Positions 1 through 64,000 of a stretch of DNA of 64,000 bases are shown here, one piece after another; the stretch's first letter is position 1; every line of letters begins with the position of its first letter. The translations under genes were made by a program, and so were the position numbers. The notes beneath the pieces are model-generated. The model saw only the letters and a program-made list of their open reading frames with translations. It was not told the origin of the DNA and ran no database searches. This DNA is from Arthrobacter sp. Soil763 (GTDB lineage Bacteria; Actinomycetota; Actinomycetes; Actinomycetales; Micrococcaceae): positions 315,685 to 379,684 of the forward strand of contig NZ_LMSH01000001.1 of NCBI RefSeq assembly GCF_001428365.1. Reading direction: 5' to 3'.

Positions 1-2
1 CG

Positions 3-227
3 TGGCCGCCGGACGTGCCGGTGCAGATCCACGGCAAGCAGGATGATGAGTTCTTCGACGAGGACCTGCCGGCAGCACGCGAACTCGCCGCGTCCGCAGC
101 GGCCGCGGAGCTGTTCGTGTATCCCGGCCACCAGCACCTCTTCGCGGACTCCTCGCTCGACGCCTTCGACCCGGAGGCGTCCGCGCTGCTGAAGGACCGG
201 GTACAGGCGTTCCTCGCCTCCGTCTGA
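3..227 (+). CDS. Dienelactone hydrolase family protein, C-terminal fragment
   Basis: This reading frame is already open at the left edge, so only the last 74 or so codons are present. The visible part has the dienelactone hydrolase C-terminal pattern: a VPVQIHG strand, an acidic stretch (QDDEFFDED), then a YPGHQHLFAD segment carrying the histidine expected to complete the Cys/Ser-Asp-His triad of this alpha/beta hydrolase family. The nucleophile elbow lies outside the window, so the catalytic class cannot be checked. The protein is probably a soluble cytoplasmic hydrolase. It ends 51 bp before the 3' end of a convergent small gene. Confidence 0.8.
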   Translation, partial: WPPDVPVQIHGKQDDEFFDEDLPAARELAASAAAAELFVYPGHQHLFADSSLDAFDPEASALLKDRVQAFLASV

Positions 228-278
228 GCTGCCCGTCCTGGCCGGCGGCGGCCCGCACCGGGCCCCTGCGGCGGCGCG

Positions 279-557
279 TCAGTCCGCGGGAGGCTCCTCC
301 CGGGCCGGTTTGTCCGACTGGTTATCCTGGGCGGATTTCCCCGGCGACGGCTTTTCCCTGGCATCGTGCAAGTGGTGGGCTTCCTGCAGGTGATGCTGCA
401 GTTTCTCCTCAGCCTCGCGCCGGCGTCGGGCCATTTCGCGCAGTTCCCGGGTGGACTCGGCCCCGGGCGAGACGAAGTGCTCGTGCGTCTTGGCCGGCTT
501 GCCTTCGGGGACGTCCGGGCCGGGGGCAGCGGCAGGCTGAGCGTCATTGTCGGTCAT
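279..557 (-). CDS. Small charged hypothetical protein
   Basis: About 92 residues, starting at the ATG at 557 (MTDNDAQ). A frame extension of ten more codons begins with a poorer start. The protein is hydrophilic and probably disordered at both ends. It has a central arginine/glutamate-rich helix (ELREMARRRREAEEKLQHHLQEAHHLHDAR) that could form a short coiled coil, followed by a Pro/Ser/Lys/Asp tail. No membrane segment or catalytic motif is visible. I do not recognise a family. It is convergent with the upstream hydrolase and lies 54 bp beyond the end of azlD on the same strand, so it may be read from the azl transcript. Confidence 0.55.
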   Translation of the reverse strand: MTDNDAQPAAAPGPDVPEGKPAKTHEHFVSPGAESTRELREMARRRREAEEKLQHHLQEAHHLHDAREKPSPGKSAQDNQSDKPAREEPPAD

Positions 558-611
558 GCTCGAATCGTCCCACCGGCACCCGGGCACAACAAGGGGCTAA
601 AGCCCGGGCGC

Positions 612-923
612 CTACCCCCAGCCCAGCAGCCGCAGCCCGGCCGCGGCGCCGGCGCCGGCCAGCACCACCACCAGGAACGGGGCCCGGAACAGGAGTGCGA
701 CGGCGGCAGCGGCGAGCGCTCCCAGCCGCGCGTCCAGCGCCAGCGACTGTCCCGACGCCACCGCGTTCACCACCGTCAGGGACGCCAGCAGTCCGATCGT
801 CATGGTCCCCGCGACGCGTGAGGTCCGCGGGTTGCGCAGCAGGCTGGCCGGGACCAGGTACCCGACGAGCTTCCAGGCGTAGGCCAGCACGCAGGACAAC
901 AGAAGCCACCACCAGAGCGTCAT
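612..923 (-). CDS. azlD: AzlD family branched-chain amino acid exporter subunit
   Basis: 103 residues, small and very hydrophobic, with four likely membrane helices and the short loop pattern typical of AzlD (KLVGYLVPASLL near the N-terminus, then alternating hydrophobic blocks). AzlD pairs with the larger AzlC to form a membrane exporter of branched-chain amino acids and their analogues. Its ATG overlaps the azlC stop by 4 bp (ATGA at 920-923), so the two are translationally coupled in the usual azlC-azlD order. Family and partner are well supported; the substrate is inferred from family precedent only. Confidence 0.85.
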   Translation of the reverse strand: MTLWWWLLLSCVLAYAWKLVGYLVPASLLRNPRTSRVAGTMTIGLLASLTVVNAVASGQSLALDARLGALAAAAVALLFRAPFLVVVLAGAGAAAGLRLLGWG

Positions 924-1675
924 CCCGCCTCCTCCGCGGTGCGGGCGGCGCGCCGGCCGGCGTCGTGCTCTGCCGCGTACGGGTCGACGTCGGGTTCCAG
1001 TCCCTCGTCCCTGCGTCCGTGGCTGAACCAGCCAATCACCGCGGCGACCAGCGCGGCGACCAGGATCGGCACGCCGGACGGCACCAGCGGCACGGCCAGA
1101 ACGGTGGCCAGCGCGCAGACGACGGCGATCGCGACCGGTTCGCGGCCCTTGAGCCGCGGCCACAGCAGGCCTAGGAAGGCCGCCACCGCTGCGCCGTCGA
1201 GCCCCCATTGTTTCGGGTCGCCGAGGGCCGCCCCGGCCAGTGCGCCCACCGCGGTGAACGCGTTCCAGAGGACGAACACGCCGATCCCGGCCGTCCAGAA
1301 TCCGCGCTGTTGCTCCGCCGGGTCGGTCTGGCCGGTACTGGTGGCCGTGGATTCGTCGATGGTCACATGGGCCGCCGCGAACCGCCGCCAGCCGCGGGGC
1401 TGGAGCAGCGCGTTGAGCTGCATGCCGTAGATGCCGTTGCGCATGCCCAGCAGGGTGGCCGCGCCCATCGCGGCGAGGCCGGACCCGCCCCCGGCGATGA
1501 CGCCGATGAAGGCGAACTGCGAGCCGCCGCTGAACAGCAGCAGGCTCAGCGCCATGGTCTGCCAGAAGTCGAGGCCGGAGGCCACCGACAGGGCGCCGAA
1601 GGACACGCCATAGAGGCCCGTGGCGATGCTGATCGAGAGCCCCACCCGGAACGCCGGGGACTGGGAGAGTTTCAC
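920..1675 (-). CDS. azlC: AzlC family branched-chain amino acid permease
   Basis: 251 residues with the AzlC landmark near the N-terminus (SISIATGLYGVSFGALSVASGL), an FSGGSQFAFIGVIAGGG segment, a GMRNGIYGMQLN motif, and a run of hydrophobic segments. It is the large subunit of the AzlCD exporter in the cytoplasmic membrane. The GTG at 1675 is chosen because it overlaps the stop of the upstream DoxX gene by 4 bp (GTGA) and gives normal family length. The frame stays open far upstream but that part reads as another gene. The C-terminal tail after the last helix is charged (HGRRDEGLEPDVDPYAAEHDAGRR). Operon order is doxX-azlC-azlD. Confidence 0.87.
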   Translation of the reverse strand: MKLSQSPAFRVGLSISIATGLYGVSFGALSVASGLDFWQTMALSLLLFSGGSQFAFIGVIAGGGSGLAAMGAATLLGMRNGIYGMQLNALLQPRGWRRFAAAHVTIDESTATSTGQTDPAEQQRGFWTAGIGVFVLWNAFTAVGALAGAALGDPKQWGLDGAAVAAFLGLLWPRLKGREPVAIAVVCALATVLAVPLVPSGVPILVAALVAAVIGWFSHGRRDEGLEPDVDPYAAEHDAGRRAARTAEEAG

Positions 1676-2121
1676 CGGGGCCGCCGCTTCGGCTGCGCCA
1701 GGCTCCACGCCCAGCCGATCAGTGGCGCCTGCAGCGGCAGGCGGAGGGTGTGGAGGCGGCGCTGGGCCGGCGTCCCGCCGGGCCCGTACGCGTTGCGGAG
1801 CGCGTCGAGGTGTCCGGCCAGGAAGGCGGTGAACATGGCCGCGACGCAGCCGGCCACCGCGCGGCGCGCGGGCGGCACGAGGAGCCCGACGGCGGCTCCG
1901 GCCTCCAGCAGCCCGCTCAACGCCACCCATTCCTCCCGTGAGAGCACCGCCAGGGGCCCGTTGGGCCGGTTGCCGGAGTCGTCGCGGCACAGGATGTCCG
2001 GAACGACCGGGGTGAAAAAGTCCGGATCGCGGAAGTGTTTTGCCGCGCTGGCCAGCAGCAGTCCGCTCAGGGCGGCCGCGGAGAGCGTGGTGGTTGCCCG
2101 GGGGGACCAGCGGAAAGGCAT
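1672..2121 (-). CDS. DoxX-like membrane protein
   Basis: 149 residues with four hydrophobic segments in a DoxX-like arrangement ([28 protein letters not shown], then [46 protein letters not shown]). The pattern of a short N-terminal helix followed by a PDFF(T/V)PxVP loop is common in small actinobacterial DoxX proteins. ATG 2121 is used as the start; the frame continues upstream without membrane character. It is translationally coupled to azlC (GTGA overlap) and is the first gene of this minus-strand set, divergent from the ABC exporter at 2244. Physiological role unknown. Confidence 0.7.
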
Positions 2122-2243
2122 GGGACCATGCAACCACAGCCGCGCTGGCGCCCGCGAACCCGGGGCGTAACCTGCCCCGGAGCAGGGAATTCGGGACCTT
2201 CCGCAGGGGTCCGGGGCCGGCGTCCGGGCGTAGCGTGGTGGCC

Positions 2244-3260
2244 ATGGGCAGTGTCGTCGAGATGGCCGGCGTCGTGAAGCGGTTCGGGCCCGTGACCGCA
2301 CTCAACGGGCTGGATTTCGAGGTGTCCGCCGGGGAGGTCCACGGCTTCCTCGGCCCCAACGGGGCCGGCAAGTCGACGACGCTGCGGCTGCTGCTGGGCA
2401 TGCTCCGCGCCAACGCCGGCTCCGCCCGGGTGTTGGGACTCGATCCGTGGCGCGATGTGGCGCGGCTGCACCGCCGGCTGGCCTACGTCCCGGGCGACGT
2501 GGCGTTATGGCCCAACCTGACCGGCGGCGAGGTGATCGAACTGCTCGGCCGGCTGCAGGGCGGCCAGGACCCTGCGCGCCGCGACGAGCTGCTGGCGCTC
2601 TTCGAACTGGACCCGACGAAGAGGACCCGCACCTATTCCAAGGGCAACCGGCAAAAAGTGGCGCTGGTCGCCGCGCTGGCCACCGACGCCGAACTCTTCC
2701 TGCTGGATGAGCCCACCAGCGGGCTGGACCCGCTGATGGAGGACGCGTTCCGGGGCTGCGTCAGGGACCTGAGGGCCCAGGGCCGGACGGTGTTGCTGAG
2801 CAGCCACATTCTGAGCGAGGCCGAGGCCCTCTCCGACCGGGTCAGCATCATCCGGGCCGGCCGGGTGGTGGAGAGCGGGCCGCTGGAACAGCTCCGGCAC
2901 CTCACCCGGACCTCCGTGACCGCCGACGTCGACGCGGTGCCGCCGGACCTGGGCCTCCTGGCCGGCGTCCATGACTTGGCGGTGGCCGGCCACCGGATCA
3001 GCGCCCAGCTCGACCCCGCCGGGCTGGGACCCTTCCTGCAGGTCCTGACGCGGGCCGGGCTGCGGGCACTCACCAGCCAGCCGCCGACGCTGGAGGACCT
3101 GTTCCTGCGGCACTACGGCGCCGGGACCAGTTCCGGGAACGGCACCGGGAACAGTTCCGGGAACGGCACCGGCGTTCACGGGCCCGAAGGGTCCGGAGCC
3201 GTCGCTGCGACTCACGGCGGCGGCCCGGCGGCCGGCGCCCGGGGGCCGGGCGATGCCTGA
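2244..3260 (+). CDS. ABC transporter ATP-binding protein (tetronasin/polyketide exporter type)
   Basis: 338 residues. The nucleotide-binding domain fills the first 230 residues: Walker [10 protein letters not shown] at 37-45, signature YSKGNRQ at 131-137 in place of the textbook LSGGQ, Walker B LFLLDE at 151-156, and an H-loop histidine in [11 protein letters not shown]. The SKGNRQ signature is typical of the ABC-2 exporters grouped with tetronasin and other polyketide exporters. The ATG at 2244 is chosen because homology begins there ([16 protein letters not shown]). The C-terminus carries a low-complexity Gly/Asn/Ser/Thr stretch with two near-identical SSGNGTG repeats. The stop overlaps the permease start by 8 bp. 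The exported compound cannot be inferred. Confidence 0.88.
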
Positions 3261-4845
3261 GACGCTGGCCGGCACCGGGATCCTGGTCCGGCTCGGTGTG
3301 CGGCGGGACCGCTGGCTGCTGGCGCTCTGGGTGGCCGGCTTCGCAGCCGTCGCCTATTCAACGGCGCTGGCCGGCGCCGATCTCTACCCGGACGTCGGCA
3401 GCCGGGTCGAAGCCGCCACCGCGCTCAATGCCACGGCATCGATGGTCGCGTTGTTCGGGCGAATCTATGACCCCGCCTCGCTGGGAGCGCTGTCGCTGAT
3501 CAAGTACACGGCGTTCATGACCGCCATCCTGGCCGTCCTCATGGTCATCCTGGTCATCCGGCATACCCGGGCTGACGAAGAGGCCGGGCGGCTTGAGCTG
3601 CTGGCAGGCGGACGGCTGGGACGGGACGCCCCGCTGGCCGCCGCGCTCGGCGTCGGTTTCGGTGCCAGCCTGGCCGTGGGTCTGCTGTCCGCCGCCGCGC
3701 TGGCGGCCGGGGGCTTACCCGCGGCGGGCTCGCTGGCGTTCGGCCTGGGCTGGGCCGCCACCGGAATGGCTTTTTGCGCGGTTGCCGGGGTCGCGGCGCA
3801 GCTGACCGCCGGCGCCCGGGCGGCGACCGGCATCAGCATCGGCGTTATTGCGGTCACCTACGGGCTCCGGGCCGTCGGCGACCTTGCCGAACCGGGTCCC
3901 TCGGTCCTGTCCTGGCTCTCGCCGATCGGGTGGAACCAGCAGATCCGGGCGTTCGCCGGGGACCGGTGGTGGGTGCTGGCCTTACCGGCCGCGCTCACCG
4001 TGCTCCTCGTCCCGGCCGCATTTACCCTCCGGGCGCGGCGGGATCTTGGCGCCGGACTGCGCGACGAGCGGCCCGGACCGGCCGTCGGCTCGCTCACCGG
4101 GACCTGGGCGCTGGCCGTGCGCCTGCAGCACCGGGTGTGGCTGGCCTGGGCCGTGGCCTTCGCGGTTTTCGGCGTCGTCATCGGGTCACTGGTCAGCAAC
4201 GTCGCGGAGCTGCTCAGTTCCCCCAGCGCCCAGGATCTGGTCAAGCTGCTGGGCGGCGCGGCAGCGCTGCGCGAGGCGTTCCTGGCCGCCGAAATCAGCA
4301 TCATGGGGCTGCTGGCCGCGGCCTACGGCGTGGCGGCGGCAAACCACCTGCGCAGCGAGGAAGCGGCGGGCCACACCGAGGCCCTGCTGGCGACCGCCAC
4401 CACCCGGGGCCGCTGGGCGAGCAGCCATTACATTTTCGCGCTGGCCGGGGTCGCGGTGCTGATGGCGCTCGCGGGGGCGTCGATCGGCCTCGGCGCCGCC
4501 TTCGCCGTACAGGATCCCGCGCTGGTCGGCAGCGCCACTGCAGCCTCCCTGGCCCAGATTCCCGCCGCCTGGGTGCTGACCGGCCTGGCGCTGGCGGTGT
4601 TCGGCTGGGCGCCCCGGCTGGCGGGGGCAGTCTGGGTGGTGCTGCTGGGGTTTGTCGCCCTCGGTGAATTCGGCGTCCTCTGGAACGCCCCGGAATGGCT
4701 GATGGACCTCTCCCCCTTCCGGCACTCCCCGTTGCTGCCGGTCGGCCCGGACGCGCTGCCCGGCCTGGCGGCACTGACCGCCGTCGCCGCGGCCGTGGGG
4801 GCACTGGGCTACCTCGGCTGGCGGCGGCGGGACCTCGCCGCCTGA
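3253..4845 (+). CDS. ABC-2 type permease, polyketide/antibiotic exporter family
   Basis: 530 residues with about twelve hydrophobic segments in two six-helix halves of roughly 265 residues. This is the duplicated permease usually found with the tetronasin-type ATPase upstream. The first half includes an ADLYPD ectodomain stretch after the first helix. A long hydrophilic linker ([20 protein letters not shown]) separates the halves, and the end is a short basic tail (WRRRDLAA). The 8-bp overlap with the ATPase gene indicates one translationally coupled exporter. No polyketide or peptide biosynthesis genes are nearby, so self-resistance to a local product is not supported; general drug or lipid export is as likely. 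Confidence 0.85.
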
Positions 4846-4890
4846 CCTCTTGACCCTTGTCCGGCGCTGTTTTCCTGAGAGGATGGCCGG

Positions 4891-5403
4891 ATGCAGAACC
4901 CTCCTGTGGCCCCCGTCGACGTTGAAGCCGCTTCGCAGTTGTGGGCCGCCTACGCGGCGGCGCACCCTGCGCGGGTCCGGGCGATGCCCGAATACACCGT
5001 CGAACACTTCGGGGATTCGAAACGGCTTGCGGACGAACTCCTCGCCTTGGTCCTGAGCGGTCGAAAGCGGGCAACGGCTGAACTCCTGCTGGATTTCACC
5101 GCCCGGGGCGACCAAGTGCCGCGGATCGGGTCCCACTGGATCGCGTGCGACGGCGACGGGGTGCCCCGGGTGATCATTCGCAGCACCGAACTCCGAATCG
5201 GTCCGTTCAGCAGCGCCGACGCGGCGTTCGCCCGCGATGAGGGTGAGGACGACCTGAGCCTTGAGAGCTGGCAGCGCGAACACCGCGCCTATTGGACGCG
5301 CACCAGCGCCGCGGCCGGCCGCGAGTGGTCGGAGCTGGATGAGATCGTCTTTGAGCGCTTCGACCTGGTCTGGCCGCCCGGCGTCGCGGACGCTTCCGCC
5401 TAG
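4891..5403 (+). CDS. ASCH domain-containing protein
   Basis: 170 residues. The ASCH (RNA-binding PUA-like) domain is recognised from LVLSGRKRATAELLLDF, then RIGSHWIACDGDGVPRVIIRSTELRIGPFSSADAAFARDEGEDDLSLESWQREHRAYW. This is the GKK/RAT start and the (E)GxxxxxxSLxxWxxxH block seen throughout the family. ASCH proteins are proposed to bind RNA or modified nucleotides, and a few act as amidohydrolases on acetylcytidine; which applies here is unknown. It lies 45 bp after the exporter and its last 4 bp overlap the 3' end of the convergent GDPD gene. Confidence 0.85.
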   Translation: MQNPPVAPVDVEAASQLWAAYAAAHPARVRAMPEYTVEHFGDSKRLADELLALVLSGRKRATAELLLDFTARGDQVPRIGSHWIACDGDGVPRVIIRSTELRIGPFSSADAAFARDEGEDDLSLESWQREHRAYWTRTSAAAGREWSELDEIVFERFDLVWPPGVADASA

Positions 5404-6296
5404 TTCGCGCTTGCCCGGGCGAGGAGCTGGGCGCGGACCTCTGCGGGGCGGTTGGTAGTGAGCTCCTGGATGCCCAGTTCCCGACAGAGGTCGACGTCAG
5501 CCGCCGAGTCCACCGTCCAGACCCGGAACCGGCGGCCCGAGTCGAGCCAGCGACGAACGGTGCGGGAATGCCCGCGGACGTAGCCGATGCCCGGCCCGGC
5601 CAGGCCAACCTCGCAGTCGTCCAGGATGCGCTCCCCCTCGGTCTGAGCCGCCTTGAGGACGTTGGCCAGCGCGCCGCCGGTGACGGCGCCGAGACCGAGT
5701 TCCTCCCGGATTTCCACCACGTTCACATCATCCACCAGCTGGCAGATGGCCGCGGCGGGCACGGACCGGAGCAGGTGCTTGACCGAGTCCGGGCTGAAGC
5801 TCATGAAGGACACCCGGATGTTATCCAGCATCGACGTCTCCCGGTCCCAGCCCTCGGCCTCAAGGACCTCCAGGACCCGGTCCTCCAGTTTGAGCTGGAA
5901 GGGGCTGGGGTGCTTGAGCTCGATCGCCAGCCCGATCTCGCGGCCGGCCAGGCGCAGCAGGTCCAGCAGCTCGGGCAGGGTCAGGAACTGCTCGGAGGGG
6001 GCGCCGTACTCCTCGGGAATGCGGGCGCCCTTCCAGGAGCAGAAGTCCAGCAGCCTCAGCTCTTCCAGCGTGCGGTCCGCGACCGGACCGGTGCCGTTGG
6101 ACGTACGGTCCAGGGTGGCGTCGTGGAGCAGCACGGCGTGCTGGTCCCGGGTGAGGTGGACGTCGCACTCGACCCCGTCGGCGCCGTCGGCGATCGCCTG
6201 CAGGTACGCGGCGCGGGTGTGCTCGGCGAAGGCGCCGCTGGCGCCCCGGTGGGCGTAGACCAGCGGGCGGGCGACGGCGGACTCCTCGGTAGTCAT
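5400..6296 (-). CDS. Glycerophosphodiester phosphodiesterase
   Basis: 298 residues. The GDPD active site is plain: H16-R17-G18 (AHRGASGAFAEHT), E43 and D45 in GVECDVHLT, and H58 in AVLLHDATLDRTSNGTG. These are the acid/base and metal ligands of the TIM-barrel GDPD family, which hydrolyses glycerophosphodiesters to glycerol-3-phosphate and an alcohol. No signal peptide is seen, so it is likely cytoplasmic. Downstream motifs (LAIELKHP, later FRVWTVDSAADVDLCRELGIQELTTNRPAEV) complete the barrel. It is convergent with the ASCH gene (4-bp overlap) and divergent from DUF445 at 6347. Confidence 0.92.
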   Translation of the reverse strand: MTTEESAVARPLVYAHRGASGAFAEHTRAAYLQAIADGADGVECDVHLTRDQHAVLLHDATLDRTSNGTGPVADRTLEELRLLDFCSWKGARIPEEYGAPSEQFLTLPELLDLLRLAGREIGLAIELKHPSPFQLKLEDRVLEVLEAEGWDRETSMLDNIRVSFMSFSPDSVKHLLRSVPAAAICQLVDDVNVVEIREELGLGAVTGGALANVLKAAQTEGERILDDCEVGLAGPGIGYVRGHSRTVRRWLDSGRRFRVWTVDSAADVDLCRELGIQELTTNRPAEVRAQLLARASAN

Positions 6297-6346
6297 GCTG
6301 ACACGTTAGCCGACGGCGGTAACGGATGCGCGGCTAGGCTGGGCAC

Positions 6347-7657
6347 ATGCAGGTGAACACTGAACGACCAGCCCGTACCGCCGTCCCCCCGGCCGGCGTC
6401 GAACACCGGCTGTCACCCGCGGACGCCGAGAAGGCCGCCGCGCTGCGGAAGATGAAGCTGCTGGCCGTGTCGCTGCTGATCGGCATGGCCGTCATCTTCG
6501 TGGTCGCCTTCGCCCTGCAAAAGCAATACCCCTGGCTGGAGTACGTCCGGGCCGCGGCCGAGGGCGGGATGGTGGGCGCGCTGGCGGACTGGTTCGCCGT
6601 CACCGCGCTGTTCAAGTACCCGCTGGGCCTGAAGATCCCGCACACCGCCATCATCCCCCGACGCAAGGACCAGATCGGGGCGTCGCTGGGCGAGTTCGTG
6701 GAGACCAACTTCCTCTCCGAGCAGGTGGTGAAGGAGAAACTGGCCAGCGTGGACGTCGCCCGGAAGGTCGGCGGCTGGCTGTCCGGCCCCGGCGGCCCCG
6801 AGCGCGTCGCCAAGGAAGGCGCGGCCGTGATCCGCGGCGCGTTCAAGGTTCTCAACGACGACGACGTCCAGTCCGTCATCGAGGCCATGGTCCGGAAGCA
6901 CCTGCTCACCCCGCCGTGGGGCCCACCCGTGGGCCGGCTCGCGGAGCGGGTGTTCGACGACGGCCACCACCACGCGCTGGTGGACCTGCTTGTGGACCGC
7001 ACCGTGGACTGGGTGCGGGACAACCACGAAACGGTCAACCGGCTGGTGACGGACCGCTCCCCCGCGTGGGTACCGACCTTCGTCGACGGGCTGGTGGGCG
7101 ACAAGGTGTACGTCGAAATCCTGAAATTCACCCGCGCCGTGCAGTCCGATCGGCAGCACCAGGTCCGGCTCTCCATCGACACCTATCTGAAGTCGCTGGC
7201 GCATGACCTGCAGCACGACCCGGTCATGATCGCCCGGGCCGAGGGCGTCAAGGCCCAGGTGCTCGGCGACCCGGAGGTCCGTGAGCTGGCCTCGCGCACC
7301 TGGGGCACGATCAAGGCCGCGCTGCTGACCGCCGTCGACGATCCGCACAGCGAATTGACGGTGAAGTTCAAGGCCGCGGTCCACGACTTCGGCACCCGGC
7401 TGGTGGTCGACCCCGAACTGGCAGGGAAGGTGAACGCCTGGATCGGCGACGCGGCCGGGTACCTGGTGAACAACTACCGCTCCGACATCGCCGGTGTCAT
7501 CACCGACACCGTGGCCCGCTGGGACGCCGAGGAGACCTCGCAGAAGATCGAACTCCAGGTCGGCAAGGACCTGCAGTTCATCCGGATCAACGGCACCGTG
7601 GTCGGCGCCCTGGCCGGGCTCGCCATCTTCACCGCGGCGAATCTGGTCTTCGGCTGA
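6347..7657 (+). CDS. DUF445 family membrane protein
   Basis: 436 residues. The DUF445 signature follows a first transmembrane helix at about residues 38-60: EYVRAAAEGGMVGALADWFAVTALFKYPLGLKIPHTAIIPRRKDQIGASLGEFVETNFLS. A long soluble, helix-rich region with several KxxxLxxxx repeats follows, and a C-terminal hydrophobic anchor closes the protein (INGTVVGALAGLAIFTAANLVF). The family is widespread and of unknown function, with a two-anchor topology like this. The gene stands alone, divergent from GDPD. Its stop is followed 17 bp later by one copy of the AGCGCGAACGGACACTT repeat. Confidence 0.87.
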   Translation: MQVNTERPARTAVPPAGVEHRLSPADAEKAAALRKMKLLAVSLLIGMAVIFVVAFALQKQYPWLEYVRAAAEGGMVGALADWFAVTALFKYPLGLKIPHTAIIPRRKDQIGASLGEFVETNFLSEQVVKEKLASVDVARKVGGWLSGPGGPERVAKEGAAVIRGAFKVLNDDDVQSVIEAMVRKHLLTPPWGPPVGRLAERVFDDGHHHALVDLLVDRTVDWVRDNHETVNRLVTDRSPAWVPTFVDGLVGDKVYVEILKFTRAVQSDRQHQVRLSIDTYLKSLAHDLQHDPVMIARAEGVKAQVLGDPEVRELASRTWGTIKAALLTAVDDPHSELTVKFKAAVHDFGTRLVVDPELAGKVNAWIGDAAGYLVNNYRSDIAGVITDTVARWDAEETSQKIELQVGKDLQFIRINGTVVGALAGLAIFTAANLVFG

Positions 7658-7673
7658 CCCCTCCCCCGCCAAG

Positions 7674-7697
7674 AGCGCGAACGGACACTTCGCGCCC
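7674..7697 (+). repeat. Solo copy of the AGCGCGAACGGACACTT intergenic repeat
   Basis: The core at 7674-7690 is followed by CGCGCCC. GCGCGAA and TTCGCGC are complementary and can form a 7-bp stem with loop CGGACAC. It lies 17 bp after the DUF445 stop, in the same orientation relative to that gene as the array copies after narK and pxpA. A terminator-like or RNA-processing role is possible; there is no T-tract. Confidence 0.75.
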
Positions 7698-7745
7698 TAC
7701 GCTGCCGGGTGGCGGCACGCATATGTTCCGGGCAGACTTAGTTTC

Positions 7746-8405
7746 ATGGCTGACTCTGAGGCAGTAACGACGCAGGGTTCGACGGTTGAGGACTGGACGC
7801 TGGCATTGGCGGAATCCGCGGGTTCGCCAGGAGGTGGTGCCGGGGCTGGGCTGATGCTGGCCATCGCCGCGTCACTGACGTCCATGGTCGCCGGATACAC
7901 CGACGCCGACGAGCACCAACGCGCTGAACTCGACGACGTCCATGCCCGGGCGCGGTCCCTGCGGGAAGCTGCCCTCCAACTGGCCGACGACGACTCGTCC
8001 GCGTCAAAGGCGTTCGGGGCCGCGTTCCGGCTCGAACGCGGCCCCGAACGCGAGGACGCCATTCAGAAAGCCTCCGTCGAAGCCGCAAAGTCCTCCGCGC
8101 TGCTCGGCAAGCACGCCATCGGTGCCATCACAGACCTGGAATGGCTGGCAGCCAAGGGCAATCCAGCGCTTATCGCCGATGTCGTCGTCGCTTTCGGCGC
8201 CCTGCGGGCAGCGCTGACTGGAGCACGCACAAACGTCAGCTACGATCTCTCCACCCTGACCTCTGCCGGCGCCACACTCGAGCAGATCCGCCAGGAGCAC
8301 CCGGAGTTGTGGACGACCGTGGAGCGGCTCAATGCCGCCCTGGACCGGATCGACAAACTCACGGCCGAAATAGATCACCGGGCCGCCCCCACCGACGCCC
8401 TCTGA
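7746..8405 (+). CDS. Cyclodeaminase/cyclohydrolase family protein (FchA-like)
   Basis: 219 residues. This is the all-helical formiminotransferase-cyclodeaminase C-domain family: LALAESAGSPGGGAGAGLMLAIAASLTSMVAGYT near the N-terminus corresponds to the glycine-rich folate-binding segment. A long helix with ARSLREAALQLADDDSSASKAFGAAFRL and a KSSALLGKHAIGAITDLEWLAAKGNPALIADV region follow. Stand-alone members act as methenyltetrahydrofolate cyclohydrolases or formimino-THF cyclodeaminases. The ATG at 7746 is where family similarity begins; the frame is open upstream through the repeat. It converges on a 5-formyl-THF cyclo-ligase gene, whose product is methenyl-THF, so a one-carbon folate role fits. 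Confidence 0.8.
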   Translation: MADSEAVTTQGSTVEDWTLALAESAGSPGGGAGAGLMLAIAASLTSMVAGYTDADEHQRAELDDVHARARSLREAALQLADDDSSASKAFGAAFRLERGPEREDAIQKASVEAAKSSALLGKHAIGAITDLEWLAAKGNPALIADVVVAFGALRAALTGARTNVSYDLSTLTSAGATLEQIRQEHPELWTTVERLNAALDRIDKLTAEIDHRAAPTDAL

Positions 8406-8453
8406 CCGGGCGCATCACGGCCGCACGGGCGCAGCCAAAGAGGGTTTTGCCGG

Positions 8454-9038
8454 TCAGAACACTCGGATCCCGCTGGGCATGACCACTCCGTCAACGGGCC
8501 GGTCGTGGCTCTCGCGCGGCACGGCTTCAAGGAATTCGTCGTCGTAAGTGACCGCGAATACCGCTGGAGGTTCCTCCAAAGACGCAAGAGCGCGGTCGAA
8601 GTACCCGCGGCCCCATCCCATCCGCATTCCCGAACCGTCGACCGCAGCTGCTGGAATAAGCAACAGATCGACGGTCTCGAACACTCCGGCCGGCACCACC
8701 TCGCCGATCATCTCGGAGATGCCGAACAAGCCCACCTGCTCGCGGCCGCCGGATGCAGGTACCCAGTCCAGCAAGCCGTCCTGCCTGCTCACCGGAACGA
8801 GAACCTCCACGTCATTCGCGGCGGCCCAGGCCAGGAACGGCCGGGTGTTCGGTTCGTCTCCGCCGGAGAGGTAGCAGGCCACCAAGGCAGGGGCCCTGTG
8901 ACGGACCAGAGCTATCAGATGCTCTGTCAGACCGGCCGTTGCCGCCTCCTGCTCTCCCACCGGGCGGCTGCGGCGACGGAGACGAATCTCGGCGCGCAAC
9001 TGGGCCTTTGCATCCCTGACGGAGACATTCGATGTCAT
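8454..9038 (-). CDS. 5-formyltetrahydrofolate cyclo-ligase
   Basis: 194 residues from the ATG at 9038; an upstream in-frame start would add 29 residues with no family resemblance. The enzyme converts 5-formyl-THF and ATP to 5,10-methenyl-THF in the cytosol. Diagnostic motifs are an N-terminal KAQLRAEIRLRRRSRP, then ACYLSGGDEPNTRPFL, VLVPVSRQDGLLDWV, and the C-terminal ATP/folate loop GSGMRMGWGRGYFDRALA. Its 3' end faces the cyclodeaminase/cyclohydrolase gene 48 bp away. Upstream, at 9148, begins the repeat array that separates it from narK. Confidence 0.9.
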   Translation of the reverse strand: MTSNVSVRDAKAQLRAEIRLRRRSRPVGEQEAATAGLTEHLIALVRHRAPALVACYLSGGDEPNTRPFLAWAAANDVEVLVPVSRQDGLLDWVPASGGREQVGLFGISEMIGEVVPAGVFETVDLLLIPAAAVDGSGMRMGWGRGYFDRALASLEEPPAVFAVTYDDEFLEAVPRESHDRPVDGVVMPSGIRVF

Positions 9039-9147
9039 GCCAGGTCCCGGGCCCTCGTCGAGACCCGCGCGTAGCTGATCAGTTTTCCCATGCAGGCCCC
9101 CCGCGTGTCTTGCAACCCGTCTCATGCCACCAAGCTAGCAGGGGGCT

Positions 9148-9260
9148 GTGTCCGTTCGCGCTTAGGGGTGGGCGCCAAGTGTCCGTTCGCGCTTCCAAGG
9201 CCGGGCCTTAAGTGTCCGTTCGCGCTCAGGGGTGGGCGCCAAGTGTCCGTTCGCGCTTAG
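9148..9260. repeat. Four-copy tandem array of ~31-bp repeat, downstream of narK
   Basis: Copies of GTGTCCGTTCGCGCTT (plus-strand reading) begin at 9148, 9179, 9212 and 9243, a 31-33 bp period. The spacers are themselves similar: AGGGGTGGGCGCCAA appears twice, and one variant contains CCAAGGCCGGGCCTT. On the minus strand, which is the narK transcript strand, each unit reads AGCGCGAACGGACACTT. The first unit begins 2 bp after the narK stop codon. The same unit occurs at 7674 and 17478-17627. Confidence 0.9.
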
Positions 9261-9261
9261 G

Positions 9262-10500
9262 TCAGGCGGGGGCGACCGTCGCCTTGGGCCGGGCGCGCAT
9301 GGCGAAGACCGTGAACGCCAGCGCCACCAGCGCGGTGACCACCAGCAGCAGGAGCCCGATCGAATAGCTGCGGGACGCGGCGTCGTAGGTGGCGCCCATG
9401 ATCAGCGGCGGGAAGTAACCGCCCAGACCGCCGGCGGCGCTGACCACCCCGGACACGCTGCCCACCTTCCCTGCCGGGGCAAGCACCCCGACCCACGCGA
9501 ACACGCCGCCGGTGCCCAGGCCAAGCGCGGCAGCCATCGCGACAAACGTCAGGCCGGCGGGCACATCGCCGTCGGGCTGCAGGTTCACCACCCAGGCGAG
9601 CACCGCGACGCCGGCGAGCGAGACCACCACGACGGGTTTGGGGCCGAAGCGGTCCGCGAGCACGCCCCCGACCGGCCGGGCCAGCACGGCGGCCAAGGCG
9701 AAGCCGGCAGTGCGCGCACCGGCGGCGCTCGGGTCGAAGCTGTAGATGTCCCGCAGGTACGTCGGCAGGTAGGTCGCGAAGGACACGAAGCCGCCAAAGA
9801 CGACGGCGTAGAGGAAGCACATCTTCCACGTCACCGGGGTCTTGGCGGCGTCGATCAGCTTGGGCAGCACCGGCGCGCTCTGGCGGTGCCAGGCCGGGGA
9901 TTCCTTCATCAGGAACCAGACCAGCGCGGCCATGACCACCAGGACCGCGGCGATCAGCAGGTGCGTCGGAAAGTAGCCGATCCAGGCCACCAGCCGCGGG
10001 TTCAGGAACGCGGCGAGGGCGGTGCCGCCCATTCCGGCGCCGAACACCCCCGTGGCGAAGCCGCGCCGCGACGGGTCGTACCAGGCGCTGACGAAGGGGA
10101 TACCGACGGCGAACACGGTGCCGGCCACCCCCAGCAGGAGCCCGGCGCCGAGCACCAGCGGGAAGGACCGGATGCTGCCGCCGACCGCGACCAGCAGGAT
10201 CGGCACGACGGCGGCGAGCAGCACGAAAGTGAAGAGGGCCCGGCCGCCGTACTTGTCCGTCAGGGCGCCGACGACGATCCGGCCCAGCGAGCCGACGAAG
10301 ACCGGCATGGCGACGAGGATCCCCGTGGTGGCCGGGGTGAGCTGGAGGTTTTGCGTGTAGAACGCCCCGAGGGTGGCCACTGAATTCCAGGCCCAGAATC
10401 CAGCCACCGAGGCTGCGGTGGCGAGCACCAGGTTGAGCGTCTGGCCCGCCGGCGCGGTTGCCGCCGTCGCCGCCGTCGCGGGCGGGGTCACTTCGGCCAT
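9262..10500 (-). CDS. narK: NarK-type nitrate/nitrite MFS transporter
   Basis: 412 residues with twelve predicted membrane helices of the major facilitator superfamily. NarK/NNP features include SVATLGAFYTQNLQLTPATTGILVAMPVFVGSLGRIVVGALTDKYGGR in helices 1-3 and the glycine-rich nitrate signature in LGVAGTVFAVGIPFVSAWYDPSRRGFATGVFGAGMGGTAL. A second glycine-rich helix (GVVSAAGGLGGYFPPLIMG) lies in the C-half. It imports nitrate and/or exports nitrite for the adjacent respiratory reductase. A GAGGAGG ribosome site precedes the ATG. It is last in the operon, 48 bp after narI, and its stop is followed at once by the repeat array. Confidence 0.92.
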   Translation of the reverse strand: MAEVTPPATAATAATAPAGQTLNLVLATAASVAGFWAWNSVATLGAFYTQNLQLTPATTGILVAMPVFVGSLGRIVVGALTDKYGGRALFTFVLLAAVVPILLVAVGGSIRSFPLVLGAGLLLGVAGTVFAVGIPFVSAWYDPSRRGFATGVFGAGMGGTALAAFLNPRLVAWIGYFPTHLLIAAVLVVMAALVWFLMKESPAWHRQSAPVLPKLIDAAKTPVTWKMCFLYAVVFGGFVSFATYLPTYLRDIYSFDPSAAGARTAGFALAAVLARPVGGVLADRFGPKPVVVVSLAGVAVLAWVVNLQPDGDVPAGLTFVAMAAALGLGTGGVFAWVGVLAPAGKVGSVSGVVSAAGGLGGYFPPLIMGATYDAASRSYSIGLLLLVVTALVALAFTVFAMRARPKATVAPA

Positions 10501-10548
10501 GGCGGCCTCCTCTCGGTGCGGCGGCGCGGTCCCGGCGCCGCGGGCGGG

Positions 10549-11358
10549 TCAGCGGTTGCGGGTGTCACGGTCGCGGGTGCCGACGGCGGACCAGCCGGGC
10601 CGCGCCGCGGTGGAGGGCGTGCGGGTGGCCGCCCCCGTCTGGACCCCGCGCCGTTTGCCGTTCCGGTCCCGGTCGCGGGAGCGGTACACGATGTACGGCC
10701 GGAAGAGGTAGTGGAACGGCGCCGTGAAGGCGTGGACCAGCCGGGTGAACGGCCAGATCACGAACAGCGCCATGCCCACCAGGGTGTGCAGGTGGAAGGA
10801 GAACGGGGCTTCCGCCATCGCCGCGATGTCGGGCTGGAGGATGAACAGCGAGCGGAACCATGGGGACACGGTCTCGCGGTAGTTGTGTCCGTGCTCGCCC
10901 TCGAACACGCTCACCAGGGTGGTCCACAGCCCAAAGACGATCGCCGCGGTGAGGACGACGTACATGGTTTTGTCGTTCCTGGTGGTGGCCATGAAGACCG
11001 GCCCGGTGGTGCGACGCCGGTAGATCAGCAGGGCGATCCCGCCGAGCGTCCCGACCCCGGCAATGCCGCCGACCAGCAAGGCATTGAAGTGGTAGAACTC
11101 CTGGCTCATCCCCACGGCCTCGGTCCACGCCATCGGAATGACCAGGCCGAAGAAGTGCCCGGCGATCACGGCGAGCAGGCCGAAGTGGAACAGCGGCGAG
11201 GCGATCCGCAGCAGCCGGGATTCGTAGAGCTGGGAGGACCGGGTGGTCCAGCCGAACTGGTCGTACTTGTAGCGCCAGACGAGGCCGCCGACCAGGACCA
11301 CCACCATGACGTAGGGCAGGACCCCCCAGAGCACGATATCGAGCACCGACAACTCCAT
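10549..11358 (-). CDS. narI: Respiratory nitrate reductase gamma subunit (cytochrome b)
   Basis: 269 residues with five membrane helices. NarI carries quinol oxidation and two b-type haems. The expected histidine pairs are visible in PLFHFGLLAVIAGHFFGL (helix 2) and FSFHLHTLVGMALFVIWPFTRLVHAFT (helix 5). The core family ends near residue 225 (FHYLFRPYIVYRSR); a basic 40-residue tail (DRDRNGKRRGVQTG...) is extra and probably cytoplasmic. It starts 2 bp after the narJ stop with an AAGGGGG ribosome site. Together with NarGH it forms the membrane-bound menaquinol:nitrate oxidoreductase facing the cytoplasm. Confidence 0.94.
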   Translation of the reverse strand: MELSVLDIVLWGVLPYVMVVVLVGGLVWRYKYDQFGWTTRSSQLYESRLLRIASPLFHFGLLAVIAGHFFGLVIPMAWTEAVGMSQEFYHFNALLVGGIAGVGTLGGIALLIYRRRTTGPVFMATTRNDKTMYVVLTAAIVFGLWTTLVSVFEGEHGHNYRETVSPWFRSLFILQPDIAAMAEAPFSFHLHTLVGMALFVIWPFTRLVHAFTAPFHYLFRPYIVYRSRDRDRNGKRRGVQTGAATRTPSTAARPGWSAVGTRDRDTRNR

Positions 11359-11360
11359 GG

Positions 11361-11981
11361 TCAGACCCCCTTCACGGGCAGCAGGCGCGGGTCGTACGGG
11401 TCCAGCCCGACGGCCTCCGTGGGCGGCCCGTACCCTGCCATCCGCATGACGGCCTGCTCATCCGCGGGGGACTTCCCCGGCAGCGTCGCGCAGACGGCCT
11501 GCAGGATCCGGGCGTGCGGCAGCCCGTCCCGGAGCAGCCCGAAGCGCAGCATCTCCAGGCTGGCCCGGTATCGGCCCAGCAGGCCGCGGCCGGCCGCAAG
11601 GTCCACCCGGGCGGCGTATTCCAGCACCATCGGCAAATAGTCCGGCAGCTCCCCCTGGGTGTCGACCAGCACGTCGCTTTGCCGGTAGGCCGCCTTGAAG
11701 CTGCCGAGCACCTCGCCCCGGCGGCGGGTGTCCCCGTCCGTCCAGTAGGACAGGTGCAGGGCGTGGCGTTTGCCCAGGTCGAACTCCCGGACGTAGCCGG
11801 CCTGGCTTTCCATCAGCGGCGTGGTCTCCAGGGCGTCCAGTACGTCGTCGAAGTCCGCCCCCGCACCGGGGAACTCGGCGAGCGCGGCCCGCATCAGGGG
11901 CACCTTGGCCAGCAGGTCCTCGTCCGGGTAGGACAGGCACCACGCCGCCGCGAGGTAGAGCACCCGGTCGCGGCGGCTCAT
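11361..11981 (-). CDS. narJ: Nitrate reductase molybdenum cofactor assembly chaperone
   Basis: 206 residues of the NarJ/TorD chaperone family: an N-terminal RVLYLAAAWCLSYPDEDLL helix pair, a central YVREFDLGKRHALHLSYWTDGDTRRRGEVLGSFKAAYR block with the family's DxxxxxxLYLxxYxxGDxR-like pattern, and a C-terminal helix bundle. It binds apo-NarG and is needed for Mo-bisMGD and FeS insertion; it is not part of the final enzyme. The ATG overlaps the narH stop by 4 bp and narI follows after 2 bp, so the subunits are translated as a tightly coupled series. Confidence 0.93.
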   Translation of the reverse strand: MSRRDRVLYLAAAWCLSYPDEDLLAKVPLMRAALAEFPGAGADFDDVLDALETTPLMESQAGYVREFDLGKRHALHLSYWTDGDTRRRGEVLGSFKAAYRQSDVLVDTQGELPDYLPMVLEYAARVDLAAGRGLLGRYRASLEMLRFGLLRDGLPHARILQAVCATLPGKSPADEQAVMRMAGYGPPTEAVGLDPYDPRLLPVKGV

Positions 11982-13672
11982 GGCTGGTCCTCCGCCGCTG
12001 CCAGGGTGCCCGGTTCCGGCCCCTTGTCCGGGAAGAGCCCGGGCGGGGCGCCGCGGCCGTCCCAGTTCAGCAGGTTCACCCGGCCGCGCAGCCCGGACCC
12101 CTCTTCGAGGCCGCCGGAGGTCTGCCGGTCCCGGAGGGCGTTGAAGGTTTCCACCGCCACCGGCACCGGCCTGCCGCTAGCCTCGCCGAACGGTGAGGTG
12201 TCCTGCATGCCGGGACCGCCGTCGAAGTCCAGGGAGCAGCCCATTTCCTCCAGGTCGTGGGCCTGTTCCACGTGGGCCTTGGGGATGACGTAGCGCTCCT
12301 CGTATTTCGCGATCGCCATCAGCCGGTACATCTCGTACATCGTCTGGCTGTCCATCCCCACGGACTCGGGGATGGAGTCGTCGGGGTCGTTGCCCAGGCT
12401 GATGCCGCGCATGAAGGAGCGCATGGCCGCGAGTTTCCGCAGCACCGCGGTGACCCGGTCCGTGTCCCCGGCGGTGAAGAGTTCGGCGAGGTATTCCACC
12501 GGGATGCGCAGCGCGTCGATGGCGCCGAAGAGGTTGCCGGCGTCCTCGCCGTCGTGCCCCTGGTCGCGTAGCAGGTCCACCACCGGGGAGAGCGGCGGGA
12601 CGTACCAGACCATCGGCATGGTCCGGTATTCAGGGTGCAGCGGCAGCGCCACCTTGTAGACCTTGGCCAGGGCGTAGACCGGCGAGCGCCTGGCCGCGTC
12701 GATCCAGTCCTCCGGGATGCCCTGGGCCCGCGCCTCGGCCTGCACGGCGGGGTCGTTCGGGTCCAGCAGCACATCCATCTGGGCGTCGTAGAGCTCCTGC
12801 GGGTCGGTGACGGCGGCCGCGGCGGTGACCGCGTCGGCGTCGTACAGGAACAACCCCAGGTACCGCAGCCGGCCCACGCAGGTCTCCGAGCAGACGGTCG
12901 GCAGCCCCACCTCCACGCGGGGGTAGCAGAAGGTGCACTTCTCGGCTTTGCCGGTCTTGTGGTTGAAGTAGATCTTCTTGTACGGGCAGCCGGTGACGCA
13001 CTGCCGCCAGCCGCGGCACCGGTCCTGGTCCACCAGCACGATCCCGTCCTCGACCCGCTTGTAGATCGCCCCGGACGGGCAGGAGGCCATGCAGGAGGGG
13101 TTCAGGCAGTGCTCGCAGATCCGCGGCAGGTAGAACATGAAGGTCTGCTCGTAGGCGAACTTGATCTTGTCCTCGGACTCGCGCCGGACCTTTTCCACGA
13201 TCGGGTCCAGGTGCCCGTGCTCGGCGGAGCCTCCGAGGTCGTCGTCCCAGTTCGCGGACCAGGTGATCTTGGTGTCCTCGCCGGTGATCAGGGACTTCGG
13301 CCGGGCCACCGGGAAGTCGTCGCCCAGCGGCGCGTCCACCAGGGTCTTGTAGTCGTAGGTCCATGGCTCGTAGTAGTCCTTGAGCTCGGGCTGGACCGGG
13401 CTGGCGAAGATGCCCAGCAGCTTCTTGACCCGGCCGCCGGCCTTGAGGACCAGTTTGCCGCGCTTGTTCAGCACCCAGCCGCCGTGCCAGCGTTCCTGGT
13501 CCTCGTAGCGGCGGGGGTAGCCCTGCCCGGGTCGGGTTTCGACGTTGTTGAACCAGACGTATTCGGTGCCCGCCCGGTTGGTCCAGGCCTGCTTGCAGGT
13601 CACCGAACAGGTGTGGCAGCCGATGCACTTGTCCAGGTTCATCACCATGCCCATTTGTGCCATCACGCGCAT
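11978..13672 (-). CDS. narH: Respiratory nitrate reductase beta subunit (iron-sulfur)
   Basis: 564 residues from ATG 13672, which shares one base with the narG stop (TGATG); the frame is open upstream but not coding. Four FeS clusters are predicted from CIGCHTCSVTC near the N-terminus, CEHCLNPSCMASCP, CRGWRQCVTGCP (Trp in place of the second Cys, as in the 3Fe-4S cluster of NarH) and CTFCYPRVEVGLPTVCSETC. The protein carries electrons from NarI haems to the NarG molybdenum site. The DWxxxAxxSPVYALAKVYKVALPLHPEYRTMPMVWYVPPLSPV block is classic NarH. A Pro-rich 60-residue tail ends the protein. Confidence 0.95.
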   Translation of the reverse strand: MRVMAQMGMVMNLDKCIGCHTCSVTCKQAWTNRAGTEYVWFNNVETRPGQGYPRRYEDQERWHGGWVLNKRGKLVLKAGGRVKKLLGIFASPVQPELKDYYEPWTYDYKTLVDAPLGDDFPVARPKSLITGEDTKITWSANWDDDLGGSAEHGHLDPIVEKVRRESEDKIKFAYEQTFMFYLPRICEHCLNPSCMASCPSGAIYKRVEDGIVLVDQDRCRGWRQCVTGCPYKKIYFNHKTGKAEKCTFCYPRVEVGLPTVCSETCVGRLRYLGLFLYDADAVTAAAAVTDPQELYDAQMDVLLDPNDPAVQAEARAQGIPEDWIDAARRSPVYALAKVYKVALPLHPEYRTMPMVWYVPPLSPVVDLLRDQGHDGEDAGNLFGAIDALRIPVEYLAELFTAGDTDRVTAVLRKLAAMRSFMRGISLGNDPDDSIPESVGMDSQTMYEMYRLMAIAKYEERYVIPKAHVEQAHDLEEMGCSLDFDGGPGMQDTSPFGEASGRPVPVAVETFNALRDRQTSGGLEEGSGLRGRVNLLNWDGRGAPPGLFPDKGPEPGTLAAAEDQP

Positions 13673-16600
13673 CAGTACTGCACCTCCTGGGAACGACGGC
13701 GGACGGTGGCCACCATGTCGCGTTGGTTTCCGGTGGGGCCGAGGTAGTTGAACGCGTAGGCCAGCTGCGCGTACCCGCCGATCAGGTGCGAGGGCTTGAC
13801 CAGCAGCCGGGTGACGGAGTTGTGGATGCCGCCGCGCCGGCCGGTGGCCTCGGACTTGGGGACGTCGATGGTGCGTTCCTGGGCGTGGTGGACGTAGACG
13901 ACGCCGGCCGGCATCCGGTGGCTGACGATCGCCCGGGCCACCAGGACGCCGTTGATGTTCGTACACTCCACCCAGTCGTTGTCCCGGACCTTGATGGACT
14001 CCGCGTCGGCGGGACTCATCCAGACCGTCGGGCCGCCGCGGGAGAGCGAGAGCATCAGCAGGTTGTCCTGGTATTCGGAGTGGATGGACCACTTGGAGTG
14101 CGGGGTCAGGTAGCGGACCACTACCTCCAGGGCGCCGTCCCGGCCGAGTTTGGGTTCGCCGTAGAGCCGGTGCATGTCCAGCGGCGGCCGGTAGATGGGC
14201 AGTGCCTCGCCGATGTCCCGGATCCAGTCGTGGTCGAGGAAGAAGTGCATCCGGCCGGTGAGGGTGTGGAAGGGTTTGAGCCGCTCGATGTTGATCGTGA
14301 ACGGCGCATACCGCCGGCCGCCGGTCTCCGAGCCGGACCACTCCGGCGAGGTGATCACCGGGACCGGACCGGCCTGGGTCTGGGCGAAGGTGATGAACTT
14401 TTCCTCCGACCCCTCGGACAGGTCCGCCAGCTTGCGGCCGGTGCGGACCTCCAGGTCTTTGAAGCCCTGGACGGAGAGCGCGCCGTTCGTGGTGCCGGAG
14501 AAGGCGAGGATCGCCTCGGCCAGCTTTGCGTCGGTGTCGATCGCGGGGCGCCCGTCGGCGGCGCCGCCGAGCATGACGCCGTTGGTCTGGCTGAGCCGCT
14601 TGAGTGGGCCGGCCAGGTTGTAAGTGACGTTCTTGACCGTGAACCCGACTTTGTCCGCCAGCGGCCCGAGGGCGGCGAGCTTGTCGGCGATCGCCGTGTA
14701 GTCACGCTCCACCACCGAAAAGACCGGCATGTTCTGCCCCGGTACGGCGGGAATGCCGGACTCCCGCCAGTCACGGACCACCCCGCCGGGCTGCGCCAGC
14801 TGGCCGGGGGTGTCGTGCTGCAGCGGGACGCTGACCAGGTCCCGGCGGACGCCCAGGTGGGTCTTCGCGAGCCGGGAGAACTCCCGGGCCAGCAGGTGGA
14901 AGGTGTCGAAGTCCGTCTTGGTCTCCCACGGCGGGTCGATCGCCGGGGTGAACGCGTGCACGAACGGGTGCATGTCGGTGGAGGACAGGTCGTGCTTCTC
15001 GTACCAGGTGGCGGCGGGGAAGACGACGTCGGAGAGCAACGTGGTGGAGGTCATCCGGAAGTCCGCGGAGACCAGCAGGTCCAGCTTTCCCTCCGGCGCC
15101 TGCTCATGCCACTTCACGTCCCGGGGTTTGAGGCCCTCGGCGTGGTCTTTGCCCAGGACGTTGTTGTGGGTGCCCAGCAGGTTGCGGAGGAAGTACTCGT
15201 TGCCCTTGGCCGAGGAACCGAACAGGTTGGAACGCCACAGCACGAGGGTCCGCGGCCAGTTCTCCGGGGCGTCGACGTCCTCGATGGCCGGGTTGAGCGT
15301 GCGGTTCTTCAGCGCGTCGGCGATGTAGCCGGGGGTGTCCTTCGCGGTGCCGGCGGCGACGGCGGCCTCCGCCTCGTCCGCGAGGTCCAGCGGGTTCCGG
15401 TCGAACTGCGGGTAGAACGGCATCCAGCCCAGCCGGGCGGACTGGGCCATCGCGTCCGCGGTGTGCATGCCGTCGAGGGAACCGGTGGACAGCGGCGATT
15501 TCAGCGCATCCGCGGAGTAGCCGTCCTGCCGCCACTGGTCGGTGTGCATGTACCAATACCCGGTGCCGATCATGGTCCGCGGCGGCCGGCCCCAGTCCAG
15601 GGCGTTGGCCAGGGAGACCCAGCCGGTCATGGGCCGGGTCTTTTCCTGGCCGACGTAGTGCGCCCAGCCGCCGCCGTTGCGGCCCATGCAGCCGGTCAGC
15701 ATCACCAGGGCCAGCACCGCCCGGTAGGTGGCGTCGCCGTGGAACCACTGGCAGATGCCGGCGCCCATGATGATCATGGACCGGCCCTTGGACTCTTCGG
15801 CGTTGCGGGCGAATTCGCGGGCCACCCGGATGCAGGCCTGCGCCGGGACGGAGGTGATGCTCTCCTGCCAGGCGGGGGTGTACGGGGTGGCGGCGTCGTC
15901 GTAGCCGGCGGCCCAGTCCCCCGGCAGGCCCTCGCGGCCGACGCCGTACTGGGCGAGCATCAGGTCGAACACGGTGGTGACCAGCCGGCCCTCCAGCTCG
16001 ACGACGGGCACGCCGCGGCGGAGCACGCTGCCGGCGCCGTCGGCGTCCTCAAAGCACGGCAGCAGGATCTCGGCACTGTCGCCGGAGACCTCGCGCAGCG
16101 ACAGCGCCGGGTCGATCCCCTCCAGGTCCAGGTTCCACTTTCCCTCGCCGCTGCCGGAGTAGCGGAACCCGAGGGAACCGTTGGGCACGGCCGGCCGGCC
16201 GGCGGCCTTGTCGAAGACGACGGTCCGGAACGCGGCGTCGTCGGCTCCGGCTTCGGCGGGGAGGTCAGCGGCGGTGAGGAACTTCGCCGGGGTGAGGGTG
16301 CCGTCGTCGCGCCGTTCCAGGGTGACCAGGAAGGGCAGGTCGGTGTACTGCCGGACGTAGTCGGCGAAAAACGGCACCTCGCGCTCGACGAAGAACTCCT
16401 TGAGCATGACGTGGCCCATGCCCATTGCCAGGGCGGCGTCGGTGCCGGCCTGGGCGGGAAGCCATTCGTCGGCGAACTTCGTGTTGTCCGCGTAGTCCGG
16501 GCTGACCGTGACCACCTTGGTGCCGCGGTAGCGCACCTCGGCCATCCAATGGGCGTCCGGGGTGCGGGTGACCGGCACGTTGGAGCCCCACATCATCAGG

Positions 16601-17382
16601 TAGCGGGCGTCCCACCAGTCGCCGGATTCCGGGACGTCGGTCTGGTCGCCGAAGACCTGGGGGCTGGCCACCGGCAGGTCCGCGTACCAGTCGTAGAACG
16701 AGGTCATCACCCCGCCGATCAGCTGGATGAAGCGGGTGCCCACGGCGTGCGAGACCATGGACATCGCCGGGATCGGCGAGAACCCGGCGCACCGGTCGGG
16801 CCCGTAGGTCTTGATCGTGTTGACGTGCGCGGCGGCCGCGATTTCGACAGCCTCCTGCCAGGAGACCCGGACCAGGCCGCCCTTGCCGCGGGCCTGCTGG
16901 TAGCGGCGGCGCCGTTCCGGGTCCGCCGCGATCTCGGCGAAGGCCAGCACCGGGTCGCCCAGCCGGGCCTTGGCCTCGCGGTACATCTCCACCAGCACGC
17001 CGCGGGCGTACGGGAACCGGACCCGGGTGGGCGAATAGGTGTACCAGGAGAACGCCGCACCGCGCGGGCAGCCGCGGGGTTCGTACTCGGGGCTGTCGGG
17101 GCCCACCGAGGGGTAGTCCGTCTGCTGGGATTCCCAGGTGATGATGCCGTCCTTGACGTACACCTTCCAGGAGCAGGAGCCCGTGCAGTTCACCCCGTGC
17201 GTGGAGCGGACCACCTTGTCGTGGCTCCAGCGGTCCCGGTAAAAGATGTCGCCCTTGCGGCCGCCCTCCCGGAACACCGCCCTGCCGTCGTCGGTCTGGT
17301 CCCATTTCGTGAAGAATCGGCCCAGCTTCAACATTGCATCCGAGGCGGGTCCGTCCAACCCCGCGGCGCCTTCGGCAGTCAT
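13672..17382 (-). CDS. narG: Respiratory nitrate reductase alpha subunit
   Basis: 1236 residues, normal length for NarG. The N-terminal FS0 cluster motif is HGVNCTGSC followed by a later Cys in PRGCPRGAAFSWY. The molybdenum ligand aspartate is in LIGGVMTSFYDWYADLPVASPQVFGDQTDVPES. It reduces nitrate to nitrite on the cytoplasmic side with Mo-bisMGD. The usual N-terminal vestigial Tat region is short here (FTKWDQTDDGRAVFREGGRKGDIFYRDRW). It is first in narGHJI-narK. No molybdopterin synthesis genes or narX/L-type regulators occur in the window, so regulation must come from elsewhere. Confidence 0.96.
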   Translation of the reverse strand: MTAEGAAGLDGPASDAMLKLGRFFTKWDQTDDGRAVFREGGRKGDIFYRDRWSHDKVVRSTHGVNCTGSCSWKVYVKDGIITWESQQTDYPSVGPDSPEYEPRGCPRGAAFSWYTYSPTRVRFPYARGVLVEMYREAKARLGDPVLAFAEIAADPERRRRYQQARGKGGLVRVSWQEAVEIAAAAHVNTIKTYGPDRCAGFSPIPAMSMVSHAVGTRFIQLIGGVMTSFYDWYADLPVASPQVFGDQTDVPESGDWWDARYLMMWGSNVPVTRTPDAHWMAEVRYRGTKVVTVSPDYADNTKFADEWLPAQAGTDAALAMGMGHVMLKEFFVEREVPFFADYVRQYTDLPFLVTLERRDDGTLTPAKFLTAADLPAEAGADDAAFRTVVFDKAAGRPAVPNGSLGFRYSGSGEGKWNLDLEGIDPALSLREVSGDSAEILLPCFEDADGAGSVLRRGVPVVELEGRLVTTVFDLMLAQYGVGREGLPGDWAAGYDDAATPYTPAWQESITSVPAQACIRVAREFARNAEESKGRSMIIMGAGICQWFHGDATYRAVLALVMLTGCMGRNGGGWAHYVGQEKTRPMTGWVSLANALDWGRPPRTMIGTGYWYMHTDQWRQDGYSADALKSPLSTGSLDGMHTADAMAQSARLGWMPFYPQFDRNPLDLADEAEAAVAAGTAKDTPGYIADALKNRTLNPAIEDVDAPENWPRTLVLWRSNLFGSSAKGNEYFLRNLLGTHNNVLGKDHAEGLKPRDVKWHEQAPEGKLDLLVSADFRMTSTTLLSDVVFPAATWYEKHDLSSTDMHPFVHAFTPAIDPPWETKTDFDTFHLLAREFSRLAKTHLGVRRDLVSVPLQHDTPGQLAQPGGVVRDWRESGIPAVPGQNMPVFSVVERDYTAIADKLAALGPLADKVGFTVKNVTYNLAGPLKRLSQTNGVMLGGAADGRPAIDTDAKLAEAILAFSGTTNGALSVQGFKDLEVRTGRKLADLSEGSEEKFITFAQTQAGPVPVITSPEWSGSETGGRRYAPFTINIERLKPFHTLTGRMHFFLDHDWIRDIGEALPIYRPPLDMHRLYGEPKLGRDGALEVVVRYLTPHSKWSIHSEYQDNLLMLSLSRGGPTVWMSPADAESIKVRDNDWVECTNINGVLVARAIVSHRMPAGVVYVHHAQERTIDVPKSEATGRRGGIHNSVTRLLVKPSHLIGGYAQLAYAFNYLGPTGNQRDMVATVRRRSQEVQY

Positions 17383-17431
17383 GCCCCAAAGCTAGGTCCC
17401 GCCTTGGGCCCCCCAATAGGGCCCTACGGCA

Positions 17432-17455
17432 CTGGTGTCACAGCCGTCACTCCAG
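17432..17455 (-). promoter_or_regulatory. Candidate operator: imperfect palindrome upstream of narG
   Basis: A 24-bp imperfect dyad bounded by CTGG and CCAG, with 9 of 12 positions symmetric, lies 50-73 bp upstream of the narG ATG. It contains GTCAC twice, 9 bp apart. It could be a binding site for a nitrate- or oxygen-responsive regulator. It does not match a good Fnr/Crp consensus (TTGAT-N4-ATCAA or TGTGA-N6-TCACA). Confidence 0.25.
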
Positions 17456-17477
17456 TCTCACCGCGGAGCGCACCCCC

Positions 17478-17627
17478 GCGCGAACGGACACTTCGCGCCC
17501 TTCCAGCGAGGGCGCGAAGTGTCCGTTCGCGCTTCCGGAGGGCCTCAAGTGTCCGTTCGCGCTTCGGGGAGGGCGTTAAGTGTCCGTTCGCGCTTCGGGG
17601 AGGGCGTTAAGTGTCCGTTCGCGCTCT
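17478..17627. repeat. Repeat array upstream of narG and downstream of pxpA
   Basis: One inverted copy (17478-17500) faces a direct copy (17510-17532), forming a perfect 23-bp inverted repeat with a 9-nt loop. Further direct copies of GTGTCCGTTCGCGCT begin at 17549, 17580 and 17611, a 30-31 bp period. The spacer TCGGGGAGGGCGTTAA occurs twice, identical. The last copy runs into the stop codon of pxpA (CTA at 17626-17628 on this strand). It is the same family as at 7674 and 9148-9260. Confidence 0.9.
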
Positions 17628-18375
17628 AGGCGAAGGGGGCGAGTTCGACGCCGGCCCGCTCCAGCGCGGAGCGGACGGCGGCCGCCACCGCCACGGATCC
17701 GGGGGCGTCGCCGTGCAGGCACAGCGAGTGCGGGGTCAGCCGGACAACGCTGCCGTCGGTCGCCGTGACCTCGCCCTTGAGGGCCAGGCGCAGGGCCCGT
17801 TCGACGATCTCGTCGGGATCCTCGATCACGGATTCCTCGTCCAGGTGCGGCACGAGGGTGCCGTCCGGCAGGTAGGCGCGGTCGGCGAAGGCCTCGTGGA
17901 AGACCGGGTTGCCGGCTTCCCGGGCGAGCTCCACGAGCGCGGATCCTTCCAGCCCCAGCAGGGGCAGTCCGGGATCGTAGGCCTGGACGGCGGCGACGAC
18001 GGCGGAGGCCTGTTCGGCGTCGTGGATCGTGCGGTCGTAGAGGCCGCCGTGGACCTTGACGTAGTCCACCGAGGCGCCCACCGCGTGGGCCACGCCGTCG
18101 AGCGCCCCCAGCTGGTAGAGCACGGCCCCGAACAGGTCGTCGAAGGTCATATCCATCGCCCGGAGACCGAAGCCGGCGAGGTCCGGGTAGCCCAGGTGCG
18201 CGCCGACCCGGACATCGAGTTCGTAGGCCGCGCGGCAGGTGTCCAGCATGGTGACGGGGTCACCGGCGTGCAGGCCGCAGGCCACGCTGGCGCTGGTGAC
18301 CAGCGGAAACATTGCGGCGTCGTCGCCCATGGTCCACGAGCCGAAGGACTCGCCGAGGTCAGCGTTGAGGTCCAC
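17626..18375 (-). CDS. pxpA: LamB/YcsF family protein, 5-oxoprolinase subunit A-like
   Basis: 249 residues. The YcsF/PxpA signature starts the protein: MDLNADLGESFGSWTMGDDAAMFPLVTSASVACGLHAGDP, with metal-site-like Asp/His residues in NADxxE and CGxHAGD, and VRVGAHLGYPDLAGFG, VKVHGGLYDRTIHD and HSLCLHGDAPG later. PxpA works with PxpB and PxpC in ATP-dependent 5-oxoproline cleavage. Neither partner is in this window, so activity on 5-oxoproline is inferred from the family. The GTG start at 18375 has a GAAGGGG site upstream and lies 10 bp after the preceding gene, suggesting an operon. The stop codon lies inside a repeat copy. Confidence 0.85.
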   Translation of the reverse strand: MDLNADLGESFGSWTMGDDAAMFPLVTSASVACGLHAGDPVTMLDTCRAAYELDVRVGAHLGYPDLAGFGLRAMDMTFDDLFGAVLYQLGALDGVAHAVGASVDYVKVHGGLYDRTIHDAEQASAVVAAVQAYDPGLPLLGLEGSALVELAREAGNPVFHEAFADRAYLPDGTLVPHLDEESVIEDPDEIVERALRLALKGEVTATDGSVVRLTPHSLCLHGDAPGSVAVAAAVRSALERAGVELAPFA

Positions 18376-18385
18376 CGGTACCCCT

Positions 18386-19195
18386 TCAGCCCTGGTTCCG
18401 GGCGTCGCCGGCGGCGTCGATCTCCGGGGCCGCGGCGCCGGGCTGCAGCTCGCCGGGGATGGTCTCCGGCAGGGCGCCGAAGGCTTCCTTGGCGTTGGCG
18501 ACGACGGCGCGGCCCATCATCCGGTTGCCGACCCCGCCCACCACCGCGCCGACGCCGAAGGGAAGGGCGCGGCCCAGCAGTGCGGTGCCCTGGCGCTTGA
18601 GCAGGTTGCGCAGGAAGGCCCGCTGGATCCGTTCGCGGACCGAGCCGAACCCGATCAGCGGGGCCCTGCGCGCGAAGAGCGTGCCCCAGGCCTGGGTGGG
18701 GCCCTTGCTCTGGCCCGCCGCCTGGCCGCTGAGGGAGCTCAGCAGAGCGGTGCCTTCTTCGCCGAGCATGATGGCCATCACCAGCGTGCTGGCCTTCTCG
18801 GGGTCGACCATGCGCACGCCGTGGAGTTCCGCCAGCGAGGTGGCATACAGGGCGGTGGCCTCCAGGAAGCCCACGGTCGCGGCGGCGGAGAGGCCCAGGG
18901 CGGCCACGGTGCCGACGCCCGGAATGACGGCGGAGCCGCCGACGAGCGCCCCTCCCCCGGTCACGGCGACCAGGTAGTCGCGTTCCAGGATGGCGGCGAG
19001 CTGGGCGGCGGTGGCCCGGGGGTGTTTGCGCTGCAGCCGGCGGAGGTTGGCCAGGACCAGCGGCCGCTGGATTTCCACGGCGCGCAGGAGGACGTTGTGG
19101 ACGCCCGGCTTGGGCTTGCCGTCGGCGTCGAACATTGCGTTGTGGGCGGTCTTTTGGGCAATCTTCATTGCCGGGTTGCTGCGCTGGGCCATCAT
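18386..19195 (-). CDS. Hypothetical protein with central glycine-rich hydrophobic segment
   Basis: 269 residues. It begins with a basic, helical region (NPAMKIAQKTAHNAMFDADGKPKPGVHNVLLRAVEIQRPLVLANLRRLQRKHP). A strongly hydrophobic glycine/alanine block follows (DYLVAVTGGGALVGGSAVIPGVGTVAALGLSAAATVGFLEATALYATSLAEL). Later there is a second glycine-rich segment (LPFGVGAVVGGVGNRMMGRAVVANAKEAFG). The pattern recalls EcsC-like peripheral membrane proteins, but I am not certain of the family. No signal peptide or enzyme motif is seen. It sits 10 bp before pxpA on the same strand and probably shares its transcript, although a link to oxoproline metabolism is not obvious. Confidence 0.65.
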   Translation of the reverse strand: MMAQRSNPAMKIAQKTAHNAMFDADGKPKPGVHNVLLRAVEIQRPLVLANLRRLQRKHPRATAAQLAAILERDYLVAVTGGGALVGGSAVIPGVGTVAALGLSAAATVGFLEATALYATSLAELHGVRMVDPEKASTLVMAIMLGEEGTALLSSLSGQAAGQSKGPTQAWGTLFARRAPLIGFGSVRERIQRAFLRNLLKRQGTALLGRALPFGVGAVVGGVGNRMMGRAVVANAKEAFGALPETIPGELQPGAAAPEIDAAGDARNQG

Positions 19196-19318
19196 CGCCT
19201 CTCCTGAACCATAAGGGTGCTGAATGTCATCCAGGCTTAACAGTAGGCCACGTGCGGCCGGGCGGCGGCCCGAGGCGTCTGCCTCCGGCCACCGCCCGGC
19301 TCTCCCGTGGCGCGCGGC

Positions 19319-20692
19319 TTAGCGCGGGGTGCGGATCAGTTTCTTGTTCACGAACTCCTCCATGCCGAACCGGCCAAGCTCGCGGCCGACGCCCGAACGC
19401 TTGACCCCGCCGAACGGCAGGTCCGCCTGGGTCTGGGCCACGGAGTTGATGAACACCATGCCGGTGTCCAGCCGGTCCGCGACGTCCCGGGCCTTGTCCG
19501 GGTCGGCGCTGAAAACGGAGCCGCCGAGTCCGTAGGGTGAGCCGTTGGCCAGTTCGATCGCTTCCTCGACGCTGGCCACCTTGTAGACCACCGCGGCGGG
19601 GCCGAACAGTTCCTCGGAGTAGGCGCGCATCTGCGGGGTGACGTCGGTCAGCACGGTGGGCTCCACGAAGGCTCCGGGGCCGTCGACCTTGTGGCCGCCG
19701 GTCCGCAGGGTGGCGCCCTTGTCCACGGCGTCCTGGATCTGCTCGATCAGCCCGTCGGCGGCGCTCTGCGAGGAGAGCGGGCCGAACTTGGTGTCCTCCT
19801 GCAGCGGGTCGCCCGGCGTGATCCGGGCCATCCGGGCGGTGAACTTCTCGACGAAGGGCTCGTAGAGGTCTTCCAGCACGATGAACCGCTTGGAGGCGGT
19901 GCAGGCCTGCCCGGCGTTGCCCATCCGGCCGCCCACGGCGGCCTTGACGGTCGCGTCGAGGTCCTCGGCGTCCAGCACAATGAACGGGTCGCTGCCGCCG
20001 AGCTCCAGCACGTACTTCTTCAGATTCCGGCCCGCCACCTCGGCCACGGCAGCACCGGCCCGCTCGCTGCCGGTCAGGGAAACGCCCTGTACCCGGCTGT
20101 CGGCGATGACCTCGGCGACCTGCTCGTTGCTGAGGAAGAGGTTGGTGTACGCACCTTCGGGCAGGCCGGCGTCCTTGAAGATCGCCTCGATTGCGAGGGC
20201 CGACTGCGGGCAGCTGCCGGCGTGTTTGAGCAGGATCGTGTTGCCCAGGACCAGGTTGGGCGCAGCGAACCGTGCCACCTGGTAATAGGGGTAGTTCCAC
20301 GGCATGATGCCGAGCAGCGGGCCGACCGGGGCCGACCGGACCACGGCGGAGCCGCCGCCCTTGACCTCCAGCGGTTCGTCCTTGAGGAAGCCCGGGCCCT
20401 CGGCGGCGTAGTAGTCGTAGATGTCAGCGACCAGCTGGACTTCGCCGCGGGCCTGCGCCAGCGGCTTGCCCATCTCGGTGGCGATCAGCCGGGCCAGGTC
20501 GTCCTGGCGTTCCCGGTACAGTTCGGCGACCCGGGCCATCACCTTTGCCCGGGCTTCGACCGGGGCAGTACGCCAGTCCCGGAACGCCTGCTCCGAGGCC
20601 GCGAGCGCTTCTTCCACCTCGCCCGCGGTTGCGAGCGGGAATTCCTTCAACGTTTCTCCGGTTGCGGGGTTCACTGTCTTGTAGGCAGTCAT
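19319..20692 (-). CDS. gabD: NAD(P)-dependent succinate-semialdehyde dehydrogenase (short GabD type)
   Basis: 457 residues, the short actinobacterial GabD1-like form. Aldehyde dehydrogenase landmarks are the Rossmann segment ([31 protein letters not shown]), the active-site Glu in [13 protein letters not shown], the catalytic Cys in [16 protein letters not shown], and the C-terminal [25 protein letters not shown]. It oxidises succinate semialdehyde or similar short aldehydes to the acid. The ATG follows a GGAGATGG ribosome site. Downstream lies the divergently unrelated EcsC-like gene; upstream, 222 bp away, ends the fucose isomerase-like gene. Exact substrate and cofactor are inferred from family only. 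Confidence 0.85.
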
Positions 20693-20914
20693 GTATCCAC
20701 CATCTCCGTTTCTGGCTGCGTCGCCGGTCCGGGCGCGGACCGCCGCGGCGCCGGTTTGGCGCCGACGGCGGTTCCCGCCCCTTGCGCGGGTCCGGACTGC
20801 CCTTCCGGCAGCACCGGTCCCGTAGGCGCCAACCGGCCCGTCCCCCGGACTATTCCATCCGGACCGCCGCCGCGTCCGGGCGGCCGCGCCGCGGGCGGCT
20901 GGCGGCCGGGACCC

Positions 20915-22549
20915 CTACAGCCTCACGTCGCCGCAGAGGTGGACCTGGACTCCCAGCTCGGCGAAGAAAGCGGCCTTGGCCTCCAGCGCCTTGTCCGCCG
21001 TGTCGGCGTCGGGGGCGTAGACCACCTGGGCGTGGTTGGCCTTGTGGCGCGCCATGAGCTGGTCCCGGCTGACGCCGTCGAGCACGGCGTGCATGATTGG
21101 CCACTGCGGGTCGGTGGCCTCCAGCCGCCGCCGGGTCTCTTCCTCCGGCAGCTCGACGACGTGGCCGCGGCCGAGGTCCACGTGCAGCCGGTCGTCCATG
21201 ATGAAGACCCGGGACCAGACGATCTCCCCCGGTTTGGAGACACCGCTGAGGGTCCCGCCGCCGAGCGGGAAGAACATCGGCGGCTGGCGCATGCTGTAGG
21301 ACTTGTCGTAGCCGCCGTTGTGGGACGCCGGCACGGAGCCGGAGATTTCGAAGACCCAGACGAATTCGCCGTCGTAATCGGCGCCCCAGCGCACGTCGTG
21401 CAGCGTGGTGGCCGGGTCCAGTCCCATGGCGGTCCAGATCCGGTTGGTGATGAGGGCATCGACCGCCACGCCCTCGTCCACCTCGTTGAAGTGCGGGAGC
21501 GCCTTGCCGGCGAACAGTTCGCGGCCGCCGTCACGGGAGTAGACCGGCGGGCGCTGCACGTTGTTCAGCAGGCCTTCGGCCAGGTCCGATGCCGGGACGG
21601 TGTCCTTGAGTCCCTGCTGGTACTGGATGCCGACGGCGTCGACGCCGTAGTCGTCGGAAATGCGCAGCGCCGCGATGTACATCTTGAGCTGGCTGTGGAC
21701 CTGCTCCGGGGTCAGCTCCGTGGCCGGGTCGGTGCCGAAGTGGAAGACCAGACCGGCGTCGTCGAGCCACGCCTTGACGGCGTCCGCCTCGGCGTCGGTG
21801 ACCTTCTGCATTTCCGCCACGAGGGCGCTCTGCGACAGCCGTTCCTTATAGATGCCCAGCGGGTTGAGCATCTCGTCATCGATGATGGCGTTGTACATGC
21901 CCATGCAGCCTTCGTCGAAGACGCCGATGATCGCTTTCTCGGTCTTCAACTGCTGGGCCAGGGCACGCCCCAGCCGCACTTCCTCGGACTCCGCGAGCGC
22001 CGGCAGGTCGCGGACGTGGCTTGTGTCGTGGCTGATGGTGCCGGTGGTCAGCCATGACTTCAGCTTGCCGACCGCCCACTCGTCGGTGAAGTCCTCGCTC
22101 CAGAGCGCCGAGTACTCGACCTTGGCCTTGGTCAGGCTGCCGGTGAGGTTGAGCAGGCCGACCAGGCCGGGGAAGTCCCCCGCCCAGTTGGCGACCACGA
22201 GGATGGGGCCGCGGTGCGTGCGCAGCCCGGCGAGGACGTGGTGGCTGTACTGCCAGACCGCCTCGACGACCACCACCGGAGCCGTGGGCGGGATGTTCTT
22301 GAACACCTCCATGCCCATGCGCTGGCTGTCGATGAAGCCGTGGCCCGTCTCCGGGTTGACGCTGTGGGCGCGGACGACCTGGTAGCCGAGCGACTCCACG
22401 GCCGTGGCGAAGTGCTCTTCGAGCTGCTGCTGCGTCGGCCAGCACTTGACGTTGGCATCGAGCCGCAGATCGCCGCTGCTGAGGGTGTAAACCGTGTTTT
22501 CCGCGGCGGCGGGTGCCTCGGTGACGGCCGGGAAGGTGTAGCTGTTCAT
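20915..22549 (-). CDS. L-fucose/L-arabinose isomerase family protein
   Basis: 544 residues. The N-terminal half is a Rossmann-like domain ([43 protein letters not shown]), with the fucose/arabinose isomerase core after it ([23 protein letters not shown], then [27 protein letters not shown]). The metal-site acid residues are expected in EGCMGM and DxVGIQYQ. It interconverts an aldose and a ketose; L-fucose or D-arabinose is the likely substrate from context, unproven. ATG 22549 overlaps the kinase stop by 4 bp, so it is last in the FAH-SDR-kinase-isomerase operon. Confidence 0.8.
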
Positions 22550-24078
22550 AGTGCAGGTTCCTTGTCGGGGTTTTGGGCGCTCAGCCGTTCTTCGCGCCCG
22601 GCGAGGGCATGGGCGATGTCCTGGGTGGCCGGGTAGAGCCGCAGGTAGAGCCCGTAGAGCTCCTCGTAGTCGGCGGCGACGGCCGGGTTGGGCTCGACGG
22701 TGCGGGCCGGCGGATTCCAGTCGCCGATCCGCACCTCGGCCACGGTGCCGGCGGCGAGGTAGGCCGCCCCGTAGCTGGCGCCGATCGTCTGGCTGGGGAT
22801 CAGCTGCGGCCGGCCGGTGACGTCGGAGACGATCTGCGTCCACAGCTCGCCCTGCGTGCCGCCCCCCACGGCCACGATCCGGCGGATGTCGCCGCCGGCC
22901 CGCTCCATTGATTCGATGTTGTGCCGCACGCCCAGCGCGGTGGCCTCCAGCGCGGCCCGGTACAGGTCGCCCCGGGTGTGGGAGAGGGTCAGCCCGGCGA
23001 TGATGCCGCGCGCCTGCGGATCCGCCACCGGGGTCCGTTCACCGGCGAAGTAGGGAAGCATGAGCAGCCCCCGGGCGCCCGGTCCGGAGGCTGCGGCGAG
23101 CTCGAGCAGTTCCGGGAAGTCCAGGGAGCCGAAGAGTTCCTTGAGCCAGGACGTGACGGCGCCGGAGGTGGCCATTCCGCCCGCGAGGTTGCGGGTTCCT
23201 TCGAAGGCCCCGACGGTTCCCCACAGCAGGGGGGAGCTGACGCGGTCCGGCACGGTGTTCACCAGGAACATCGTCGTGCCGTACATCAGCATCAGGTCCC
23301 CGTTGTTCTGGCCGTCGACGCTCACCGCTTCGCTCCACGCGTCGATGGTCCCGGCGATCACCGGTATCCCGGCAGGCAGGCCGGTCGCGGCGGCGGCCTC
23401 CGGGGTGACCCGCCCGGCGGCGTCGCCCGGCCAGAGCAGCGGCGGAAGGTCCAGCTCCGGCGCGATCCGGTCGGCGAACGGCGGGTACCAGGCCAGCGCC
23501 TCGGTGTCGTAGAGCGGCGTGCACTGGCTGGCGGAGTGGTGGTCCAGGACGTATTCACCGGTCAGCCGGTACGCCAGCCAGGACGCCGGCATGAAGAGCC
23601 TGCGGCTCCGGGCGAACGTCTCCGGTTCGTGCCGGTCCAGCCAGGCCAGTTTTGGTCCGACCGCCTGCGTGGAGAGGGTGGAGCCGCAGCGGGCCATGAT
23701 GGCTTCGGCGCCGCCCAGGTCCGCGGTCAGCGCCTCGATCTGCTCGGTGGCCCGGGAATCGATGCCGTACAGGATGGCTGGCCGCAGCGGCGTGCCGTCG
23801 GCGTCGGTGACCAGCACGCACGGGCCCATTCCGCTCACGCCGACGGCGACGATGTGCTCATCCGCGCCGTGCAGCAGTTCCCTGCTGATGGCGATGAATT
23901 CCTCCCACCAGAGGCCGCCGTCCATCTCGGCCCAGCCGGGCTGTGGCCTGCTGACGTCGTGGCTGCGGGATGCCGAACGCAGTACCCGTCCGGCCAGATC
24001 CACGATGACGCCCTTGCTGCTGCTCGTGCCGATGTCGACGCCGAGCACCGCCGGCGTTCCGCCCTGCCGGCCCGTCAC
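22546..24078 (-). CDS. FGGY-family sugar kinase (fuculokinase/xylulokinase-like)
   Basis: 510 residues. The N-terminal phosphate loop [22 protein letters not shown] and the later second ATPase-fold loop ([52 protein letters not shown]) are typical FGGY. The catalytic base Asp is expected in [14 protein letters not shown]. The GTG at 24078 is chosen because it overlaps the SDR stop by 4 bp (GTGA) and gives family length. The neighbouring isomerase suggests a ketose such as L-fuculose or D-ribulose as substrate. No cognate class II aldolase is visible in the window, so the fate of the sugar phosphate is open. Confidence 0.85.
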
Positions 24079-24830
24079 TGCGCGGGCCTCAGCCGCAGGC
24101 CCTGCATGCCGCCGTCGACCGCCAGCGAGGTTCCGGTCGTGGACCCGGCGGCCGGCGAGGCGAGGTAGGTGATGGCAGCAGCCACTTCGTCCGCGCTGAC
24201 CAGGCGCCCGTGCGGCTGCCGGGCGTTGAGGGCGGCCCGTTCCGCCTGGGGGTCCTCGCTCTGGTCCATCAGCCGGCCGATCCACGGCGTGTCCGCGGTG
24301 CCCGGGTTTACACAGTTGACCCTGATCCCCTCCCGGATGTGGTCGGCGGCCATGGCCAGGGTCAGTGACAACACCGCCCCCTTGCTGGCGCCGTAAAGCG
24401 CCCGCTGCGGCAGCCCGGCGGTGGCCGCGATCGAACAGGTATTGACGATCGCCGCGGCCGGTGAGCGGCGCAGGTGCGGCAGTGCGGCCCGGCTGACCCG
24501 GACCATGCCGACAACGTTGATATCGAAGACCCGGTGCCATTCGTCGTCGTCGTTGTCCGCGACCGTGCCCTGGGCTCCGATGCCGGCGTTGTTGACGACG
24601 ACGTCGATCCGGCCGAAGCGCTCGGCGACGGCCCGGACCGCCTCGTCCACCGACGCCGTGTCGGCCACGTCGCAGCGCACCGCGAAGTGCCCCCCGGGGC
24701 CGGACTCGGGGTTGAGGTCCAGCACTGCGACCGACGCACCGGCCGCGGCGAGTTGCGCGGCCGTGGCGGCGCCAATTCCGGAGGCGCCGCCGGTGACGAT
24801 GGCCACCAGCCCATCCATCTGGGTTGTCAT
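24075..24830 (-). CDS. SDR family oxidoreductase, probable 2-keto-3-deoxy-L-fuconate dehydrogenase
   Basis: 251 residues of the classical short-chain dehydrogenase family: TGGASGIG cofactor loop at about residues 13-20, NNAGIG, catalytic Ser in NTCSIAATAGLPQRALY, and the YGASK Tyr/Lys pair. The start at 24830 is preferred because AAAGGA lies 7 nt upstream; an upstream TTG would place that site inside the gene. In the oxidative L-fucose pathway an SDR oxidises 2-keto-3-deoxy-L-fuconate at C4. Its location between the FAH hydrolase and the sugar kinase fits that role; L-fucose dehydrogenase activity is the main alternative. Confidence 0.82.
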   Translation of the reverse strand: MTTQMDGLVAIVTGGASGIGAATAAQLAAAGASVAVLDLNPESGPGGHFAVRCDVADTASVDEAVRAVAERFGRIDVVVNNAGIGAQGTVADNDDDEWHRVFDINVVGMVRVSRAALPHLRRSPAAAIVNTCSIAATAGLPQRALYGASKGAVLSLTLAMAADHIREGIRVNCVNPGTADTPWIGRLMDQSEDPQAERAALNARQPHGRLVSADEVAAAITYLASPAAGSTTGTSLAVDGGMQGLRLRPAQ

Positions 24831-24864
24831 CTGTGTTCCTTTCAAAGTCGGGCGGGGAGCGGGG

Positions 24865-25725
24865 TCAGGACTGCGCGAAGACCTGCCGCTGCCGGCCGAG
24901 GCCCTCGATTTCGACCTCGACGACGTCGCCGGCCTTGAGGTACGGGAACTTCCCTGACAGGGCCACGCCCTGCGGAGTGCCGGTGAGAACGACGTCCCCG
25001 GGTTCCAGAGTCAGGTACTGGCTGAGGTGGTGGACCAGGAAGTCGACCGGGAACACCATGTCCGCGGTGCTGGAGTCCTGGCGGGACTCCCCGTTGACCC
25101 AGCTGCGGAGCCGCAGCCGGCCCGGGTCCACTTCGTCGGCCGGCACAAGCCAGGGCCCAAGCGGGGAGAATCCGGGGGAGCATTTGCCCTTGGACCACTG
25201 GCCGCCGGATTCCTCGATCTGGAAGGAGCGTTCGGAGAGGTCGTTGGCGACCAGGTAACCCGCGATGTGCGCGGCGGAGTCCGCCGGCGAGTCCAGGTAG
25301 CTGGCGCGCCGCCCGATGACCACGCCCAGTTCGACTTCCCAGTCGGTCTTGGTGGAATGGCGGGGGATGTAGGCGGTGTCGTCCGGCCCCGCCACGGTGT
25401 TCGGTGTCTTGAGGAAGATGATGGGTACCTCGGGCGGCAGCGAGCCCGACTCGGCGGCGTGGGCGGCGTAGTTCATCCCGACGCAAATGACAGCCGACGG
25501 CCTCGCGATCGGGGCGCCGACCCGGAGCCCGTCGGTCTCGACCTGTTGCAGCTGCCCGCGCCGGAGCGCCTCGCGCACGGCGTCGATCCCGCCACCGGCC
25601 AGGAACTCTCCGGAGATGTCCGGCGTCAGAGTTGAGAGATCATATGTCTTTTCGACGCCGTCCGTGCCGGCATCGACGACGGCGGGGCGTTCCGCACCTG
25701 CGGCACCCAGTCGAACCAACTTCAC
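24865..25725 (-). CDS. Fumarylacetoacetate hydrolase family protein, probable 2,4-diketo-3-deoxy-L-fuconate hydrolase
   Basis: 286 residues. FAH-fold signatures include AVICVGMNYAAHAAESG, PIIFLKTPNTVAGPDD, the metal-binding DWEVELGVVIGR, GYLVANDLSERSFQ, and LEPGDVVLTGTPQGVA. The GTG at 25725 follows a strong GGAGGAA site; the open frame upstream is promoter DNA. The family splits C-C bonds in acylpyruvates. In the L-fucose route this step yields pyruvate and L-lactate. It is first in the minus-strand operon and divergent from the fuconate dehydratase gene, with the shared promoter region at 25802-25852. Confidence 0.85.
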   Translation of the reverse strand: MKLVRLGAAGAERPAVVDAGTDGVEKTYDLSTLTPDISGEFLAGGGIDAVREALRRGQLQQVETDGLRVGAPIARPSAVICVGMNYAAHAAESGSLPPEVPIIFLKTPNTVAGPDDTAYIPRHSTKTDWEVELGVVIGRRASYLDSPADSAAHIAGYLVANDLSERSFQIEESGGQWSKGKCSPGFSPLGPWLVPADEVDPGRLRLRSWVNGESRQDSSTADMVFPVDFLVHHLSQYLTLEPGDVVLTGTPQGVALSGKFPYLKAGDVVEVEIEGLGRQRQVFAQS

Positions 25726-25801
25726 ATTTCCTCCAAATCGGGCCACTTTGCCCACTGCTATCCCGCGGGCAAAGCCACCACGCGGAAAGGTGTCCCACAC
25801 C

Positions 25802-25852
25802 ACAATACCGGCGCAGCCTTCGTTGACAAGCCATACATCGGATGTTTACTGT
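25802..25852. promoter_or_regulatory. Divergent L-fucose promoters with overlapping -35 boxes and ACATCGGATGT operator
   Basis: Plus strand: TTGACA (25823-25828), 18-bp spacer, TACTGT (25847-25852), about 62 bp before the dehydratase TTG. Minus strand: TTGTCA (25829-25824), 16-bp spacer, TATTGT (25807-25802), leading to the FAH gene. The two -35 boxes occupy almost the same 7 bp. In the plus-strand spacer lies the palindrome ACATCGGATGT (25835-25845), extended as TCGGATGTTTA, which recurs at 39939 and, inverted, at 40839. A single bound regulator could block both operons. Confidence 0.6.
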
Positions 25853-25913
25853 CGAATGCACCGCCCGCCGGGCGCTAAGACATCCCGGCGCCCCGCAGCA
25901 GGAGGAGTTACCC

Positions 25914-27233
25914 TTGAGCACCATTACCGCCGTGACGGTCAGTGACGTCCGCTTCCCGACGTCCACTTCCCTGGACGGTTCCGACGCGATGAACCCGGAC
26001 CCGGATTACTCGGCGGCGTACCTCGTGGTGGAGACGGATGCCCCGGACGGCCACACCGGCCACGGCTTCGTGTTCACGATCGGGCGCGGCACCGAAGTGG
26101 TGGCCAGCGCGCTCTCGGCCCTCGTCCCCTACCTGCAGGGACGGAACACCGAAGAGCTCCTTGGCGACATGGGAGCCACCTGGCGCTCCATGGTGCACGA
26201 CTCCCAGCTGCGCTGGCTCGGCCCCGAGAAGGGGGTCATGCATATGGCCATCGGCGCCGCGATCAACGCCCTGTGGGACCTGAAAGCGAAGCGGGCCGGA
26301 CTGCCGCTGTGGCAACTGCTCGGCCGGCTTTCGCCGGAGGAGCTCGTAGGCCTGGTGGATTTCCGCTACCTCAGTGACGCGCTCACCCCCGATGAGGCGC
26401 TGGACATCCTCCGGCGCGCCGAGCCCGGCCGCCAGGAACGGGAAGCGCGGCTGCTCCGGGAAGGCTACCCGGCCTACACCACCACGCCCGGGTGGCTGGG
26501 CTATGACGACGCCAAGCTGGCCCGGCTGTGCCGCGAGGCCGTTGCGGACGGCTTCCCCCTGGTGAAGCTGAAGGTGGGCGCCGACCTCGGCGATGACGTC
26601 CGGCGCCTGCGCGTGGCCCGGGAGGCCTGCGGCCCTGGAGTGAAGATCGCGGTCGATGCCAACCAGCGCTGGGACACCGCCGAGGCGATCGACTGGATCC
26701 GGGGCCTGGGCGACGCCGGGCTTGCCTGGGTCGAGGAGCCGACGAGCCCCGATGACATCCTGGCCCACGCCGCTATCGCCCGCGCCATCGCGCCGATTCC
26801 GGTCGCGACCGGTGAGCACGTCCAAAACCGGGTTGTCTTCAAGCAGATGCTGCAGGCTGGTTCCCTGGAGGTGCTGCAGCTCGATGCCGCCCGGGTGGCC
26901 GGCGTGAACGAAAACATCGCCATCCTGCTCCTGGCCGCGAAGTTCGGCGTCCGGGTCTGTCCGCACGCCGGCGGCGTGGGGTTGTGCGAGGCAGTCCAGC
27001 ACCTCTCGATGTTCGACTACGTGGCCGTTTCCGGCCAGCTGGAGGGCAGGATGATCGAATTCGTCGACCACCTGCACGAGCACTTCGTCGTCCCCGTGGA
27101 GGTCCGCGGCGGCCGCTACTGGCCGCCCGCGGCCCCGGGCGGCGGCAGCGAGATGATCGCGGCCTCACTCGCGGAGTTCGCCTTCCCCTCCGGCCCGGCG
27201 TGGGCACGACCGGCCCAGGCTGTGGCAGGCTGA
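25914..27233 (+). CDS. L-fuconate dehydratase (enolase superfamily)
   Basis: 439 residues from a TTG start with GGAGGAG just upstream. With this start, the active-site residues fall at exactly the positions known for Xanthomonas L-fuconate dehydratase: K218 and K220 (VKLKVG), metal ligands D248 (AVDANQRW), E274 (VEEPTSPDD) and E301 (ATGEHVQN), and base H351 (VCPHAGGVG). The enzyme dehydrates L-fuconate to 2-keto-3-deoxy-L-fuconate. It heads the plus-strand operon dehydratase-mutarotase-AKR-lactonase, divergent from the FAH-SDR-kinase-isomerase operon. This is the strongest anchor for assigning the whole locus to L-fucose. Confidence 0.93.
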
Positions 27234-27237
27234 ACCG

Positions 27238-27567
27238 ATGGGCACAGCACCGGAACGCATCGCGCTGCACACCCGGCTCAAGGCCGGCCGCGAGGCCGAC
27301 TATGACCGGATCCACACACGAATTCCCGCGGACCTCGCGGCCGCCATGCGCGGCATCGGGGTCCACAGCTGGCGCATCTGGCGCAGCGGACGCGAGCTGT
27401 TCCACGTGGTGGAAGTCGACGACTACGCGAAAATGCGCAAATTCCTCGCCGACCATCCGGCCAACATTCCGTGGCAGGCCGAGATGGCCGAGCTCCTGGA
27501 GGTCGAGGACGACTACTCGGGCGAGGACCGCGGCATCCCCCTGGTGTGGGAGCTCGCCCAGCAATGA
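27238..27567 (+). CDS. L-rhamnose mutarotase family protein, probable L-fucose mutarotase
   Basis: 109 residues of the RhaM/DUF718 dimeric alpha/beta-barrel fold: LHTRLKAGREADYDRIHTRIPADLAAAMRGIGVHSWRIWRSGRELFHVVEVDDY, with WQAEMAELLEV near the C-terminus. The family's active-site His/Tyr/Trp residues are represented by YDRIH and HSWRIW. Members interconvert sugar anomers; next to fuconate dehydratase the substrate is likely L-fucose, whose beta-anomer feeds the dehydrogenase. It begins 4 bp after the dehydratase stop and overlaps the AKR gene by 4 bp (ATGA). Confidence 0.85.
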   Translation: MGTAPERIALHTRLKAGREADYDRIHTRIPADLAAAMRGIGVHSWRIWRSGRELFHVVEVDDYAKMRKFLADHPANIPWQAEMAELLEVEDDYSGEDRGIPLVWELAQQ

Positions 27568-28520
27568 CTGAGCTGTCGCTCGGCCGGCTGGGGTACGGAG
27601 CCGCCGCGCTCGGGAATCTCTATTCGCACCTGGGCGACGAGGCGGCGCTGCGGACCCTGGAAGCCGCGTGGCAGGGCGGGGTCCGCTACTTCGACACCGC
27701 CCCGCACTACGGGCTTGGCCTCTCTGAGCGCCGCCTCGGCGCCTTCCTCCGGACCCGGCCCCGGGAGGACTACGTCATCTCCACCAAGGTCGGCCGCATG
27801 CTGGAACCCAACCCGGGGTACCGGCCCGGAGACCGGGACACCGAAGGCTTCGATGTGCCCGCCCGGAGCATCCGGCGCTGGGACTTCACCGAACGCGGCA
27901 TCCGGCAGAGCCTCGAGGACTCCCTGGAACGGCTCGGCATCCCCAGCGTCGACATCCTCTTCCTGCACGACCCTGACGCCTACGACATGGACGCCGCCCT
28001 GCGGCATGCCCTGCCCGCACTGGAGCGGCTGAAATCCGAGGGCCTGGTCCGGGCCATCGGCGTGGGCTCCAACTCTGCCGGCGCCCTGGACACGCTCGTC
28101 GAGCGCGCCGACCTTGATCTGGTGATGCTCGCCGGGCGCTACACCCTGCTGGAGCAGCACGCGGCGGCAGGACTGCTGCCCCGGTGCCTGGAGCGCGGGG
28201 TGGGGGTGGTGGCCGCCGGCGTCTTCAACTCCGGCATCCTGGCCCGGCCCCGCGTCCCGGCGACGGCCCACTACAACTACCTTCCGGCGCCTCCGGAACT
28301 GCTGTCGCGGGCCCGGCAGCTCGCCGCCGTGTGCGAGGATTTCGGCGTGGAGCTGCCGGACGCGGCAATCCAGTTTCCGCTGCGTCATCCTGCCGTCCGC
28401 AACGTCGTCATCGGGGCCCGGGGGGCCCGGCAGATCGATGCGAACATCGCTGCCATGAACCGGCCCCTGCCCCCGGAACTCTGGGAAAAGTTCGAAGCGG
28501 AGGGGCTGATTGCACGATGA
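27564..28520 (+). CDS. Aldo/keto reductase, probable L-fucose (D-threo-aldose) 1-dehydrogenase
   Basis: 318 residues of the AKR TIM-barrel: catalytic Asp and Tyr in VRYFDTAPHYGLGLSERRLGAFL, Lys in VISTKVGRML, His in DILFLHDPD, with VVAAGVFNSGILARP and PAVRNVVIGARGARQIDANI in the cofactor end. The family member D-threo-aldose 1-dehydrogenase oxidises L-fucose to L-fucono-lactone with NAD(P)+. The start is set by the ATGA overlap with the mutarotase stop. Its own stop overlaps the lactonase start in the same way. Position and motif both favour the first oxidation step. Confidence 0.87.
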   Translation: MTELSLGRLGYGAAALGNLYSHLGDEAALRTLEAAWQGGVRYFDTAPHYGLGLSERRLGAFLRTRPREDYVISTKVGRMLEPNPGYRPGDRDTEGFDVPARSIRRWDFTERGIRQSLEDSLERLGIPSVDILFLHDPDAYDMDAALRHALPALERLKSEGLVRAIGVGSNSAGALDTLVERADLDLVMLAGRYTLLEQHAAAGLLPRCLERGVGVVAAGVFNSGILARPRVPATAHYNYLPAPPELLSRARQLAAVCEDFGVELPDAAIQFPLRHPAVRNVVIGARGARQIDANIAAMNRPLPPELWEKFEAEGLIAR

Positions 28521-29365
28521 CGGGTTTCGGCATCGTGGACTCGCACCTGCACCTGTGGAGCCTGGGACGCAGCCGCTACGGCTGGCTCGATTCGGTCCCG
28601 GCCCTCAAGCGGGATTTCACCGCCGCCGCCGCCCGGGCGGAACTGGACGCGGCCGGCGTCGCGGAGGCCGTCCTGGTCCAGGCCGATGACACAGTCGAGG
28701 ACACGGAGTTCCTGCTGGAAACCGCAGCCGCGGAACCCTGGGTACTCGGCGTCGTCGGCTGGATCCAGCTCGACCAGCCTGCCCGCGCGGGCGCTCAGCT
28801 GGAGCGGTGGCAACAGGCGGAGAAATTCTGCGGTGTCCGGCACCTCGTCCACGACGATCCGCGGGATGATTTCCTCGCCCTGGGGCCGGTGCGCGAATCG
28901 CTGCGCCTGCTTGCCGACGCCAGGCTGCCCTTCGACGTCCCGGACGCCTTCCCCCGCCATTTGGGCGCGGCGGCGGACCTTGCCGGGGCGCTCCCCGGGC
29001 TCACCGTGGTCATTGACCATCTGGGCAAGCCGCCGCTCGGGCAGCCGGAGGCCATGGGCCGCTGGCGGCGCGAGCTGAGGGCCTGCGCTGCCCGCCCCAA
29101 CACCGTTGCCAAGCTTTCAGGCCTTCGTATTCCGGGATCGGAATATACAGCCGCTGCCCTGGAACCGGTGTTCAACGACGCCCTGGAGCTGTTCGGTCCC
29201 GGGCGCCTCATGTTCGGCGGCGATTGGCCGGTTTCCGTTCCGGGCGGGGGCTACCAGCCGACCTGGCTTACGCTGCAGGAACTGATCGGGACGCTCAGTC
29301 CGGCCGAGCAGGACGCGGTACTAGGCGCCACGGCTCGCCGGGTATATACCCCGGACGCAGGGTAG
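28517..29365 (+). CDS. Amidohydrolase family protein, probable L-fucono-lactonase
   Basis: 282 residues of the COG3618 amidohydrolase group: metal-binding HLH in IVDSHLHLWSL, GVRHLVHDDPRDDFL, LTVVIDHLGKPPLGQ, KLSGL, and RLMFGGDWPVSVPGGGY with the catalytic Asp. This group includes L-fucono-1,5-lactonase and L-rhamnono-lactonase. It opens the lactone made by the dehydrogenase, giving L-fuconate for the dehydratase. The start (28517) is defined by the ATGA overlap. It is the last gene of the operon; 89 bp later the GntR regulator begins. Confidence 0.87.
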   Translation: MTGFGIVDSHLHLWSLGRSRYGWLDSVPALKRDFTAAAARAELDAAGVAEAVLVQADDTVEDTEFLLETAAAEPWVLGVVGWIQLDQPARAGAQLERWQQAEKFCGVRHLVHDDPRDDFLALGPVRESLRLLADARLPFDVPDAFPRHLGAAADLAGALPGLTVVIDHLGKPPLGQPEAMGRWRRELRACAARPNTVAKLSGLRIPGSEYTAAALEPVFNDALELFGPGRLMFGGDWPVSVPGGGYQPTWLTLQELIGTLSPAEQDAVLGATARRVYTPDAG

Positions 29366-29454
29366 CCTGAACGTTCCCGCCCGGACCCCGGCCGCCCCGG
29401 TCTAAAATGACCGTCAGGCGTGTGGATGCCCGACGCACAGAATGGCGCACTTTG

Positions 29455-30282
29455 ATGACAAACCCCCCAGCCGCAGCCGCCGTGGCGGCGAGCGAGGCCT
29501 CTCCTGCCAAAATGGTCAAGGACGCGTCGCTGCCCATGTACAAACAGCTTTGCGACCAGCTGATCCGGGAGATCGCGACCCGCAAACTGCCTCCCGGCCA
29601 CCGCCTCCCCGGCGAGCACGGCATGTGCGAGCTGTACGGCGTGTCCCGGACGGTCGTCCGGCAGGCGCTCGGCCAGTTGGAGCACGACGGCGTCATCGAA
29701 CGGGTCAAGGGCAAGGGAACGTTCGTCGCGCCACGCAAGGTCTCGGAGAGCCTGGTCCATACCCTCCGCGGCCTCTACGCGGACGTTGAGGCCCGCGGCG
29801 GAAGCGTCTACAGCGACGTGCGCCGCCAGGAGCTGGTCCCGGCCGATGAGGCGGTGGCCGAGGCGTTGCGGGTCCCGCCGGGCGAACAGGTCGTGGTGCT
29901 GGAGCGGCTCCGCTATGTGGAGGACTCCCCCTGGTCCCTGACCACCACCTACCTCCCCGGGGACATGGCTGACATCGTGCTCGGCGCCGACTTCCGCAAC
30001 CAGTCCCTCTACGCCCTGCTGGCCAGCAACGGCATCCGGGCCCACCACGGCATCCGCTCCGTCGAGGCGACGGTGGCAACCAAGAGCCAGGCCGAGGCGC
30101 TCCGGATCGTCAAGGGTGCCCCGCTCATGCAGCTCAGGAGTATCGTCTACGACGCAGCGGACCACCCGCTGGAGTTCTTCGTGGCGCACCACCGCGGCGA
30201 CCAGAGCCGCTTCGAGGTCGTCATTGACGCCACGTCGGAGGCCTCGGGCACCGCCGGATTCCACCGCGTCACCACGGGGTAG
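29455..30282 (+). CDS. GntR family transcriptional regulator (HutC/UTRA type)
   Basis: 275 residues. The N-terminal winged helix has the GntR pattern LPMYKQLCDQLIREIATRKLPPGHRLPGEHGMCELYGVSRTVVRQALGQLEHDGVIERVKGKGTFV, followed by a UTRA ligand-binding domain (VLERLRYVEDSPWSLTTTYLP... LRSIVYDAADHPLEFFVAHHRGDQSRFEV). UTRA domains bind sugars or their phosphates. The ATG at 29455 is preferred; an upstream ATG at 29407 overlaps a TAAAAT -10-like box (29403-29408). Its likely target is the AACCTGTAATTACAGGTT palindrome 61 bp downstream of its stop, in the promoter of the cupin-kinase operon. Confidence 0.87.
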   Translation: MTNPPAAAAVAASEASPAKMVKDASLPMYKQLCDQLIREIATRKLPPGHRLPGEHGMCELYGVSRTVVRQALGQLEHDGVIERVKGKGTFVAPRKVSESLVHTLRGLYADVEARGGSVYSDVRRQELVPADEAVAEALRVPPGEQVVVLERLRYVEDSPWSLTTTYLPGDMADIVLGADFRNQSLYALLASNGIRAHHGIRSVEATVATKSQAEALRIVKGAPLMQLRSIVYDAADHPLEFFVAHHRGDQSRFEVVIDATSEASGTAGFHRVTTG

Positions 30283-30323
30283 CGCCCCGGACCGGACCGG
30301 TCCCCGTTTCGCAAACGATTCCC

Positions 30324-30360
30324 TTGGACCCTCCCGGCATGTAACCTGTAATTACAGGTT
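30324..30360 (+). promoter_or_regulatory. Promoter with perfect 18-bp operator palindrome over the -10
   Basis: The -35 box TTGGAC is at 30324-30329 and the -10 box TGTAAT at 30347-30352, with a 17-bp spacer. AACCTGTAATTACAGGTT (30343-30360) is a perfect 18-bp palindrome covering the -10. Its CTGTAATTACAG core resembles the GT...AC form of HutC-subfamily GntR operators. A regulator bound here should block RNA polymerase. It precedes the cupin gene by 47 bp and follows the GntR gene. Confidence 0.75.
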
Positions 30361-30406
30361 GCCCGGGAGGGCAACATTCCCAGTTGATTACCAGGAGACA
30401 TCTGCC

Positions 30407-30991
30407 GTGAGCGACTTCATCACCCCGCCGGTTCCGCCCATGACCATCCATTTCGATGCCCAGGCGGGAACCCTGACGCCCGAGGGGCCCGTACTTGAGC
30501 GGCGGATGTCCGATCTTGAGGGGCTGTTCGCGGACAAGGGAGCCTGGGACGAAGCCGTCGCCAACGGCAATCCGGTCGTGTACTCCGTGGTCTCCACCCC
30601 CGTCCCCGAGGTGGACCGGGAGCTGCCGCAGTCGATCACCACGATCGAGCCCGGCACCACCGCCGGTGAATTCTGGATGACCAAGGGCCACCAGCACCCG
30701 AACCACCAGGGTGAGATCTACCTGGGCATCTCGGGGCAGGGCGGCCTGCTGATGTTCGACGGCGAGAACACCTCCTGGGTGGACATGGCCCCCGGGGTCA
30801 TCGGCTACATCCCGCCGGGCTGGGCGCACCGCAGCGTCAACGTGGGCTCCGAACCCTACAAGTTCCTTGCCGTCTACCCCGGAGGTGCGGGCCACGACTA
30901 CGGCTGGGTCCTGGAGAACGGCATGGGCCAGCGCGTCTACTCCTCGGACGCGGGCCACGAATTCGCGCCCTTCTTCGCGGCGCAGGCCTAG
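30407..30991 (+). CDS. Cupin-fold glucose-6-phosphate isomerase family protein
   Basis: 194 residues. The archaeal-type GPI cupin (family PF06560) is recognised from TTIEPGTTAGEFWMTKGHQHPNHQGEIYLGISGQGGLLMFDGENTSWVDMAPGVIGYIPPGWAHRSVNVGSEPYKFLAVYPG. GHxH, the Glu of GEIY and the His of WAHRSVN form the expected metal site. Such enzymes isomerise aldose and ketose phosphates or related sugars. GTG 30407 is used, with AGGAGA 8 nt upstream. It is the first gene of a six-gene operon and is followed by an FGGY kinase, so its substrate may be a free pentose or hexose rather than glucose-6-phosphate. Confidence 0.82.
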   Translation: MSDFITPPVPPMTIHFDAQAGTLTPEGPVLERRMSDLEGLFADKGAWDEAVANGNPVVYSVVSTPVPEVDRELPQSITTIEPGTTAGEFWMTKGHQHPNHQGEIYLGISGQGGLLMFDGENTSWVDMAPGVIGYIPPGWAHRSVNVGSEPYKFLAVYPGGAGHDYGWVLENGMGQRVYSSDAGHEFAPFFAAQA

Positions 30992-31009
30992 GACGGAAGG
31001 ACCGGTCCC

Positions 31010-32512
31010 ATGATCATCGCCCACGATCTCGGCACGACGGGAAACAAGGCCTCCCTGCACGAGGCCGACGGCACCTTGCTGAAGGCTGTCACTATCGGTT
31101 ACGAACCGCATTTTGCCGCCGGCGGCCGCGCCGAGCAGGATCCCGACGTCTGGTGGAATGCGGTGGTCCAGGCGACCCGAAAACTCCTGGCCGAATCCGG
31201 CGCGGACCCGGCAGCGGTGCAGGGCCTGGTCGTGGGCGGGCAGATGATGGGCGCCGTCCTCCTCGACGGCGACTACGCTCCGGTCCGGCCTGCCCTGATC
31301 TGGGCCGACCACCGCAGCGTCGCCCAGTCCGACGAACTCGCGGCGGCCTTTGACGAGCAGGAGGCCTACGCCATGCTGGGCCACCGCATCAATCCCACGT
31401 ATTCGCTGAGCAAGGTCATGTGGGTGCGGGACAACGAACCCGAGGTTTTCGGCCGCGTCCGCCACATCTGCCTGGCCAAGGACTACGTCGTGCACCGGCT
31501 GACCGGCCGGCTGGCGACCGACCATTCGGATGCCTCGGCGACGAACGCCTACGACCAGGGCACCGGCACGTGGTCGGAGCGGATGCTGGCCGCGGCCCGG
31601 ATCGACCCGGGGCTGTTTCCGGAAATCCTCAAGTCGACCGACGTCGTCGGCCCCCTCACCCCCGCCGCGGCGGCTGCCACGGGGCTGGGCACGGGGACCT
31701 CGGTGGTGATGGGCGGCGGTGACGGCCCCGTTGCAGCCGTGGGCGCCGGCGTCGTCTCCGAGGACGACCAGGCCTACGTGTACCTCGGCTCCTCCTCCTG
31801 GGTGCAGATCGTCACCCCGGCCCCGCTGATCGACCCGCTCCGGCGGACCATGACGTTCGACCACGTCATCGACGGGAAATATGTCCCCACCGCGACCATG
31901 CAGGCCGGCGGGGCCTCGCTGCAATGGGCCGCCGGGCTGTTCTCCGACCCCGGCGAGAAGGGCCGCTTCGACCGGCTCATCGCCGAAGCATCAACAGCCA
32001 CCGCCAGCGAGTCCGGCCTGTTCTTCCTCCCGCACCTGCTCGGCGAGCGCTCACCCTACTGGAATCCGCAGGCCGCCGGCGCCTTCGTCGGCCTGGAGAT
32101 GCACCACGGACGCGCGAGCATGATCCGCTCGGTCCTCGAAGGGGTGGCTTTCAACCTGGGGACCTGCATCAACGCCTTCAACGAGTCCGGGGCGGCGATC
32201 AGCCGGATCGACGCGATCGGCGGCGGCGCGGCCAGCGACACCTGGCTGCAGATCATGGCCGACGTCTGGGGCCTGCCGGTCCGGCGCAGGAGCATCGTCG
32301 AAGAGGCCAACAGCCTCGGCGCCGCGGTCACCGCAAGCGTGGGGCTCGGCCTCGTGCCCGATTTCGGCACCGCACGGGACCTGTCCCGGGTGACTGCAGA
32401 GTTCCAGCCGGACCGTGAAGCCCATGAGCGTTACCGTTCGGCGCACCAGACCTTCCTCGATGCCTACGGGCGGCTGGAACCGTGGTTCCCCGGCCGACGG
32501 GGGAACCACTGA
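31010..32512 (+). CDS. FGGY-family carbohydrate kinase (xylulokinase-like)
   Basis: 500 residues. The N-terminal loop IIAHDLGTTGNKASLHEADGTLL, the substrate/catalytic region VRPALIWADHRSVAQSDEL, and the C-terminal nucleotide loops (MGGGDGPVAAVGAGVV; IDAIGGGAASDTWLQIMADVWGLPVRR) place it in the FGGY kinases closest to xylulokinase. The Asp of WADHR is the likely base. It phosphorylates a sugar or polyol at a terminal hydroxyl. It starts 18 bp after the cupin and its stop shares a base with the next start (TGATG). It is only distantly similar to the kinase at 22546, so the two probably serve different sugars. Confidence 0.87.
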   Translation: MIIAHDLGTTGNKASLHEADGTLLKAVTIGYEPHFAAGGRAEQDPDVWWNAVVQATRKLLAESGADPAAVQGLVVGGQMMGAVLLDGDYAPVRPALIWADHRSVAQSDELAAAFDEQEAYAMLGHRINPTYSLSKVMWVRDNEPEVFGRVRHICLAKDYVVHRLTGRLATDHSDASATNAYDQGTGTWSERMLAAARIDPGLFPEILKSTDVVGPLTPAAAAATGLGTGTSVVMGGGDGPVAAVGAGVVSEDDQAYVYLGSSSWVQIVTPAPLIDPLRRTMTFDHVIDGKYVPTATMQAGGASLQWAAGLFSDPGEKGRFDRLIAEASTATASESGLFFLPHLLGERSPYWNPQAAGAFVGLEMHHGRASMIRSVLEGVAFNLGTCINAFNESGAAISRIDAIGGGAASDTWLQIMADVWGLPVRRRSIVEEANSLGAAVTASVGLGLVPDFGTARDLSRVTAEFQPDREAHERYRSAHQTFLDAYGRLEPWFPGRRGNH

Positions 32513-33480
32513 TGCCGGTCGTCCTCGTCACCTCGCGGTCCTTTTCCTCCGGCGAGCAGGACCTGGTGTCCCGGCTGGAGCGCGGCGGCTATACGATCCG
32601 CCGGGGCCCCGCCGACCACTCCCTGGCCGCCATCGGCGCCGACCTTGCCGTGGCGGAAGGCTGGATCGCCGGAACCGGCGAAGTCACCGCCCGCCACCTG
32701 GACGCCGCCCCGCGGCTGAAGGTCCTCGCCCGCTACGGCGTCGGCTTCGAGGCCGTGGACGTCCGCGCGGCAGCGGAGCGCGGCGTCGTGGTCACCAACA
32801 CCCCCGGCGCCAATTCACACGCCGTCGCCGAACATTCGCTGGCCCTCATGCTGGCCGCCCTGCGGACGGTCACGGAAGGCGACCGCCGCGTACGGGCCCG
32901 CGACTGGTCCGTCATCCGGGGAAGGGAGCTGGGTTCGCTCGCAGTGGGACTGGTCGGCTTCGGCCGGATCGGGCAGATCGTCGCCCGCCTGCTGGGCGGA
33001 TTCGGTTCCGCCGTGTACGCCTCCGACCCGTTCCTGAGCCCGGAACAAGTCCGCGCCCTCGGCGCCGAACCGCTGGACCTGGCCGGGATGGCGGCCACGT
33101 GCGACGTGATCTCGCTGCACGCCCCGGGCGGCCAGCAACTTATCGACGCCGCCTGGCTCGCCGCTACGGCGAAACCCGTCGTCCTGGTCAACACCGCGCG
33201 TCCGGAACTGGTCGATGAGGCCGCCGTCGCCGCTGCCCTGCACACGGGAGACCTCGCGGCCTTCGCGGCGGACACCCTGCGCGGGGACACCAGCGGGCAG
33301 GACTCCCCCGTCCTGGACCCGCAGCTCGCGTCCCGGGTGGTCATCACCCCGCACTTCGGCGCGCAGACCGTCCAGGCCGTCGACGGCATGGGCTCCATCG
33401 CCGTCGACAACCTGCTCGCCGTCCTGGAAGGGCGGACACCGCCCAACCCCGTCAGCCCGACTCCCCTGAAAGTGAACTAA
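32512..33480 (+). CDS. D-isomer specific 2-hydroxyacid dehydrogenase (phosphoglycerate dehydrogenase-like)
   Basis: 322 residues. The NAD domain has GLVGFGRIGQIVARLLGGFG, and the catalytic residues fall in VVLVNTARPELVDEAA (Arg, replacing the usual NxxRG with NTARP) and VITPHFGAQT (His). N-terminal features such as ARYGVGFEAVDVRAAAERGVVVTNTPG match the family. It reduces 2-oxoacids or oxidises 2-hydroxyacids. In this operon it may act on a sugar acid or its phosphate made by the lactonase, or on a product of the aldolase. The start is fixed by the TGATG junction with the kinase; the stop overlaps the aldolase start (TAATG). Confidence 0.85.
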   Translation: MPVVLVTSRSFSSGEQDLVSRLERGGYTIRRGPADHSLAAIGADLAVAEGWIAGTGEVTARHLDAAPRLKVLARYGVGFEAVDVRAAAERGVVVTNTPGANSHAVAEHSLALMLAALRTVTEGDRRVRARDWSVIRGRELGSLAVGLVGFGRIGQIVARLLGGFGSAVYASDPFLSPEQVRALGAEPLDLAGMAATCDVISLHAPGGQQLIDAAWLAATAKPVVLVNTARPELVDEAAVAAALHTGDLAAFAADTLRGDTSGQDSPVLDPQLASRVVITPHFGAQTVQAVDGMGSIAVDNLLAVLEGRTPPNPVSPTPLKVN

Positions 33481-34115
33481 TGGCCGATCTTTCCAAACTC
33501 AGGCAAACCCGGGTCCTCGCCGTCGTGCGTGCCCCCGACACTGAAAGCGCCCTGCGCGGTGCCGCGGCACTGCTCGAGGGCGGCGTGAACGGGCTGGAGA
33601 TCACCTACTCCACCCCGGACGCCCCCGCTGTGATCCGTGCGCTGCGCGCCGAGTACGGCGACGCCGTCTACCTTGGGGCCGGCACGGTCCTCACCCAGCG
33701 CCAGGCGGAGGACGCGGTCGATGCCGGTGCGGAGTTCCTGGTCAGCCCGGGTACGGTCGCGGAGACCGTCGCCGCCATGAAGGCGACCGGCTCGCTCGTC
33801 ATGGCCGGAGCTTTGACGCCGACGGAGGTCCTCACGGCCGTAGGCCTCGGTGCCGATGTGGTGAAGATCTTCCCGGCCTCCCTCGGCGGCCCGTCGTACT
33901 TCCGGGCCCTTCGCGGCCCGCTGCCCGACGTGCCCCTCATGCCGACCGGCGGGGTCACCCCCGGCAACATCGCGGACTGGTTCGCGGCGGGCGCAGTCGC
34001 CGTCGGCGCCGGCGGCGACCTCTGCTCCACCGCCGATCTGGCGGCCGGGCGCTACGACGTCGTGCGTGAGAACGCCCGCACCTTCAGCGCCGCACTCGAA
34101 AGGACCTTTGCATGA
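33480..34115 (+). CDS. KDPG/KHG-type aldolase
   Basis: 211 residues of the class I 2-keto-3-deoxy-6-phosphogluconate/4-hydroxy-2-oxoglutarate aldolase barrel. The general base is E40 in GLEITYSTPDA, the Schiff-base lysine is K129 in GADVVKIFPASLGGPSYFRALRGPLP, and the phosphate-binding loop is PTGGVTPGN. It splits a 2-keto-3-deoxy sugar acid, usually phosphorylated, into pyruvate and an aldehyde. A dedicated dehydratase for making that substrate is not present in the operon. Starts and stops overlap its neighbours on both sides, which points to obligate co-expression. Confidence 0.88.
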   Translation: MADLSKLRQTRVLAVVRAPDTESALRGAAALLEGGVNGLEITYSTPDAPAVIRALRAEYGDAVYLGAGTVLTQRQAEDAVDAGAEFLVSPGTVAETVAAMKATGSLVMAGALTPTEVLTAVGLGADVVKIFPASLGGPSYFRALRGPLPDVPLMPTGGVTPGNIADWFAAGAVAVGAGGDLCSTADLAAGRYDVVRENARTFSAALERTFA

Positions 34116-35026
34116 GCAGCTACATGGGATTTGTCGGCGTGACCACCTCGGGTTCGTCGATCATGAAGATCTTCCCCGAGTGGGCCCGCATCCTCCACCT
34201 GCCCACCGACCGCCTCACCGGCCACGACCTGCCCCTCGGGGCCGGGCGGGACCAATACCGGGAACTGGTCACCCGGATCCGCGACGACGCGAGCCACCGC
34301 GGCGCCCTGGTCACCACGCACAAGATGGACCTGTACCAGGCCGCGCACGACCTCTTCGACGAGATTGACGAATTCGGCACGCTCTGCGGGGAAATTTCCA
34401 GCATCTCCAAGCGGGACGGCCGGTTGATCGGCCACGCGAAGGACCCCATCACGGCGGGCCTTGCCCTCGAGGAATTCCTGCCGCCGGGACACTTCAAGGA
34501 GACCGGCGCGCACGTCGTCTGCCTGGGTGCCGGCGGTGCCGGCACCGCACTGACCTGGTACCTGGCCGGCCATGCCGACGCGCCGGAGAAAATCATCTGC
34601 ACGGACACCAGCCCTGTCCGGCTCCAGCACCTCGCCGATGTCCATGCCCGGGGCCAGCTGCCCGCCGCGCTCTTTGAGTACCGCCTGATCGAACGCCCGG
34701 AGGATACGGCCCGGGTACTGGCCGAGACTCCCGCCGGGAGCCTGGTGGTCAACGCCAGCGGCCTCGGCAAGGACCGGCCCGGTTCCCCCGTCCCCGACGG
34801 CGTCGATTTTCCGCGGGAAGCAATCGTCTGGGAGTTCAACTACCGCGGTTCCCTGGAGTTCCTCGCCCAGGCCCGCGCGCAGGAGGCACAGCGCCAGCTC
34901 ACCGTCGTGGACGGCTGGCGCTACTTCATCCACGGCTGGAGCCAGGTCATCGCCGAGGTGTTCGACGTCGAACTCACCGGCGAGGTGCTGGACCGGCTCG
35001 CCGACGCCGCGGCAGGGGCCAGATGA
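34112..35026 (+). CDS. Shikimate dehydrogenase-like oxidoreductase in a sugar operon
   Basis: 304 residues with an AroE-type two-domain fold: substrate loop VTTSGSSIMKIFPEW, catalytic Lys71 in ALVTTHKMDLY, Asp111 in IGHAKDPITAGLALEEF, then the NAD(P) loop VVCLGAGGAGTALTWYLAG. The Lys/Asp dyad of shikimate dehydrogenase is kept, but the usual NTDG is changed to AKDP and the protein is about 30 residues longer than AroE. It is therefore unlikely to be the biosynthetic AroE. The location between an aldolase and a lactonase, with ATGA overlaps on both sides, suggests oxidation or reduction of a hydroxyl on a sugar-derived acid. Its substrate is unknown. Confidence 0.75.
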   Translation: MSSYMGFVGVTTSGSSIMKIFPEWARILHLPTDRLTGHDLPLGAGRDQYRELVTRIRDDASHRGALVTTHKMDLYQAAHDLFDEIDEFGTLCGEISSISKRDGRLIGHAKDPITAGLALEEFLPPGHFKETGAHVVCLGAGGAGTALTWYLAGHADAPEKIICTDTSPVRLQHLADVHARGQLPAALFEYRLIERPEDTARVLAETPAGSLVVNASGLGKDRPGSPVPDGVDFPREAIVWEFNYRGSLEFLAQARAQEAQRQLTVVDGWRYFIHGWSQVIAEVFDVELTGEVLDRLADAAAGAR

Positions 35027-35979
35027 GCTTCGTCCGCACGGTCCTTGGCGACATCGCGCCGGACCGGCTGGGGCCGACCAACTACCACGAGCACCTGTTC
35101 CAGGCCTCACCCCTGCTGCCCGGGGACGAGCTGGACAACGAGCTGCTTTCCGGCCGTGAGGCGGCCTTGCTGCGGGGCGCCGGCACCACCGCGATGGTGG
35201 AGGCGACCCCGCTCGGCCTCGGCCGGAACCCGGCGGCGACGGCACGCATAGCCGCCGCCGCCGGGCTGCACATCGTTGCCACCACCGGCGCCCACCGCGA
35301 AGCGCACTACCCGGAGGGGCACTGGCTCCGCAGCGAACCGGAGGAGCGCCTCGCCCGGCGCTTTACCGCCGAACTCACGGCTGGCTGCGGCGTGCCCGAA
35401 GAATCGCCCGCGGCCGCCGGGGAGGCGCCGGTTCGCGCCGGGCTGCTGAAGGCCGGTGTGGGCTACTGGTCCATCACCGCCTTTGAACGCCGGGTGCTCG
35501 CCGCCGCGGCGGTCGCCCACTCGGTGACGGGGGCTCCGGTGATGGTGCACCTGGAATTCTGCACGGCGGCCCACGAAGTCCTGGACCTGCTGTCCGCAGG
35601 GGGTGTCCGGGAGTCCCGGGTGATCCTGGCCCACGCCGACCGCAATCCCGACGCCGGACTGCACCTGGAGCTGGCCTCCCGGGGCGCCTACCTCGGCTAC
35701 GACGGCATGGCCCGCCCCAAGGGCCGCTCCGACGCCGAACTCATCGATCTCACCGAGCAGGTCCTTGCCGGGGGCGGCGGCCACAGGCTGCTCCTCGGCG
35801 GCGACGTCGCGCGCCGCACCCGGTACATCTCCTACGGCGGCATGCCCGGCCTGGCGTACCTGGCCGAACGCTTCCTGCCGCGCCTCGAGGCCCGCGTCGG
35901 CGCCGACGCCGTCGACCGCATCCTGCGCGGGAACGCCGCGGCGGTGCTGCAGTGGACCGGGAGCGAGCAACCCCGGTAA
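35023..35979 (+). CDS. Phosphotriesterase-family hydrolase, probable (phospho)sugar lactonase
   Basis: 318 residues. All metal ligands of the phosphotriesterase fold are visible: H22 and H24 (YHEHL), the lysine that is carboxylated in this family (K143, GLLKAGVG), H176 (MVHLEF), H204 (LAHADRNPD) and the catalytic Asp D261 (GGDVARR). Characterised relatives in bacteria hydrolyse furanose lactones of sugar phosphates rather than phosphotriesters. With a sugar kinase and dehydrogenases in the same operon, hydrolysis of a phospho-aldonolactone is the best guess. It is last in the operon, coupled to the upstream gene by ATGA, and followed by a strong terminator. Confidence 0.82.
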   Translation: MSFVRTVLGDIAPDRLGPTNYHEHLFQASPLLPGDELDNELLSGREAALLRGAGTTAMVEATPLGLGRNPAATARIAAAAGLHIVATTGAHREAHYPEGHWLRSEPEERLARRFTAELTAGCGVPEESPAAAGEAPVRAGLLKAGVGYWSITAFERRVLAAAAVAHSVTGAPVMVHLEFCTAAHEVLDLLSAGGVRESRVILAHADRNPDAGLHLELASRGAYLGYDGMARPKGRSDAELIDLTEQVLAGGGGHRLLLGGDVARRTRYISYGGMPGLAYLAERFLPRLEARVGADAVDRILRGNAAAVLQWTGSEQPR

Positions 35980-36047
35980 GAGCCCGCCTGCCGTGCTCCC
36001 TGGGCCGGCGCATCCGCCACCGGACGCGGAAATGCCCCGGACGCGGA

Positions 36048-36086
36048 GAGGCCCCGGACCGCTGAATTGCGGTCCGGGGCCTCTTT
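36048..36086 (+). terminator. Rho-independent terminator after the cupin-kinase operon
   Basis: A perfect 15-bp stem (GAGGCCCCGGACCGC at 36048-36062 with 36069-36083), loop TGAATT, then TTT. It lies between the convergent lactonase (stop 35979) and the ABC binding-protein gene (stop 36108) and may serve both, although the T-run is only on the plus strand. Confidence 0.85.
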
Positions 36087-36107
36087 GCGTGCTGGCAGTG
36101 GCGCCCT

Positions 36108-37091
36108 TTACTGGTAGAGCACCGCGGCGATCTTGGCGTCGTCCATGTTGTTCTTGTCGTACCAGTAGAACGGGGTGTCGGTGACCTTCTCCAGGGGCTT
36201 GCCCTTGGAAGCGTCGATCGCCGCCTGGACGGTGGCCGCGCCCATGCCGATCGGGTCCTGCGTGATGGCGCCGGCCATCAGGCCGCTGCGGATCGCATCG
36301 AGCTGGGCCTTGCCGGAGTCGAAGCCGATGACGGTGAGCTTGCCGGGCTTAAGGCCAAGCTCGGTGACGGCATTGACGATGCCGACGGCCGAGCCTTCGT
36401 TGGTGCCATAGAGGCCCTTGAGGTTCGGGTGCCCCTGGATCATGGCCTTGGCGATGTCGGCGGACTTCAGGTGGTCGCCGTCGCCGTACTGGACGTCAAC
36501 GACCTTGATGTCCGGGTACTTGGCCTTGATCTCGTTGAGGAATCCATCGCGGCGCTCCACGCCGGTGCTGTTGATCTGGCTGTGGCCGACGACGGCGATT
36601 TCCCCGCTCTTGCCGATCAGCTCGGCCATGTGGTCGGCCGCCATGGCGCCGGCATCCATGCTGTTCGTCTTGGACAGGTTGACCGGGTAGTCGCTCTTGC
36701 AGCCGGCGTCGAACTGGACCACGGGGATGTTGGCGGCCTTGGCCTGCTCAAGGGCCGGAACACAGGCCTCCGGGTCCAGGGCGGCGTAGGCGATGGCCGT
36801 CGGCTTCTTGTCGATGGCCGCCTGGAGCATCTGCAGCTGCGAGTCGATCTCGGTTTCTGCGGCCGGGCCCTCGAAGGTGATCTTGACCCCGAGCTCCTTG
36901 GCCTTGTCCTCGGCGCCCTTCTTCACGGCCTGCCAGAACTGGTGCTGGAAGCCCTTGGAAATCATGGCCACGTACGGCGTGCCGCCGTCGCTGCCGCCGC
37001 TGGGAGCTGCCGAGCCGGAGCCGCCGCAGGCGGTCAAGGAAAGAGCTGCAGCGAGAGCACCCGCCGCGAGGGCCTTTTTACCGAGTTTCAT
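36108..37091 (-). CDS. Sugar ABC transporter substrate-binding lipoprotein
   Basis: 327 residues. It begins with a lipoprotein signal ending in LSLTAC-GGSGSA, so the mature Cys is lipidated and the protein faces outward. The rest is the periplasmic-binding fold of the ribose/autoinducer type (PYVAMISKGFQHQFWQAVKKGAEDKAKELGVKITFEGPAAETE... NIPVVQFDAGC... KGLYGTNEGSAVGIVNAVTELG... VIGFDSGKAQLDAIRSG). ATG 37091 has GGAG 8 nt upstream; a start 12 bp earlier would include that site. It follows the permease and ATPase genes after a 154-bp gap with a long hairpin. A role in uptake of the local sugar is inferred. Confidence 0.9.
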   Translation of the reverse strand: MKLGKKALAAGALAAALSLTACGGSGSAAPSGGSDGGTPYVAMISKGFQHQFWQAVKKGAEDKAKELGVKITFEGPAAETEIDSQLQMLQAAIDKKPTAIAYAALDPEACVPALEQAKAANIPVVQFDAGCKSDYPVNLSKTNSMDAGAMAADHMAELIGKSGEIAVVGHSQINSTGVERRDGFLNEIKAKYPDIKVVDVQYGDGDHLKSADIAKAMIQGHPNLKGLYGTNEGSAVGIVNAVTELGLKPGKLTVIGFDSGKAQLDAIRSGLMAGAITQDPIGMGAATVQAAIDASKGKPLEKVTDTPFYWYDKNNMDDAKIAAVLYQ

Positions 37092-37203
37092 GTAAATCTC
37101 CATCCAGTGAGCGGGCCGGCAACATTGCGGGCCCTAGATCATTGTTGTTGCTTTACTGCGTTAAGTACAGGTAGATACAAGTTATTTTTTGAGCAATCTT
37201 TTT

Positions 37204-37239
37204 CCGCCCGCCCGGCGCCGCGGGGCGCCGGGCGGGCGG
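37204..37239. other. 16-bp perfect GC hairpin between permease and binding-protein genes
   Basis: A perfect 16-bp stem (37204-37219 with 37224-37239) and 4-nt loop lies 7 bp past the permease stop on the transcribed strand. It is followed there by GGAAAAAGA rather than a U-run, so it is more likely a processing or mRNA stability element than a strict terminator. It could separate levels of the permease/ATPase and the binding protein. GATACAAGTT (37174-37183) nearby also occurs upstream of the ATPase gene. Confidence 0.55.
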
Positions 37240-37245
37240 GGCTGC

Positions 37246-38262
37246 CTACGCCTCCCGGCGGCGGCGCAGCGAGTCGGTGAAGACGGCGACCAGGATCACG
37301 ATGCCGACCACGACGGTCTGCCATTCGGTCTGCACCGACATGATGCGCAGGCCGTTGATCAGCACGCTCATAATGAGGGCGCCGATCAGGGTGCCGAGGA
37401 CCGATCCCCGGCCTCCCAGCAGGGACGTGCCGCCGATGATGACGGCGGCAATCGCCTGCAGCTCGTAGCCGGATCCCAGCTGTGGCTGCGCGGAGTCGAG
37501 CCGGGCGGCAATGACGACGCCCGCGACGCCGGTGAAGATGCCTGCGACCGTGTAGACAAGAATCTTCCACTTGCCGGTGTTGACGCCGGAGATCTTGGTG
37601 GCTTCCTCGTTGCTGCCGATCGCAAAGATGTAGCGGCCCAGCAGGGTCTTGCCGAGCACCAGGTACGCCGCGACGCCGGTCAGGAGCAGAATCAGCACGG
37701 CGTTGGGCAGCCCGGGGATGAGCTGGCCCAGGGCAATGTCCTTGAAGCCCTTGACCTTGCTGAAGTAGATGGGACGCACGCCGGAGAGGACAAGGGCCAG
37801 CCCCTGCGCGATCAGCATCATGGCGAGGGTGGCGATGAACGGCGGGAGCTTCAGGACGGAGACGTTCAGTCCGTTGATCAGCCCCATCAGCGCCCCGGTG
37901 GCGATGCCGCCCAGCACACCGATGTACAACGGCAACTGGAAGTTCACCAGCAGCAGGCCCGTCACCACCGCACACAGGGTCATGCCGGTGCCAATGGACA
38001 GGTCGATTCCGGAGGTGATGATGACCAGCGTGGTGCCGAATGCCAGGATGCCGATCACGGCGGTGGAGAGCAGGATCCCGGAGATGTTCGTCCAGGTAAA
38101 GAAGTTAGTGCTGGCGAGGGAGAAGAACACCAGCAGGACGATCAAGGTTCCGAAGGCCAACGACTGCTGCAGCCGCTGGCGCAAGAATGATCCCCTGGGC
38201 GCCTCGCGCGTCGCGGCACCCGCCGGCGCCTGCGTGCGCGGTTCAGACTTTACTTCGCTCAT
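37246..38262 (-). CDS. Sugar ABC transporter permease (RbsC family)
   Basis: 338 residues, eight to ten membrane helices after a polar N-terminal 30 residues. RbsC-like landmarks are GILAFGTTLVIITSGIDLSIGTGMTLCAVVTG, GGIATGALMGLINGLNVSVLKLPPFIATLAMMLIAQGLAL, AIGSNEEATKISGVNTGKWKILVYTVAGI and AVIIGGTSLLGGRGSVLGTLIGALI (the cytoplasmic coupling region). It forms a homodimer channel for sugar import with the ATPase upstream. Its ATG overlaps the ATPase stop by 4 bp. Substrate probably a rare hexose such as D-allulose/D-allose or D-ribose, from neighbouring genes. Confidence 0.9.
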   Translation of the reverse strand: MSEVKSEPRTQAPAGAATREAPRGSFLRQRLQQSLAFGTLIVLLVFFSLASTNFFTWTNISGILLSTAVIGILAFGTTLVIITSGIDLSIGTGMTLCAVVTGLLLVNFQLPLYIGVLGGIATGALMGLINGLNVSVLKLPPFIATLAMMLIAQGLALVLSGVRPIYFSKVKGFKDIALGQLIPGLPNAVLILLLTGVAAYLVLGKTLLGRYIFAIGSNEEATKISGVNTGKWKILVYTVAGIFTGVAGVVIAARLDSAQPQLGSGYELQAIAAVIIGGTSLLGGRGSVLGTLIGALIMSVLINGLRIMSVQTEWQTVVVGIVILVAVFTDSLRRRREA

Positions 38263-39851
38263 TTTTCCGCTCCCTGCTGCTCCACCCGTGTGGCGTAGTC
38301 CATGATTGTTGCTTGATCAGCACCGTCGCTGTCGATTTCCCCGGTGATACGGCCTCCGGCCATCACCATGATCCGGTGGGACAACCGGAGGACCTCCGGC
38401 AGTTCCGAGGAGATCATGATGATCGACTTGCCCCGCGCCACCAGGTCGTTGAGCAAGCGGTAAATTTCTTCCTTGGCTCCGATGTCGATGCCGCGGGTCG
38501 GCTCGTCGAAGATGAGAATGTCGCAGTCGCGGGCCAGCCATTTGGCAATGACGACTTTTTGCTGGTTGCCGCCCGACAGGTTTTTCGTCGTCGCGTACAT
38601 CGACGGGGTCTTGATACGCAGCGAGTCAATGTATTTCTGCGACGTTCCCTTGCCCGGCGCTGACTTCATGAAGCCGACCGGGTTGGTGTAGTTGGCCAGT
38701 GAGGACAGCAGGATGTTCGTGTTCACGTCCCGGTCCAGCAGCAGCCCCAGGGCCTTGCGGTCCTCGGAGAGGTAACCGATCCCGTGCTTGACGGCGTCCG
38801 CCGGCTGCCCGATCCGGACCTCCTTGCCGTTGACGAAGATCTGGCCCGCGGACATCCGGTCCGCGCCGATGATGGCCCGCGCAAGCTCCGTCCGCCCCGC
38901 GCCCATCAGGCCGGAGAACCCGAGAATCTCCCCGCGCCGCAATTCGAAACTGACGTCCTTGAGCAGTTTGCGCGTGCTCAGGTTCTGCACCCGCAGGACC
39001 ACATCGTCGACGTTGTCCCGGCGCACATTCTCCGGCCGGGCATTTTCGTCGATTTCCCGACCGACCATCAGCTTGATCACCTCGTGCTGGCTCGCCGTGT
39101 CGGTGTCCATCGTGGCGATGTACTTCCCGTCGCGGAGGATGGTGATGCGGTCGGTGATCCGCCGCAACTCCTCCATGCGGTGCGAAATGTAGATCACCCC
39201 GACGCCGCGGTCGCGCAGGTCGTTGATCAGGCGGAACAGGGTCTCCGTTTCCGAAGTCGTCAGCGCCGACGTCGGCTCATCCATGATGACGACCTTGGCG
39301 TCAAAGGACAGCGCCTTGGCGATCTCCACCATCTGCTGCTTCGCGACCGTCAGGTTCTCGATCAGGTCCGTCGGCGCGAACTCCTTGATTCCAAGCCGGT
39401 CGAGCAGTTCGGCGGTTTGCCGGTTCAGCTTTTTTTCGTCCAGCAGGAGTCCACCCAGGCGCCGCGGCTCCCGGCCGATGTAGATGTTCTGGGCGACCGT
39501 AAGGTGCGGCATCAGGTTCATCTCCTGATGGACGATGATGATGCCCAGCTCCTGTGCATGCCGCGGACCGTCGATCTGCACGGGCACACCCTCAAGGTAG
39601 ATCGTGCCCGCATCCTTCTCGTAGATGCCGGACAGGATCTTCATCAGGCTGGACTTGCCCGCCCCGTTTTCGCCCACCAGCGCGATAACCTCGCCCTTGT
39701 GGACGTCAAAGTGGACGTCGCTCAGGGCCTGGACGCCGGGAAAGCTCTTGCTGATCCCTTCGACCTTCAGTAGTGGTTCACCCACTGTCTCACCTACTTC
39801 TTCGGAGATAACGCTGATGCCTCGCGGCCGGTACTCGTTGGGCGGCGGCAC
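38259..39851 (-). CDS. Sugar ABC transporter ATP-binding protein (RbsA/MglA family)
   Basis: 530 residues with two nucleotide-binding domains. The first has GENGAGKSSL (Walker A), LTVAKQQMVEIAKAL (degenerate signature) and VVIMDEPTSAL (Walker B). The second has a degenerate Walker A (GLMGAGRTEL), a good LSGGNQQK signature and ILIFDEPTRGID. This asymmetric pattern is normal for RbsA/MglA importers. The GTG at 39851 is the only start giving the full length; a GTG about 24 codons later (GEPLLKVEG) is an alternative. It is the first gene of the minus-strand ABC operon, divergent from the ketose 3-epimerase gene at 39972. Confidence 0.9.
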   Translation of the reverse strand: MPPPNEYRPRGISVISEEVGETVGEPLLKVEGISKSFPGVQALSDVHFDVHKGEVIALVGENGAGKSSLMKILSGIYEKDAGTIYLEGVPVQIDGPRHAQELGIIIVHQEMNLMPHLTVAQNIYIGREPRRLGGLLLDEKKLNRQTAELLDRLGIKEFAPTDLIENLTVAKQQMVEIAKALSFDAKVVIMDEPTSALTTSETETLFRLINDLRDRGVGVIYISHRMEELRRITDRITILRDGKYIATMDTDTASQHEVIKLMVGREIDENARPENVRRDNVDDVVLRVQNLSTRKLLKDVSFELRRGEILGFSGLMGAGRTELARAIIGADRMSAGQIFVNGKEVRIGQPADAVKHGIGYLSEDRKALGLLLDRDVNTNILLSSLANYTNPVGFMKSAPGKGTSQKYIDSLRIKTPSMYATTKNLSGGNQQKVVIAKWLARDCDILIFDEPTRGIDIGAKEEIYRLLNDLVARGKSIIMISSELPEVLRLSHRIMVMAGGRITGEIDSDGADQATIMDYATRVEQQGAEK

Positions 39852-39862
39852 TGCCCGGAGCC

Positions 39863-39949
39863 AACTTGTATCTTGATGTATCTATCCTTGGCCCATAACT
39901 AGAGTAAGGTCAAATATGACCTAAAACACACCCTTTGGTCGGATGTTTA
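39863..39949. promoter_or_regulatory. Divergent regulatory region, ABC transporter and 3-epimerase
   Basis: AGGTCA-AATA-TGACCT (39907-39922) is a perfect inverted repeat. On the plus strand it overlaps a candidate -10 (AAATAT at 39912-39917) of a promoter with -35 TTGGCC (39888-39893). TCGGATGTTTA at 39939-39949 matches the motif in the L-fucose promoter. AACTTGTATC (39863-39872) also occurs inverted upstream of the binding-protein gene, and TGTATC repeats at 39867 and 39877. FadR- or GntR-type control by the regulator at 42914 is plausible. Confidence 0.5.
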
Positions 39950-39971
39950 GAAATCGTTACGGGAGAAACAT

Positions 39972-40841
39972 ATGATGATTGGCTGCCACAGCCTGGTCTG
40001 GAACGGCTCGCTGGACCCGGTTTCCTTCGCCGCCTCGGCCCGCGCGACGTCCGAGGCCGGGTTCGATTTGCTCGAAATCCCGCTCATGGATCCCTGGTCC
40101 TTCGATCCTGGACAGGCGTCCCGGGCCCTGCGGGAGCACGGCCTGGCCGCGACCGCATCCCTCGGCCTGACCGCCGGGACTGACCTCAGCAGCGAGGACG
40201 CCTCCGTGGTGGCCAGGGGCGAGGAGACCCTCAACAAGTGCCTCGAACTCGTCCACGACCTGGAGGCCGACTACCTGTGCGGCGTGCTCTACAGCGCCAT
40301 GCAGAAGTACGACCGGCCACCCACCGCGGCCGGCCGCCGCAACAGCGCCGCCGCCCTGCACCGACTCGCGGACCGCGCCGCGACGCTTGGTATCAAGCTG
40401 GGCCTGGAGGTGGTGAACCGCTACGAGAGCAACCTGCTGAACACCGGCAGGCAGGCCCTTGCCTTCATGGACGAAATCGACCATGACAACGTCTTCCTGC
40501 ATCTCGACACCTACCACATGAACATCGAGGAACCGGACCTGTTGAGCCCGGTGCTCGCGGCGGGAGCCAGGCTGGGTTACGTCCACATCGGCGAAAGCCA
40601 CCGCGGCTATCTCGGCTCCGGAAGCGTGGATTTCGGCGCCTTTTTCCGCGGCCTGGCGCTGGTCGGCTACGACGGGCCGGTGGTCTTTGAGTCGTTCTCC
40701 TCCGCCGTTGTGGATGACAACCTGAGCAACACCCTGGGCGTATGGCGCAACCTCTGGGAGGACTCGGCGGACCTGGGCGCCCATGCCAACGCTTTCATCC
40801 GCGGCCAGCTGGCGGCGGTTTCCTCCATCGCCAAGCACTAA
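39972..40841 (+). CDS. D-allulose/D-tagatose 3-epimerase family ketose epimerase
   Basis: 289 residues of the xylose-isomerase-like TIM barrel. The Mn-binding quartet of ketose 3-epimerases is E146 (LEVVNRYE), D179 (HLDTYHMNIEE), H205 (VHIGESHRGYLGSGSVDF) and E240 (VFESFSS), offset by six from the P. cichorii D-tagatose 3-epimerase numbering. Overall it closely resembles the Arthrobacter globiformis D-allulose epimerase as I remember that sequence, including the HIGESHRGYLGxGSVDF and LGAHANAFIR segments. It inverts C3 of free ketoses, e.g. D-fructose and D-allulose. It starts the operon epimerase-rbsK-rbsD-transaldolase, with GGGAGA before the ATG. Confidence 0.9.
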   Translation: MMIGCHSLVWNGSLDPVSFAASARATSEAGFDLLEIPLMDPWSFDPGQASRALREHGLAATASLGLTAGTDLSSEDASVVARGEETLNKCLELVHDLEADYLCGVLYSAMQKYDRPPTAAGRRNSAAALHRLADRAATLGIKLGLEVVNRYESNLLNTGRQALAFMDEIDHDNVFLHLDTYHMNIEEPDLLSPVLAAGARLGYVHIGESHRGYLGSGSVDFGAFFRGLALVGYDGPVVFESFSSAVVDDNLSNTLGVWRNLWEDSADLGAHANAFIRGQLAAVSSIAKH

Positions 40842-40866
40842 ACATCCGATCTATAGGGGCTAACAT

Positions 40867-41820
40867 ATGACTACCACCAGCGAAAACGGGCGCGAGGGCG
40901 TCGTTATCGTAGGAAGTATCACTGCCGACGTCACAACTTTTTCAAAACGACTGCCCCAGAGAGGCGAAACGATCCTCGGGGAGGAGTTCACCCTGCTGCT
41001 CGGAGGCAAGGGAGCGAACCAGGCCGTCGCCAGCGGGCTGGCGGGCGCTCCGTCCTTCATGGTGGGGTGCGTCGGCAATGACCTGTTCAGGCCTCTGGTC
41101 ACCGACGGGCTGGAGGCGCACGGAGTGGACACCAGCGAACTGCGGGTGGTCGAGGCCCCCACCGGGATCGCCCACATCCGGGTGGACGATTCCGGGGAAA
41201 ACGACATTGTGATGGTGCCGCTCGCCAACGACCACCTGACTCCCGGCCAGATTTCCGACGCGGTCTCCCGCCTCGCGCCGCGGGCGTCGGTCCTGCTCAC
41301 CCAGCTGGAAATCCCCCGCGAGGCCGCCGCCCACGCGGTCCGGGCCGCCCGGACCGCCGGGTTGACGGTTATCCTCGACCCCGCGCCGGCTGCCGCCCTC
41401 GACCGGGAGACCTGGGCCAGCGTGGATTTTGTCACGCCCAACGAGACCGAAGCGAGCCTGATTACCGGCATTCCGGTCACGGACGCGGCGAGCGCGGTCC
41501 GCGCCGGGGAATGGTTCCTGGCGCAGGGTACCGGGGGCGCCATCATCACCCTCGCCTCAGCCGGGGCGGTCCTGGTCACGGCCGACCGGCAGACGGTCTT
41601 CGATTCCTACCCCGTGACCGCCGTCGACACCACCGCCGCCGGCGACGCCTTTTCCGGTTACCTGGGCGCCTCGCTCGCCGCAGGCTTGTCCATTGACGAG
41701 GCCATCCGGCGCGCGATGGCCGCGGGAGCTCTGGCCGTCACCAAGAAGGGCGCTTCCCCCAGCCTGCCCGCCGCCGACGATGTCGATCTTTTCCTTTCCG
41801 CCCATGTCCCAAGCCGCTAG
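40867..41820 (+). CDS. rbsK: Ribokinase (PfkB family)
   Basis: 317 residues. Ribokinase features are VVIVGSITADVTTFSKRLPQRGETILGEEFTLLLGGKGANQAVASGLAG (sugar-binding GG and GAN), QLEIPREAAAHAVRAARTAGLTVILDPAPA, VTPNETEASLITGI, and DTTAAGDAFSGYLGASLAAG with the catalytic Asp. It phosphorylates ribose or a related sugar at O5; next to a ketose 3-epimerase it might act on a ketohexose. RBS and ATG (40867) follow a TAAACATCCGA motif that overlaps the epimerase stop codon. The gap to the epimerase is 25 bp. Confidence 0.88.
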   Translation: MTTTSENGREGVVIVGSITADVTTFSKRLPQRGETILGEEFTLLLGGKGANQAVASGLAGAPSFMVGCVGNDLFRPLVTDGLEAHGVDTSELRVVEAPTGIAHIRVDDSGENDIVMVPLANDHLTPGQISDAVSRLAPRASVLLTQLEIPREAAAHAVRAARTAGLTVILDPAPAAALDRETWASVDFVTPNETEASLITGIPVTDAASAVRAGEWFLAQGTGGAIITLASAGAVLVTADRQTVFDSYPVTAVDTTAAGDAFSGYLGASLAAGLSIDEAIRRAMAAGALAVTKKGASPSLPAADDVDLFLSAHVPSR

Positions 41821-41829
41821 GAGCGCAGC

Positions 41830-42249
41830 ATGAGAAAAACCCACGGAATCCTCAACCCCCAGCTCTCGCGGGTGGTGTCCGAAACCGGCCACACGGACAC
41901 GCTCGTGGTGACCGACGCCGGCCTGCCGATCCCGCCGGCGGTCGAACGCGTCGACCTTGCCTACTTCCCGTCCGAACCGCCGTTCCTGGCGGTCCTGGAC
42001 GCGGTCCTCGCCGAAGTGGTGATCGAAGGCGCCACCCTGGCTGAGGAGATCCGCGAGGCCAGCCCCGCGATGCTCAGCCGCATCCTCGAGCGGCTCAATG
42101 CGGCCGGGGTGGTTCCGGACTTCGTCCCGCACACCGAGTTCAAGGCCCGCACGGCCTCGGCCCGCGCCGCCGTTCGGTCCGGCGAGTTCACTCCCTACGC
42201 CAACATCATCCTTCATGCCGGCGTCGCCTACGGCCCGGACGAGACCTAG
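41830..42249 (+). CDS. rbsD: D-ribose pyranase
   Basis: 139 residues, normal RbsD length and very similar to the classic family: GILNPQLSRVVSETGHTDTLVVTDAGLPIPPAVERVDLAYFPSEPPFLAVLDAVLAEVVIEGATLAEEI, with His21 at the active site, and SARAAVRSGEFTPYANIILHAGVAY at the C-terminus. It converts beta-pyranose to beta-furanose (or keto/other anomers), supplying the form used by RbsK. It is a decamer in known cases. It lies 9 bp after rbsK and 8 bp before the transaldolase gene. Confidence 0.93.
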   Translation: MRKTHGILNPQLSRVVSETGHTDTLVVTDAGLPIPPAVERVDLAYFPSEPPFLAVLDAVLAEVVIEGATLAEEIREASPAMLSRILERLNAAGVVPDFVPHTEFKARTASARAAVRSGEFTPYANIILHAGVAYGPDET

Positions 42250-42257
42250 GAGCTTTC

Positions 42258-42917
42258 GTGCATTTTTATCTGGACACGGCGGACCGGGCTCAAGCCGAGC
42301 CGCTGCTGCGCAGCGGGCTTTTCGCGGGCCTGACCACCAACCCGAGCATCCTCGCTGGCGCCGGGGTGCTGAACCGCAGCATCCCGGAGCTGGTCGACTG
42401 GGCGTCCGCGGCCGGCGCGGGCACGGTCTTCGTCCAGTCGTGGGGCTCAAGCAAGGCCGAACTGGAGGACCGGGGGGCGTGGATCCAGTCCCTGGGCAGC
42501 AATGTCGTGGTGAAGGTCCCCGCCACGGCGGCGGGCATCGCCGCCAGCCGGACCCTCACCTCGGGGGGCGCCCGGGTCCTGGTCACGGCGGTCTATGCAC
42601 GGGAACAGGCGCTGCCGGCGATGGCCGCGGGTGCCGAGTTCCTGGCCCCGTACCTGGGTCGGATGCACGACGCCGGCCGCGACGGAACCGCCGAAATCGC
42701 GGCCATCCAGCAGTTCATCACTGCCGGCGGCTCGCCGCTTAAGCTCCTTGTCGCCAGCCTCCGGGAGACAGCCCAGATAGCCTCCCTGGCCGGGCTGGGC
42801 GTCTCTCATTTCACCCTGGCTCCGGGGACGTGGCAGAAGTTCTTCGCCGATCCGCTCACCGCTGCCGCCGTCGAGGTCTTCGAAGCCGAATCCGCGCGGA
42901 TGGAGGGCGCCGCCTAG
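42258..42917 (+). CDS. Small transaldolase / fructose-6-phosphate aldolase family protein
   Basis: 219 residues, the short FSA-type transaldolase. The N-terminal MHFYLDTADRAQAEPLLRSGLFAGLTTNPSIL is diagnostic, the Schiff-base lysine is K86 (NVVVKVPATAAG), matching the Lys85 position of E. coli FSA, and SHFTLAPGTWQKFFADPLTAAAVEVFEAE closes it. It transfers or releases dihydroxyacetone from ketose phosphates. After epimerase and kinase steps this could cleave a ketohexose 6-phosphate. GTG start. Its stop overlaps the end of the convergent FadR-type regulator by 4 bp. Confidence 0.88.
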   Translation: MHFYLDTADRAQAEPLLRSGLFAGLTTNPSILAGAGVLNRSIPELVDWASAAGAGTVFVQSWGSSKAELEDRGAWIQSLGSNVVVKVPATAAGIAASRTLTSGGARVLVTAVYAREQALPAMAAGAEFLAPYLGRMHDAGRDGTAEIAAIQQFITAGGSPLKLLVASLRETAQIASLAGLGVSHFTLAPGTWQKFFADPLTAAAVEVFEAESARMEGAA

Positions 42918-43609
42918 CGGGCGGCGCGGTTCTCCTTACCCGGCAGGGACCGCTTGAGCCAGTGTTCGACGCCGCTGACATGGACGATGGTCAGGGCCCG
43001 GGCCAATTCCGCGTCGCCGTTCGCCAGCGCGTCCGCGATCGCCCGGTGCTCCGCGAGCGTGCGGGCCACGGCGTCTTCCTGGGTCAGGGCCCGCCAGACC
43101 CGGGCCCGCACCGTGCGGCTGTTCAGGCCGGACAGCAGACTGGCCAGATACGAGTTGCCCGAGGCCTCGGCGATCAGTGCATGGAAGTTCAGGTCGTGTT
43201 CCACCAGGTTTTCCGCGGAGTCGACGTCGACATCGTCGATTTCCTTGTGCAGCAGCGCCAACTGCTCCGGGGAGATCGCCTGGGCCGCGAGCGAGGCCGC
43301 CGAGGCCTCCAGGATCCGCCGCACCGCCAGCAGTTCGAGGACCGATGAGTCACGGCTCAGGTCCACCATGAAGGCCACGGATTCCTTCAGCAGCGCCGGC
43401 TCCAGGCTCGTGACGTATGTGCCGTCGCCCCGCCTGACGTCGAGCACCCTGATGGTCTCAAGGGCCTTCACAGCCTCCCGCAGCGAACTGCGGGAGAGCC
43501 CGAGCTTCTCGCTCAGTTCGTTTTCCGGGGGGAGTTTGTCTCCAGGCGACAATTCGCCGGTAAGGATCATGTCCTTGATCCTGGCAATCGCATCATCCGT
43601 TAGGGCCAT
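42914..43609 (-). CDS. FadR/GntR family transcriptional regulator
   Basis: 231 residues from ATG 43609 (MALTDDAIARIKDMILTGELSPGDKLPPENELSEKLGLSRSSLREAVKALETIRVLDVRRGDGTYVTSL): a GntR winged helix followed by an FCD-type all-helical effector domain (LLAVRRILEASAASLAAQAISPEQL... NLVEHDLNFHALIAEASGNSYLASLLSGL... LAEHRAIADALANGDAELA). The Asp/His/His set for a metal-bound carboxylate or sugar ligand is suggested by EHDLNFH and EHRAI. It likely controls the epimerase and ABC operons, whose promoters carry AGGTCA-N4-TGACCT and TCGGATGTTTA. The 3' end overlaps the transaldolase stop. Confidence 0.85.
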   Translation of the reverse strand: MALTDDAIARIKDMILTGELSPGDKLPPENELSEKLGLSRSSLREAVKALETIRVLDVRRGDGTYVTSLEPALLKESVAFMVDLSRDSSVLELLAVRRILEASAASLAAQAISPEQLALLHKEIDDVDVDSAENLVEHDLNFHALIAEASGNSYLASLLSGLNSRTVRARVWRALTQEDAVARTLAEHRAIADALANGDAELARALTIVHVSGVEHWLKRSLPGKENRAAR

Positions 43610-43677
43610 TGGCCCAGCATAGTTCACCGCCGGGACGGCCCGGCGGCCGCGGGCGCACCGCGGCAGGGAGGAGCGGC

Positions 43678-44472
43678 GTGACCACCATCCACCGCCGGCA
43701 GACCCGGCTCGAGGCAGTCCTGTGGGACCTGGACGGCACTTTGGTGGACACCGAACACCATTGGCGGGCCGTGCAGGCCGGCCTGGTCGGGAGCTTCGGG
43801 GGCAGCTGGACCGAAAGCCAGGCCCAGTCGATCATGGGCCGGTCCCAGGCGGACTCCGTCCGGGTCCTGCAGCGCGCCGGGGTCCGGCTCCCGGTCGAGG
43901 AGATAGCGCAGCGTGTCACGGCCGGCGTACGGGACCGGCTCCGCGGCGGGGTGCTGTGGCGGCCTGGAGCCGCGGAGCTGCTGGCGGACCTCCGGGCGCA
44001 CGGCATCCCCTGCGTCCTTGTCACCATGTCGCACCGGCACATCGTCGATGACATCCTGAGGCATTTTCCGGCCGGCAGCTTCGAGCAGACCGTCACCGGG
44101 GACATGGTCAGCAACGGCAAGCCGCATCCGGAGGCGTACGAGATGGCGTTCGCGCTGCTCGCCGGGACCCGCCCCGGGCTGTCCCGCCGGAACGTACTGG
44201 CCATTGAGGATTCGCTGCCGGGAACGACGGCGGCCCGGTCTGCCGGGCTGCCGACCCTGGGAGTTCCCCATCTGGAGCCGCTGGCCGCTGCAGACGGCCT
44301 GACAATCTGGCCCACCCTGGCCGGGCGCAGCGTCCGGGATCTTCAGGCCGCCGCGGCCGCGGCCCGGACGGCGACGGCGGCTGGCGGGAAGGCGCCCGGG
44401 ACACCGCGCCCTAGGTGCACTAGGCCGGGGAGTGCTGCGGCGCAGTCCCGGCCGCGGGGGCCAGCCAGCTGA
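43678..44472 (+). CDS. HAD family hydrolase, beta-phosphoglucomutase-like phosphatase
   Basis: 264 residues. HAD motifs: AVLWDLDGTLVDTEHHW (nucleophile DxD near residue 16), VLVTMSHR (motif II Thr), NGKPHPEAYEMA (motif III Lys) and LAIEDSLPGTTAARSAG (motif IV). The cap domain is the small helical type of PGMB/phosphatases. GTG 43678 follows GGGAGGAG. Sugar phosphate dephosphorylation or phosphomutase activity is likely. The last ~40 residues are low-complexity (AAAAAARTATAAGGKAPGTPRPRC...) and overlap by 53 bp the end of the convergent ABM gene; this may be a recently extended or frameshifted tail. Confidence 0.82.
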   Translation: MTTIHRRQTRLEAVLWDLDGTLVDTEHHWRAVQAGLVGSFGGSWTESQAQSIMGRSQADSVRVLQRAGVRLPVEEIAQRVTAGVRDRLRGGVLWRPGAAELLADLRAHGIPCVLVTMSHRHIVDDILRHFPAGSFEQTVTGDMVSNGKPHPEAYEMAFALLAGTRPGLSRRNVLAIEDSLPGTTAARSAGLPTLGVPHLEPLAAADGLTIWPTLAGRSVRDLQAAAAAARTATAAGGKAPGTPRPRCTRPGSAAAQSRPRGPAS

Positions 44473-44740
44473 GCTGTGAGCCGTCTTCCTCGATGAGCCC
44501 GCCCAGCTCGGCGTTGAACGCCTTGCTGTGCTCAGCCGTGATGTGGGCCTGGAACGCCGCCTCATCCCGGTAAATCTCGTACACGAAGTACGCCCTGGGG
44601 TTGTCCCTGCGGGTATGTGGGTCAAACACCACGTTCCCGGGCTCCGCGCGGACCCGCTCGGTCAGTTCCGCCATCATGTCGGCTACCCGGTCCTCCGTCC
44701 CGGGCTTCGCGGTGAATTCGGCGTACAAGGCAAGAGGCAC
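44420..44740 (-). CDS. Putative quinol monooxygenase (ABM domain)
   Basis: 106 residues of the antibiotic biosynthesis monooxygenase fold: PLALYAEFTAKPGTEDRVADMMAELTERVRAEPGNVVFDPHTRRDNPRAYFVYEIYRDEAAFQAHITAEHSKAF. The pattern LYAEFTAKPG...EPGN/C...F is typical of YgiN-like quinol monooxygenases and cofactor-free dioxygenases, which act as small dimers. GTG start with AAGGAGAG upstream. The 3' end overlaps the HAD gene by 53 bp. Substrate unknown; it has no obvious link to either neighbouring sugar system. Confidence 0.82.
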   Translation of the reverse strand: MPLALYAEFTAKPGTEDRVADMMAELTERVRAEPGNVVFDPHTRRDNPRAYFVYEIYRDEAAFQAHITAEHSKAFNAELGGLIEEDGSQLSWLAPAAGTAPQHSPA

Positions 44741-44809
44741 GGTCTCTCCTTCGGTCGGTGGACCCGACTCTAGCGTCCGCCGGGTCCGGACCGGAAGCGC
44801 CGCGGAGCG

Positions 44810-47143
44810 CTAGTTCACGGCGCGCACCACCGGGATCGACGCCGTCGGCGGTCCGTCGGGGAACACCGTCGGCTCCGGGCTCATCACGGCGTGCAGCGGC
44901 AGGGCCAGCGTTTCGGCGCCGACCGTGGCGCGGTGGCCGCGGACGTCGACCTCGAGCGGGGCCCCTTCCCGGACCGTCAGCCGCAGCGTAGTGTGGTCCA
45001 GCTCCACGTGCAGCAGCCCGCCGCGGAGCTTCAGGTGGAAGGACAGCGAGTCCCACTCGGTGGGCAGCCGCGGGTCGAAGTACGGTACCTCGCCCTGGTC
45101 GCGCAGGCCGGCGAAGCCGCTGACCAGCGAGCTCCACACCCCGCCGGTGGAGGCGATGTGGACGCCGTCGATCGTGTTGCCGTGCGTGTCGTCGAGGTCG
45201 ATGTAGAGCGCGTGGATGAAGTGGTCCAGCGCGGCTTTGCCGTAGCCGACCTCGGCCGCCATGATCCCCTGCACGCAGGCGGACAGGGTGGAGTCGCCGG
45301 TGGTGATCGGGTCGTAGAAGTCGAACGCCCGGCGCTTCTCCTCCGGCGTGAAGTCCTGCCACTGCAGGAACATCGCCAGGACCGTGTCGGCCTGCTTGAG
45401 CACCTGGTGCCGGTAGATCACCAGGGGGTGGAAATTGAGCAGCAGCGGATATTTGGACCGCGGCGTGCTCCAGTCCCAGGGCTCCAGGGTCATGAAGTCG
45501 TTGTCCTGCGAGTAGACCTGGAGGTCCTCGTCGAAGGGCAGCTGCATCCGGTTGGCGGCCTGCTCCCAGAGCTCCCGCTCGGCGTCGTCGATGCCCGGGT
45601 GGTCCAGGGCCGCGGCCGCCCTGAGGTTAAAGCGGGCCATGACGTTGGTGTAGAGGTTGTCATTGACGACGGCGGTGTACTCGTCGGGCCCGGTGACGCC
45701 GTGGATGTGGAATAGCCCGTCCTTGCCGAAGAAGCCCAGCGAGGCCCACATCCGCGCCGTCTCGATCAGCAGGTCGGCGCCCAGGGTCTGCTTGAACTCC
45801 GTGTCGCCGCTGGCCCAGGCGTAGCGGTTCGTGGCGAAGGCGACGGCGGCCGCGATGTGGAACTGCGCGGTGCCGGCGGCGTAGTAGGCGCTGGCTTCGA
45901 GGCCGTTGATGGTCCGCCACGGGAACAGCGCCCCCTCGACGCTGAGCTCCTTGGCGCGCACCCTGGCCTCGGGCAGCAGGTCATGGCGGAACTCAAGCAC
46001 CTGCCGGGCGTTGCCCGGGCTGGTGTACGTCAGGTACGGCAGCAGGTACACCTCCTGGTCCCAGAAGTAGTGCCCGTCGTAGCCGGAACCGGAGACGCCC
46101 TTGGCCGGGATGCCGGCCACGTCGGCGCAGGCGGTGGCCTGGGCCAACTGGAAGAGGTTCCAGCGGATGGCCTGCTGCAGTTCGGGCTGGCCGCCCACCA
46201 CGATGTCGCTGGTGGTCCAGTAGTCGCGGTAGTGCGCCTCGCTCTGGGCGAAGATCTCGCCCACCGGCAGCAGCCCGCGCTCGGCGGTGTCGACCGGGTC
46301 CTCGTCCGCGCTGCGGGCCACGGCGTAGCTGACGCTCTTCTCCAGCACGAACGGCGTGTCAGCGCCCACGGCAAGGACATAGCGGACGCTGCTGTCGTCC
46401 TGGTCCACCTGGGTGTCGAATGGCTGCACCCCGGCGGAGGTCCAGTGGTCCACGGCCATGCCCAGCAGCTGCCGGGATTCGGCGGCCGCCCAGGACAGGC
46501 GGAGCGAGCCGTCACCGCCGTCGAGCCGGACCGGCAGCAGCACGCGGCCGGCGTGGCGGCCGGCGCGGCGCGGGTCATGGGACGAGTGGTCCTCCACCGG
46601 CTGGTCCTGCCGGTTCACCACGGCCGAGGTCACGTCCGCCGAGATGTCCCGGTCCGCGGAGACCTCCAGCGAAATGCCGAGTGTTCCACGGGCCTGGTAG
46701 CCCACGGCGCGGCGCTCAGTGGTGGTCACGGTGGCACCGGAACGGCACTGCCAGACGATCCGGCATTCGTAGATGCCGGTGGCGAAATCAACGCTCCGCC
46801 GGTAATCCAGGACGGTGGACTCCTCCAGCGTCAGCATCTCGCCGTCAATGATCACGACGAAGTTGTTGGCATCCGGGATGTAGAGGATGCGCTGGCCGGT
46901 GCGGGCGAAGCCGTAGGCGTTCTCCGCGTGCTTGATGTCCCACGTCTCGTGGAAGCCGTTGATGAAACTGCCCGGAAGCTCGGCGTCGGCGGCGGCCCAG
47001 TGGGCGCCCCGGATGCCGAGGTGGCCGTTGCCGACGCTGAAGAGCGTCTCCAGCGTTCCGGCGTTGCCGGGCAGGTGGACGGTTTCCACGAGCTTCCAGG
47101 GGTCGTTGGGAAACCTGGCGCGGTCCGAGGTGATGAGGGCCAT
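44810..47143 (-). CDS. Glycoside hydrolase family 65 disaccharide phosphorylase
   Basis: 777 residues with GH65 structure: N-terminal beta-sandwich (FSVGNGHLGIRGAHWAAADAELPGSFINGFHETW), then an (alpha/alpha)6 barrel containing KGVSGSGYDGHYFWDQEVYLLPYLTYTSPGNARQVLEFRHDLLPEAR and the catalytic E488 in HGVTGPDEYTAVVNDNLYTN, close to E487 of Lactobacillus maltose phosphorylase. It phosphorolyses an alpha-linked glucose disaccharide (maltose, trehalose or kojibiose) to beta-glucose 1-phosphate and glucose. The linkage cannot be read from the sequence. It is last in lacI-pgmB-GH65; the adjacent beta-phosphoglucomutase handles the product. AAGGA precedes the ATG. Confidence 0.92.
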   Translation of the reverse strand: MALITSDRARFPNDPWKLVETVHLPGNAGTLETLFSVGNGHLGIRGAHWAAADAELPGSFINGFHETWDIKHAENAYGFARTGQRILYIPDANNFVVIIDGEMLTLEESTVLDYRRSVDFATGIYECRIVWQCRSGATVTTTERRAVGYQARGTLGISLEVSADRDISADVTSAVVNRQDQPVEDHSSHDPRRAGRHAGRVLLPVRLDGGDGSLRLSWAAAESRQLLGMAVDHWTSAGVQPFDTQVDQDDSSVRYVLAVGADTPFVLEKSVSYAVARSADEDPVDTAERGLLPVGEIFAQSEAHYRDYWTTSDIVVGGQPELQQAIRWNLFQLAQATACADVAGIPAKGVSGSGYDGHYFWDQEVYLLPYLTYTSPGNARQVLEFRHDLLPEARVRAKELSVEGALFPWRTINGLEASAYYAAGTAQFHIAAAVAFATNRYAWASGDTEFKQTLGADLLIETARMWASLGFFGKDGLFHIHGVTGPDEYTAVVNDNLYTNVMARFNLRAAAALDHPGIDDAERELWEQAANRMQLPFDEDLQVYSQDNDFMTLEPWDWSTPRSKYPLLLNFHPLVIYRHQVLKQADTVLAMFLQWQDFTPEEKRRAFDFYDPITTGDSTLSACVQGIMAAEVGYGKAALDHFIHALYIDLDDTHGNTIDGVHIASTGGVWSSLVSGFAGLRDQGEVPYFDPRLPTEWDSLSFHLKLRGGLLHVELDHTTLRLTVREGAPLEVDVRGHRATVGAETLALPLHAVMSPEPTVFPDGPPTASIPVVRAVN

Positions 47144-47190
47144 GGGTGCGTTCCTTCAGGCGGTGTGGGGTGGGAGGGCGGTGGCGGTGG

Positions 47191-47937
47191 CTAGAGCAGC
47201 TCGGCGAGGTCGTTGACCACGATCGTGGCCCCGGCGTCGAGCAGGGTTTTCCGGCCCGCGCCGCGGTCGACGCCGATGACCGAGTGGAAGTTCCCCGCAC
47301 TTCCTGCCTGGACACCGGAGACGGCGTCCTCGACGACGACGCACTGCACGCTGGGCCACCCCAGCAGCCGCGCGGCGTACTCGTAGGTGGCCGGGCTGGG
47401 CTTGCCCGGCAGTCCCTCGGAGAGGGCCACGACGCCGTCCACCACCACCGGGAAGTAGTCCGACAGTCCCGCGGCCTTGAGCACCGGAACGGCGTTGCGG
47501 GAGGAAGAGACGACGGCGAGTTTGAGTCCGCGCTGCAGTGCGGCTTCGATGAAGCGGACCGACCCCTCGAACGGCTCGACCCCGCCGGCGGCGACGATGT
47601 CGTTGAAGACCTTGTTCTTGCGGTTGCCCAGGCCGTGCACGGTGTCGTGCGACGGGTCGTCGTCCGCCGGCCCCTCGGGCAGCACGATGTTCCGCGAGGC
47701 GAGGAAGTCGCGGACGCCGTCGAACCGGGGCTTGCCGTCAATGTGGTCGAAGTAGTCGCTTTCGCGGTACGCCGCGGCCTCCGGGACGCTTTGGAGGAAA
47801 CCGTCGAAGAGCTCCTGCCAGGCACGCTCGTGCACCACCGCGGTGGGCGTCAGCACGCCGTCGAGGTCGAAGAGGATGGCGGAGGCGCCGGCGAGCACGT
47901 CGGCCGGGACCGGGGTGCCGGTGGAGGTCTCGGTCAT
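47191..47937 (-). CDS. Beta-phosphoglucomutase family HAD hydrolase
   Basis: 248 residues. HAD motifs: SAILFDLDGVLTPTAVVHERAWQELFDGFL (DxD nucleophile), LAVVSSSRNAVPVLKAAGL (Ser, motif II), GKPSPATYEYAARLL (Lys, motif III) and CVVVEDAVSGVQAGSAG (motif IV). The helical cap with YFDHIDGKPRFDGVRDFLASRNIVLPEG is close to the PgmB type fused or linked to GH65 enzymes. It converts beta-glucose 1-phosphate to glucose 6-phosphate. ATG 47937 has AAAGGA 9 nt upstream; a longer frame upstream overlaps the LacI end without coding character. Followed after 46 bp by GH65. Confidence 0.9.
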   Translation of the reverse strand: MTETSTGTPVPADVLAGASAILFDLDGVLTPTAVVHERAWQELFDGFLQSVPEAAAYRESDYFDHIDGKPRFDGVRDFLASRNIVLPEGPADDDPSHDTVHGLGNRKNKVFNDIVAAGGVEPFEGSVRFIEAALQRGLKLAVVSSSRNAVPVLKAAGLSDYFPVVVDGVVALSEGLPGKPSPATYEYAARLLGWPSVQCVVVEDAVSGVQAGSAGNFHSVIGVDRGAGRKTLLDAGATIVVNDLAELL

Positions 47938-48034
47938 GGGGAAAGTCCTTTCAAACGGGGACGGGGGACGTCGTTCAGGTGGGGATCCCGCGGGCGGCGC
48001 GGCGGCAGCCGGGCGGTGCGGGATGGAACCGGCA

Positions 48035-49063
48035 TCAGCGCCGGCGGCCGGTACTCCTGCGCTCCACCAGCTTGGTTTCCAGCAGGTGGGCGGCGGGTGG
48101 ATGGGCAGATCCCGGGCGGTGCAGCCGTTCGGCCAGCAGGGTGGCGGCGAAGGCGCCCTGGTCTGCGACGGGCTGGGCAATCGTGGTCAGCCCGAGGAAC
48201 CAGCTCATTTGGTGGTCGTCTATTCCAATGATGGAGACGTTCCCGGGCGCTGACAAACCGAGGTCCCGCAGTGCCATCAACGCTCCGAAGGCCGTCTCGT
48301 CGCATCCGGCGAAAACCGCCGACGGCATCCGGCGGTTCTCGACCAGTTCCGTCATGGCCCGGCGGCCACCCTCGATGCTGGAACCTGCCTTGACCACCAA
48401 ATCCGGGTCGACGGTCAGGTCGTGGTCGGCCAGGGCCTGTTCGAAGCCGCGGCGCCGGGCGTCCGCTGTGACCACGGTGCGTCCGGGCGGCTCCGTTCCG
48501 GCCAGCATGGCCAGGTCCCAGTGGCCCAGCCCGAGCAGGTGTCCGGTGGCCTGCCGGGCCGCCTCCTCGTCGTCGATGCCGACGTTGTCCCAGGGGACGC
48601 CGTGCATTCCGACGCTCGCGACGGCTAGGCCGGACGCTTCGAGGGCGGCCGTTTCCGCGCCGTCGAGCGCGACGTTCAACAGCAGCACCCCGTCCACGCG
48701 CTGGGCCAGGCCGGCGAGGTCGGCGAAGAGTTTGCGCTGCACCCCGGGCCGGTTCCGCAGGCTGATCAGGACGGTGTCGAAGCCGCTGTCCGCGAAGATT
48801 TCCTCGGCGGCCTCGACGGCCTGGGCGAAGAACCACGCGGTCGCGGTGGGGACGATGATGGCCACGGCGCCGGTGGTTCCGCCGGCCAGCCGGGCGGCGG
48901 CGGAGGAGGCTTTGTAGCCGAGCTTGGCGGCGGCGTCGCTGACTTTGGCCTGGGCCTTCGCGGAAACGTTGGGGAGGTGCCGTAACGCCCGGGAAACGGT
49001 GCAAATGGAGAGCCCGGAAAGGGCTGCGACGTCCTGGATGGTCACGCGTGGAGCCTTAGCCAT
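48035..49063 (-). CDS. LacI family transcriptional regulator
   Basis: 342 residues. DNA-binding helix-turn-helix and hinge: VTIQDVAALSGLSICTVSRALRHLPNVSAKAQAKVSDAAAKLGYKASSAAARLAGGTTG. The sugar-binding core follows: VAIIVPTATAWFFAQAVEAAEEIFADSGFDTVLISLRN... VDGVLLLNVALDG... GIDDEEAARQATGHLLGLGH... VFAGCDETAFGALMALRDLG... VSIIGIDDHQMSWFLGLTTIAQPV. It probably represses its own operon with pgmB and GH65 in response to the disaccharide or a product. A LacI-type site, TGTAAACGCTTATA, lies at 49129-49142, 66 bp upstream of the start. Confidence 0.9.
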   Translation of the reverse strand: MAKAPRVTIQDVAALSGLSICTVSRALRHLPNVSAKAQAKVSDAAAKLGYKASSAAARLAGGTTGAVAIIVPTATAWFFAQAVEAAEEIFADSGFDTVLISLRNRPGVQRKLFADLAGLAQRVDGVLLLNVALDGAETAALEASGLAVASVGMHGVPWDNVGIDDEEAARQATGHLLGLGHWDLAMLAGTEPPGRTVVTADARRRGFEQALADHDLTVDPDLVVKAGSSIEGGRRAMTELVENRRMPSAVFAGCDETAFGALMALRDLGLSAPGNVSIIGIDDHQMSWFLGLTTIAQPVADQGAFAATLLAERLHRPGSAHPPAAHLLETKLVERRSTGRRR

Positions 49064-49128
49064 GCGACACGGGCCTGGACCTTTCTTCCCCCTGCAGTAG
49101 TGGGCCGATCAAGTTGGCCAACGTCGAG

Positions 49129-49142
49129 TGTAAACGCTTATA
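49129..49142. promoter_or_regulatory. LacI-type operator upstream of the GH65 operon
   Basis: TGTAAACGCTTATA matches the general LacI-family form TGNAANCGNTNNCA at nine of ten defined positions, with the central CG. It is 66-79 bp upstream of the lacI start and 67 bp from the end of the esterase gene, the right place to control the lacI-pgmB-GH65 transcript. Confidence 0.65.
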
Positions 49143-49208
49143 AATTCGGCACGCAAGTGGCCCCGGCGTTCCAGCGAATGGACTTTCGTCCCTGCGGGCC
49201 GGAACGGT

Positions 49209-49826
49209 TCAGCGCAGCACGTAGTGGCGCAGGAAGGCGCCGACGTCCACGAGCTCGGCCGGGGAGATCGCATGGCCCATGCCGGGGTAGCTGCGGGCGG
49301 TGAGCTGGGTGTGCCGGTGCAGCCATTCCTCGGTGTGCGCGGTGGCGGCCTCGTTGATCACGGGATCCTCCTTGTCCCGGCCCCAAAAGAACGGCGGCCG
49401 CTCGCTGAACGACTCGCTCATGGCCAGCAGTTCGTTGTCCAGAACAAATCCGGACAGCCCGACGACGGCGCGGAACGCTTCGGGCCGCAGCCGCAGCAGG
49501 GTGCTCGCCATGGCCATGCCCTGCGAGTAGCCGAGCAGGCTGACGCTGCTGTGGTTGTCCCTGACGGCGTCGATCCAGCCGAAGACCGAGTTGGCGGCGG
49601 TGACCACGTCGGCGAAATCGTGGGTGAGGAAGTAGTCCAGCAGGAACCAGCCGTAGTCGTCGCCGATCACCTTCGGACCGCGCGGGGCGGCGCAGGTGAA
49701 CTCGGGCGGGAGGCGCGCGAAGAGGTCCGCCATCCGGGTCTCATCGGTGCCGTAGCCGTGCAGCATCACCAGCAGCGGCGTGCCGGCGCGCTCATGCTCC
49801 GGCCTGGACCATACGACAGTGTTCAT
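49209..49826 (-). CDS. Alpha/beta hydrolase, phospholipase/carboxylesterase type
   Basis: 205 residues (ATG 49826; a GTG two codons earlier is possible). The oxyanion region is LLVMLHGYGTDETRMADLFARL, the nucleophile elbow is LLGYSQGMAMASTLLRL (GYSQG, Ser), the acid Asp is in WGRDKEDPVINEAATAHTEEWL, and the His is in RSYPGMGHAISPAELVDVGAFL. This is the short, lid-less carboxylesterase/lysophospholipase class, probably cytoplasmic. Substrate not defined. It stands alone between the LacI operator region and a non-coding stretch. Confidence 0.87.
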   Translation of the reverse strand: MNTVVWSRPEHERAGTPLLVMLHGYGTDETRMADLFARLPPEFTCAAPRGPKVIGDDYGWFLLDYFLTHDFADVVTAANSVFGWIDAVRDNHSSVSLLGYSQGMAMASTLLRLRPEAFRAVVGLSGFVLDNELLAMSESFSERPPFFWGRDKEDPVINEAATAHTEEWLHRHTQLTARSYPGMGHAISPAELVDVGAFLRHYVLR

Positions 49827-50315
49827 GGGCACAGCCTAGCCAGCCACCGGCGGCGGGGCGGTCCGGGGGTGGGCCTGGCGGGCGGAGCGGGCCGGACCGG
49901 CCGGCTGGGCGTCGGGCGCAGCGAAAGGCATCGACGCTCGGCGGGCGGGCGGTGGGCGCTAGGCCGGGGCGCGCGACCCACGGCTGGGCGGCACCTCGGT
50001 GGGCACGACGCCGGGCGGCACCTCGGTTCTCGATTTCCGCTGCGGTACCGGACAGCCGCGCCCCGGATGGACTGGCGCTGTCCAACCGGACGGCCGCGCC
50101 CCGGGCCCGCGGCGCCCTGGACCGGGAAGCCCGCCCCCGTCCGGAACCGCCGCGAAAAAGGCCTCCGTCCCTCCCCCGCGAGGCCATCTGCGGCAATAAT
50201 TCCCGGCGGGGCGGGCAGCCTGATCGTTGAAAGGACACCTACCGGGCTGTAGCGTGACGCTGGACAGCATGCTTAGCACTACCTATCGGTCCCACCGGAC
50301 AACAAGGAGCAAGTC
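49827..50315. other. Intergenic stretch without a supported gene
   Basis: 489 bp of very GC-rich DNA. Several reading frames are open on both strands but none has a good start, plausible composition or family resemblance. Two copies of GGGCGGCACCTCGGT occur at 49986-50000 and 50013-50027. The last ~80 bp (CCTACCGGGCTGTAGCGTGACGCT...) before 50316 should hold the promoter of the DUF6458 gene; ACAAGGAGC at 50302-50310 is its ribosome site. Confidence 0.5.
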
Positions 50316-50579
50316 ATGAGAATCGGTTCCTCCATCTTCCTTATCGCCATCGGCGCCATCCTGGCCTGGGCCATCGCACCGGGCCTGATCCCCAACGTGG
50401 ACCAGACCATGATCGGCTACATCCTCATGGTGGTCGGCGTCATCGGGCTCATCGCTTCCCTGATCCTGGCCTCCCCCGGTCGCGGCCGCACGCGCCGGGT
50501 GAGCGAGACGCGCTCCGTCGTCGACCCCAACACCGGCGAAACCATCACCCGCAACGAGAGCCGCGACGCCGGCATCTGA
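50316..50579 (+). CDS. DUF6458 family small membrane protein
   Basis: 87 residues. Two membrane helices (GSSIFLIAIGAILAWAIAPGLIPNV and MIGYILMVVGVIGLIASLIL) are followed by a short cytoplasmic tail with the family pattern RVSETRSVVDPNTGETITRNESRDAGI. This small two-helix protein is common and conserved in actinobacteria, without known function. A strong AAGGAGC ribosome site precedes the ATG. It is monocistronic, ending in a clear terminator 35 bp after the stop. Confidence 0.85.
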   Translation: MRIGSSIFLIAIGAILAWAIAPGLIPNVDQTMIGYILMVVGVIGLIASLILASPGRGRTRRVSETRSVVDPNTGETITRNESRDAGI

Positions 50580-50613
50580 GCCCCGGGCGGATCACCGCCT
50601 CAGTAGCACCCGC

Positions 50614-50657
50614 GACGCCGGGCCCGACCAGCAAGGTCAGGCCCGGCGTCCGCTCTT
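50614..50657 (+). terminator. Rho-independent terminator after DUF6458
   Basis: An 11-bp perfect stem, GACGCCGGGCC (50614-50624) with 50640-50650, has an inner GACC/GGTC stem and is followed by CGCTCTTT. Good intrinsic terminator geometry 35 bp after the stop codon. Confidence 0.85.
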
Positions 50658-50696
50658 TAACAGCCGTCCGCCGACGCCGCCGACGCCGCCACGACT

Positions 50697-50925
50697 GGAC
50701 ACGCCCGTCCGCGCGACGAACCCGGGACCGAGCATGCCCATCCGAAGACTCGGACGCTGGGCATAACCCATCCTGCTCAGCCCTTGGCCCGAAAATTGGG
50801 CATGTCCGTCCGCCACGGGAGAACCTGCACAACGGGCATGCCCGTTGCCGGAGCCGGCCAGTGGACATAACCTAGCCTGCCCAGTCCCGGGCGCTATGGA
50901 TGGGCATGTCCGTCACCGCGGGACG
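50697..50925. repeat. Degenerate ~104-bp tandem repeat between DUF6458 and the fru operon
   Basis: Two units match with a 104-bp offset: GCATGCCC at 50732 and 50836, then a variable hairpin, CATAACC, CCTGC(T/C)CAG, and GGGCATGTCCGTC at 50798-50810 and 50902-50914. A partial unit precedes (GGACACGCCCGTCCGCGCG near 50697). ATGCCCA...TGGGCAT in the first unit can pair. The shared core TGTCCGTYCGC resembles that of the 31-bp repeats near nar. The remaining 230 bp to the fruR start hold the fru promoter. Confidence 0.75.
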
Positions 50926-51010
50926 CCCTCCCCCACACCCGGACCTCATCCCGGCGCTTCGCCACACTATTCCCGGCCGCCCCGGGCCGGGCACAACCAC
51001 AGACCCAGTT

Positions 51011-51061
51011 CTGCGTTCGTGTGGTTTTTCATTGACAAAGCCACATGAACGCAGATAAAGT
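51011..51061 (+). promoter_or_regulatory. fruR promoter with flanking inverted repeat
   Basis: -35 TTGACA (51033-51038), 17-bp spacer, -10 TAAAGT (51056-51061). CTGCGTTCGTGTGG (51011-51024) and CCACATGAACGCAG (51041-51054) form a 14-bp inverted repeat with one mismatch, flanking the -35 and filling the spacer. A third half-like site, ACTTCATGTGATGG, follows near 51072. This is a likely site for autoregulation by the DeoR-type FruR. Confidence 0.75.
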
Positions 51062-51159
51062 CAACTAATTCCACTTCATGTGATGGGGGTCACCGGAGCC
51101 GCTGGAAGCCGCAACACCAAACGCAGCAACACCGAATCAACCGTCGCGATGGAGGGCAC

Positions 51160-51957
51160 GTGTTCGCCGAGGAACGTCAACAACTGATCGTCGAACTGGT
51201 CGCTGCCAGCGGGCGGGCCAGCGTCACCGACCTTGCCGAGCGGTTCAGTATCACGACGGAAACGGTCCGCCGCGACCTCGCCGCCCTCGAACTCGCCGGC
51301 ACCGTCCGCCGGGTCCACGGCGGCGCCGTCTCGCCCGAGCGGGTCAGCACCACCGAGGAGAGCATCCTTGAGCGCACCGTGCAGCGGAAGTCCGAAAAGG
51401 TCAGGATCGCCGAGGCCGCACTCACCCTCATCCCGCAGGACCGCTCCGGCAGCATCCTGATCGACGCCGGATCCACCACCGAGGCCCTCGCGGAACTGCT
51501 CGCCGCCCGGCCGGCCGGCCCGGCGGCAGCCGCCGACGCGGAACTCGTCGTCATCACGCACGCGCTGCCCATCGCGGCCAGGCTCTCCGGCGAACCCGCC
51601 ATCGCCCTGCACCTGCTCGGCGGCAGGGTCCGCGGCCTCACCCAGGCCGCCGTCGGCCAGTCCACCGTGGAAGCCGCCCGGCGGATCCGGCCGGACATCG
51701 CCTTCATCGGCACGAACGGCATCTCCGCCACGTTCGGCCTCAGCACCCCCGACCCCGAGGAGGCCGCCGTCAAGGCAGCCTTCGTCCAGTCGGCCCGCCG
51801 CATCGTGGTGCTGGCCGACTCCGCCAAGCTGGACGCGGAAACGCTGGTCCAGTTCGCCTCCCTGAAAGATCTGGACACCGTGATCACTGACAAGCAACCC
51901 GGCCCGGCCCTCGCCGAGGCCCTCGCGGACGCCGGCGTGGAGGTGGTGGTGGCATGA
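51160..51957 (+). CDS. fruR: DeoR family regulator of the fructose PTS operon
   Basis: 265 residues. The DeoR helix-turn-helix is MFAEERQQLIVELVAASGRASVTDLAERFSITTETVRRDLAALELAGTVRRVHGGAV. The effector domain has the DeoR C-terminal pattern (ILIDAGSTTEALAELL... LHLLGGRVRGLTQAAVGQSTVEAARRIRPDIAFIGTNGISATFGLSTPDPEEAAVK). The ligand is probably fructose 1-phosphate or a related ester made by the PTS. GTG start at 51160 with GGAGGG 6 nt upstream. It is coupled to fruK by an ATGA overlap and likely binds the inverted repeat at its promoter. Confidence 0.9.
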   Translation: MFAEERQQLIVELVAASGRASVTDLAERFSITTETVRRDLAALELAGTVRRVHGGAVSPERVSTTEESILERTVQRKSEKVRIAEAALTLIPQDRSGSILIDAGSTTEALAELLAARPAGPAAAADAELVVITHALPIAARLSGEPAIALHLLGGRVRGLTQAAVGQSTVEAARRIRPDIAFIGTNGISATFGLSTPDPEEAAVKAAFVQSARRIVVLADSAKLDAETLVQFASLKDLDTVITDKQPGPALAEALADAGVEVVVA

Positions 51958-52940
51958 TCGTCACCCTCACCGCCAACCCCAGCCTGGACCGCACCGTGGC
52001 ACTGCCCGGCCCGCTGCTCCGCGGCGAGGTCCAGCGCGCCGTGTCCGTCCGGCAGGAGTCCGGCGGCAAGGGCGTCAACGTCTCCCGCGCCCTCGTGGCC
52101 TCCGGCCTCAAAACCGTCGCGGTGCTCCCCGGCGCCGAAGCGGACCCGGTGCTCGCCGGGCTCCGGGAGAACGAGGTGCCGTTCGCGGCGCTGCCCATCG
52201 GCGAACCGCTGCGCAGCAACGTGGCGCTCACCGAACCGGGCGGCATCACCACCAAGATCAACGAACCCGGCCCGGCGCTGAGCGGCGAGCAGCAGGAGGC
52301 CCTGATCGGCCTGCTGCTGGACTCCGCCCGCGGCGCCGGCTGGGTCGTGCTGGCCGGCTCCCTGCCGCCCGGGGTCCCGGCCGACTTCTATGCCACCGTC
52401 ACCCGGCGGCTGCGTTCGGCGCACGACGGCGCCGAGGCACCCCTCATTGCCGTCGACTCTTCCGGCGAACCGCTCGCCGCTGCGATCTCCGGCGATGCAC
52501 TGGGGAAACCGGACCTGATCAAGCCCAACGCCGAGGAACTGGCGGAACTGGCGGCCGCGGCGGGATTCCCCACCGACCGCTCCGCCGAGGAACTGGAGGC
52601 CGACCCGGCCGCCGCCGCGGCGGCAGCGGCCGCCGTCGTCCGGTCCGGGGTGGGCGCCGTCCTCGCCACCCTCGGCTCCAAGGGCGCGGTCCTCGTCACG
52701 GCCGACGGCGCGTGGCTGGCCACGCACCCGCCGGTCAAAGCCGTCAGCACGGTCGGCGCCGGGGATTCCTCGCTCGCCGGCTACCTGCTCGCTTCAAGCC
52801 AGGGCGCCGCCCCGGTCGATTGTCTGCGCCAGGCGGTGGCCCACGGGGCCGCCGCTGCCTCCCTGCCCGGCTCCACCGTCCCGGCAGTGCACCAAACAAC
52901 CCCCGCAGCCGTAACCATCACGGCCCTGAAGAAGGATTGA
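51954..52940 (+). CDS. fruK: 1-phosphofructokinase
   Basis: 328 residues of the PfkB family: MIVTLTANPSLDRTVALPGPLLRGEVQRAVSVRQESGGKGVNVSRALVASG is typical 1-phosphofructokinase, followed by GWVVLAGSLPPGVPADFYATV, DLIKPNAEELAELAAAAG and the catalytic VSTVGAGDSSLAGYLLAS. It phosphorylates fructose 1-phosphate to fructose 1,6-bisphosphate. A run of alanines (residues about 218-226) is a surface insert. It sits between fruR and the PTS permease, 2 bp before fruA. Confidence 0.93.
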   Translation: MIVTLTANPSLDRTVALPGPLLRGEVQRAVSVRQESGGKGVNVSRALVASGLKTVAVLPGAEADPVLAGLRENEVPFAALPIGEPLRSNVALTEPGGITTKINEPGPALSGEQQEALIGLLLDSARGAGWVVLAGSLPPGVPADFYATVTRRLRSAHDGAEAPLIAVDSSGEPLAAAISGDALGKPDLIKPNAEELAELAAAAGFPTDRSAEELEADPAAAAAAAAAVVRSGVGAVLATLGSKGAVLVTADGAWLATHPPVKAVSTVGAGDSSLAGYLLASSQGAAPVDCLRQAVAHGAAAASLPGSTVPAVHQTTPAAVTITALKKD

Positions 52941-52942
52941 CA

Positions 52943-55024
52943 GTGACCCAGCTCATTACCACCGAACTGGTCGAGCTCGACCAGAATCTGGGCAATACGC
53001 CCGAGGACGTGATCCGGCACCTCGCGGGCCGGGTTGCCGCCAACGGACGCGCCACCGAAGTCGAAGGGCTCTTCACCGACGCCTTCGCCCGGGAATCCAA
53101 AACCGCCACCGGCGTCCCCGGCGGCATCGCGATCCCGCACTGCCGTTCGACCGCGGTGACCGAAGCAACGCTGGCGATGGCGCGGCTGTCCCAGCCCGTG
53201 GACTTCGGCGCCAAGGACGGCCCGGCAGACCTGATCTTCTTCATCGCCGCCCCGGAAGGCGCGGACCAGGATCACCTCAAGCTGCTGTCCAAGCTGGCCC
53301 GGTCCCTGATCAAGAAGGACTTCACCGGCGCGCTGCGTTCCGCCGGCACGCAGGCAGAGGTTGTGGAACTGGTCGAGGGCGCCCTCGCGGACAAGCCGGC
53401 CAGCCACGCCGCCGCCCCCGCCGCGACGGCGGGAGCACCGACGGCGGATGCCACGGCGGCGGGAACCGCCTCCGCCGGCGCCGCTCCGGCCGCCGAGGCA
53501 CCGCGTGCGAAGCGGCTTGTCGCCGTCACGGCCTGCCCCACCGGCATCGCCCACACCTACATGGCCGCGGACTCGCTCGTCGCGGCCGCCAAGGACGTGG
53601 GCGTGGACCTCCAGGTCGAAACCCAGGGCTCCTCCGGAGCCAAGGCCCTGGATCCGGCCGTGATCGCCGCCGCCGACGCCGTGATCTTCGCCGTCGACGT
53701 CGACGTCCGCGGCAAGGAGCGCTTCGCCGGCAAGCCCGTCATCAACGCCCCGGTCAAGCGCGGCATCGACGAGCCGGACAAGATGGTCCAGGAAGCCCTG
53801 GCCGCGGCGGACAATCCCAACGCCCGGCGAGTGCCGCACTTCGGCGCCGAGGAGCAGGCCCAGCAGGAGGCCGAGGAAAAGGGCGAGCACATCGGCCAGA
53901 AGCTGAAGAAGGCCCTGCTGACCGGCGTCAGCTACATGATCCCGTTCGTCGCGGGCGGCGGCCTGCTGATCGCCCTGGGCTTCCTCATGGGCGGCTACCT
54001 GATCACGAATTTCGCCGACGACATCGTGGTCAAGAACAGCCTCTTCAACCTCCCCACCGAGTACCCGGACAACGCATGGGGACCGCTGGGCGCCTACCTC
54101 GGGGCAGTGCTGTTCAAGATCGGCGCGCTCTCGCTGGGCTTCCTGGTCCCGGCCCTGGCCGGCTACATCGCCTACGCCATCGCCGACCGGCCCGGCATCG
54201 CCCCGGGCTTCGTCGCCGGTGCGGTGGCAGGGTTCATGGGCGCCGGGTTCCTCGGCGGCATCGTCGGCGGCCTGCTCGCCGGGTACATCGCCCTCGTGAT
54301 CGGTCGCCTGCAGGTGGCCCGCTGGCTGCGCGGCCTGATGCCCGTCGTGATCATTCCGCTGCTGGCCTCCATCGTCGCCTCCGGCCTGATGTTCCTGATC
54401 CTGGGCGGTCCGATCGTGGCCATCACCAACGGCCTGAACACCTGGCTGTCCGGCCTGACCGGCGCGGGCGCCATCGCCCTCGGCGTCATCCTGGGCCTCA
54501 TGATGTGCTTCGACCTCGGCGGACCCGTGAACAAGGTCGCCTACTCGTTCGCCGTCGCCGGCCTCGGCGCCGCCTCGCTCGACAACCAGGCGCCGTGGCA
54601 GATCATGGCCGCGGTAATGGCGTCCGGCATGGTGCCTCCGCTGGCAATGGCCCTCGCCTCCACCGTGCTGAACAAGAAGCTCTTCAGCCTCGCCGAGCAG
54701 GAAAACGGCAAGGCGGCCTGGCTGCTCGGGGCTTCCTTCATCTCAGAAGGCGCCATTCCGTTCGCCGCTGCCGACCCGCTGCGCGTCATCCCCGCCAGCA
54801 TGGTGGGCGGCGCTGTCACCGGCGCCATCTCGATGGCCGCGGGCGTCGGTTCCAAGGCCCCGCACGGCGGGATCTTCGTCTTCTTCGCGATCGACAACTT
54901 CCTGATGTTCGTCGTCTCCATCGCCGTCGGCACCGTCGTCACCGCCCTTTCCGTGATCGCCCTCAAGCGCTGGGCAGTCAAGAAGAGCGTTGATACGGTG
55001 GAACCGGTTCCCGCCACCGTCTGA
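52943..55024 (+). CDS. fruA: Fructose-specific PTS permease EIIABC
   Basis: 693 residues with all three domains: EIIA (residues 1-150, phospho-His H66 in GIAIPHCRS), an Ala/Thr-rich linker, EIIB (about 185-285, phospho-Cys C198 in VAVTACPTGIAHTYMAAD), and membrane EIIC (about 310-680) with TGVSYMIPFVAGGGLLIALGF and GFVAGAVAGFMGAGFLGGIVGGLLAGYIAL. It takes up fructose with phosphorylation to fructose 1-phosphate. The GTG at 52943 lies 2 bp after the fruK stop. Operon order fruR-fruK-fruA-ptsH gives a self-contained fructose PTS except for EI. Confidence 0.94.
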   Translation: MTQLITTELVELDQNLGNTPEDVIRHLAGRVAANGRATEVEGLFTDAFARESKTATGVPGGIAIPHCRSTAVTEATLAMARLSQPVDFGAKDGPADLIFFIAAPEGADQDHLKLLSKLARSLIKKDFTGALRSAGTQAEVVELVEGALADKPASHAAAPAATAGAPTADATAAGTASAGAAPAAEAPRAKRLVAVTACPTGIAHTYMAADSLVAAAKDVGVDLQVETQGSSGAKALDPAVIAAADAVIFAVDVDVRGKERFAGKPVINAPVKRGIDEPDKMVQEALAAADNPNARRVPHFGAEEQAQQEAEEKGEHIGQKLKKALLTGVSYMIPFVAGGGLLIALGFLMGGYLITNFADDIVVKNSLFNLPTEYPDNAWGPLGAYLGAVLFKIGALSLGFLVPALAGYIAYAIADRPGIAPGFVAGAVAGFMGAGFLGGIVGGLLAGYIALVIGRLQVARWLRGLMPVVIIPLLASIVASGLMFLILGGPIVAITNGLNTWLSGLTGAGAIALGVILGLMMCFDLGGPVNKVAYSFAVAGLGAASLDNQAPWQIMAAVMASGMVPPLAMALASTVLNKKLFSLAEQENGKAAWLLGASFISEGAIPFAAADPLRVIPASMVGGAVTGAISMAAGVGSKAPHGGIFVFFAIDNFLMFVVSIAVGTVVTALSVIALKRWAVKKSVDTVEPVPATV

Positions 55025-55081
55025 GCCGGTCCGCAACAGACCACCCAAGCTGAACACCCACGCAGAACCCAAGGAGTAAAA

Positions 55082-55360
55082 ATGACCGAACGCAACGCCA
55101 CCATTGCCAGCCGTGTAGGGCTGCATGCCCGCCCGGCAGCCATCTTCGCCGAGGCAGCTGGCGAGTTCGATCTGGAGATCACCATCGCCCGGCTCGGCGA
55201 ACCGGAAGACGAGGCCATGGACGCTGCCAGCATCCTTTCGCTGATGAGCCTGGGGGCTTCGCACGGCGAGGTTGTGGTGCTGCGCGCCGAGGGCGACGGC
55301 GCCGACGCTGCGCTCGAGCGCCTGGTCCAGATTCTCGAGACGGACCACGACGCCGAATAA
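55082..55360 (+). CDS. ptsH: Phosphocarrier protein HPr
   Basis: 92 residues. The active site is H15 in RVGLHARPAA, and the regulatory Ser region is DAASILSLMSLGASHGE (Ser50 in this numbering). HPr passes phosphate from EI to the EIIA domain of the fructose permease. It lies 57 bp after fruA with an AAGGAG site, so it belongs to the fru operon. EI (ptsI) is not in the window. A GC hairpin follows. Confidence 0.95.
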   Translation: MTERNATIASRVGLHARPAAIFAEAAGEFDLEITIARLGEPEDEAMDAASILSLMSLGASHGEVVVLRAEGDGADAALERLVQILETDHDAE

Positions 55361-55376
55361 CGGCTTTACGCACGAC

Positions 55377-55406
55377 GGCCCGGCGCCCCCACGGGGGTGC
55401 CGGGCC
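55377..55406 (+). terminator. Likely terminator after ptsH
   Basis: A 14-bp stem (GGCCCGGCGCCCCC with 55393-55406, one G-U pair) and very short loop starts 17 bp after the ptsH stop. The downstream stretch CTCGTCGTTCT is only weakly T-rich. It lies between convergent genes. Confidence 0.6.
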
Positions 55407-55468
55407 CTCGTCGTTCTGCGGGTGCCGGGCCGCTTTACTTGGCGGGCAGCGCCGAGGGGCTGCCCGGC

Positions 55469-55867
55469 TCAGGCGGAGACCGTGTGGGCGTCCCGGACGG
55501 CGGGTGGCGTCTGGCCCTGCAGCACCCAGCGGTTCCCGTCCGGGTCGCTGAAGTGGGCGAACTGCACGCCGCCGAGGTCCTGGATCTCGCTGATGTCTGC
55601 CCCGCGCCCCAGCAGGTCGCGGCGGAGCGCCGCCAGGTCCGGAACGACCAGTTGCAGCCCCTCCAGGCTGCCCGGCCGCATCCCGGTCATGCCGGTGCCG
55701 ATCACAATCGAGGCGGCGGATCCCGGCGGCGTCAACTGAACGACGCGCATCCCGGGGATGTGTTCGACGTCGTGGTCCAGGACGAAGCCCAGCGTCCGGG
55801 TGTAGAAAACCTTGGATTGGTCCACGTCGGATACCGGGACTTGGACAACTTCGAGCCGCATCTCCAT
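55469..55867 (-). CDS. VOC family (glyoxalase-like) protein
   Basis: 132 residues of the vicinal oxygen chelate fold: MRLEVVQVPVSDVDQSKVFYTRTLGFVLDHDVEHIPGMRVVQLTPPGSAASIVIGTGM in the first beta-alpha-beta-beta-beta unit and FSDPDGNRWVLQG in the second. The usual metal-ligand positions are partly visible (QVPVSDVDQS Gln/Asp; E/N in DPDGNRW). Activity could be a lyase, dioxygenase or resistance binding protein; none is specified by context. It is convergent with ptsH and divergent from the small SAP-like gene at 55980. Confidence 0.82.
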   Translation of the reverse strand: MEMRLEVVQVPVSDVDQSKVFYTRTLGFVLDHDVEHIPGMRVVQLTPPGSAASIVIGTGMTGMRPGSLEGLQLVVPDLAALRRDLLGRGADISEIQDLGGVQFAHFSDPDGNRWVLQGQTPPAVRDAHTVSA

Positions 55868-55979
55868 GCCCCCAGACTAGCCGGGAGGGTGCTTGTCTTG
55901 GCCTCGGGGCATGGATAGTTTGGGAACCGTGGCTGCCGAACCGGCTGGCCGCGCCCACCGACGAAGGGAACCGGGAACC

Positions 55980-56267
55980 ATGCCCACGAAAAAAGGTGCG
56001 CCACAGGGTTCCGAGAACCCCAGCATCAAGGACCCGGAACTGTACGAGTCGCTGCTCGAAGACGGCGCCTCCAAGCAGAAGGCTGCCCGGATCTCCAACG
56101 CCGCGGCCAGTAGGGGCCGTTCGGCGGTGGGTCGAAAGGGCGGAAAGTCCGGCGACTACGAGGACTGGACGGTGCCCCAGCTCAGGGAGCGCGCCAAGGA
56201 GATCGGCCTTACCGGCTACTCGAAGCAGAAGAAAAGCGAACTGATCTCCGCGCTCCGGAACTCGTAG
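55980..56267 (+). CDS. Rho_N/SAP-like small protein (DUF7218 type)
   Basis: 95 residues. The first half is basic and polar (KKGAPQGSENPSIKDPELYESLLEDGASKQKAARISNAAASRGRSAVGRKGG) with a YEALREEG-like segment. The second half is a Rho N-terminal/SAP-like helix pair (YEDWTVPQLRERAKEIGLTGYSKQKKSELISALRNS), which in other proteins binds nucleic acid. Such short proteins are common in actinobacteria and are often found near stress or repair genes. It ends 37 bp from the convergent Ku gene. Start at 55980 preferred over an upstream in-frame start without similarity. Confidence 0.75.
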   Translation: MPTKKGAPQGSENPSIKDPELYESLLEDGASKQKAARISNAAASRGRSAVGRKGGKSGDYEDWTVPQLRERAKEIGLTGYSKQKKSELISALRNS

Positions 56268-56303
56268 CCGATGCCGACGGTGGCGCGGGCTTGCGCCGCG
56301 GCC

Positions 56304-57440
56304 TCAGGCGCCCTTGCGCGCCGCCGCCCTGCCGCCCCCGGCCGCAGCAGTCTTGGCGCCGGCGCTCTTGGCCGCAGCAGTCTTGGCGGCGGTGGTCTTG
56401 GCCCCTGCAGTTTTGGCGGCGGTCGTCTTGGCCGCGGGCTTGGAGGCCTCCTTGGACGCGGCACTCTTGGCCGTCGTGCTCTTCCTGGCGCCGCTGGTCT
56501 TGGCGGCGGACTTCCCGGAGCCGGCGGAGGACGCCTTGGCTGCGGACCCGGCCTCGGCCTTCGGAGCCGCCTTGGCCCGGCTGGTGGTGGACTTCGCCGG
56601 AGCCGCCTTGCCGGTTTCGCCGGTCTCCCCGTTACCGTCCGCGCCGCCGGCCGCCCCCCGCTTGCGCTCGATGCTGCGCTTGAGGGCATCCATCAGGTCG
56701 ATCACCTCGCCGCTTCCGGCCTCGGCCGCCGGTGCACCGAACGTCTCTTCGGTGTCCAGCGCCTCGCCCTGTTCGATCTTGGCGTCGATCAGCTGCCGCA
56801 GCTGGACCTGGTAGTCATCGGTGAACTGGTCCGGTTCGAAGTCGGCCGCCATCGAATCCACCAGGGCCGCGGACATCTCCCGTTCCTGGGCCGAGATCCG
56901 CACGCTGGTCTCGAGCGCCGGGAAGGCCGCCTCGCGCACCTCGTCGGCCCACAGCAGGCCCTGCAGCACCAGGACGTCGCCGCGGACCCGCAGCGCCCCC
57001 AGCCGGCTCTTTTCCCGCAGCGCGAATTGCACGACGGCGACCCGGTCGGTGTCCTCCAGCGCCCGGCGCAGCAGCACGTAGGCCTTCGGGGACTTGGCGT
57101 CGGGTTCGAGGTAGTAGCTCTTCTCGAACATCATCGGGTCCAGCTGTTCGGCGGGAACAAACTGCACGACTTCGATCTCGTGGCTGTTCTCCGCGGGAAT
57201 CGACTTCAGTTCCTCCCGGCTGAGCACCACCGTGCGGCCGTCCTCCTCGAAGGCCTTGTCGATGTCCTCATAGTCGATGATCTTGCTGCAGACCTCGCAC
57301 CGGCGCTGGTAGCGGATCCTGCCGCCGTCGGCGTTATGGACCTGATGCAGGCTGATGTCGTGGTCCTCGGTCGCGCTGTAGACCTTGACCGGAACGTTGA
57401 CCAGGCCGAACGCGATCGCGCCTTTCCAGATGGCTCTCAT
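56304..57440 (-). CDS. ku: Ku protein, non-homologous end joining
   Basis: 378 residues. The core Ku domain is residues 1-255: MRAIWKGAIAFGLVNVPVKVYSATEDHDISLHQVHNADGGRIRYQRRCEVC at the N-terminus, then LSREELKSIPAENSHEIEVVQFVPAEQLDPMMFEKSYYLEP and LVDSMAADFEPDQFTDDYQVQLRQLIDAKI. It forms a homodimer ring that loads on double-strand DNA ends and recruits LigD. The last ~110 residues are a low-complexity Lys/Ala/Ser/Thr tail (KTTAAKTAAAKSAGAK), like a histone H1 tail and like the lysine-rich extensions of some mycobacterial Ku proteins. It is divergent from ligD, with 40 bp between starts. Confidence 0.95.
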   Translation of the reverse strand: MRAIWKGAIAFGLVNVPVKVYSATEDHDISLHQVHNADGGRIRYQRRCEVCSKIIDYEDIDKAFEEDGRTVVLSREELKSIPAENSHEIEVVQFVPAEQLDPMMFEKSYYLEPDAKSPKAYVLLRRALEDTDRVAVVQFALREKSRLGALRVRGDVLVLQGLLWADEVREAAFPALETSVRISAQEREMSAALVDSMAADFEPDQFTDDYQVQLRQLIDAKIEQGEALDTEETFGAPAAEAGSGEVIDLMDALKRSIERKRGAAGGADGNGETGETGKAAPAKSTTSRAKAAPKAEAGSAAKASSAGSGKSAAKTSGARKSTTAKSAASKEASKPAAKTTAAKTAGAKTTAAKTAAAKSAGAKTAAAGGGRAAARKGA

Positions 57441-57480
57441 GGCTCAAGTGAACACCAGAGCCGAACGGAGGTGAAGTCTT

Positions 57481-60009
57481 TTGGCTGACAGCAAGGAACG
57501 CGTCCGCGTCGACGGCCGGGAACTGGTGCTGACCAACCTGGACAAGGTCATGTACCCGGAGACCGGGACCACCAAGGCCGACGTCCTGGCCTACTACGCC
57601 GCCGTGGCGCCCGTGCTGATCGCGGCGGCAGCCAACCGGCCGGCCACCCGCAAACGCTGGGTCCACGGCGTCGGGACGGCCGGGGCGCCAGGTGAGATGT
57701 TCTTCCAGAAGAACCTGGACCACTCGACGCCGGGCTGGGTGCCCCGTGCCGCCATCACGCACAAACAGCGCACCATCCAGTACCCGCTGGTCAACGACGC
57801 CGCCACCCTCACCTGGCTGGCCCAGATCGCCGCGCTGGAGATCCATGTGCCGCAGTGGCGCGTGGACCCGCACGGCAACGCGCTGCCGCCGGACCGCCTG
57901 GTGCTCGACCTCGACCCCGGCGAGGGCGCCGGCCTGGCCGAATGCGTGGAAGTCGCCAAGCTGGCCCGCGGCATCCTGCAGGACGTCGGCCTGGAGCCCG
58001 TGCCGGTCACCAGCGGCAGCAAAGGCATCCACCTCTACGCCGCGCTGGATGGGACGCAGAGCTCGGACCAGGTCTCGGAGTTCGCGCACGAACTGGCCCG
58101 GGCCCTGGAGGCCGACCACCCGGAGCTAGCGGTCAGCGACATGAAGAAGACCCTGCGCACGGGCAAGGTGCTGGTGGACTGGAGCCAGAACAACGCGGCA
58201 AAGACCACCATCGTGCCCTATTCGCTGCGCGGCAGGCTCCGGCCCACCGTCGCGGCGCCGCGCACCTGGCGTGAACTCGGCTCCGCCTCCCTGCACCAGC
58301 TCGATTACCGGGAGGTGATGAAGCGGGTGAAAGCCGGCAAGGATCCGTTTGCGGCCATTTCCGGCGGCGCTGACGGCGCGGCGCCGGCCGGCCGGGGTTC
58401 CGGTTCCGGTGGGTCGGCCGGGGGCTCCGGCGACGGCGGCCACGGCGACCCGCGGCTGGAGAAGTACCGCACCATGCGGGACCAGGGCGCCACACCGGAA
58501 CCCTTCACGGCGGAGCAGCACCAAAGCCGGAACGACGCCGGCACGCTGCAGGAAAGCTTCGTGATCCAGGAACACCACGCCAGCCGGTTGCATTACGACT
58601 TCCGGCTCGAACGCGACGGCGTGCTCGTGTCCTGGGCCCTGCCCAAGGGGGTTCCCACCAGCAAAGCCAAGAACCACCTCGCCGTCCAGACTGAAGACCA
58701 CCCGATGGACTATGCCGACTTCGAGGGCACGATCCCCAAGGGGCAGTATGGCGCGGGCACCGTCAGCATCTGGGACCGCGGGCACTACGAGTGCGAAAAG
58801 TGGATCGCCGGCAAGGAGGTCATTGCTACCCTCACCGGCGGCAAGGACGGCGGGCTGGGCGGCACCCGCCGGTTTGCCCTGATCCACACCGGGCGCGCCG
58901 ATGACCAGTGGCTGATCCACCTCATGGACCCGCCCGCCGGTCAGGCGGCGGCGGAGCCCGCGGCGTCCTCCGCGGCGCGCACCGGTCCGTCGCCGCGCGG
59001 GAAGGCTTCCCGGTCCGGCGCGGCATCCTCCCCCGCGCCGGCCCCCGACCCGGCGGACCTGTCGCCGATGCTGGCCAGTGCCGGCACCCGGGCGGACCTG
59101 GCGGACAAGGACTGGCAGTTCGAACTCAAATGGGACGGAGTCCGCGCCCTGGTCCTCGGTGACGAAAAGCGGATCCGGCTGATCAGCCGCAACAGCAACG
59201 ATATGTCCGCCAGCTACCCCGAGCTCACGGACCGGGCCTGCTGGCCGCCGCAGGACTTCGCCGCCGACGGCGAGATCATCGCCACCGGCCCCTCCGGGCG
59301 CCCCGATTTCGGCCTGCTGCAGGGACGCATGAAACTCAGCAAGGCCGCCGACGTCGCCAAGGCGCAGGCAGCCACCCCGGTGCGCCTGATGCTCTTCGAC
59401 CTGCTCACCGAGGGCGGCGAGGACCTCCGCCGCCGCCCGCTCAGTGAACGGCGGACGCGCCTGGAGGGTTTCCTCGCCGGGCTGCCCGCCGGCCCGTGCC
59501 CGCTGGGACTCTCCGAGGTGATCGACGCCGACGTCGGCCACCTGCTGGAAAGCGCGGAGGAACTGGGCCTGGAGGGGATCATGGCCAAGCGCAGCGACGG
59601 GCGCTACGTCGGGCAACGGAGCAGGTCGTGGCTGAAGCTGAAGTTCGAGAAGACCCAGGAAGTCGTGGTCGGCGGCTGGCGGCCCGGCAACGGCGGACGG
59701 CGGGATTCGGTCGGTTCGCTGTTGCTGGGCATACCGGACGGGGCCAAGCTGCGCTACGTGGGCCGGGTGGGCAGCGGTTTCAGCAGCCGGGAACTCCAGG
59801 AACTGAGGCAGCGGCTGGACGCACTGCCGCGCAAGACGTCCCCGTTCACCGACGTCCCGGCCGAGGACGCCGCCGACGCACGGTGGGTCTCGGCCCGGCT
59901 GGTGGGCGAGGTGACGTTCGGGGAATGGACCGGCAGCGGCAAGCTCCGCCACCCGGTCTGGCGCGGCTGGCGCCTGGACAAGGCGCCAGCCGACGTCGTC
60001 GTCGAATAA
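57481..60009 (+). CDS. ligD: Multifunctional ATP-dependent DNA ligase LigD (POL-PE-LIG)
   Basis: 842 residues with three domains in the mycobacterial order. Primase-polymerase: about 1-300, with the metal DxD in LVLDLDPG. 3'-phosphoesterase: about 350-480, ESFVIQEHHASRLHYDFRLERDGVLVSWALPKGVP. Ligase: about 525-842, adenylated Lys550 in FELKWDGVRA, with the C-terminal GKLRHPVWRGWRLDKAPADVVVE. Gly/Ser/Ala linkers separate the domains. TTG start with a near-perfect GGAGGTGA site. Acting with Ku, it fills, trims and seals double-strand breaks. The intergenic region to ku (40 bp) must contain both promoters or their ends. Confidence 0.95.
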   Translation: MADSKERVRVDGRELVLTNLDKVMYPETGTTKADVLAYYAAVAPVLIAAAANRPATRKRWVHGVGTAGAPGEMFFQKNLDHSTPGWVPRAAITHKQRTIQYPLVNDAATLTWLAQIAALEIHVPQWRVDPHGNALPPDRLVLDLDPGEGAGLAECVEVAKLARGILQDVGLEPVPVTSGSKGIHLYAALDGTQSSDQVSEFAHELARALEADHPELAVSDMKKTLRTGKVLVDWSQNNAAKTTIVPYSLRGRLRPTVAAPRTWRELGSASLHQLDYREVMKRVKAGKDPFAAISGGADGAAPAGRGSGSGGSAGGSGDGGHGDPRLEKYRTMRDQGATPEPFTAEQHQSRNDAGTLQESFVIQEHHASRLHYDFRLERDGVLVSWALPKGVPTSKAKNHLAVQTEDHPMDYADFEGTIPKGQYGAGTVSIWDRGHYECEKWIAGKEVIATLTGGKDGGLGGTRRFALIHTGRADDQWLIHLMDPPAGQAAAEPAASSAARTGPSPRGKASRSGAASSPAPAPDPADLSPMLASAGTRADLADKDWQFELKWDGVRALVLGDEKRIRLISRNSNDMSASYPELTDRACWPPQDFAADGEIIATGPSGRPDFGLLQGRMKLSKAADVAKAQAATPVRLMLFDLLTEGGEDLRRRPLSERRTRLEGFLAGLPAGPCPLGLSEVIDADVGHLLESAEELGLEGIMAKRSDGRYVGQRSRSWLKLKFEKTQEVVVGGWRPGNGGRRDSVGSLLLGIPDGAKLRYVGRVGSGFSSRELQELRQRLDALPRKTSPFTDVPAEDAADARWVSARLVGEVTFGEWTGSGKLRHPVWRGWRLDKAPADVVVE

Positions 60010-60047
60010 CCCGGGCTCCCGGTGCACGGGGCACCGCGCCGGAGATC

Positions 60048-60305
60048 CTAGTCGTGGTGCGGGATCTGGGGGCGGCTTTGCCGGTGCGTCGCCGCGTCCG
60101 CCACCTGCTGCGCCTGCTGCCCGCGGACCACATCGCGGTCCTTCGGATGGCGGTGTTTCCCGCTGCCGTCCGGCCACTCATGGCCGTCGGCGGGCGACGG
60201 GGGCGGAGGGCGCTTGCCCTCGGGGCCGGGGACCTCGTCCATGGACGCCGCGAGGTGGCTGGCGACCTCCGGGGCGATGTCGTCCTTGGAATGATGATCG
60301 GCCAT
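60048..60305 (-). CDS. Small hydrophilic protein
   Basis: 85 residues: MADHHSKDDIAPEVASHLAASMDEVPGPEGKRPPPPSPADGHEWPDGSGKHRHPKDRDVVRGQQAQQVADAATHRQSRPQIPHHD. A short amphipathic N-terminal segment is followed by a Pro/Lys/His-rich disordered region. No membrane or catalytic motif. AAAGGAAGAG 6 nt before the ATG supports real expression. It is convergent with ligD and divergent from the GNAT gene. Family not recognised. Confidence 0.6.
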   Translation of the reverse strand: MADHHSKDDIAPEVASHLAASMDEVPGPEGKRPPPPSPADGHEWPDGSGKHRHPKDRDVVRGQQAQQVADAATHRQSRPQIPHHD

Positions 60306-60400
60306 GACTCTTCCTTTCTGCGATGAACCAAATCTGCGATGAAATGAAGCGTCCCCCCATGGTAGGTCCGACCCGGTGAGATGTCTCTAGGCTGGGGGGC

Positions 60401-60931
60401 ATGGACTACACCCTCCGCCGGGCGACCGCCGACGACGCCGCCGCCCTGGTCCGCATGCACACCGCGGTCCATGAGGAGTGCTACGCCGGGCTCCTCTCGC
60501 CGTCGTTCTTTGCCGCCCGGCGCGCCAGCCTCGCCGAGCGGACCGAGCGGCGCCGCCCCTACCTCCGGGAGGCCACCGACCCCCGGATCATCGCCGTGGA
60601 CGAGGGCGGGGAGATCGTGGGATTCGCCGACGCCGGCCCCGGGCGGGATGCGGACCGGCCGCAGGAGCGGGAGTTGTTCTCGCTGTACACCCTGCGCCGC
60701 ACGTACGGCAGCGGGCTCGGCGCCGCGCTGCTCGAGGCGGCCCTCGGCGACTCGCCCGCCTACCTGTGGGTGCTCGAAGACAACCCGCGGGCCAGGGCGT
60801 TCTACGCCAGACACGGGTTCGTACCCGACGGGGTCCGGAAACTGCTGCCGGCCGAGTGGGAGGAACTGCCCGAAATCCGCCTGGTCCGGACTGCCGCCGA
60901 GGGCCTCCGGGAGGGCCTCCGGCAGGGCTAA
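60401..60931 (+). CDS. GNAT family N-acetyltransferase
   Basis: 176 residues of the GNAT fold: MDYTLRRATADDAAALVRMHTAVHEECYAGLL, EIVGFADAGPGRDADRPQERELFSLYTLRRTYGSGLGAALLEAAL (acetyl-CoA loop, with the conserved GxGLG replacing RxxGxG/A), AYLWVLEDNPRARAFYARHGFVPDGVRKL. The N-terminal half with HEECYAGLLSPSFFAAR resembles the RimI-like phosphinothricin-type group. It is likely a soluble acyltransferase on a small amine or N-terminus; the substrate is not indicated. Confidence 0.87.
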   Translation: MDYTLRRATADDAAALVRMHTAVHEECYAGLLSPSFFAARRASLAERTERRRPYLREATDPRIIAVDEGGEIVGFADAGPGRDADRPQERELFSLYTLRRTYGSGLGAALLEAALGDSPAYLWVLEDNPRARAFYARHGFVPDGVRKLLPAEWEELPEIRLVRTAAEGLREGLRQG

Positions 60932-61127
60932 ACCGGGCCTGAAACGGGGGCACAAAGGCTCCAAACGGGCCGACGGCGAAAAAAGTTTCCAAAAAGATAA
61001 GCGAACTGCCTACTTTCCAAGAACCACGCGGATATATCGCGGGTGCCCGCGGCCCGATCCAGGCCCTTCGGACGCCGAAATCGGCTGATCATACGGCACC
61101 GGAATCGGAAAAGCCATGGAAGTCGCG

Positions 61128-61133
61128 TAAAAT
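61128..61133 (+). promoter_or_regulatory. Possible -10 box of the MHS transporter gene
   Basis: TAAAAT lies 66 bp before the ATG at 61200 in an AT-richer patch. No convincing -35 is seen 16-18 bp upstream (TCGGAA). The 268-bp gap between GNAT and this gene also has a GCGGATATATCGC / GGGTGCCCGCGG palindromic stretch. Confidence 0.35.
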
Positions 61134-61199
61134 TGAAGGCCTGCCCGGAGCGGGGCAGCTACAAGTCGCAAGCAAATGACCTCCCCAGGAGTGCACCAA

Positions 61200-62789
61200 A
61201 TGCCCAATGACCGAAGCACGACCGACTCTTCAGCAGGCGTTCTGAACGCCAGCGGAACCAACCAGGGCGCCCCCAAGGGCGCCAAGAAACCAAAGCTTCG
61301 CCGCCGTCGACTCCGCGAGTCCGACGTCAACGTCGTCGACCAGCCGATGCTCAAGAAGGCGCTGAACGGCACCATCGTGGGTAACACCATGGAGTGGTAC
61401 GACGTCGGCGTGTTCGGCTACCTGATCACCACCATGGGCCCGGTCTTCCTGCCCGAGGCGGACAAGACGGTCCAGACCCTCTTCCTGCTCGGCACCTTTG
61501 CCGCCACCTTCATCGCCCGCCCCCTCGGCGGCGTGGTGTTCGGCTGGCTCGGCGACAAGATCGGCCGGCAGAAGGTCCTGGCCGCGACCCTGATGATCAT
61601 GGCCGCCAGCACCTTCGCCGTCGGCCTGCTGCCCGGCTACGCCCAGATCGGCATCTGGGCAGCCGTCCTGCTGGTTCTGTTCAAGGTCATCCAGGGCTTC
61701 TCCACCGGTGGCGAGTACGCCGGCGCCACGACCTTCGTCAGCGAATATGCGCCGGACAAGCGGCGCGGTTTCTTCGCGAGCTTCCTGGACATGGGCAGCT
61801 ACCTCGGCTTCGCGGCCGGCGCAGCCCTCGTCTCCGGGCTGCAGCTGACGCTCGGCCAGGACACCATGGAGGACTGGGGCTGGCGCATCCCGTTCCTGGT
61901 GGCCGGTCCGCTGGGCCTGATCGCCGTGTACTTCCGGAGCAAGATCGAGGAATCCCCCCAGTTCCAGGCCACCCTGGACGCCCAGGAAAACCTTGCCAAG
62001 GATGCCAGCGCCGCCGACCCGGCCGCCTCCAAGGGGCCGGTGGGCATTGTGAAGGCCTACTGGCGCTCGATCATCGTCGCCATGATCCTGGTGGCCGCGG
62101 CCAACACCGCAGGCTACGCCCTGACGTCCTACATGCCGACCTACCTGACCGAGTCCAAGGGCTACGACGAGCTGCACGGTACCCTGCTGACCATCCCCGT
62201 GCTGGTCATCATGAGCCTGTGCATCCCGCTGACCGGTAAGCTGTCCGACCGGATCGGGCGCCGCCCGGTGCTCTGGATCGGTGCCGTGAGCACCGTGGTC
62301 CTGGCCACCCCGGCGTTCCTGCTGATCGGCGTCGGCGAGATCTGGTCCACGCTGCTGGGCCTCGGCATGATCGCCTTCCCGGTGACGTTCTACGTGGCCA
62401 ACCTGGCGTCGGCGCTGCCGGCCCAGTTCCCGACGGCCAGCCGCTACGGCGCCATGGGTATCGCGTACAACTTCTCCGTTGCCATCTTCGGCGGCACCAC
62501 CCCGTTCATCGTCGCGGCACTGATCTCGGCCACCGGCAACGACATGATGCCGGCCTACTACCTGATGGCCACCTCGGCTATCGGCGCGGTCGCCATCTAC
62601 TTCCTCAAGGAATCCGCCCAGATGCCGCTGCCCGGCTCCATGCCGAGCGTGGACACCGAGGACGAGGCCCGCGAGCTGGTCGCGACGCAGGATGAGAACC
62701 CGCTGATCGACCTCGAGCACATGGACATGCCGCTCACCGCCGCCGGTTCGAACGACGGCGAGGCCGGCAGGGTCCCGACCCCGGCCTAA
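61200..62789 (+). CDS. MHS family MFS transporter (proline/betaine/organic-acid type)
   Basis: 529 residues with twelve helices. A polar N-terminal ~50 residues (basic, KKPKLRRRRLRESDVNVVDQ) precede the first helix GTIVGNTMEWYDVGVFGYLITTMGPVFLP, which is the metabolite:H+ symporter signature. GRPLGGVVFGWLGDKIGR (helix 2-3) and GEYAGATTFVSEYAPDKRRGFFASFLDMG follow. Helices 7-12 show SYMPTYLTESKGYDELHGTLL and GALSDRIGRRP. Relatives import proline, betaine, alpha-ketoglutarate or shikimate with protons. ATG 61200 has AGGAG 9 nt upstream. It is a single gene, ending in a long hairpin. Confidence 0.88.
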   Translation: MPNDRSTTDSSAGVLNASGTNQGAPKGAKKPKLRRRRLRESDVNVVDQPMLKKALNGTIVGNTMEWYDVGVFGYLITTMGPVFLPEADKTVQTLFLLGTFAATFIARPLGGVVFGWLGDKIGRQKVLAATLMIMAASTFAVGLLPGYAQIGIWAAVLLVLFKVIQGFSTGGEYAGATTFVSEYAPDKRRGFFASFLDMGSYLGFAAGAALVSGLQLTLGQDTMEDWGWRIPFLVAGPLGLIAVYFRSKIEESPQFQATLDAQENLAKDASAADPAASKGPVGIVKAYWRSIIVAMILVAAANTAGYALTSYMPTYLTESKGYDELHGTLLTIPVLVIMSLCIPLTGKLSDRIGRRPVLWIGAVSTVVLATPAFLLIGVGEIWSTLLGLGMIAFPVTFYVANLASALPAQFPTASRYGAMGIAYNFSVAIFGGTTPFIVAALISATGNDMMPAYYLMATSAIGAVAIYFLKESAQMPLPGSMPSVDTEDEARELVATQDENPLIDLEHMDMPLTAAGSNDGEAGRVPTPA

Positions 62790-62866
62790 CCAGCCCGTCC
62801 CGGCAGTCCGGGGCCGTCCACCGGACGGCGCCGCCTGCCGGGCGCCGCAGCCAGCGCCCCGCCCGT

Positions 62867-62919
62867 AGAGGCCTGTCCCGCGCGCTTTCCATTGGGGGAA
62901 GCACTCGGGGCAGGCCTCT
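62867..62919 (+). terminator. Long hairpin after the MHS transporter gene
   Basis: A 14-bp stem AGAGGCCTGTCCCG (62867-62880) with 62906-62919 (one G-U pair). The loop holds a second stem GCTTTCC/GGGGAAGC. There is no U-run, but the extended hairpin is likely to end transcription or stabilise the 3' end. Confidence 0.6.
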
Positions 62920-62971
62920 GGCGCGCCGCGGGCCGTCCCTCCCCTTTCCCCGCCATCCCAGGAGGACCCGC

Positions 62972-64000
62972 ATGCAGTCGCTGCTCCCGCATCTGCGCGT
63001 GCTGCACCGCCTCGGCCCGGCGGACCGGGACCGGGTCTCCGCGCTGCGCGTCGCCGTGAGCGTCGCGGTTCCCTCCCTGTGCCTGCTCGCAGCCGGGCAC
63101 CCAGAACTCATCATCTACGCCGTGTTCGGCGCCCTTACCGGCATGTACGGCCGCTCCGAACCGCACCAGCTCCGGCTTCGGCACCAGCTCCAGGCAGCGC
63201 TGGTCCTGGTCGGCGGACTGGGCGTCGGCGTCCTGCTGTCCGTGACCGGCCTGCACTCCTGGTGGCTGGTGGCCGTGGAATCGGTCCTGGCCGCCGCGGG
63301 GTCCTTGTACGCGGACCGGGTCGGGCTCAAACCCAACGGTCCCTTCTTCGGCATCCTGGCCCTCGGCGCCTGCGCCTCGATCCCGACCCCCGCGCCCTGG
63401 CCCGTGCCGCTGCTGGTTGGTGCCGCGTCCGCCGCCTTCTCGATCGCTGTCGGCTTCGGCGGCTGGATCCGGGGCCGGGCCTGGGAACCGGGCGCGAACC
63501 GCGGGATGCCGCCGCTGCGGGGACTGCGCCGCCGTGCGGCCGGGCTGCACGCGGCGCGTTACCTGGCGGCAGTGGCGGCGGCCGGCAGCATCGGCGTCGT
63601 CAGCGGTTCCGGACACCCGCACTGGGCGATGGCCGCGGCAGCGGTGCCGCTGGCCGGCGCCGACCTGCCCAGCAGCGTCTACCGCGGGCTGCACCGGATT
63701 GTCGGCACCCTGCTGGGCCTCGGTGTCGTGGCGGCGGTGCTGCTCCCCTGGGCCTGGTCACCGCTTCGGATCTTCCCCGGGCACGGGACCGCGGTCCTGG
63801 CCGTGCTGGTGATTGTCCTGCAGTTCACCACCGAGCTGTTCATGGCCCGGCACTACGGGCTCGCCATGGTGTCCTTCACACCGGTCATCCTGCTGATGAC
63901 CCAGTTGGCTTTCCCGGCCGACCCGCACCTGCTGGTGGCCGAACGCGCCATCGAAACCCTGGTCGGCGCCTGTGTCGGCATCGCCGTCGTCGTCTTGGTC
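62972..64000 (+). CDS. FUSC family membrane protein (truncated by window end)
   Basis: The frame is open from ATG 62972 to the end, 343 codons, with a strong AGGAGG site 7 nt upstream. Hydrophobic segments come in two groups (SALRVAVSVAVPSLCLLAAGHPELIIYAVFGALTGMYGRS; ALVLVGGLGVGVLLSVTGLHSWWLVAVESVLAAAG, then a repeat after a cytoplasmic loop with RYLAAVAAAGSIGVVSGSGHPHWAMAAAAVPLAG... RIVGTLLGLGVVAAVLLPW). This is the FUSC_2/aromatic acid exporter-like arrangement with YRGLHRIVGTLLG as its hallmark. It probably exports or buffers an organic compound. The C-terminus is beyond the window. Confidence 0.8.
   Translation, partial: MQSLLPHLRVLHRLGPADRDRVSALRVAVSVAVPSLCLLAAGHPELIIYAVFGALTGMYGRSEPHQLRLRHQLQAALVLVGGLGVGVLLSVTGLHSWWLVAVESVLAAAGSLYADRVGLKPNGPFFGILALGACASIPTPAPWPVPLLVGAASAAFSIAVGFGGWIRGRAWEPGANRGMPPLRGLRRRAAGLHAARYLAAVAAAGSIGVVSGSGHPHWAMAAAAVPLAGADLPSSVYRGLHRIVGTLLGLGVVAAVLLPWAWSPLRIFPGHGTAVLAVLVIVLQFTTELFMARHYGLAMVSFTPVILLMTQLAFPADPHLLVAERAIETLVGACVGIAVVVLV

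Follow-up and report, generated by a model that had tools for sequence, protein, structure and literature searches.

The six + strand genes that fill positions 30407-35979 of the 64,000-nt window (the whole stretch of DNA analysed here) look like a genuine, previously undescribed route for rare-sugar breakdown. Our preferred reading, which we put a little short of an even chance, is that this operon forms the core of a dedicated regulon degrading a rare ketose, supplied as such or derived from a polyol or aldose, via phosphorylated oxidised intermediates. Open frames overlap by 1-4 bases at four of the five junctions, the cupin-kinase pair being separated by an 18-base gap instead, and five of the six products exceed their own Pfam cut-offs (PF06560 GPI, FGGY N and C, 2-Hacid_dh, PF01081, and PF02126), confirming the six-gene operon, gene families, and overlaps named in the first-pass annotation. 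Its label of a sugar-acid pathway is probably wrong, as a ketose, polyol, or aldose appears to be the starting compound, and acids would be intermediates. Its statement that no described pathway has this set still holds for the open-access literature searched, passages of PMC7954740, PMC5507952, and PMC9881201 included, where no account of the six-gene set was found. The operon and the element behind it are:

30407..30991, + strand, cupin sugar-phosphate isomerase (archaeal PGI family), predicted; PF06560, GTG start
31010..32512, + strand, FGGY sugar kinase, xylulokinase-like; FGGY N and C, TIGR01312
32512..33480, + strand, D-2-hydroxyacid dehydrogenase, phosphoglycerate dehydrogenase being nearest; 2-Hacid_dh
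33480..34115, + strand, KDPG/KHG-type class I aldolase; PF01081, TIGR01182
34112..35026, + strand, AroE-fold dehydrogenase, proposed aldose-phosphate dehydrogenase; predicted fold, conserved residues
35023..35979, + strand, PTE-superfamily hydrolase, proposed phospho-lactonase; PF02126
36047..36084, no strand, hairpin between convergent operons, GC-rich, its 16-base stem perfect; sequence

The hairpin is probably a terminator, judging by its sequence, and is absent from the output of a consensus scan. An alternative in-frame GTG start is possible for the hydroxyacid dehydrogenase at 32482.

In the order of steps that we infer, the sugar would be taken up through an Rbs-type transporter and the free ketose 3-epimerised where needed, before the FGGY kinase converts it to a ketose phosphate and the cupin isomerase turns this into an aldose phosphate. 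The AroE-fold enzyme would oxidise the latter at C1 to a phospho-lactone, which the PTE-type hydrolase would convert to a phospho-aldonate. C2 oxidation by the phosphoglycerate-dehydrogenase-like enzyme might then give a 2-keto-phospho-aldonate for C3-C4 cleavage by the KDPG-type aldolase into a three-carbon keto acid (hydroxypyruvate if no dehydration takes place) and a phosphorylated aldehyde, which would be glyceraldehyde-3-P if the sugar is a hexose and glycolaldehyde-P if it is a pentose. A GntR/UTRA repressor acting at ACCTGTAATTACAGGT would control the components of the system. The gene families fit the isomerisation, phosphorylation, oxidation, lactone hydrolysis, and aldol cleavage suggested earlier, the chemistry being predicted from sequence. 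Since the recurring dehydrogenase would yield the 2-keto acid directly, the route may need no dehydratase, and if this chemistry is true, an aldonate would enter central metabolism without one. The hydroxypyruvate step is the weakest because the known chemistry of KDPG-type aldolases involves pyruvate. More doubtful than the general reading is its most specific form, a relative of the Entner-Doudoroff pathway that dispenses with the dehydratase and has an AroE-fold lactone step, 2-keto-phospho-aldonate, and hydroxypyruvate. It would serve rare ketoses, allulose for example, in Actinobacteria and, with other kinases and lactonases, would act on ketoses or polyols in Proteobacteria.

Neighbourhoods were compared at 80 loci (80 of 132 confirmed AroE-like relatives) from 27 genus-level groups, which were set manually using record titles. 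The lactonase was found near the AroE-like relatives in 75 of these, the hydroxyacid dehydrogenase in 74, the kinase in 71, the cupin isomerase in 67, and the aldolase in just 30, while none of the 14 controls, centred on other aroE-like genes, had core partner genes. Moreover, AroE-like and PTE genes lie at most 60 nt apart on one strand in 74 of the 75 loci with both called. Recurrence of the set, empty controls, and tight adjacency of this pair indicate that the gene set is more than chance, in agreement with the earlier proposal of one functional unit. The control loci were 14 places with weak AroE-like matches, including one in the window's own genome; across the host family, 58 of 149 genomes had an AroE-like match at E <= 0.001, and those other than the window's own gene are all weak (1.1e-9 at best). 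The plasmid records covered were 15 less H6 and H7; the custom gene caller left one genome (G641, with L142 and L152) unresolved and missets some starts (e.g. at L206).

The same core occurs in Proteobacteria, and its order and overlaps are conserved, including in type II clusters that carry other kinases and regulators. In these clusters, located on rhizobial plasmids and in some genomes of the window's genus, the PTE-like protein is replaced by an MBL-fold hydrolase related to UlaG, the L-ascorbate-6-phosphate lactonase, albeit below the family cut-off (43.9 bits vs 306 at type II locus L102) and outside the window. Such a swap for an unrelated fold supports the phospho-lactone step and strengthens the lactonase role originally suggested.

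The AroE-like protein has no Pfam family above cut-off in profile searches, and its best NCBIfam match, shikimate dehydrogenase, falls well short of the 413-bit cut-off at 44.2 bits (TIGR00507: 29.3 bits against 200.2). The structure predicted for it (mean pLDDT 94.9) adopts the shikimate dehydrogenase fold, with 3tnl as best match (Z 28.1, rmsd 3.0, 275 residues aligned) and 5-ketofructose reductase among the others (Z 26.2, 3.6 A, 272 residues). Lys71 and Asp111, which we take to be the catalytic pair of shikimate dehydrogenase, are invariant in 26 aligned relatives and kept in both phyla. Fold and Lys/Asp pair are shared with 5-ketofructose reductase and shikimate/quinate dehydrogenases; unlike these, however, the AroE-like relatives group as a family apart, with invariant residues of their own, and are joined to sugar genes. 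As fold relatives act on ring hydroxyls, the enzyme might instead act elsewhere on the ring than at C1 or reduce a keto group in the manner of 5-ketofructose reductase, the lactone coming from elsewhere and aldolase, RbsK, and transaldolase serving side branches. A second cluster at locus L048, where AroE-like and MBL hydrolase genes stand with what looks by sequence like a transketolase pair, also fits this explanation. We consider it improbable, given that the core set has no other recurring aldose dehydrogenase, that the AroE-like gene is tied to the lactonase, and that a solved 5-ketofructose reductase matches only weakly by sequence (E 2.8e-4).

The cupin scores 68.8 bits for PF06560 (cut-off 20.7), its closest solved chains are archaeal-type glucose-6-P isomerases, and H95, H97, E103, and H141, presumably the metal ligands (HxH, Glu, and His) of archaeal-type phosphoglucose isomerase, align with the solved isomerases and are kept in both phyla, as are Arg230 and His281 of the hydroxyacid dehydrogenase (322-residue form), whose closest named relative in NCBIfam profiles and solved structures is phosphoglycerate dehydrogenase. 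The kinase barely passes the xylulokinase (XylB) profile TIGR01312 with 382.9 bits against 380.25. In the PTE-like protein, metal-site motifs, as we presume them to be, align with solved relatives, 3pnz being the closest chain and 3msr also among the nearest. Phospho-furanose lactonase (NF045706) is its best named family, but the equivalog cut-off of 630 lies far above its 116 bits. Low scores of the PTE-like and AroE-like proteins relative to named families, together with the limited recurrence of the aldolase, count against our preferred reading.

The aldolase itself exceeds the KDPG/KHG cut-off (TIGR01182, 191 bits vs 156.05), with Glu40 and Lys129, presumably the acid and the Schiff-base residue, kept in both phyla. 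As this family normally yields pyruvate, a route closer to Entner-Doudoroff might be envisaged, in which an outside dehydratase (the gene at 25842-27233 or an IlvD/Edd-type enzyme) forms a 2-keto-3-deoxy-phospho-acid, the aldolase releases pyruvate and a phosphorylated aldehyde, and the hydroxyacid dehydrogenase alters C2 or reduces a side product. A fuconate-dehydratase-like gene, in the window the one at 25842-27233, is indeed nearby in 39 of 80 loci, and the genome has one IlvD/Edd-type match, below the Edd cut-off (TIGR01196; no genome match exceeds it, the best reaching 248.6 bits vs 708.25). Nevertheless, we regard this route as rather unlikely: a dehydratase is not among the conserved core in the 80 neighbourhoods, no operator precedes the fuconate-dehydratase-like gene in any of the 21 loci with testable upstream DNA, and the hydroxyacid dehydrogenase, despite its constancy, would be deprived of its main job. 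The first tentative scheme is partly borne out: the gene families fit most of its steps, but its idea of a missing dehydratase step is doubtful. A second PF01081 aldolase of the genome (L128) sits beside genes that look by sequence like sugar-acid dehydratases and a PfkB kinase.

The upper branch of the oxidative pentose phosphate and Entner-Doudoroff pathways consists of Pgi, Zwf, Pgl, Edd, and Eda, and the operon follows the same logic of isomerase, sugar-phosphate dehydrogenase, lactonase, and KDPG-type aldolase. However, it has a cupin for Pgi, an AroE fold for Zwf, a PTE or MBL fold for Pgl, and a hydroxyacid dehydrogenase in the place of Edd, and separate G6PDH genes are present in the genome. 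These two G6PDH matches rule out the operon as the sole oxidative glucose-6-P branch; the cupin may still have a PGI-like duty because the only PGI-family match of the genome is weak (26.5 bits, slightly above the cut-off of 22). In the 2-ketogluconate pathway (KguE-KguK-KguD), a 2-keto acid is imported, and a kinase and a D-2-hydroxyacid dehydrogenase act on the 2-keto-phospho-aldonate, which is reduced. The operon resembles this general description in pairing the two enzymes, but the presence of an isomerase, an AroE-like enzyme, and a lactonase points to oxidation starting from a ketose.

Outside the six-gene run, yet linked or co-regulated, are a regulator, a transporter, and genes for a ketose 3-epimerase, RbsK, RbsD, and a transaldolase-like protein. 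The candidate regulatory elements are:

29512..30282, + strand, GntR/UTRA regulator; PF00392, PF07702
30343..30360, no strand, perfect palindrome AACCTGTAATTACAGGTT, candidate operator; sequence, conservation upstream of core operons

The conserved palindrome lies upstream of 60 of 68 core operons and is lacking in the other 8. At <=2 mismatches, a whole-genome search located a single AACCTGTAATTACAGGTT site in the window's own genome and none before its transporter or epimerase; the backwards-pattern control of such searches gave 3 matches in 21 genomes. The eight core operons lacking the palindrome and the single site in the window's own genome count against our preferred reading. In Microbacterium, the palindrome also stands before the transporter and an RbsK-RbsD-GntR operon; 9 of 16 genomes have it before the unlinked aldolase too, which sharpens the earlier inclusion of the aldolase. 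As core, transporter, RbsK operon, and unlinked aldolase have this palindrome in common, the parts seem to form one regulon, and the pathway becomes directly testable because the operator predicts which separate genes respond together. The GntR/UTRA gene adjoins the core in relatives or lies inside the operator-bearing RbsK-RbsD-GntR operon, so its product is probably the repressor that binds the operator. This regulon includes both an aldolase and a transaldolase-like enzyme besides two sugar kinases, and in the Microbacterium regions examined the aldolase stands apart from the core, so the regulon could also comprise two sugar routes under one regulator rather than a single linear pathway. 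Such a division is quite unlikely in our view, as core order and overlaps persist even where kinases and regulators differ. Nine Microbacterium regions (L198-L205 and L207) have an extra operator-like site before an aldo/keto reductase. In seven of them the reductase was called directly after the site, in one it is truncated, and in another a wrong long frame covers it; at L208, no such gene was found.

The neighbouring transport and sugar genes are:

36108..37103, - strand, Rbs-type sugar-binding protein; sequence relatives
37246..38262, - strand, sugar ABC transporter permease; sequence
38259..39851, - strand, sugar ABC transporter ATPase; sequence
39972..40841, + strand, ketose 3-epimerase, D-allulose 3-epimerase-like; 5zfs match
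40867..41820, + strand, ribokinase-like PfkB kinase (RbsK); TIGR02152 294.6 bits, cut-off 299.65
41830..42249, + strand, RbsD, D-ribose pyranase family; NF008761 147.8 bits, cut-off 93
42258..42917, + strand, transaldolase/fructose-6-phosphate aldolase-like protein; PF00923

Solved relatives of the sugar-binding protein span many sugars, and relatives of the transporter ATPase have the operator upstream in 29 of 53 cases. The epimerase aligns end to end with D-allulose 3-epimerase 5zfs (391.7 bits), here beside a catabolic operon and with a predicted substrate, and at locus L155 a 51% relative sits within the core gene run. An enzyme related to these epimerases is used for allulose. The regulon might offer a physiological home to orphan groups of ketose 3-epimerases, PTE-type lactonases, AroE-fold proteins, and cupins, the latter two annotated among the relatives as shikimate dehydrogenase and glucose-6-phosphate isomerase, respectively. 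Further, RbsK relatives have the operator upstream, and at L209 and L210 the transaldolase-like gene is divergent from RbsK, with the operator between them.

The six-gene set was borne out at 30407-35979 on the plus strand, with the enzyme families that the first-pass annotation had named and with the coupling that it had described, as starts and stops overlap by 1-4 bases at four of the five junctions. Directly 5' of the regulator and core region lies a gene set of the L-fucose-oxidation type. The top NCBIfam match of its amidohydrolase is L-fucono-1,5-lactonase (172.5 bits, under the cut-off of 400), and 39 of 80 loci have a relative of its MR/MLE dehydratase close to the AroE-like gene.

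Core operon and neighbouring features
24075-29365: L-fucose-oxidation type set (SDR, FAH-type hydrolase, MR/MLE dehydratase, mutarotase-like protein, aldo/keto reductase, amidohydrolase)
29512-30282: GntR/UTRA regulator, upstream of the core operon
30407-35979, plus strand: core operon, in order cupin sugar-phosphate isomerase, FGGY kinase, D-2-hydroxyacid dehydrogenase, KDPG-type aldolase, AroE-fold dehydrogenase, PTE-superfamily hydrolase
36047-36084: hairpin with a perfect 16-base stem, at the end of the core operon
Past the hairpin, minus strand: Rbs-type ABC transporter
Past the transporter, plus strand: ketose 3-epimerase, ribokinase-like kinase, RbsD, transaldolase-like gene

The core genes are a conserved unit. 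A genome-contig scan yielded 132 confirmed relatives of the AroE-like protein, and around the best 80 of these, counting genes as present at 30% identity or more over at least 70% of the length, we found the kinase in 71 loci, the hydroxyacid dehydrogenase in 74, the PTE-like gene in 75, the cupin in 67, the aldolase in 30 and the epimerase in 46. The sample is skewed towards Microbacterium (39/80 loci) and short contigs depress these counts; by genus-level group (n=27) the respective numbers were 23, 25, 23, 21, 18 and 9. None of these genes occurred among the 187 called in 14 control loci, each taken around a different Micrococcaceae AroE-like gene of weak similarity, so the neighbourhood comparison suggested at first pass shows a set that recurs across the 80 loci and is absent from the controls. 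The view that it matches no described pathway was also supported, as searches of an open-access library turned up no description. The AroE-like gene is patchy (9/396 genomes sampled from the phylum and 9/198 from the genus at E <= 1e-30), and the set therefore behaves as accessory. In Kibdelosporangium and Rhodococcus rhodnii, a solitary AroE-like gene (55%; L096 10001-10897 and L097 9776-10897) was not accompanied by the other core genes; its surroundings are common to both loci and unrelated to the core operon, and thus may reflect a second use of the family.

A perfect palindrome, AACCTGTAATTACAGGTT, lies between the regulator and cupin genes at 30343-30360. Its 16-base core, searched with up to 3 mismatches, occurred 130 times in the 1.507 Mb of the 80 loci, and 126 of these sites were within about 250 bases 5' of the core operon, the transporter ATPase gene or the RbsK gene, while none was found in the 14 control loci or in shuffled DNA (one first-order shuffle per locus). 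Sites preceded 60 of 68 core operons (17/22 groups), 29 of 53 ATPase genes and 4 of 15 RbsK genes; in the RbsK regions read (L117, L206, L209, L210) the site is followed by RbsK, RbsD and a GntR gene, the gene caller having placed the RbsK start of L206 too early. Eight core operons had no site (L029, L031, L035, L070, L081, L091, L094, L101), and L070 carries an unassigned one at 7427, near the kinase gene. The epimerase is tied more weakly to the regulon than the other parts, with a site directly upstream in 5/46 cases and, where it shares the transporter's strand, a site between it and the ATPase gene in 24/27 loci. In the window's genome, a search allowing up to 2 mismatches finds just one site, 5' of the cupin gene, and the transporter and epimerase of this genome are therefore assigned through relatives rather than by sites of their own. 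The word AGATACAAGTT, repeated in inverted orientation at 37104-37245 (5' of the binding-protein gene) and 39852-39971 (the ATPase/epimerase gap), is perhaps a diverged or second operator.

The aldolase is mostly absent from Microbacterium clusters, and a relative (61-64%) was encoded elsewhere in 17 of 17 Microbacterium genomes (22 genomes searched in all); the seven regions read (L117-L123) place it apart from the core genes. Comparing aldolase and site coordinates by hand for the 16 Microbacterium genomes common to both searches, we found a site about 50-60 bases 5' of the aldolase in nine. Looser matches (3 or 4 mismatches) precede it in L118, L120 and L122, and L121 has none at up to 4 mismatches. 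Where aldolase, transporter and regulator stand apart with sites before them, they therefore share the core operon's site, and the regulon extends to the aldolase. An operator-like site about 30 bases 5' of an aldo/keto reductase gene, near 4400-4600 in seven Microbacterium regions (L198-L203, L207), marks a possible further member.

A second cluster type carries an MBL-fold hydrolase instead of the PTE-superfamily one. AroE-like relatives were found on 15 plasmid records from rhizobia, a roseobacter, an Acetobacteraceae member and a Paraburkholderia, of which 13 were retrieved, eight with gene annotation. In all eight, the AroE-like gene has genes for an FGGY kinase, a hydroxyacid dehydrogenase and an MBL-fold hydrolase in its vicinity; seven also encode the aldolase, and seven an annotated cupin, with the eighth cupin found by tblastn; no PTE gene was found in these loci. 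The MBL hydrolase tested, that of the second-type locus L102, is related to the L-ascorbate-6-phosphate lactonase UlaG (43.9 bits, under the cut-off of 306). Three fully read genomes of the window's own genus (L149-L151) also have second-type clusters, in which the FGGY kinase is glycerol-kinase-like and is joined by an MBL hydrolase, an aldolase and additional dehydrogenases, and short loci of three more genomes resemble them. The MBL-fold hydrolase of Ensifer adhaerens carries a fused low-molecular-weight phosphatase domain (L109 12472-13737), and a same-cluster protein of Shinella (L110) is similar in length. In Microbacterium sp. Bi121 a second cluster (L048 11899-19599) adjoins the first-type operon and comprises another AroE-like gene (41%), an MBL hydrolase, HAD-like protein, transketolase-like pair and FGGY kinase, some of these names being given by eye from the sequence.

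That two unrelated metallo-hydrolases fill one role, each with phospho-lactonase kinship, is the strongest evidence for a phospho-lactone step. In alignment, the cupin retains the HxH, Glu and His residues that serve as metal ligands in archaeal phosphoglucose isomerase. The hydroxyacid dehydrogenase is closest to phosphoglycerate dehydrogenase and keeps that family's Arg and His, as would suit an enzyme that oxidises a phosphorylated 2-hydroxyacid. A point against the proposed roles is that both the PTE-like and the AroE-like protein are far under the cut-offs of their named families. For the latter, a confidently predicted shikimate dehydrogenase fold, the retained Lys/Asp pair and the family's own conserved Ser15-Ser16 and Tyr244-Arg245 suggest that the substrate may be an anionic sugar. 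Most likely is the simplest chain employing every core member, for which we infer all the chemistry: a ketose phosphate would be converted to an aldose phosphate, then to a phospho-lactone, a phospho-aldonate and a 2-keto-phospho-aldonate, which would undergo aldol cleavage. The isomerisation, phosphorylation, oxidation, lactone hydrolysis and aldol cleavage proposed at first pass fit this chain, but the assumption made there of a missing dehydratase step is doubtful. If no dehydration takes place, the three-carbon product would be hydroxypyruvate, the weakest link of the chain, and for this reason an Entner-Doudoroff-like version comes into play, in which an outside dehydratase would let the aldolase release pyruvate and a phosphorylated aldehyde; we consider it rather unlikely, as the conserved core includes no dehydratase and no site lay before the neighbouring fuconate-dehydratase-like gene in any of the 21 loci whose upstream sequence was long enough. 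Pentuloses and, in the second type, polyols are alternative candidate substrates. We favour a rare ketohexose, for instance allulose or a related sugar: the alignment of the window's epimerase with D-allulose 3-epimerase 5zfs runs from end to end, and a 51% relative sits within the core gene run of locus L155, between kinase and regulator.
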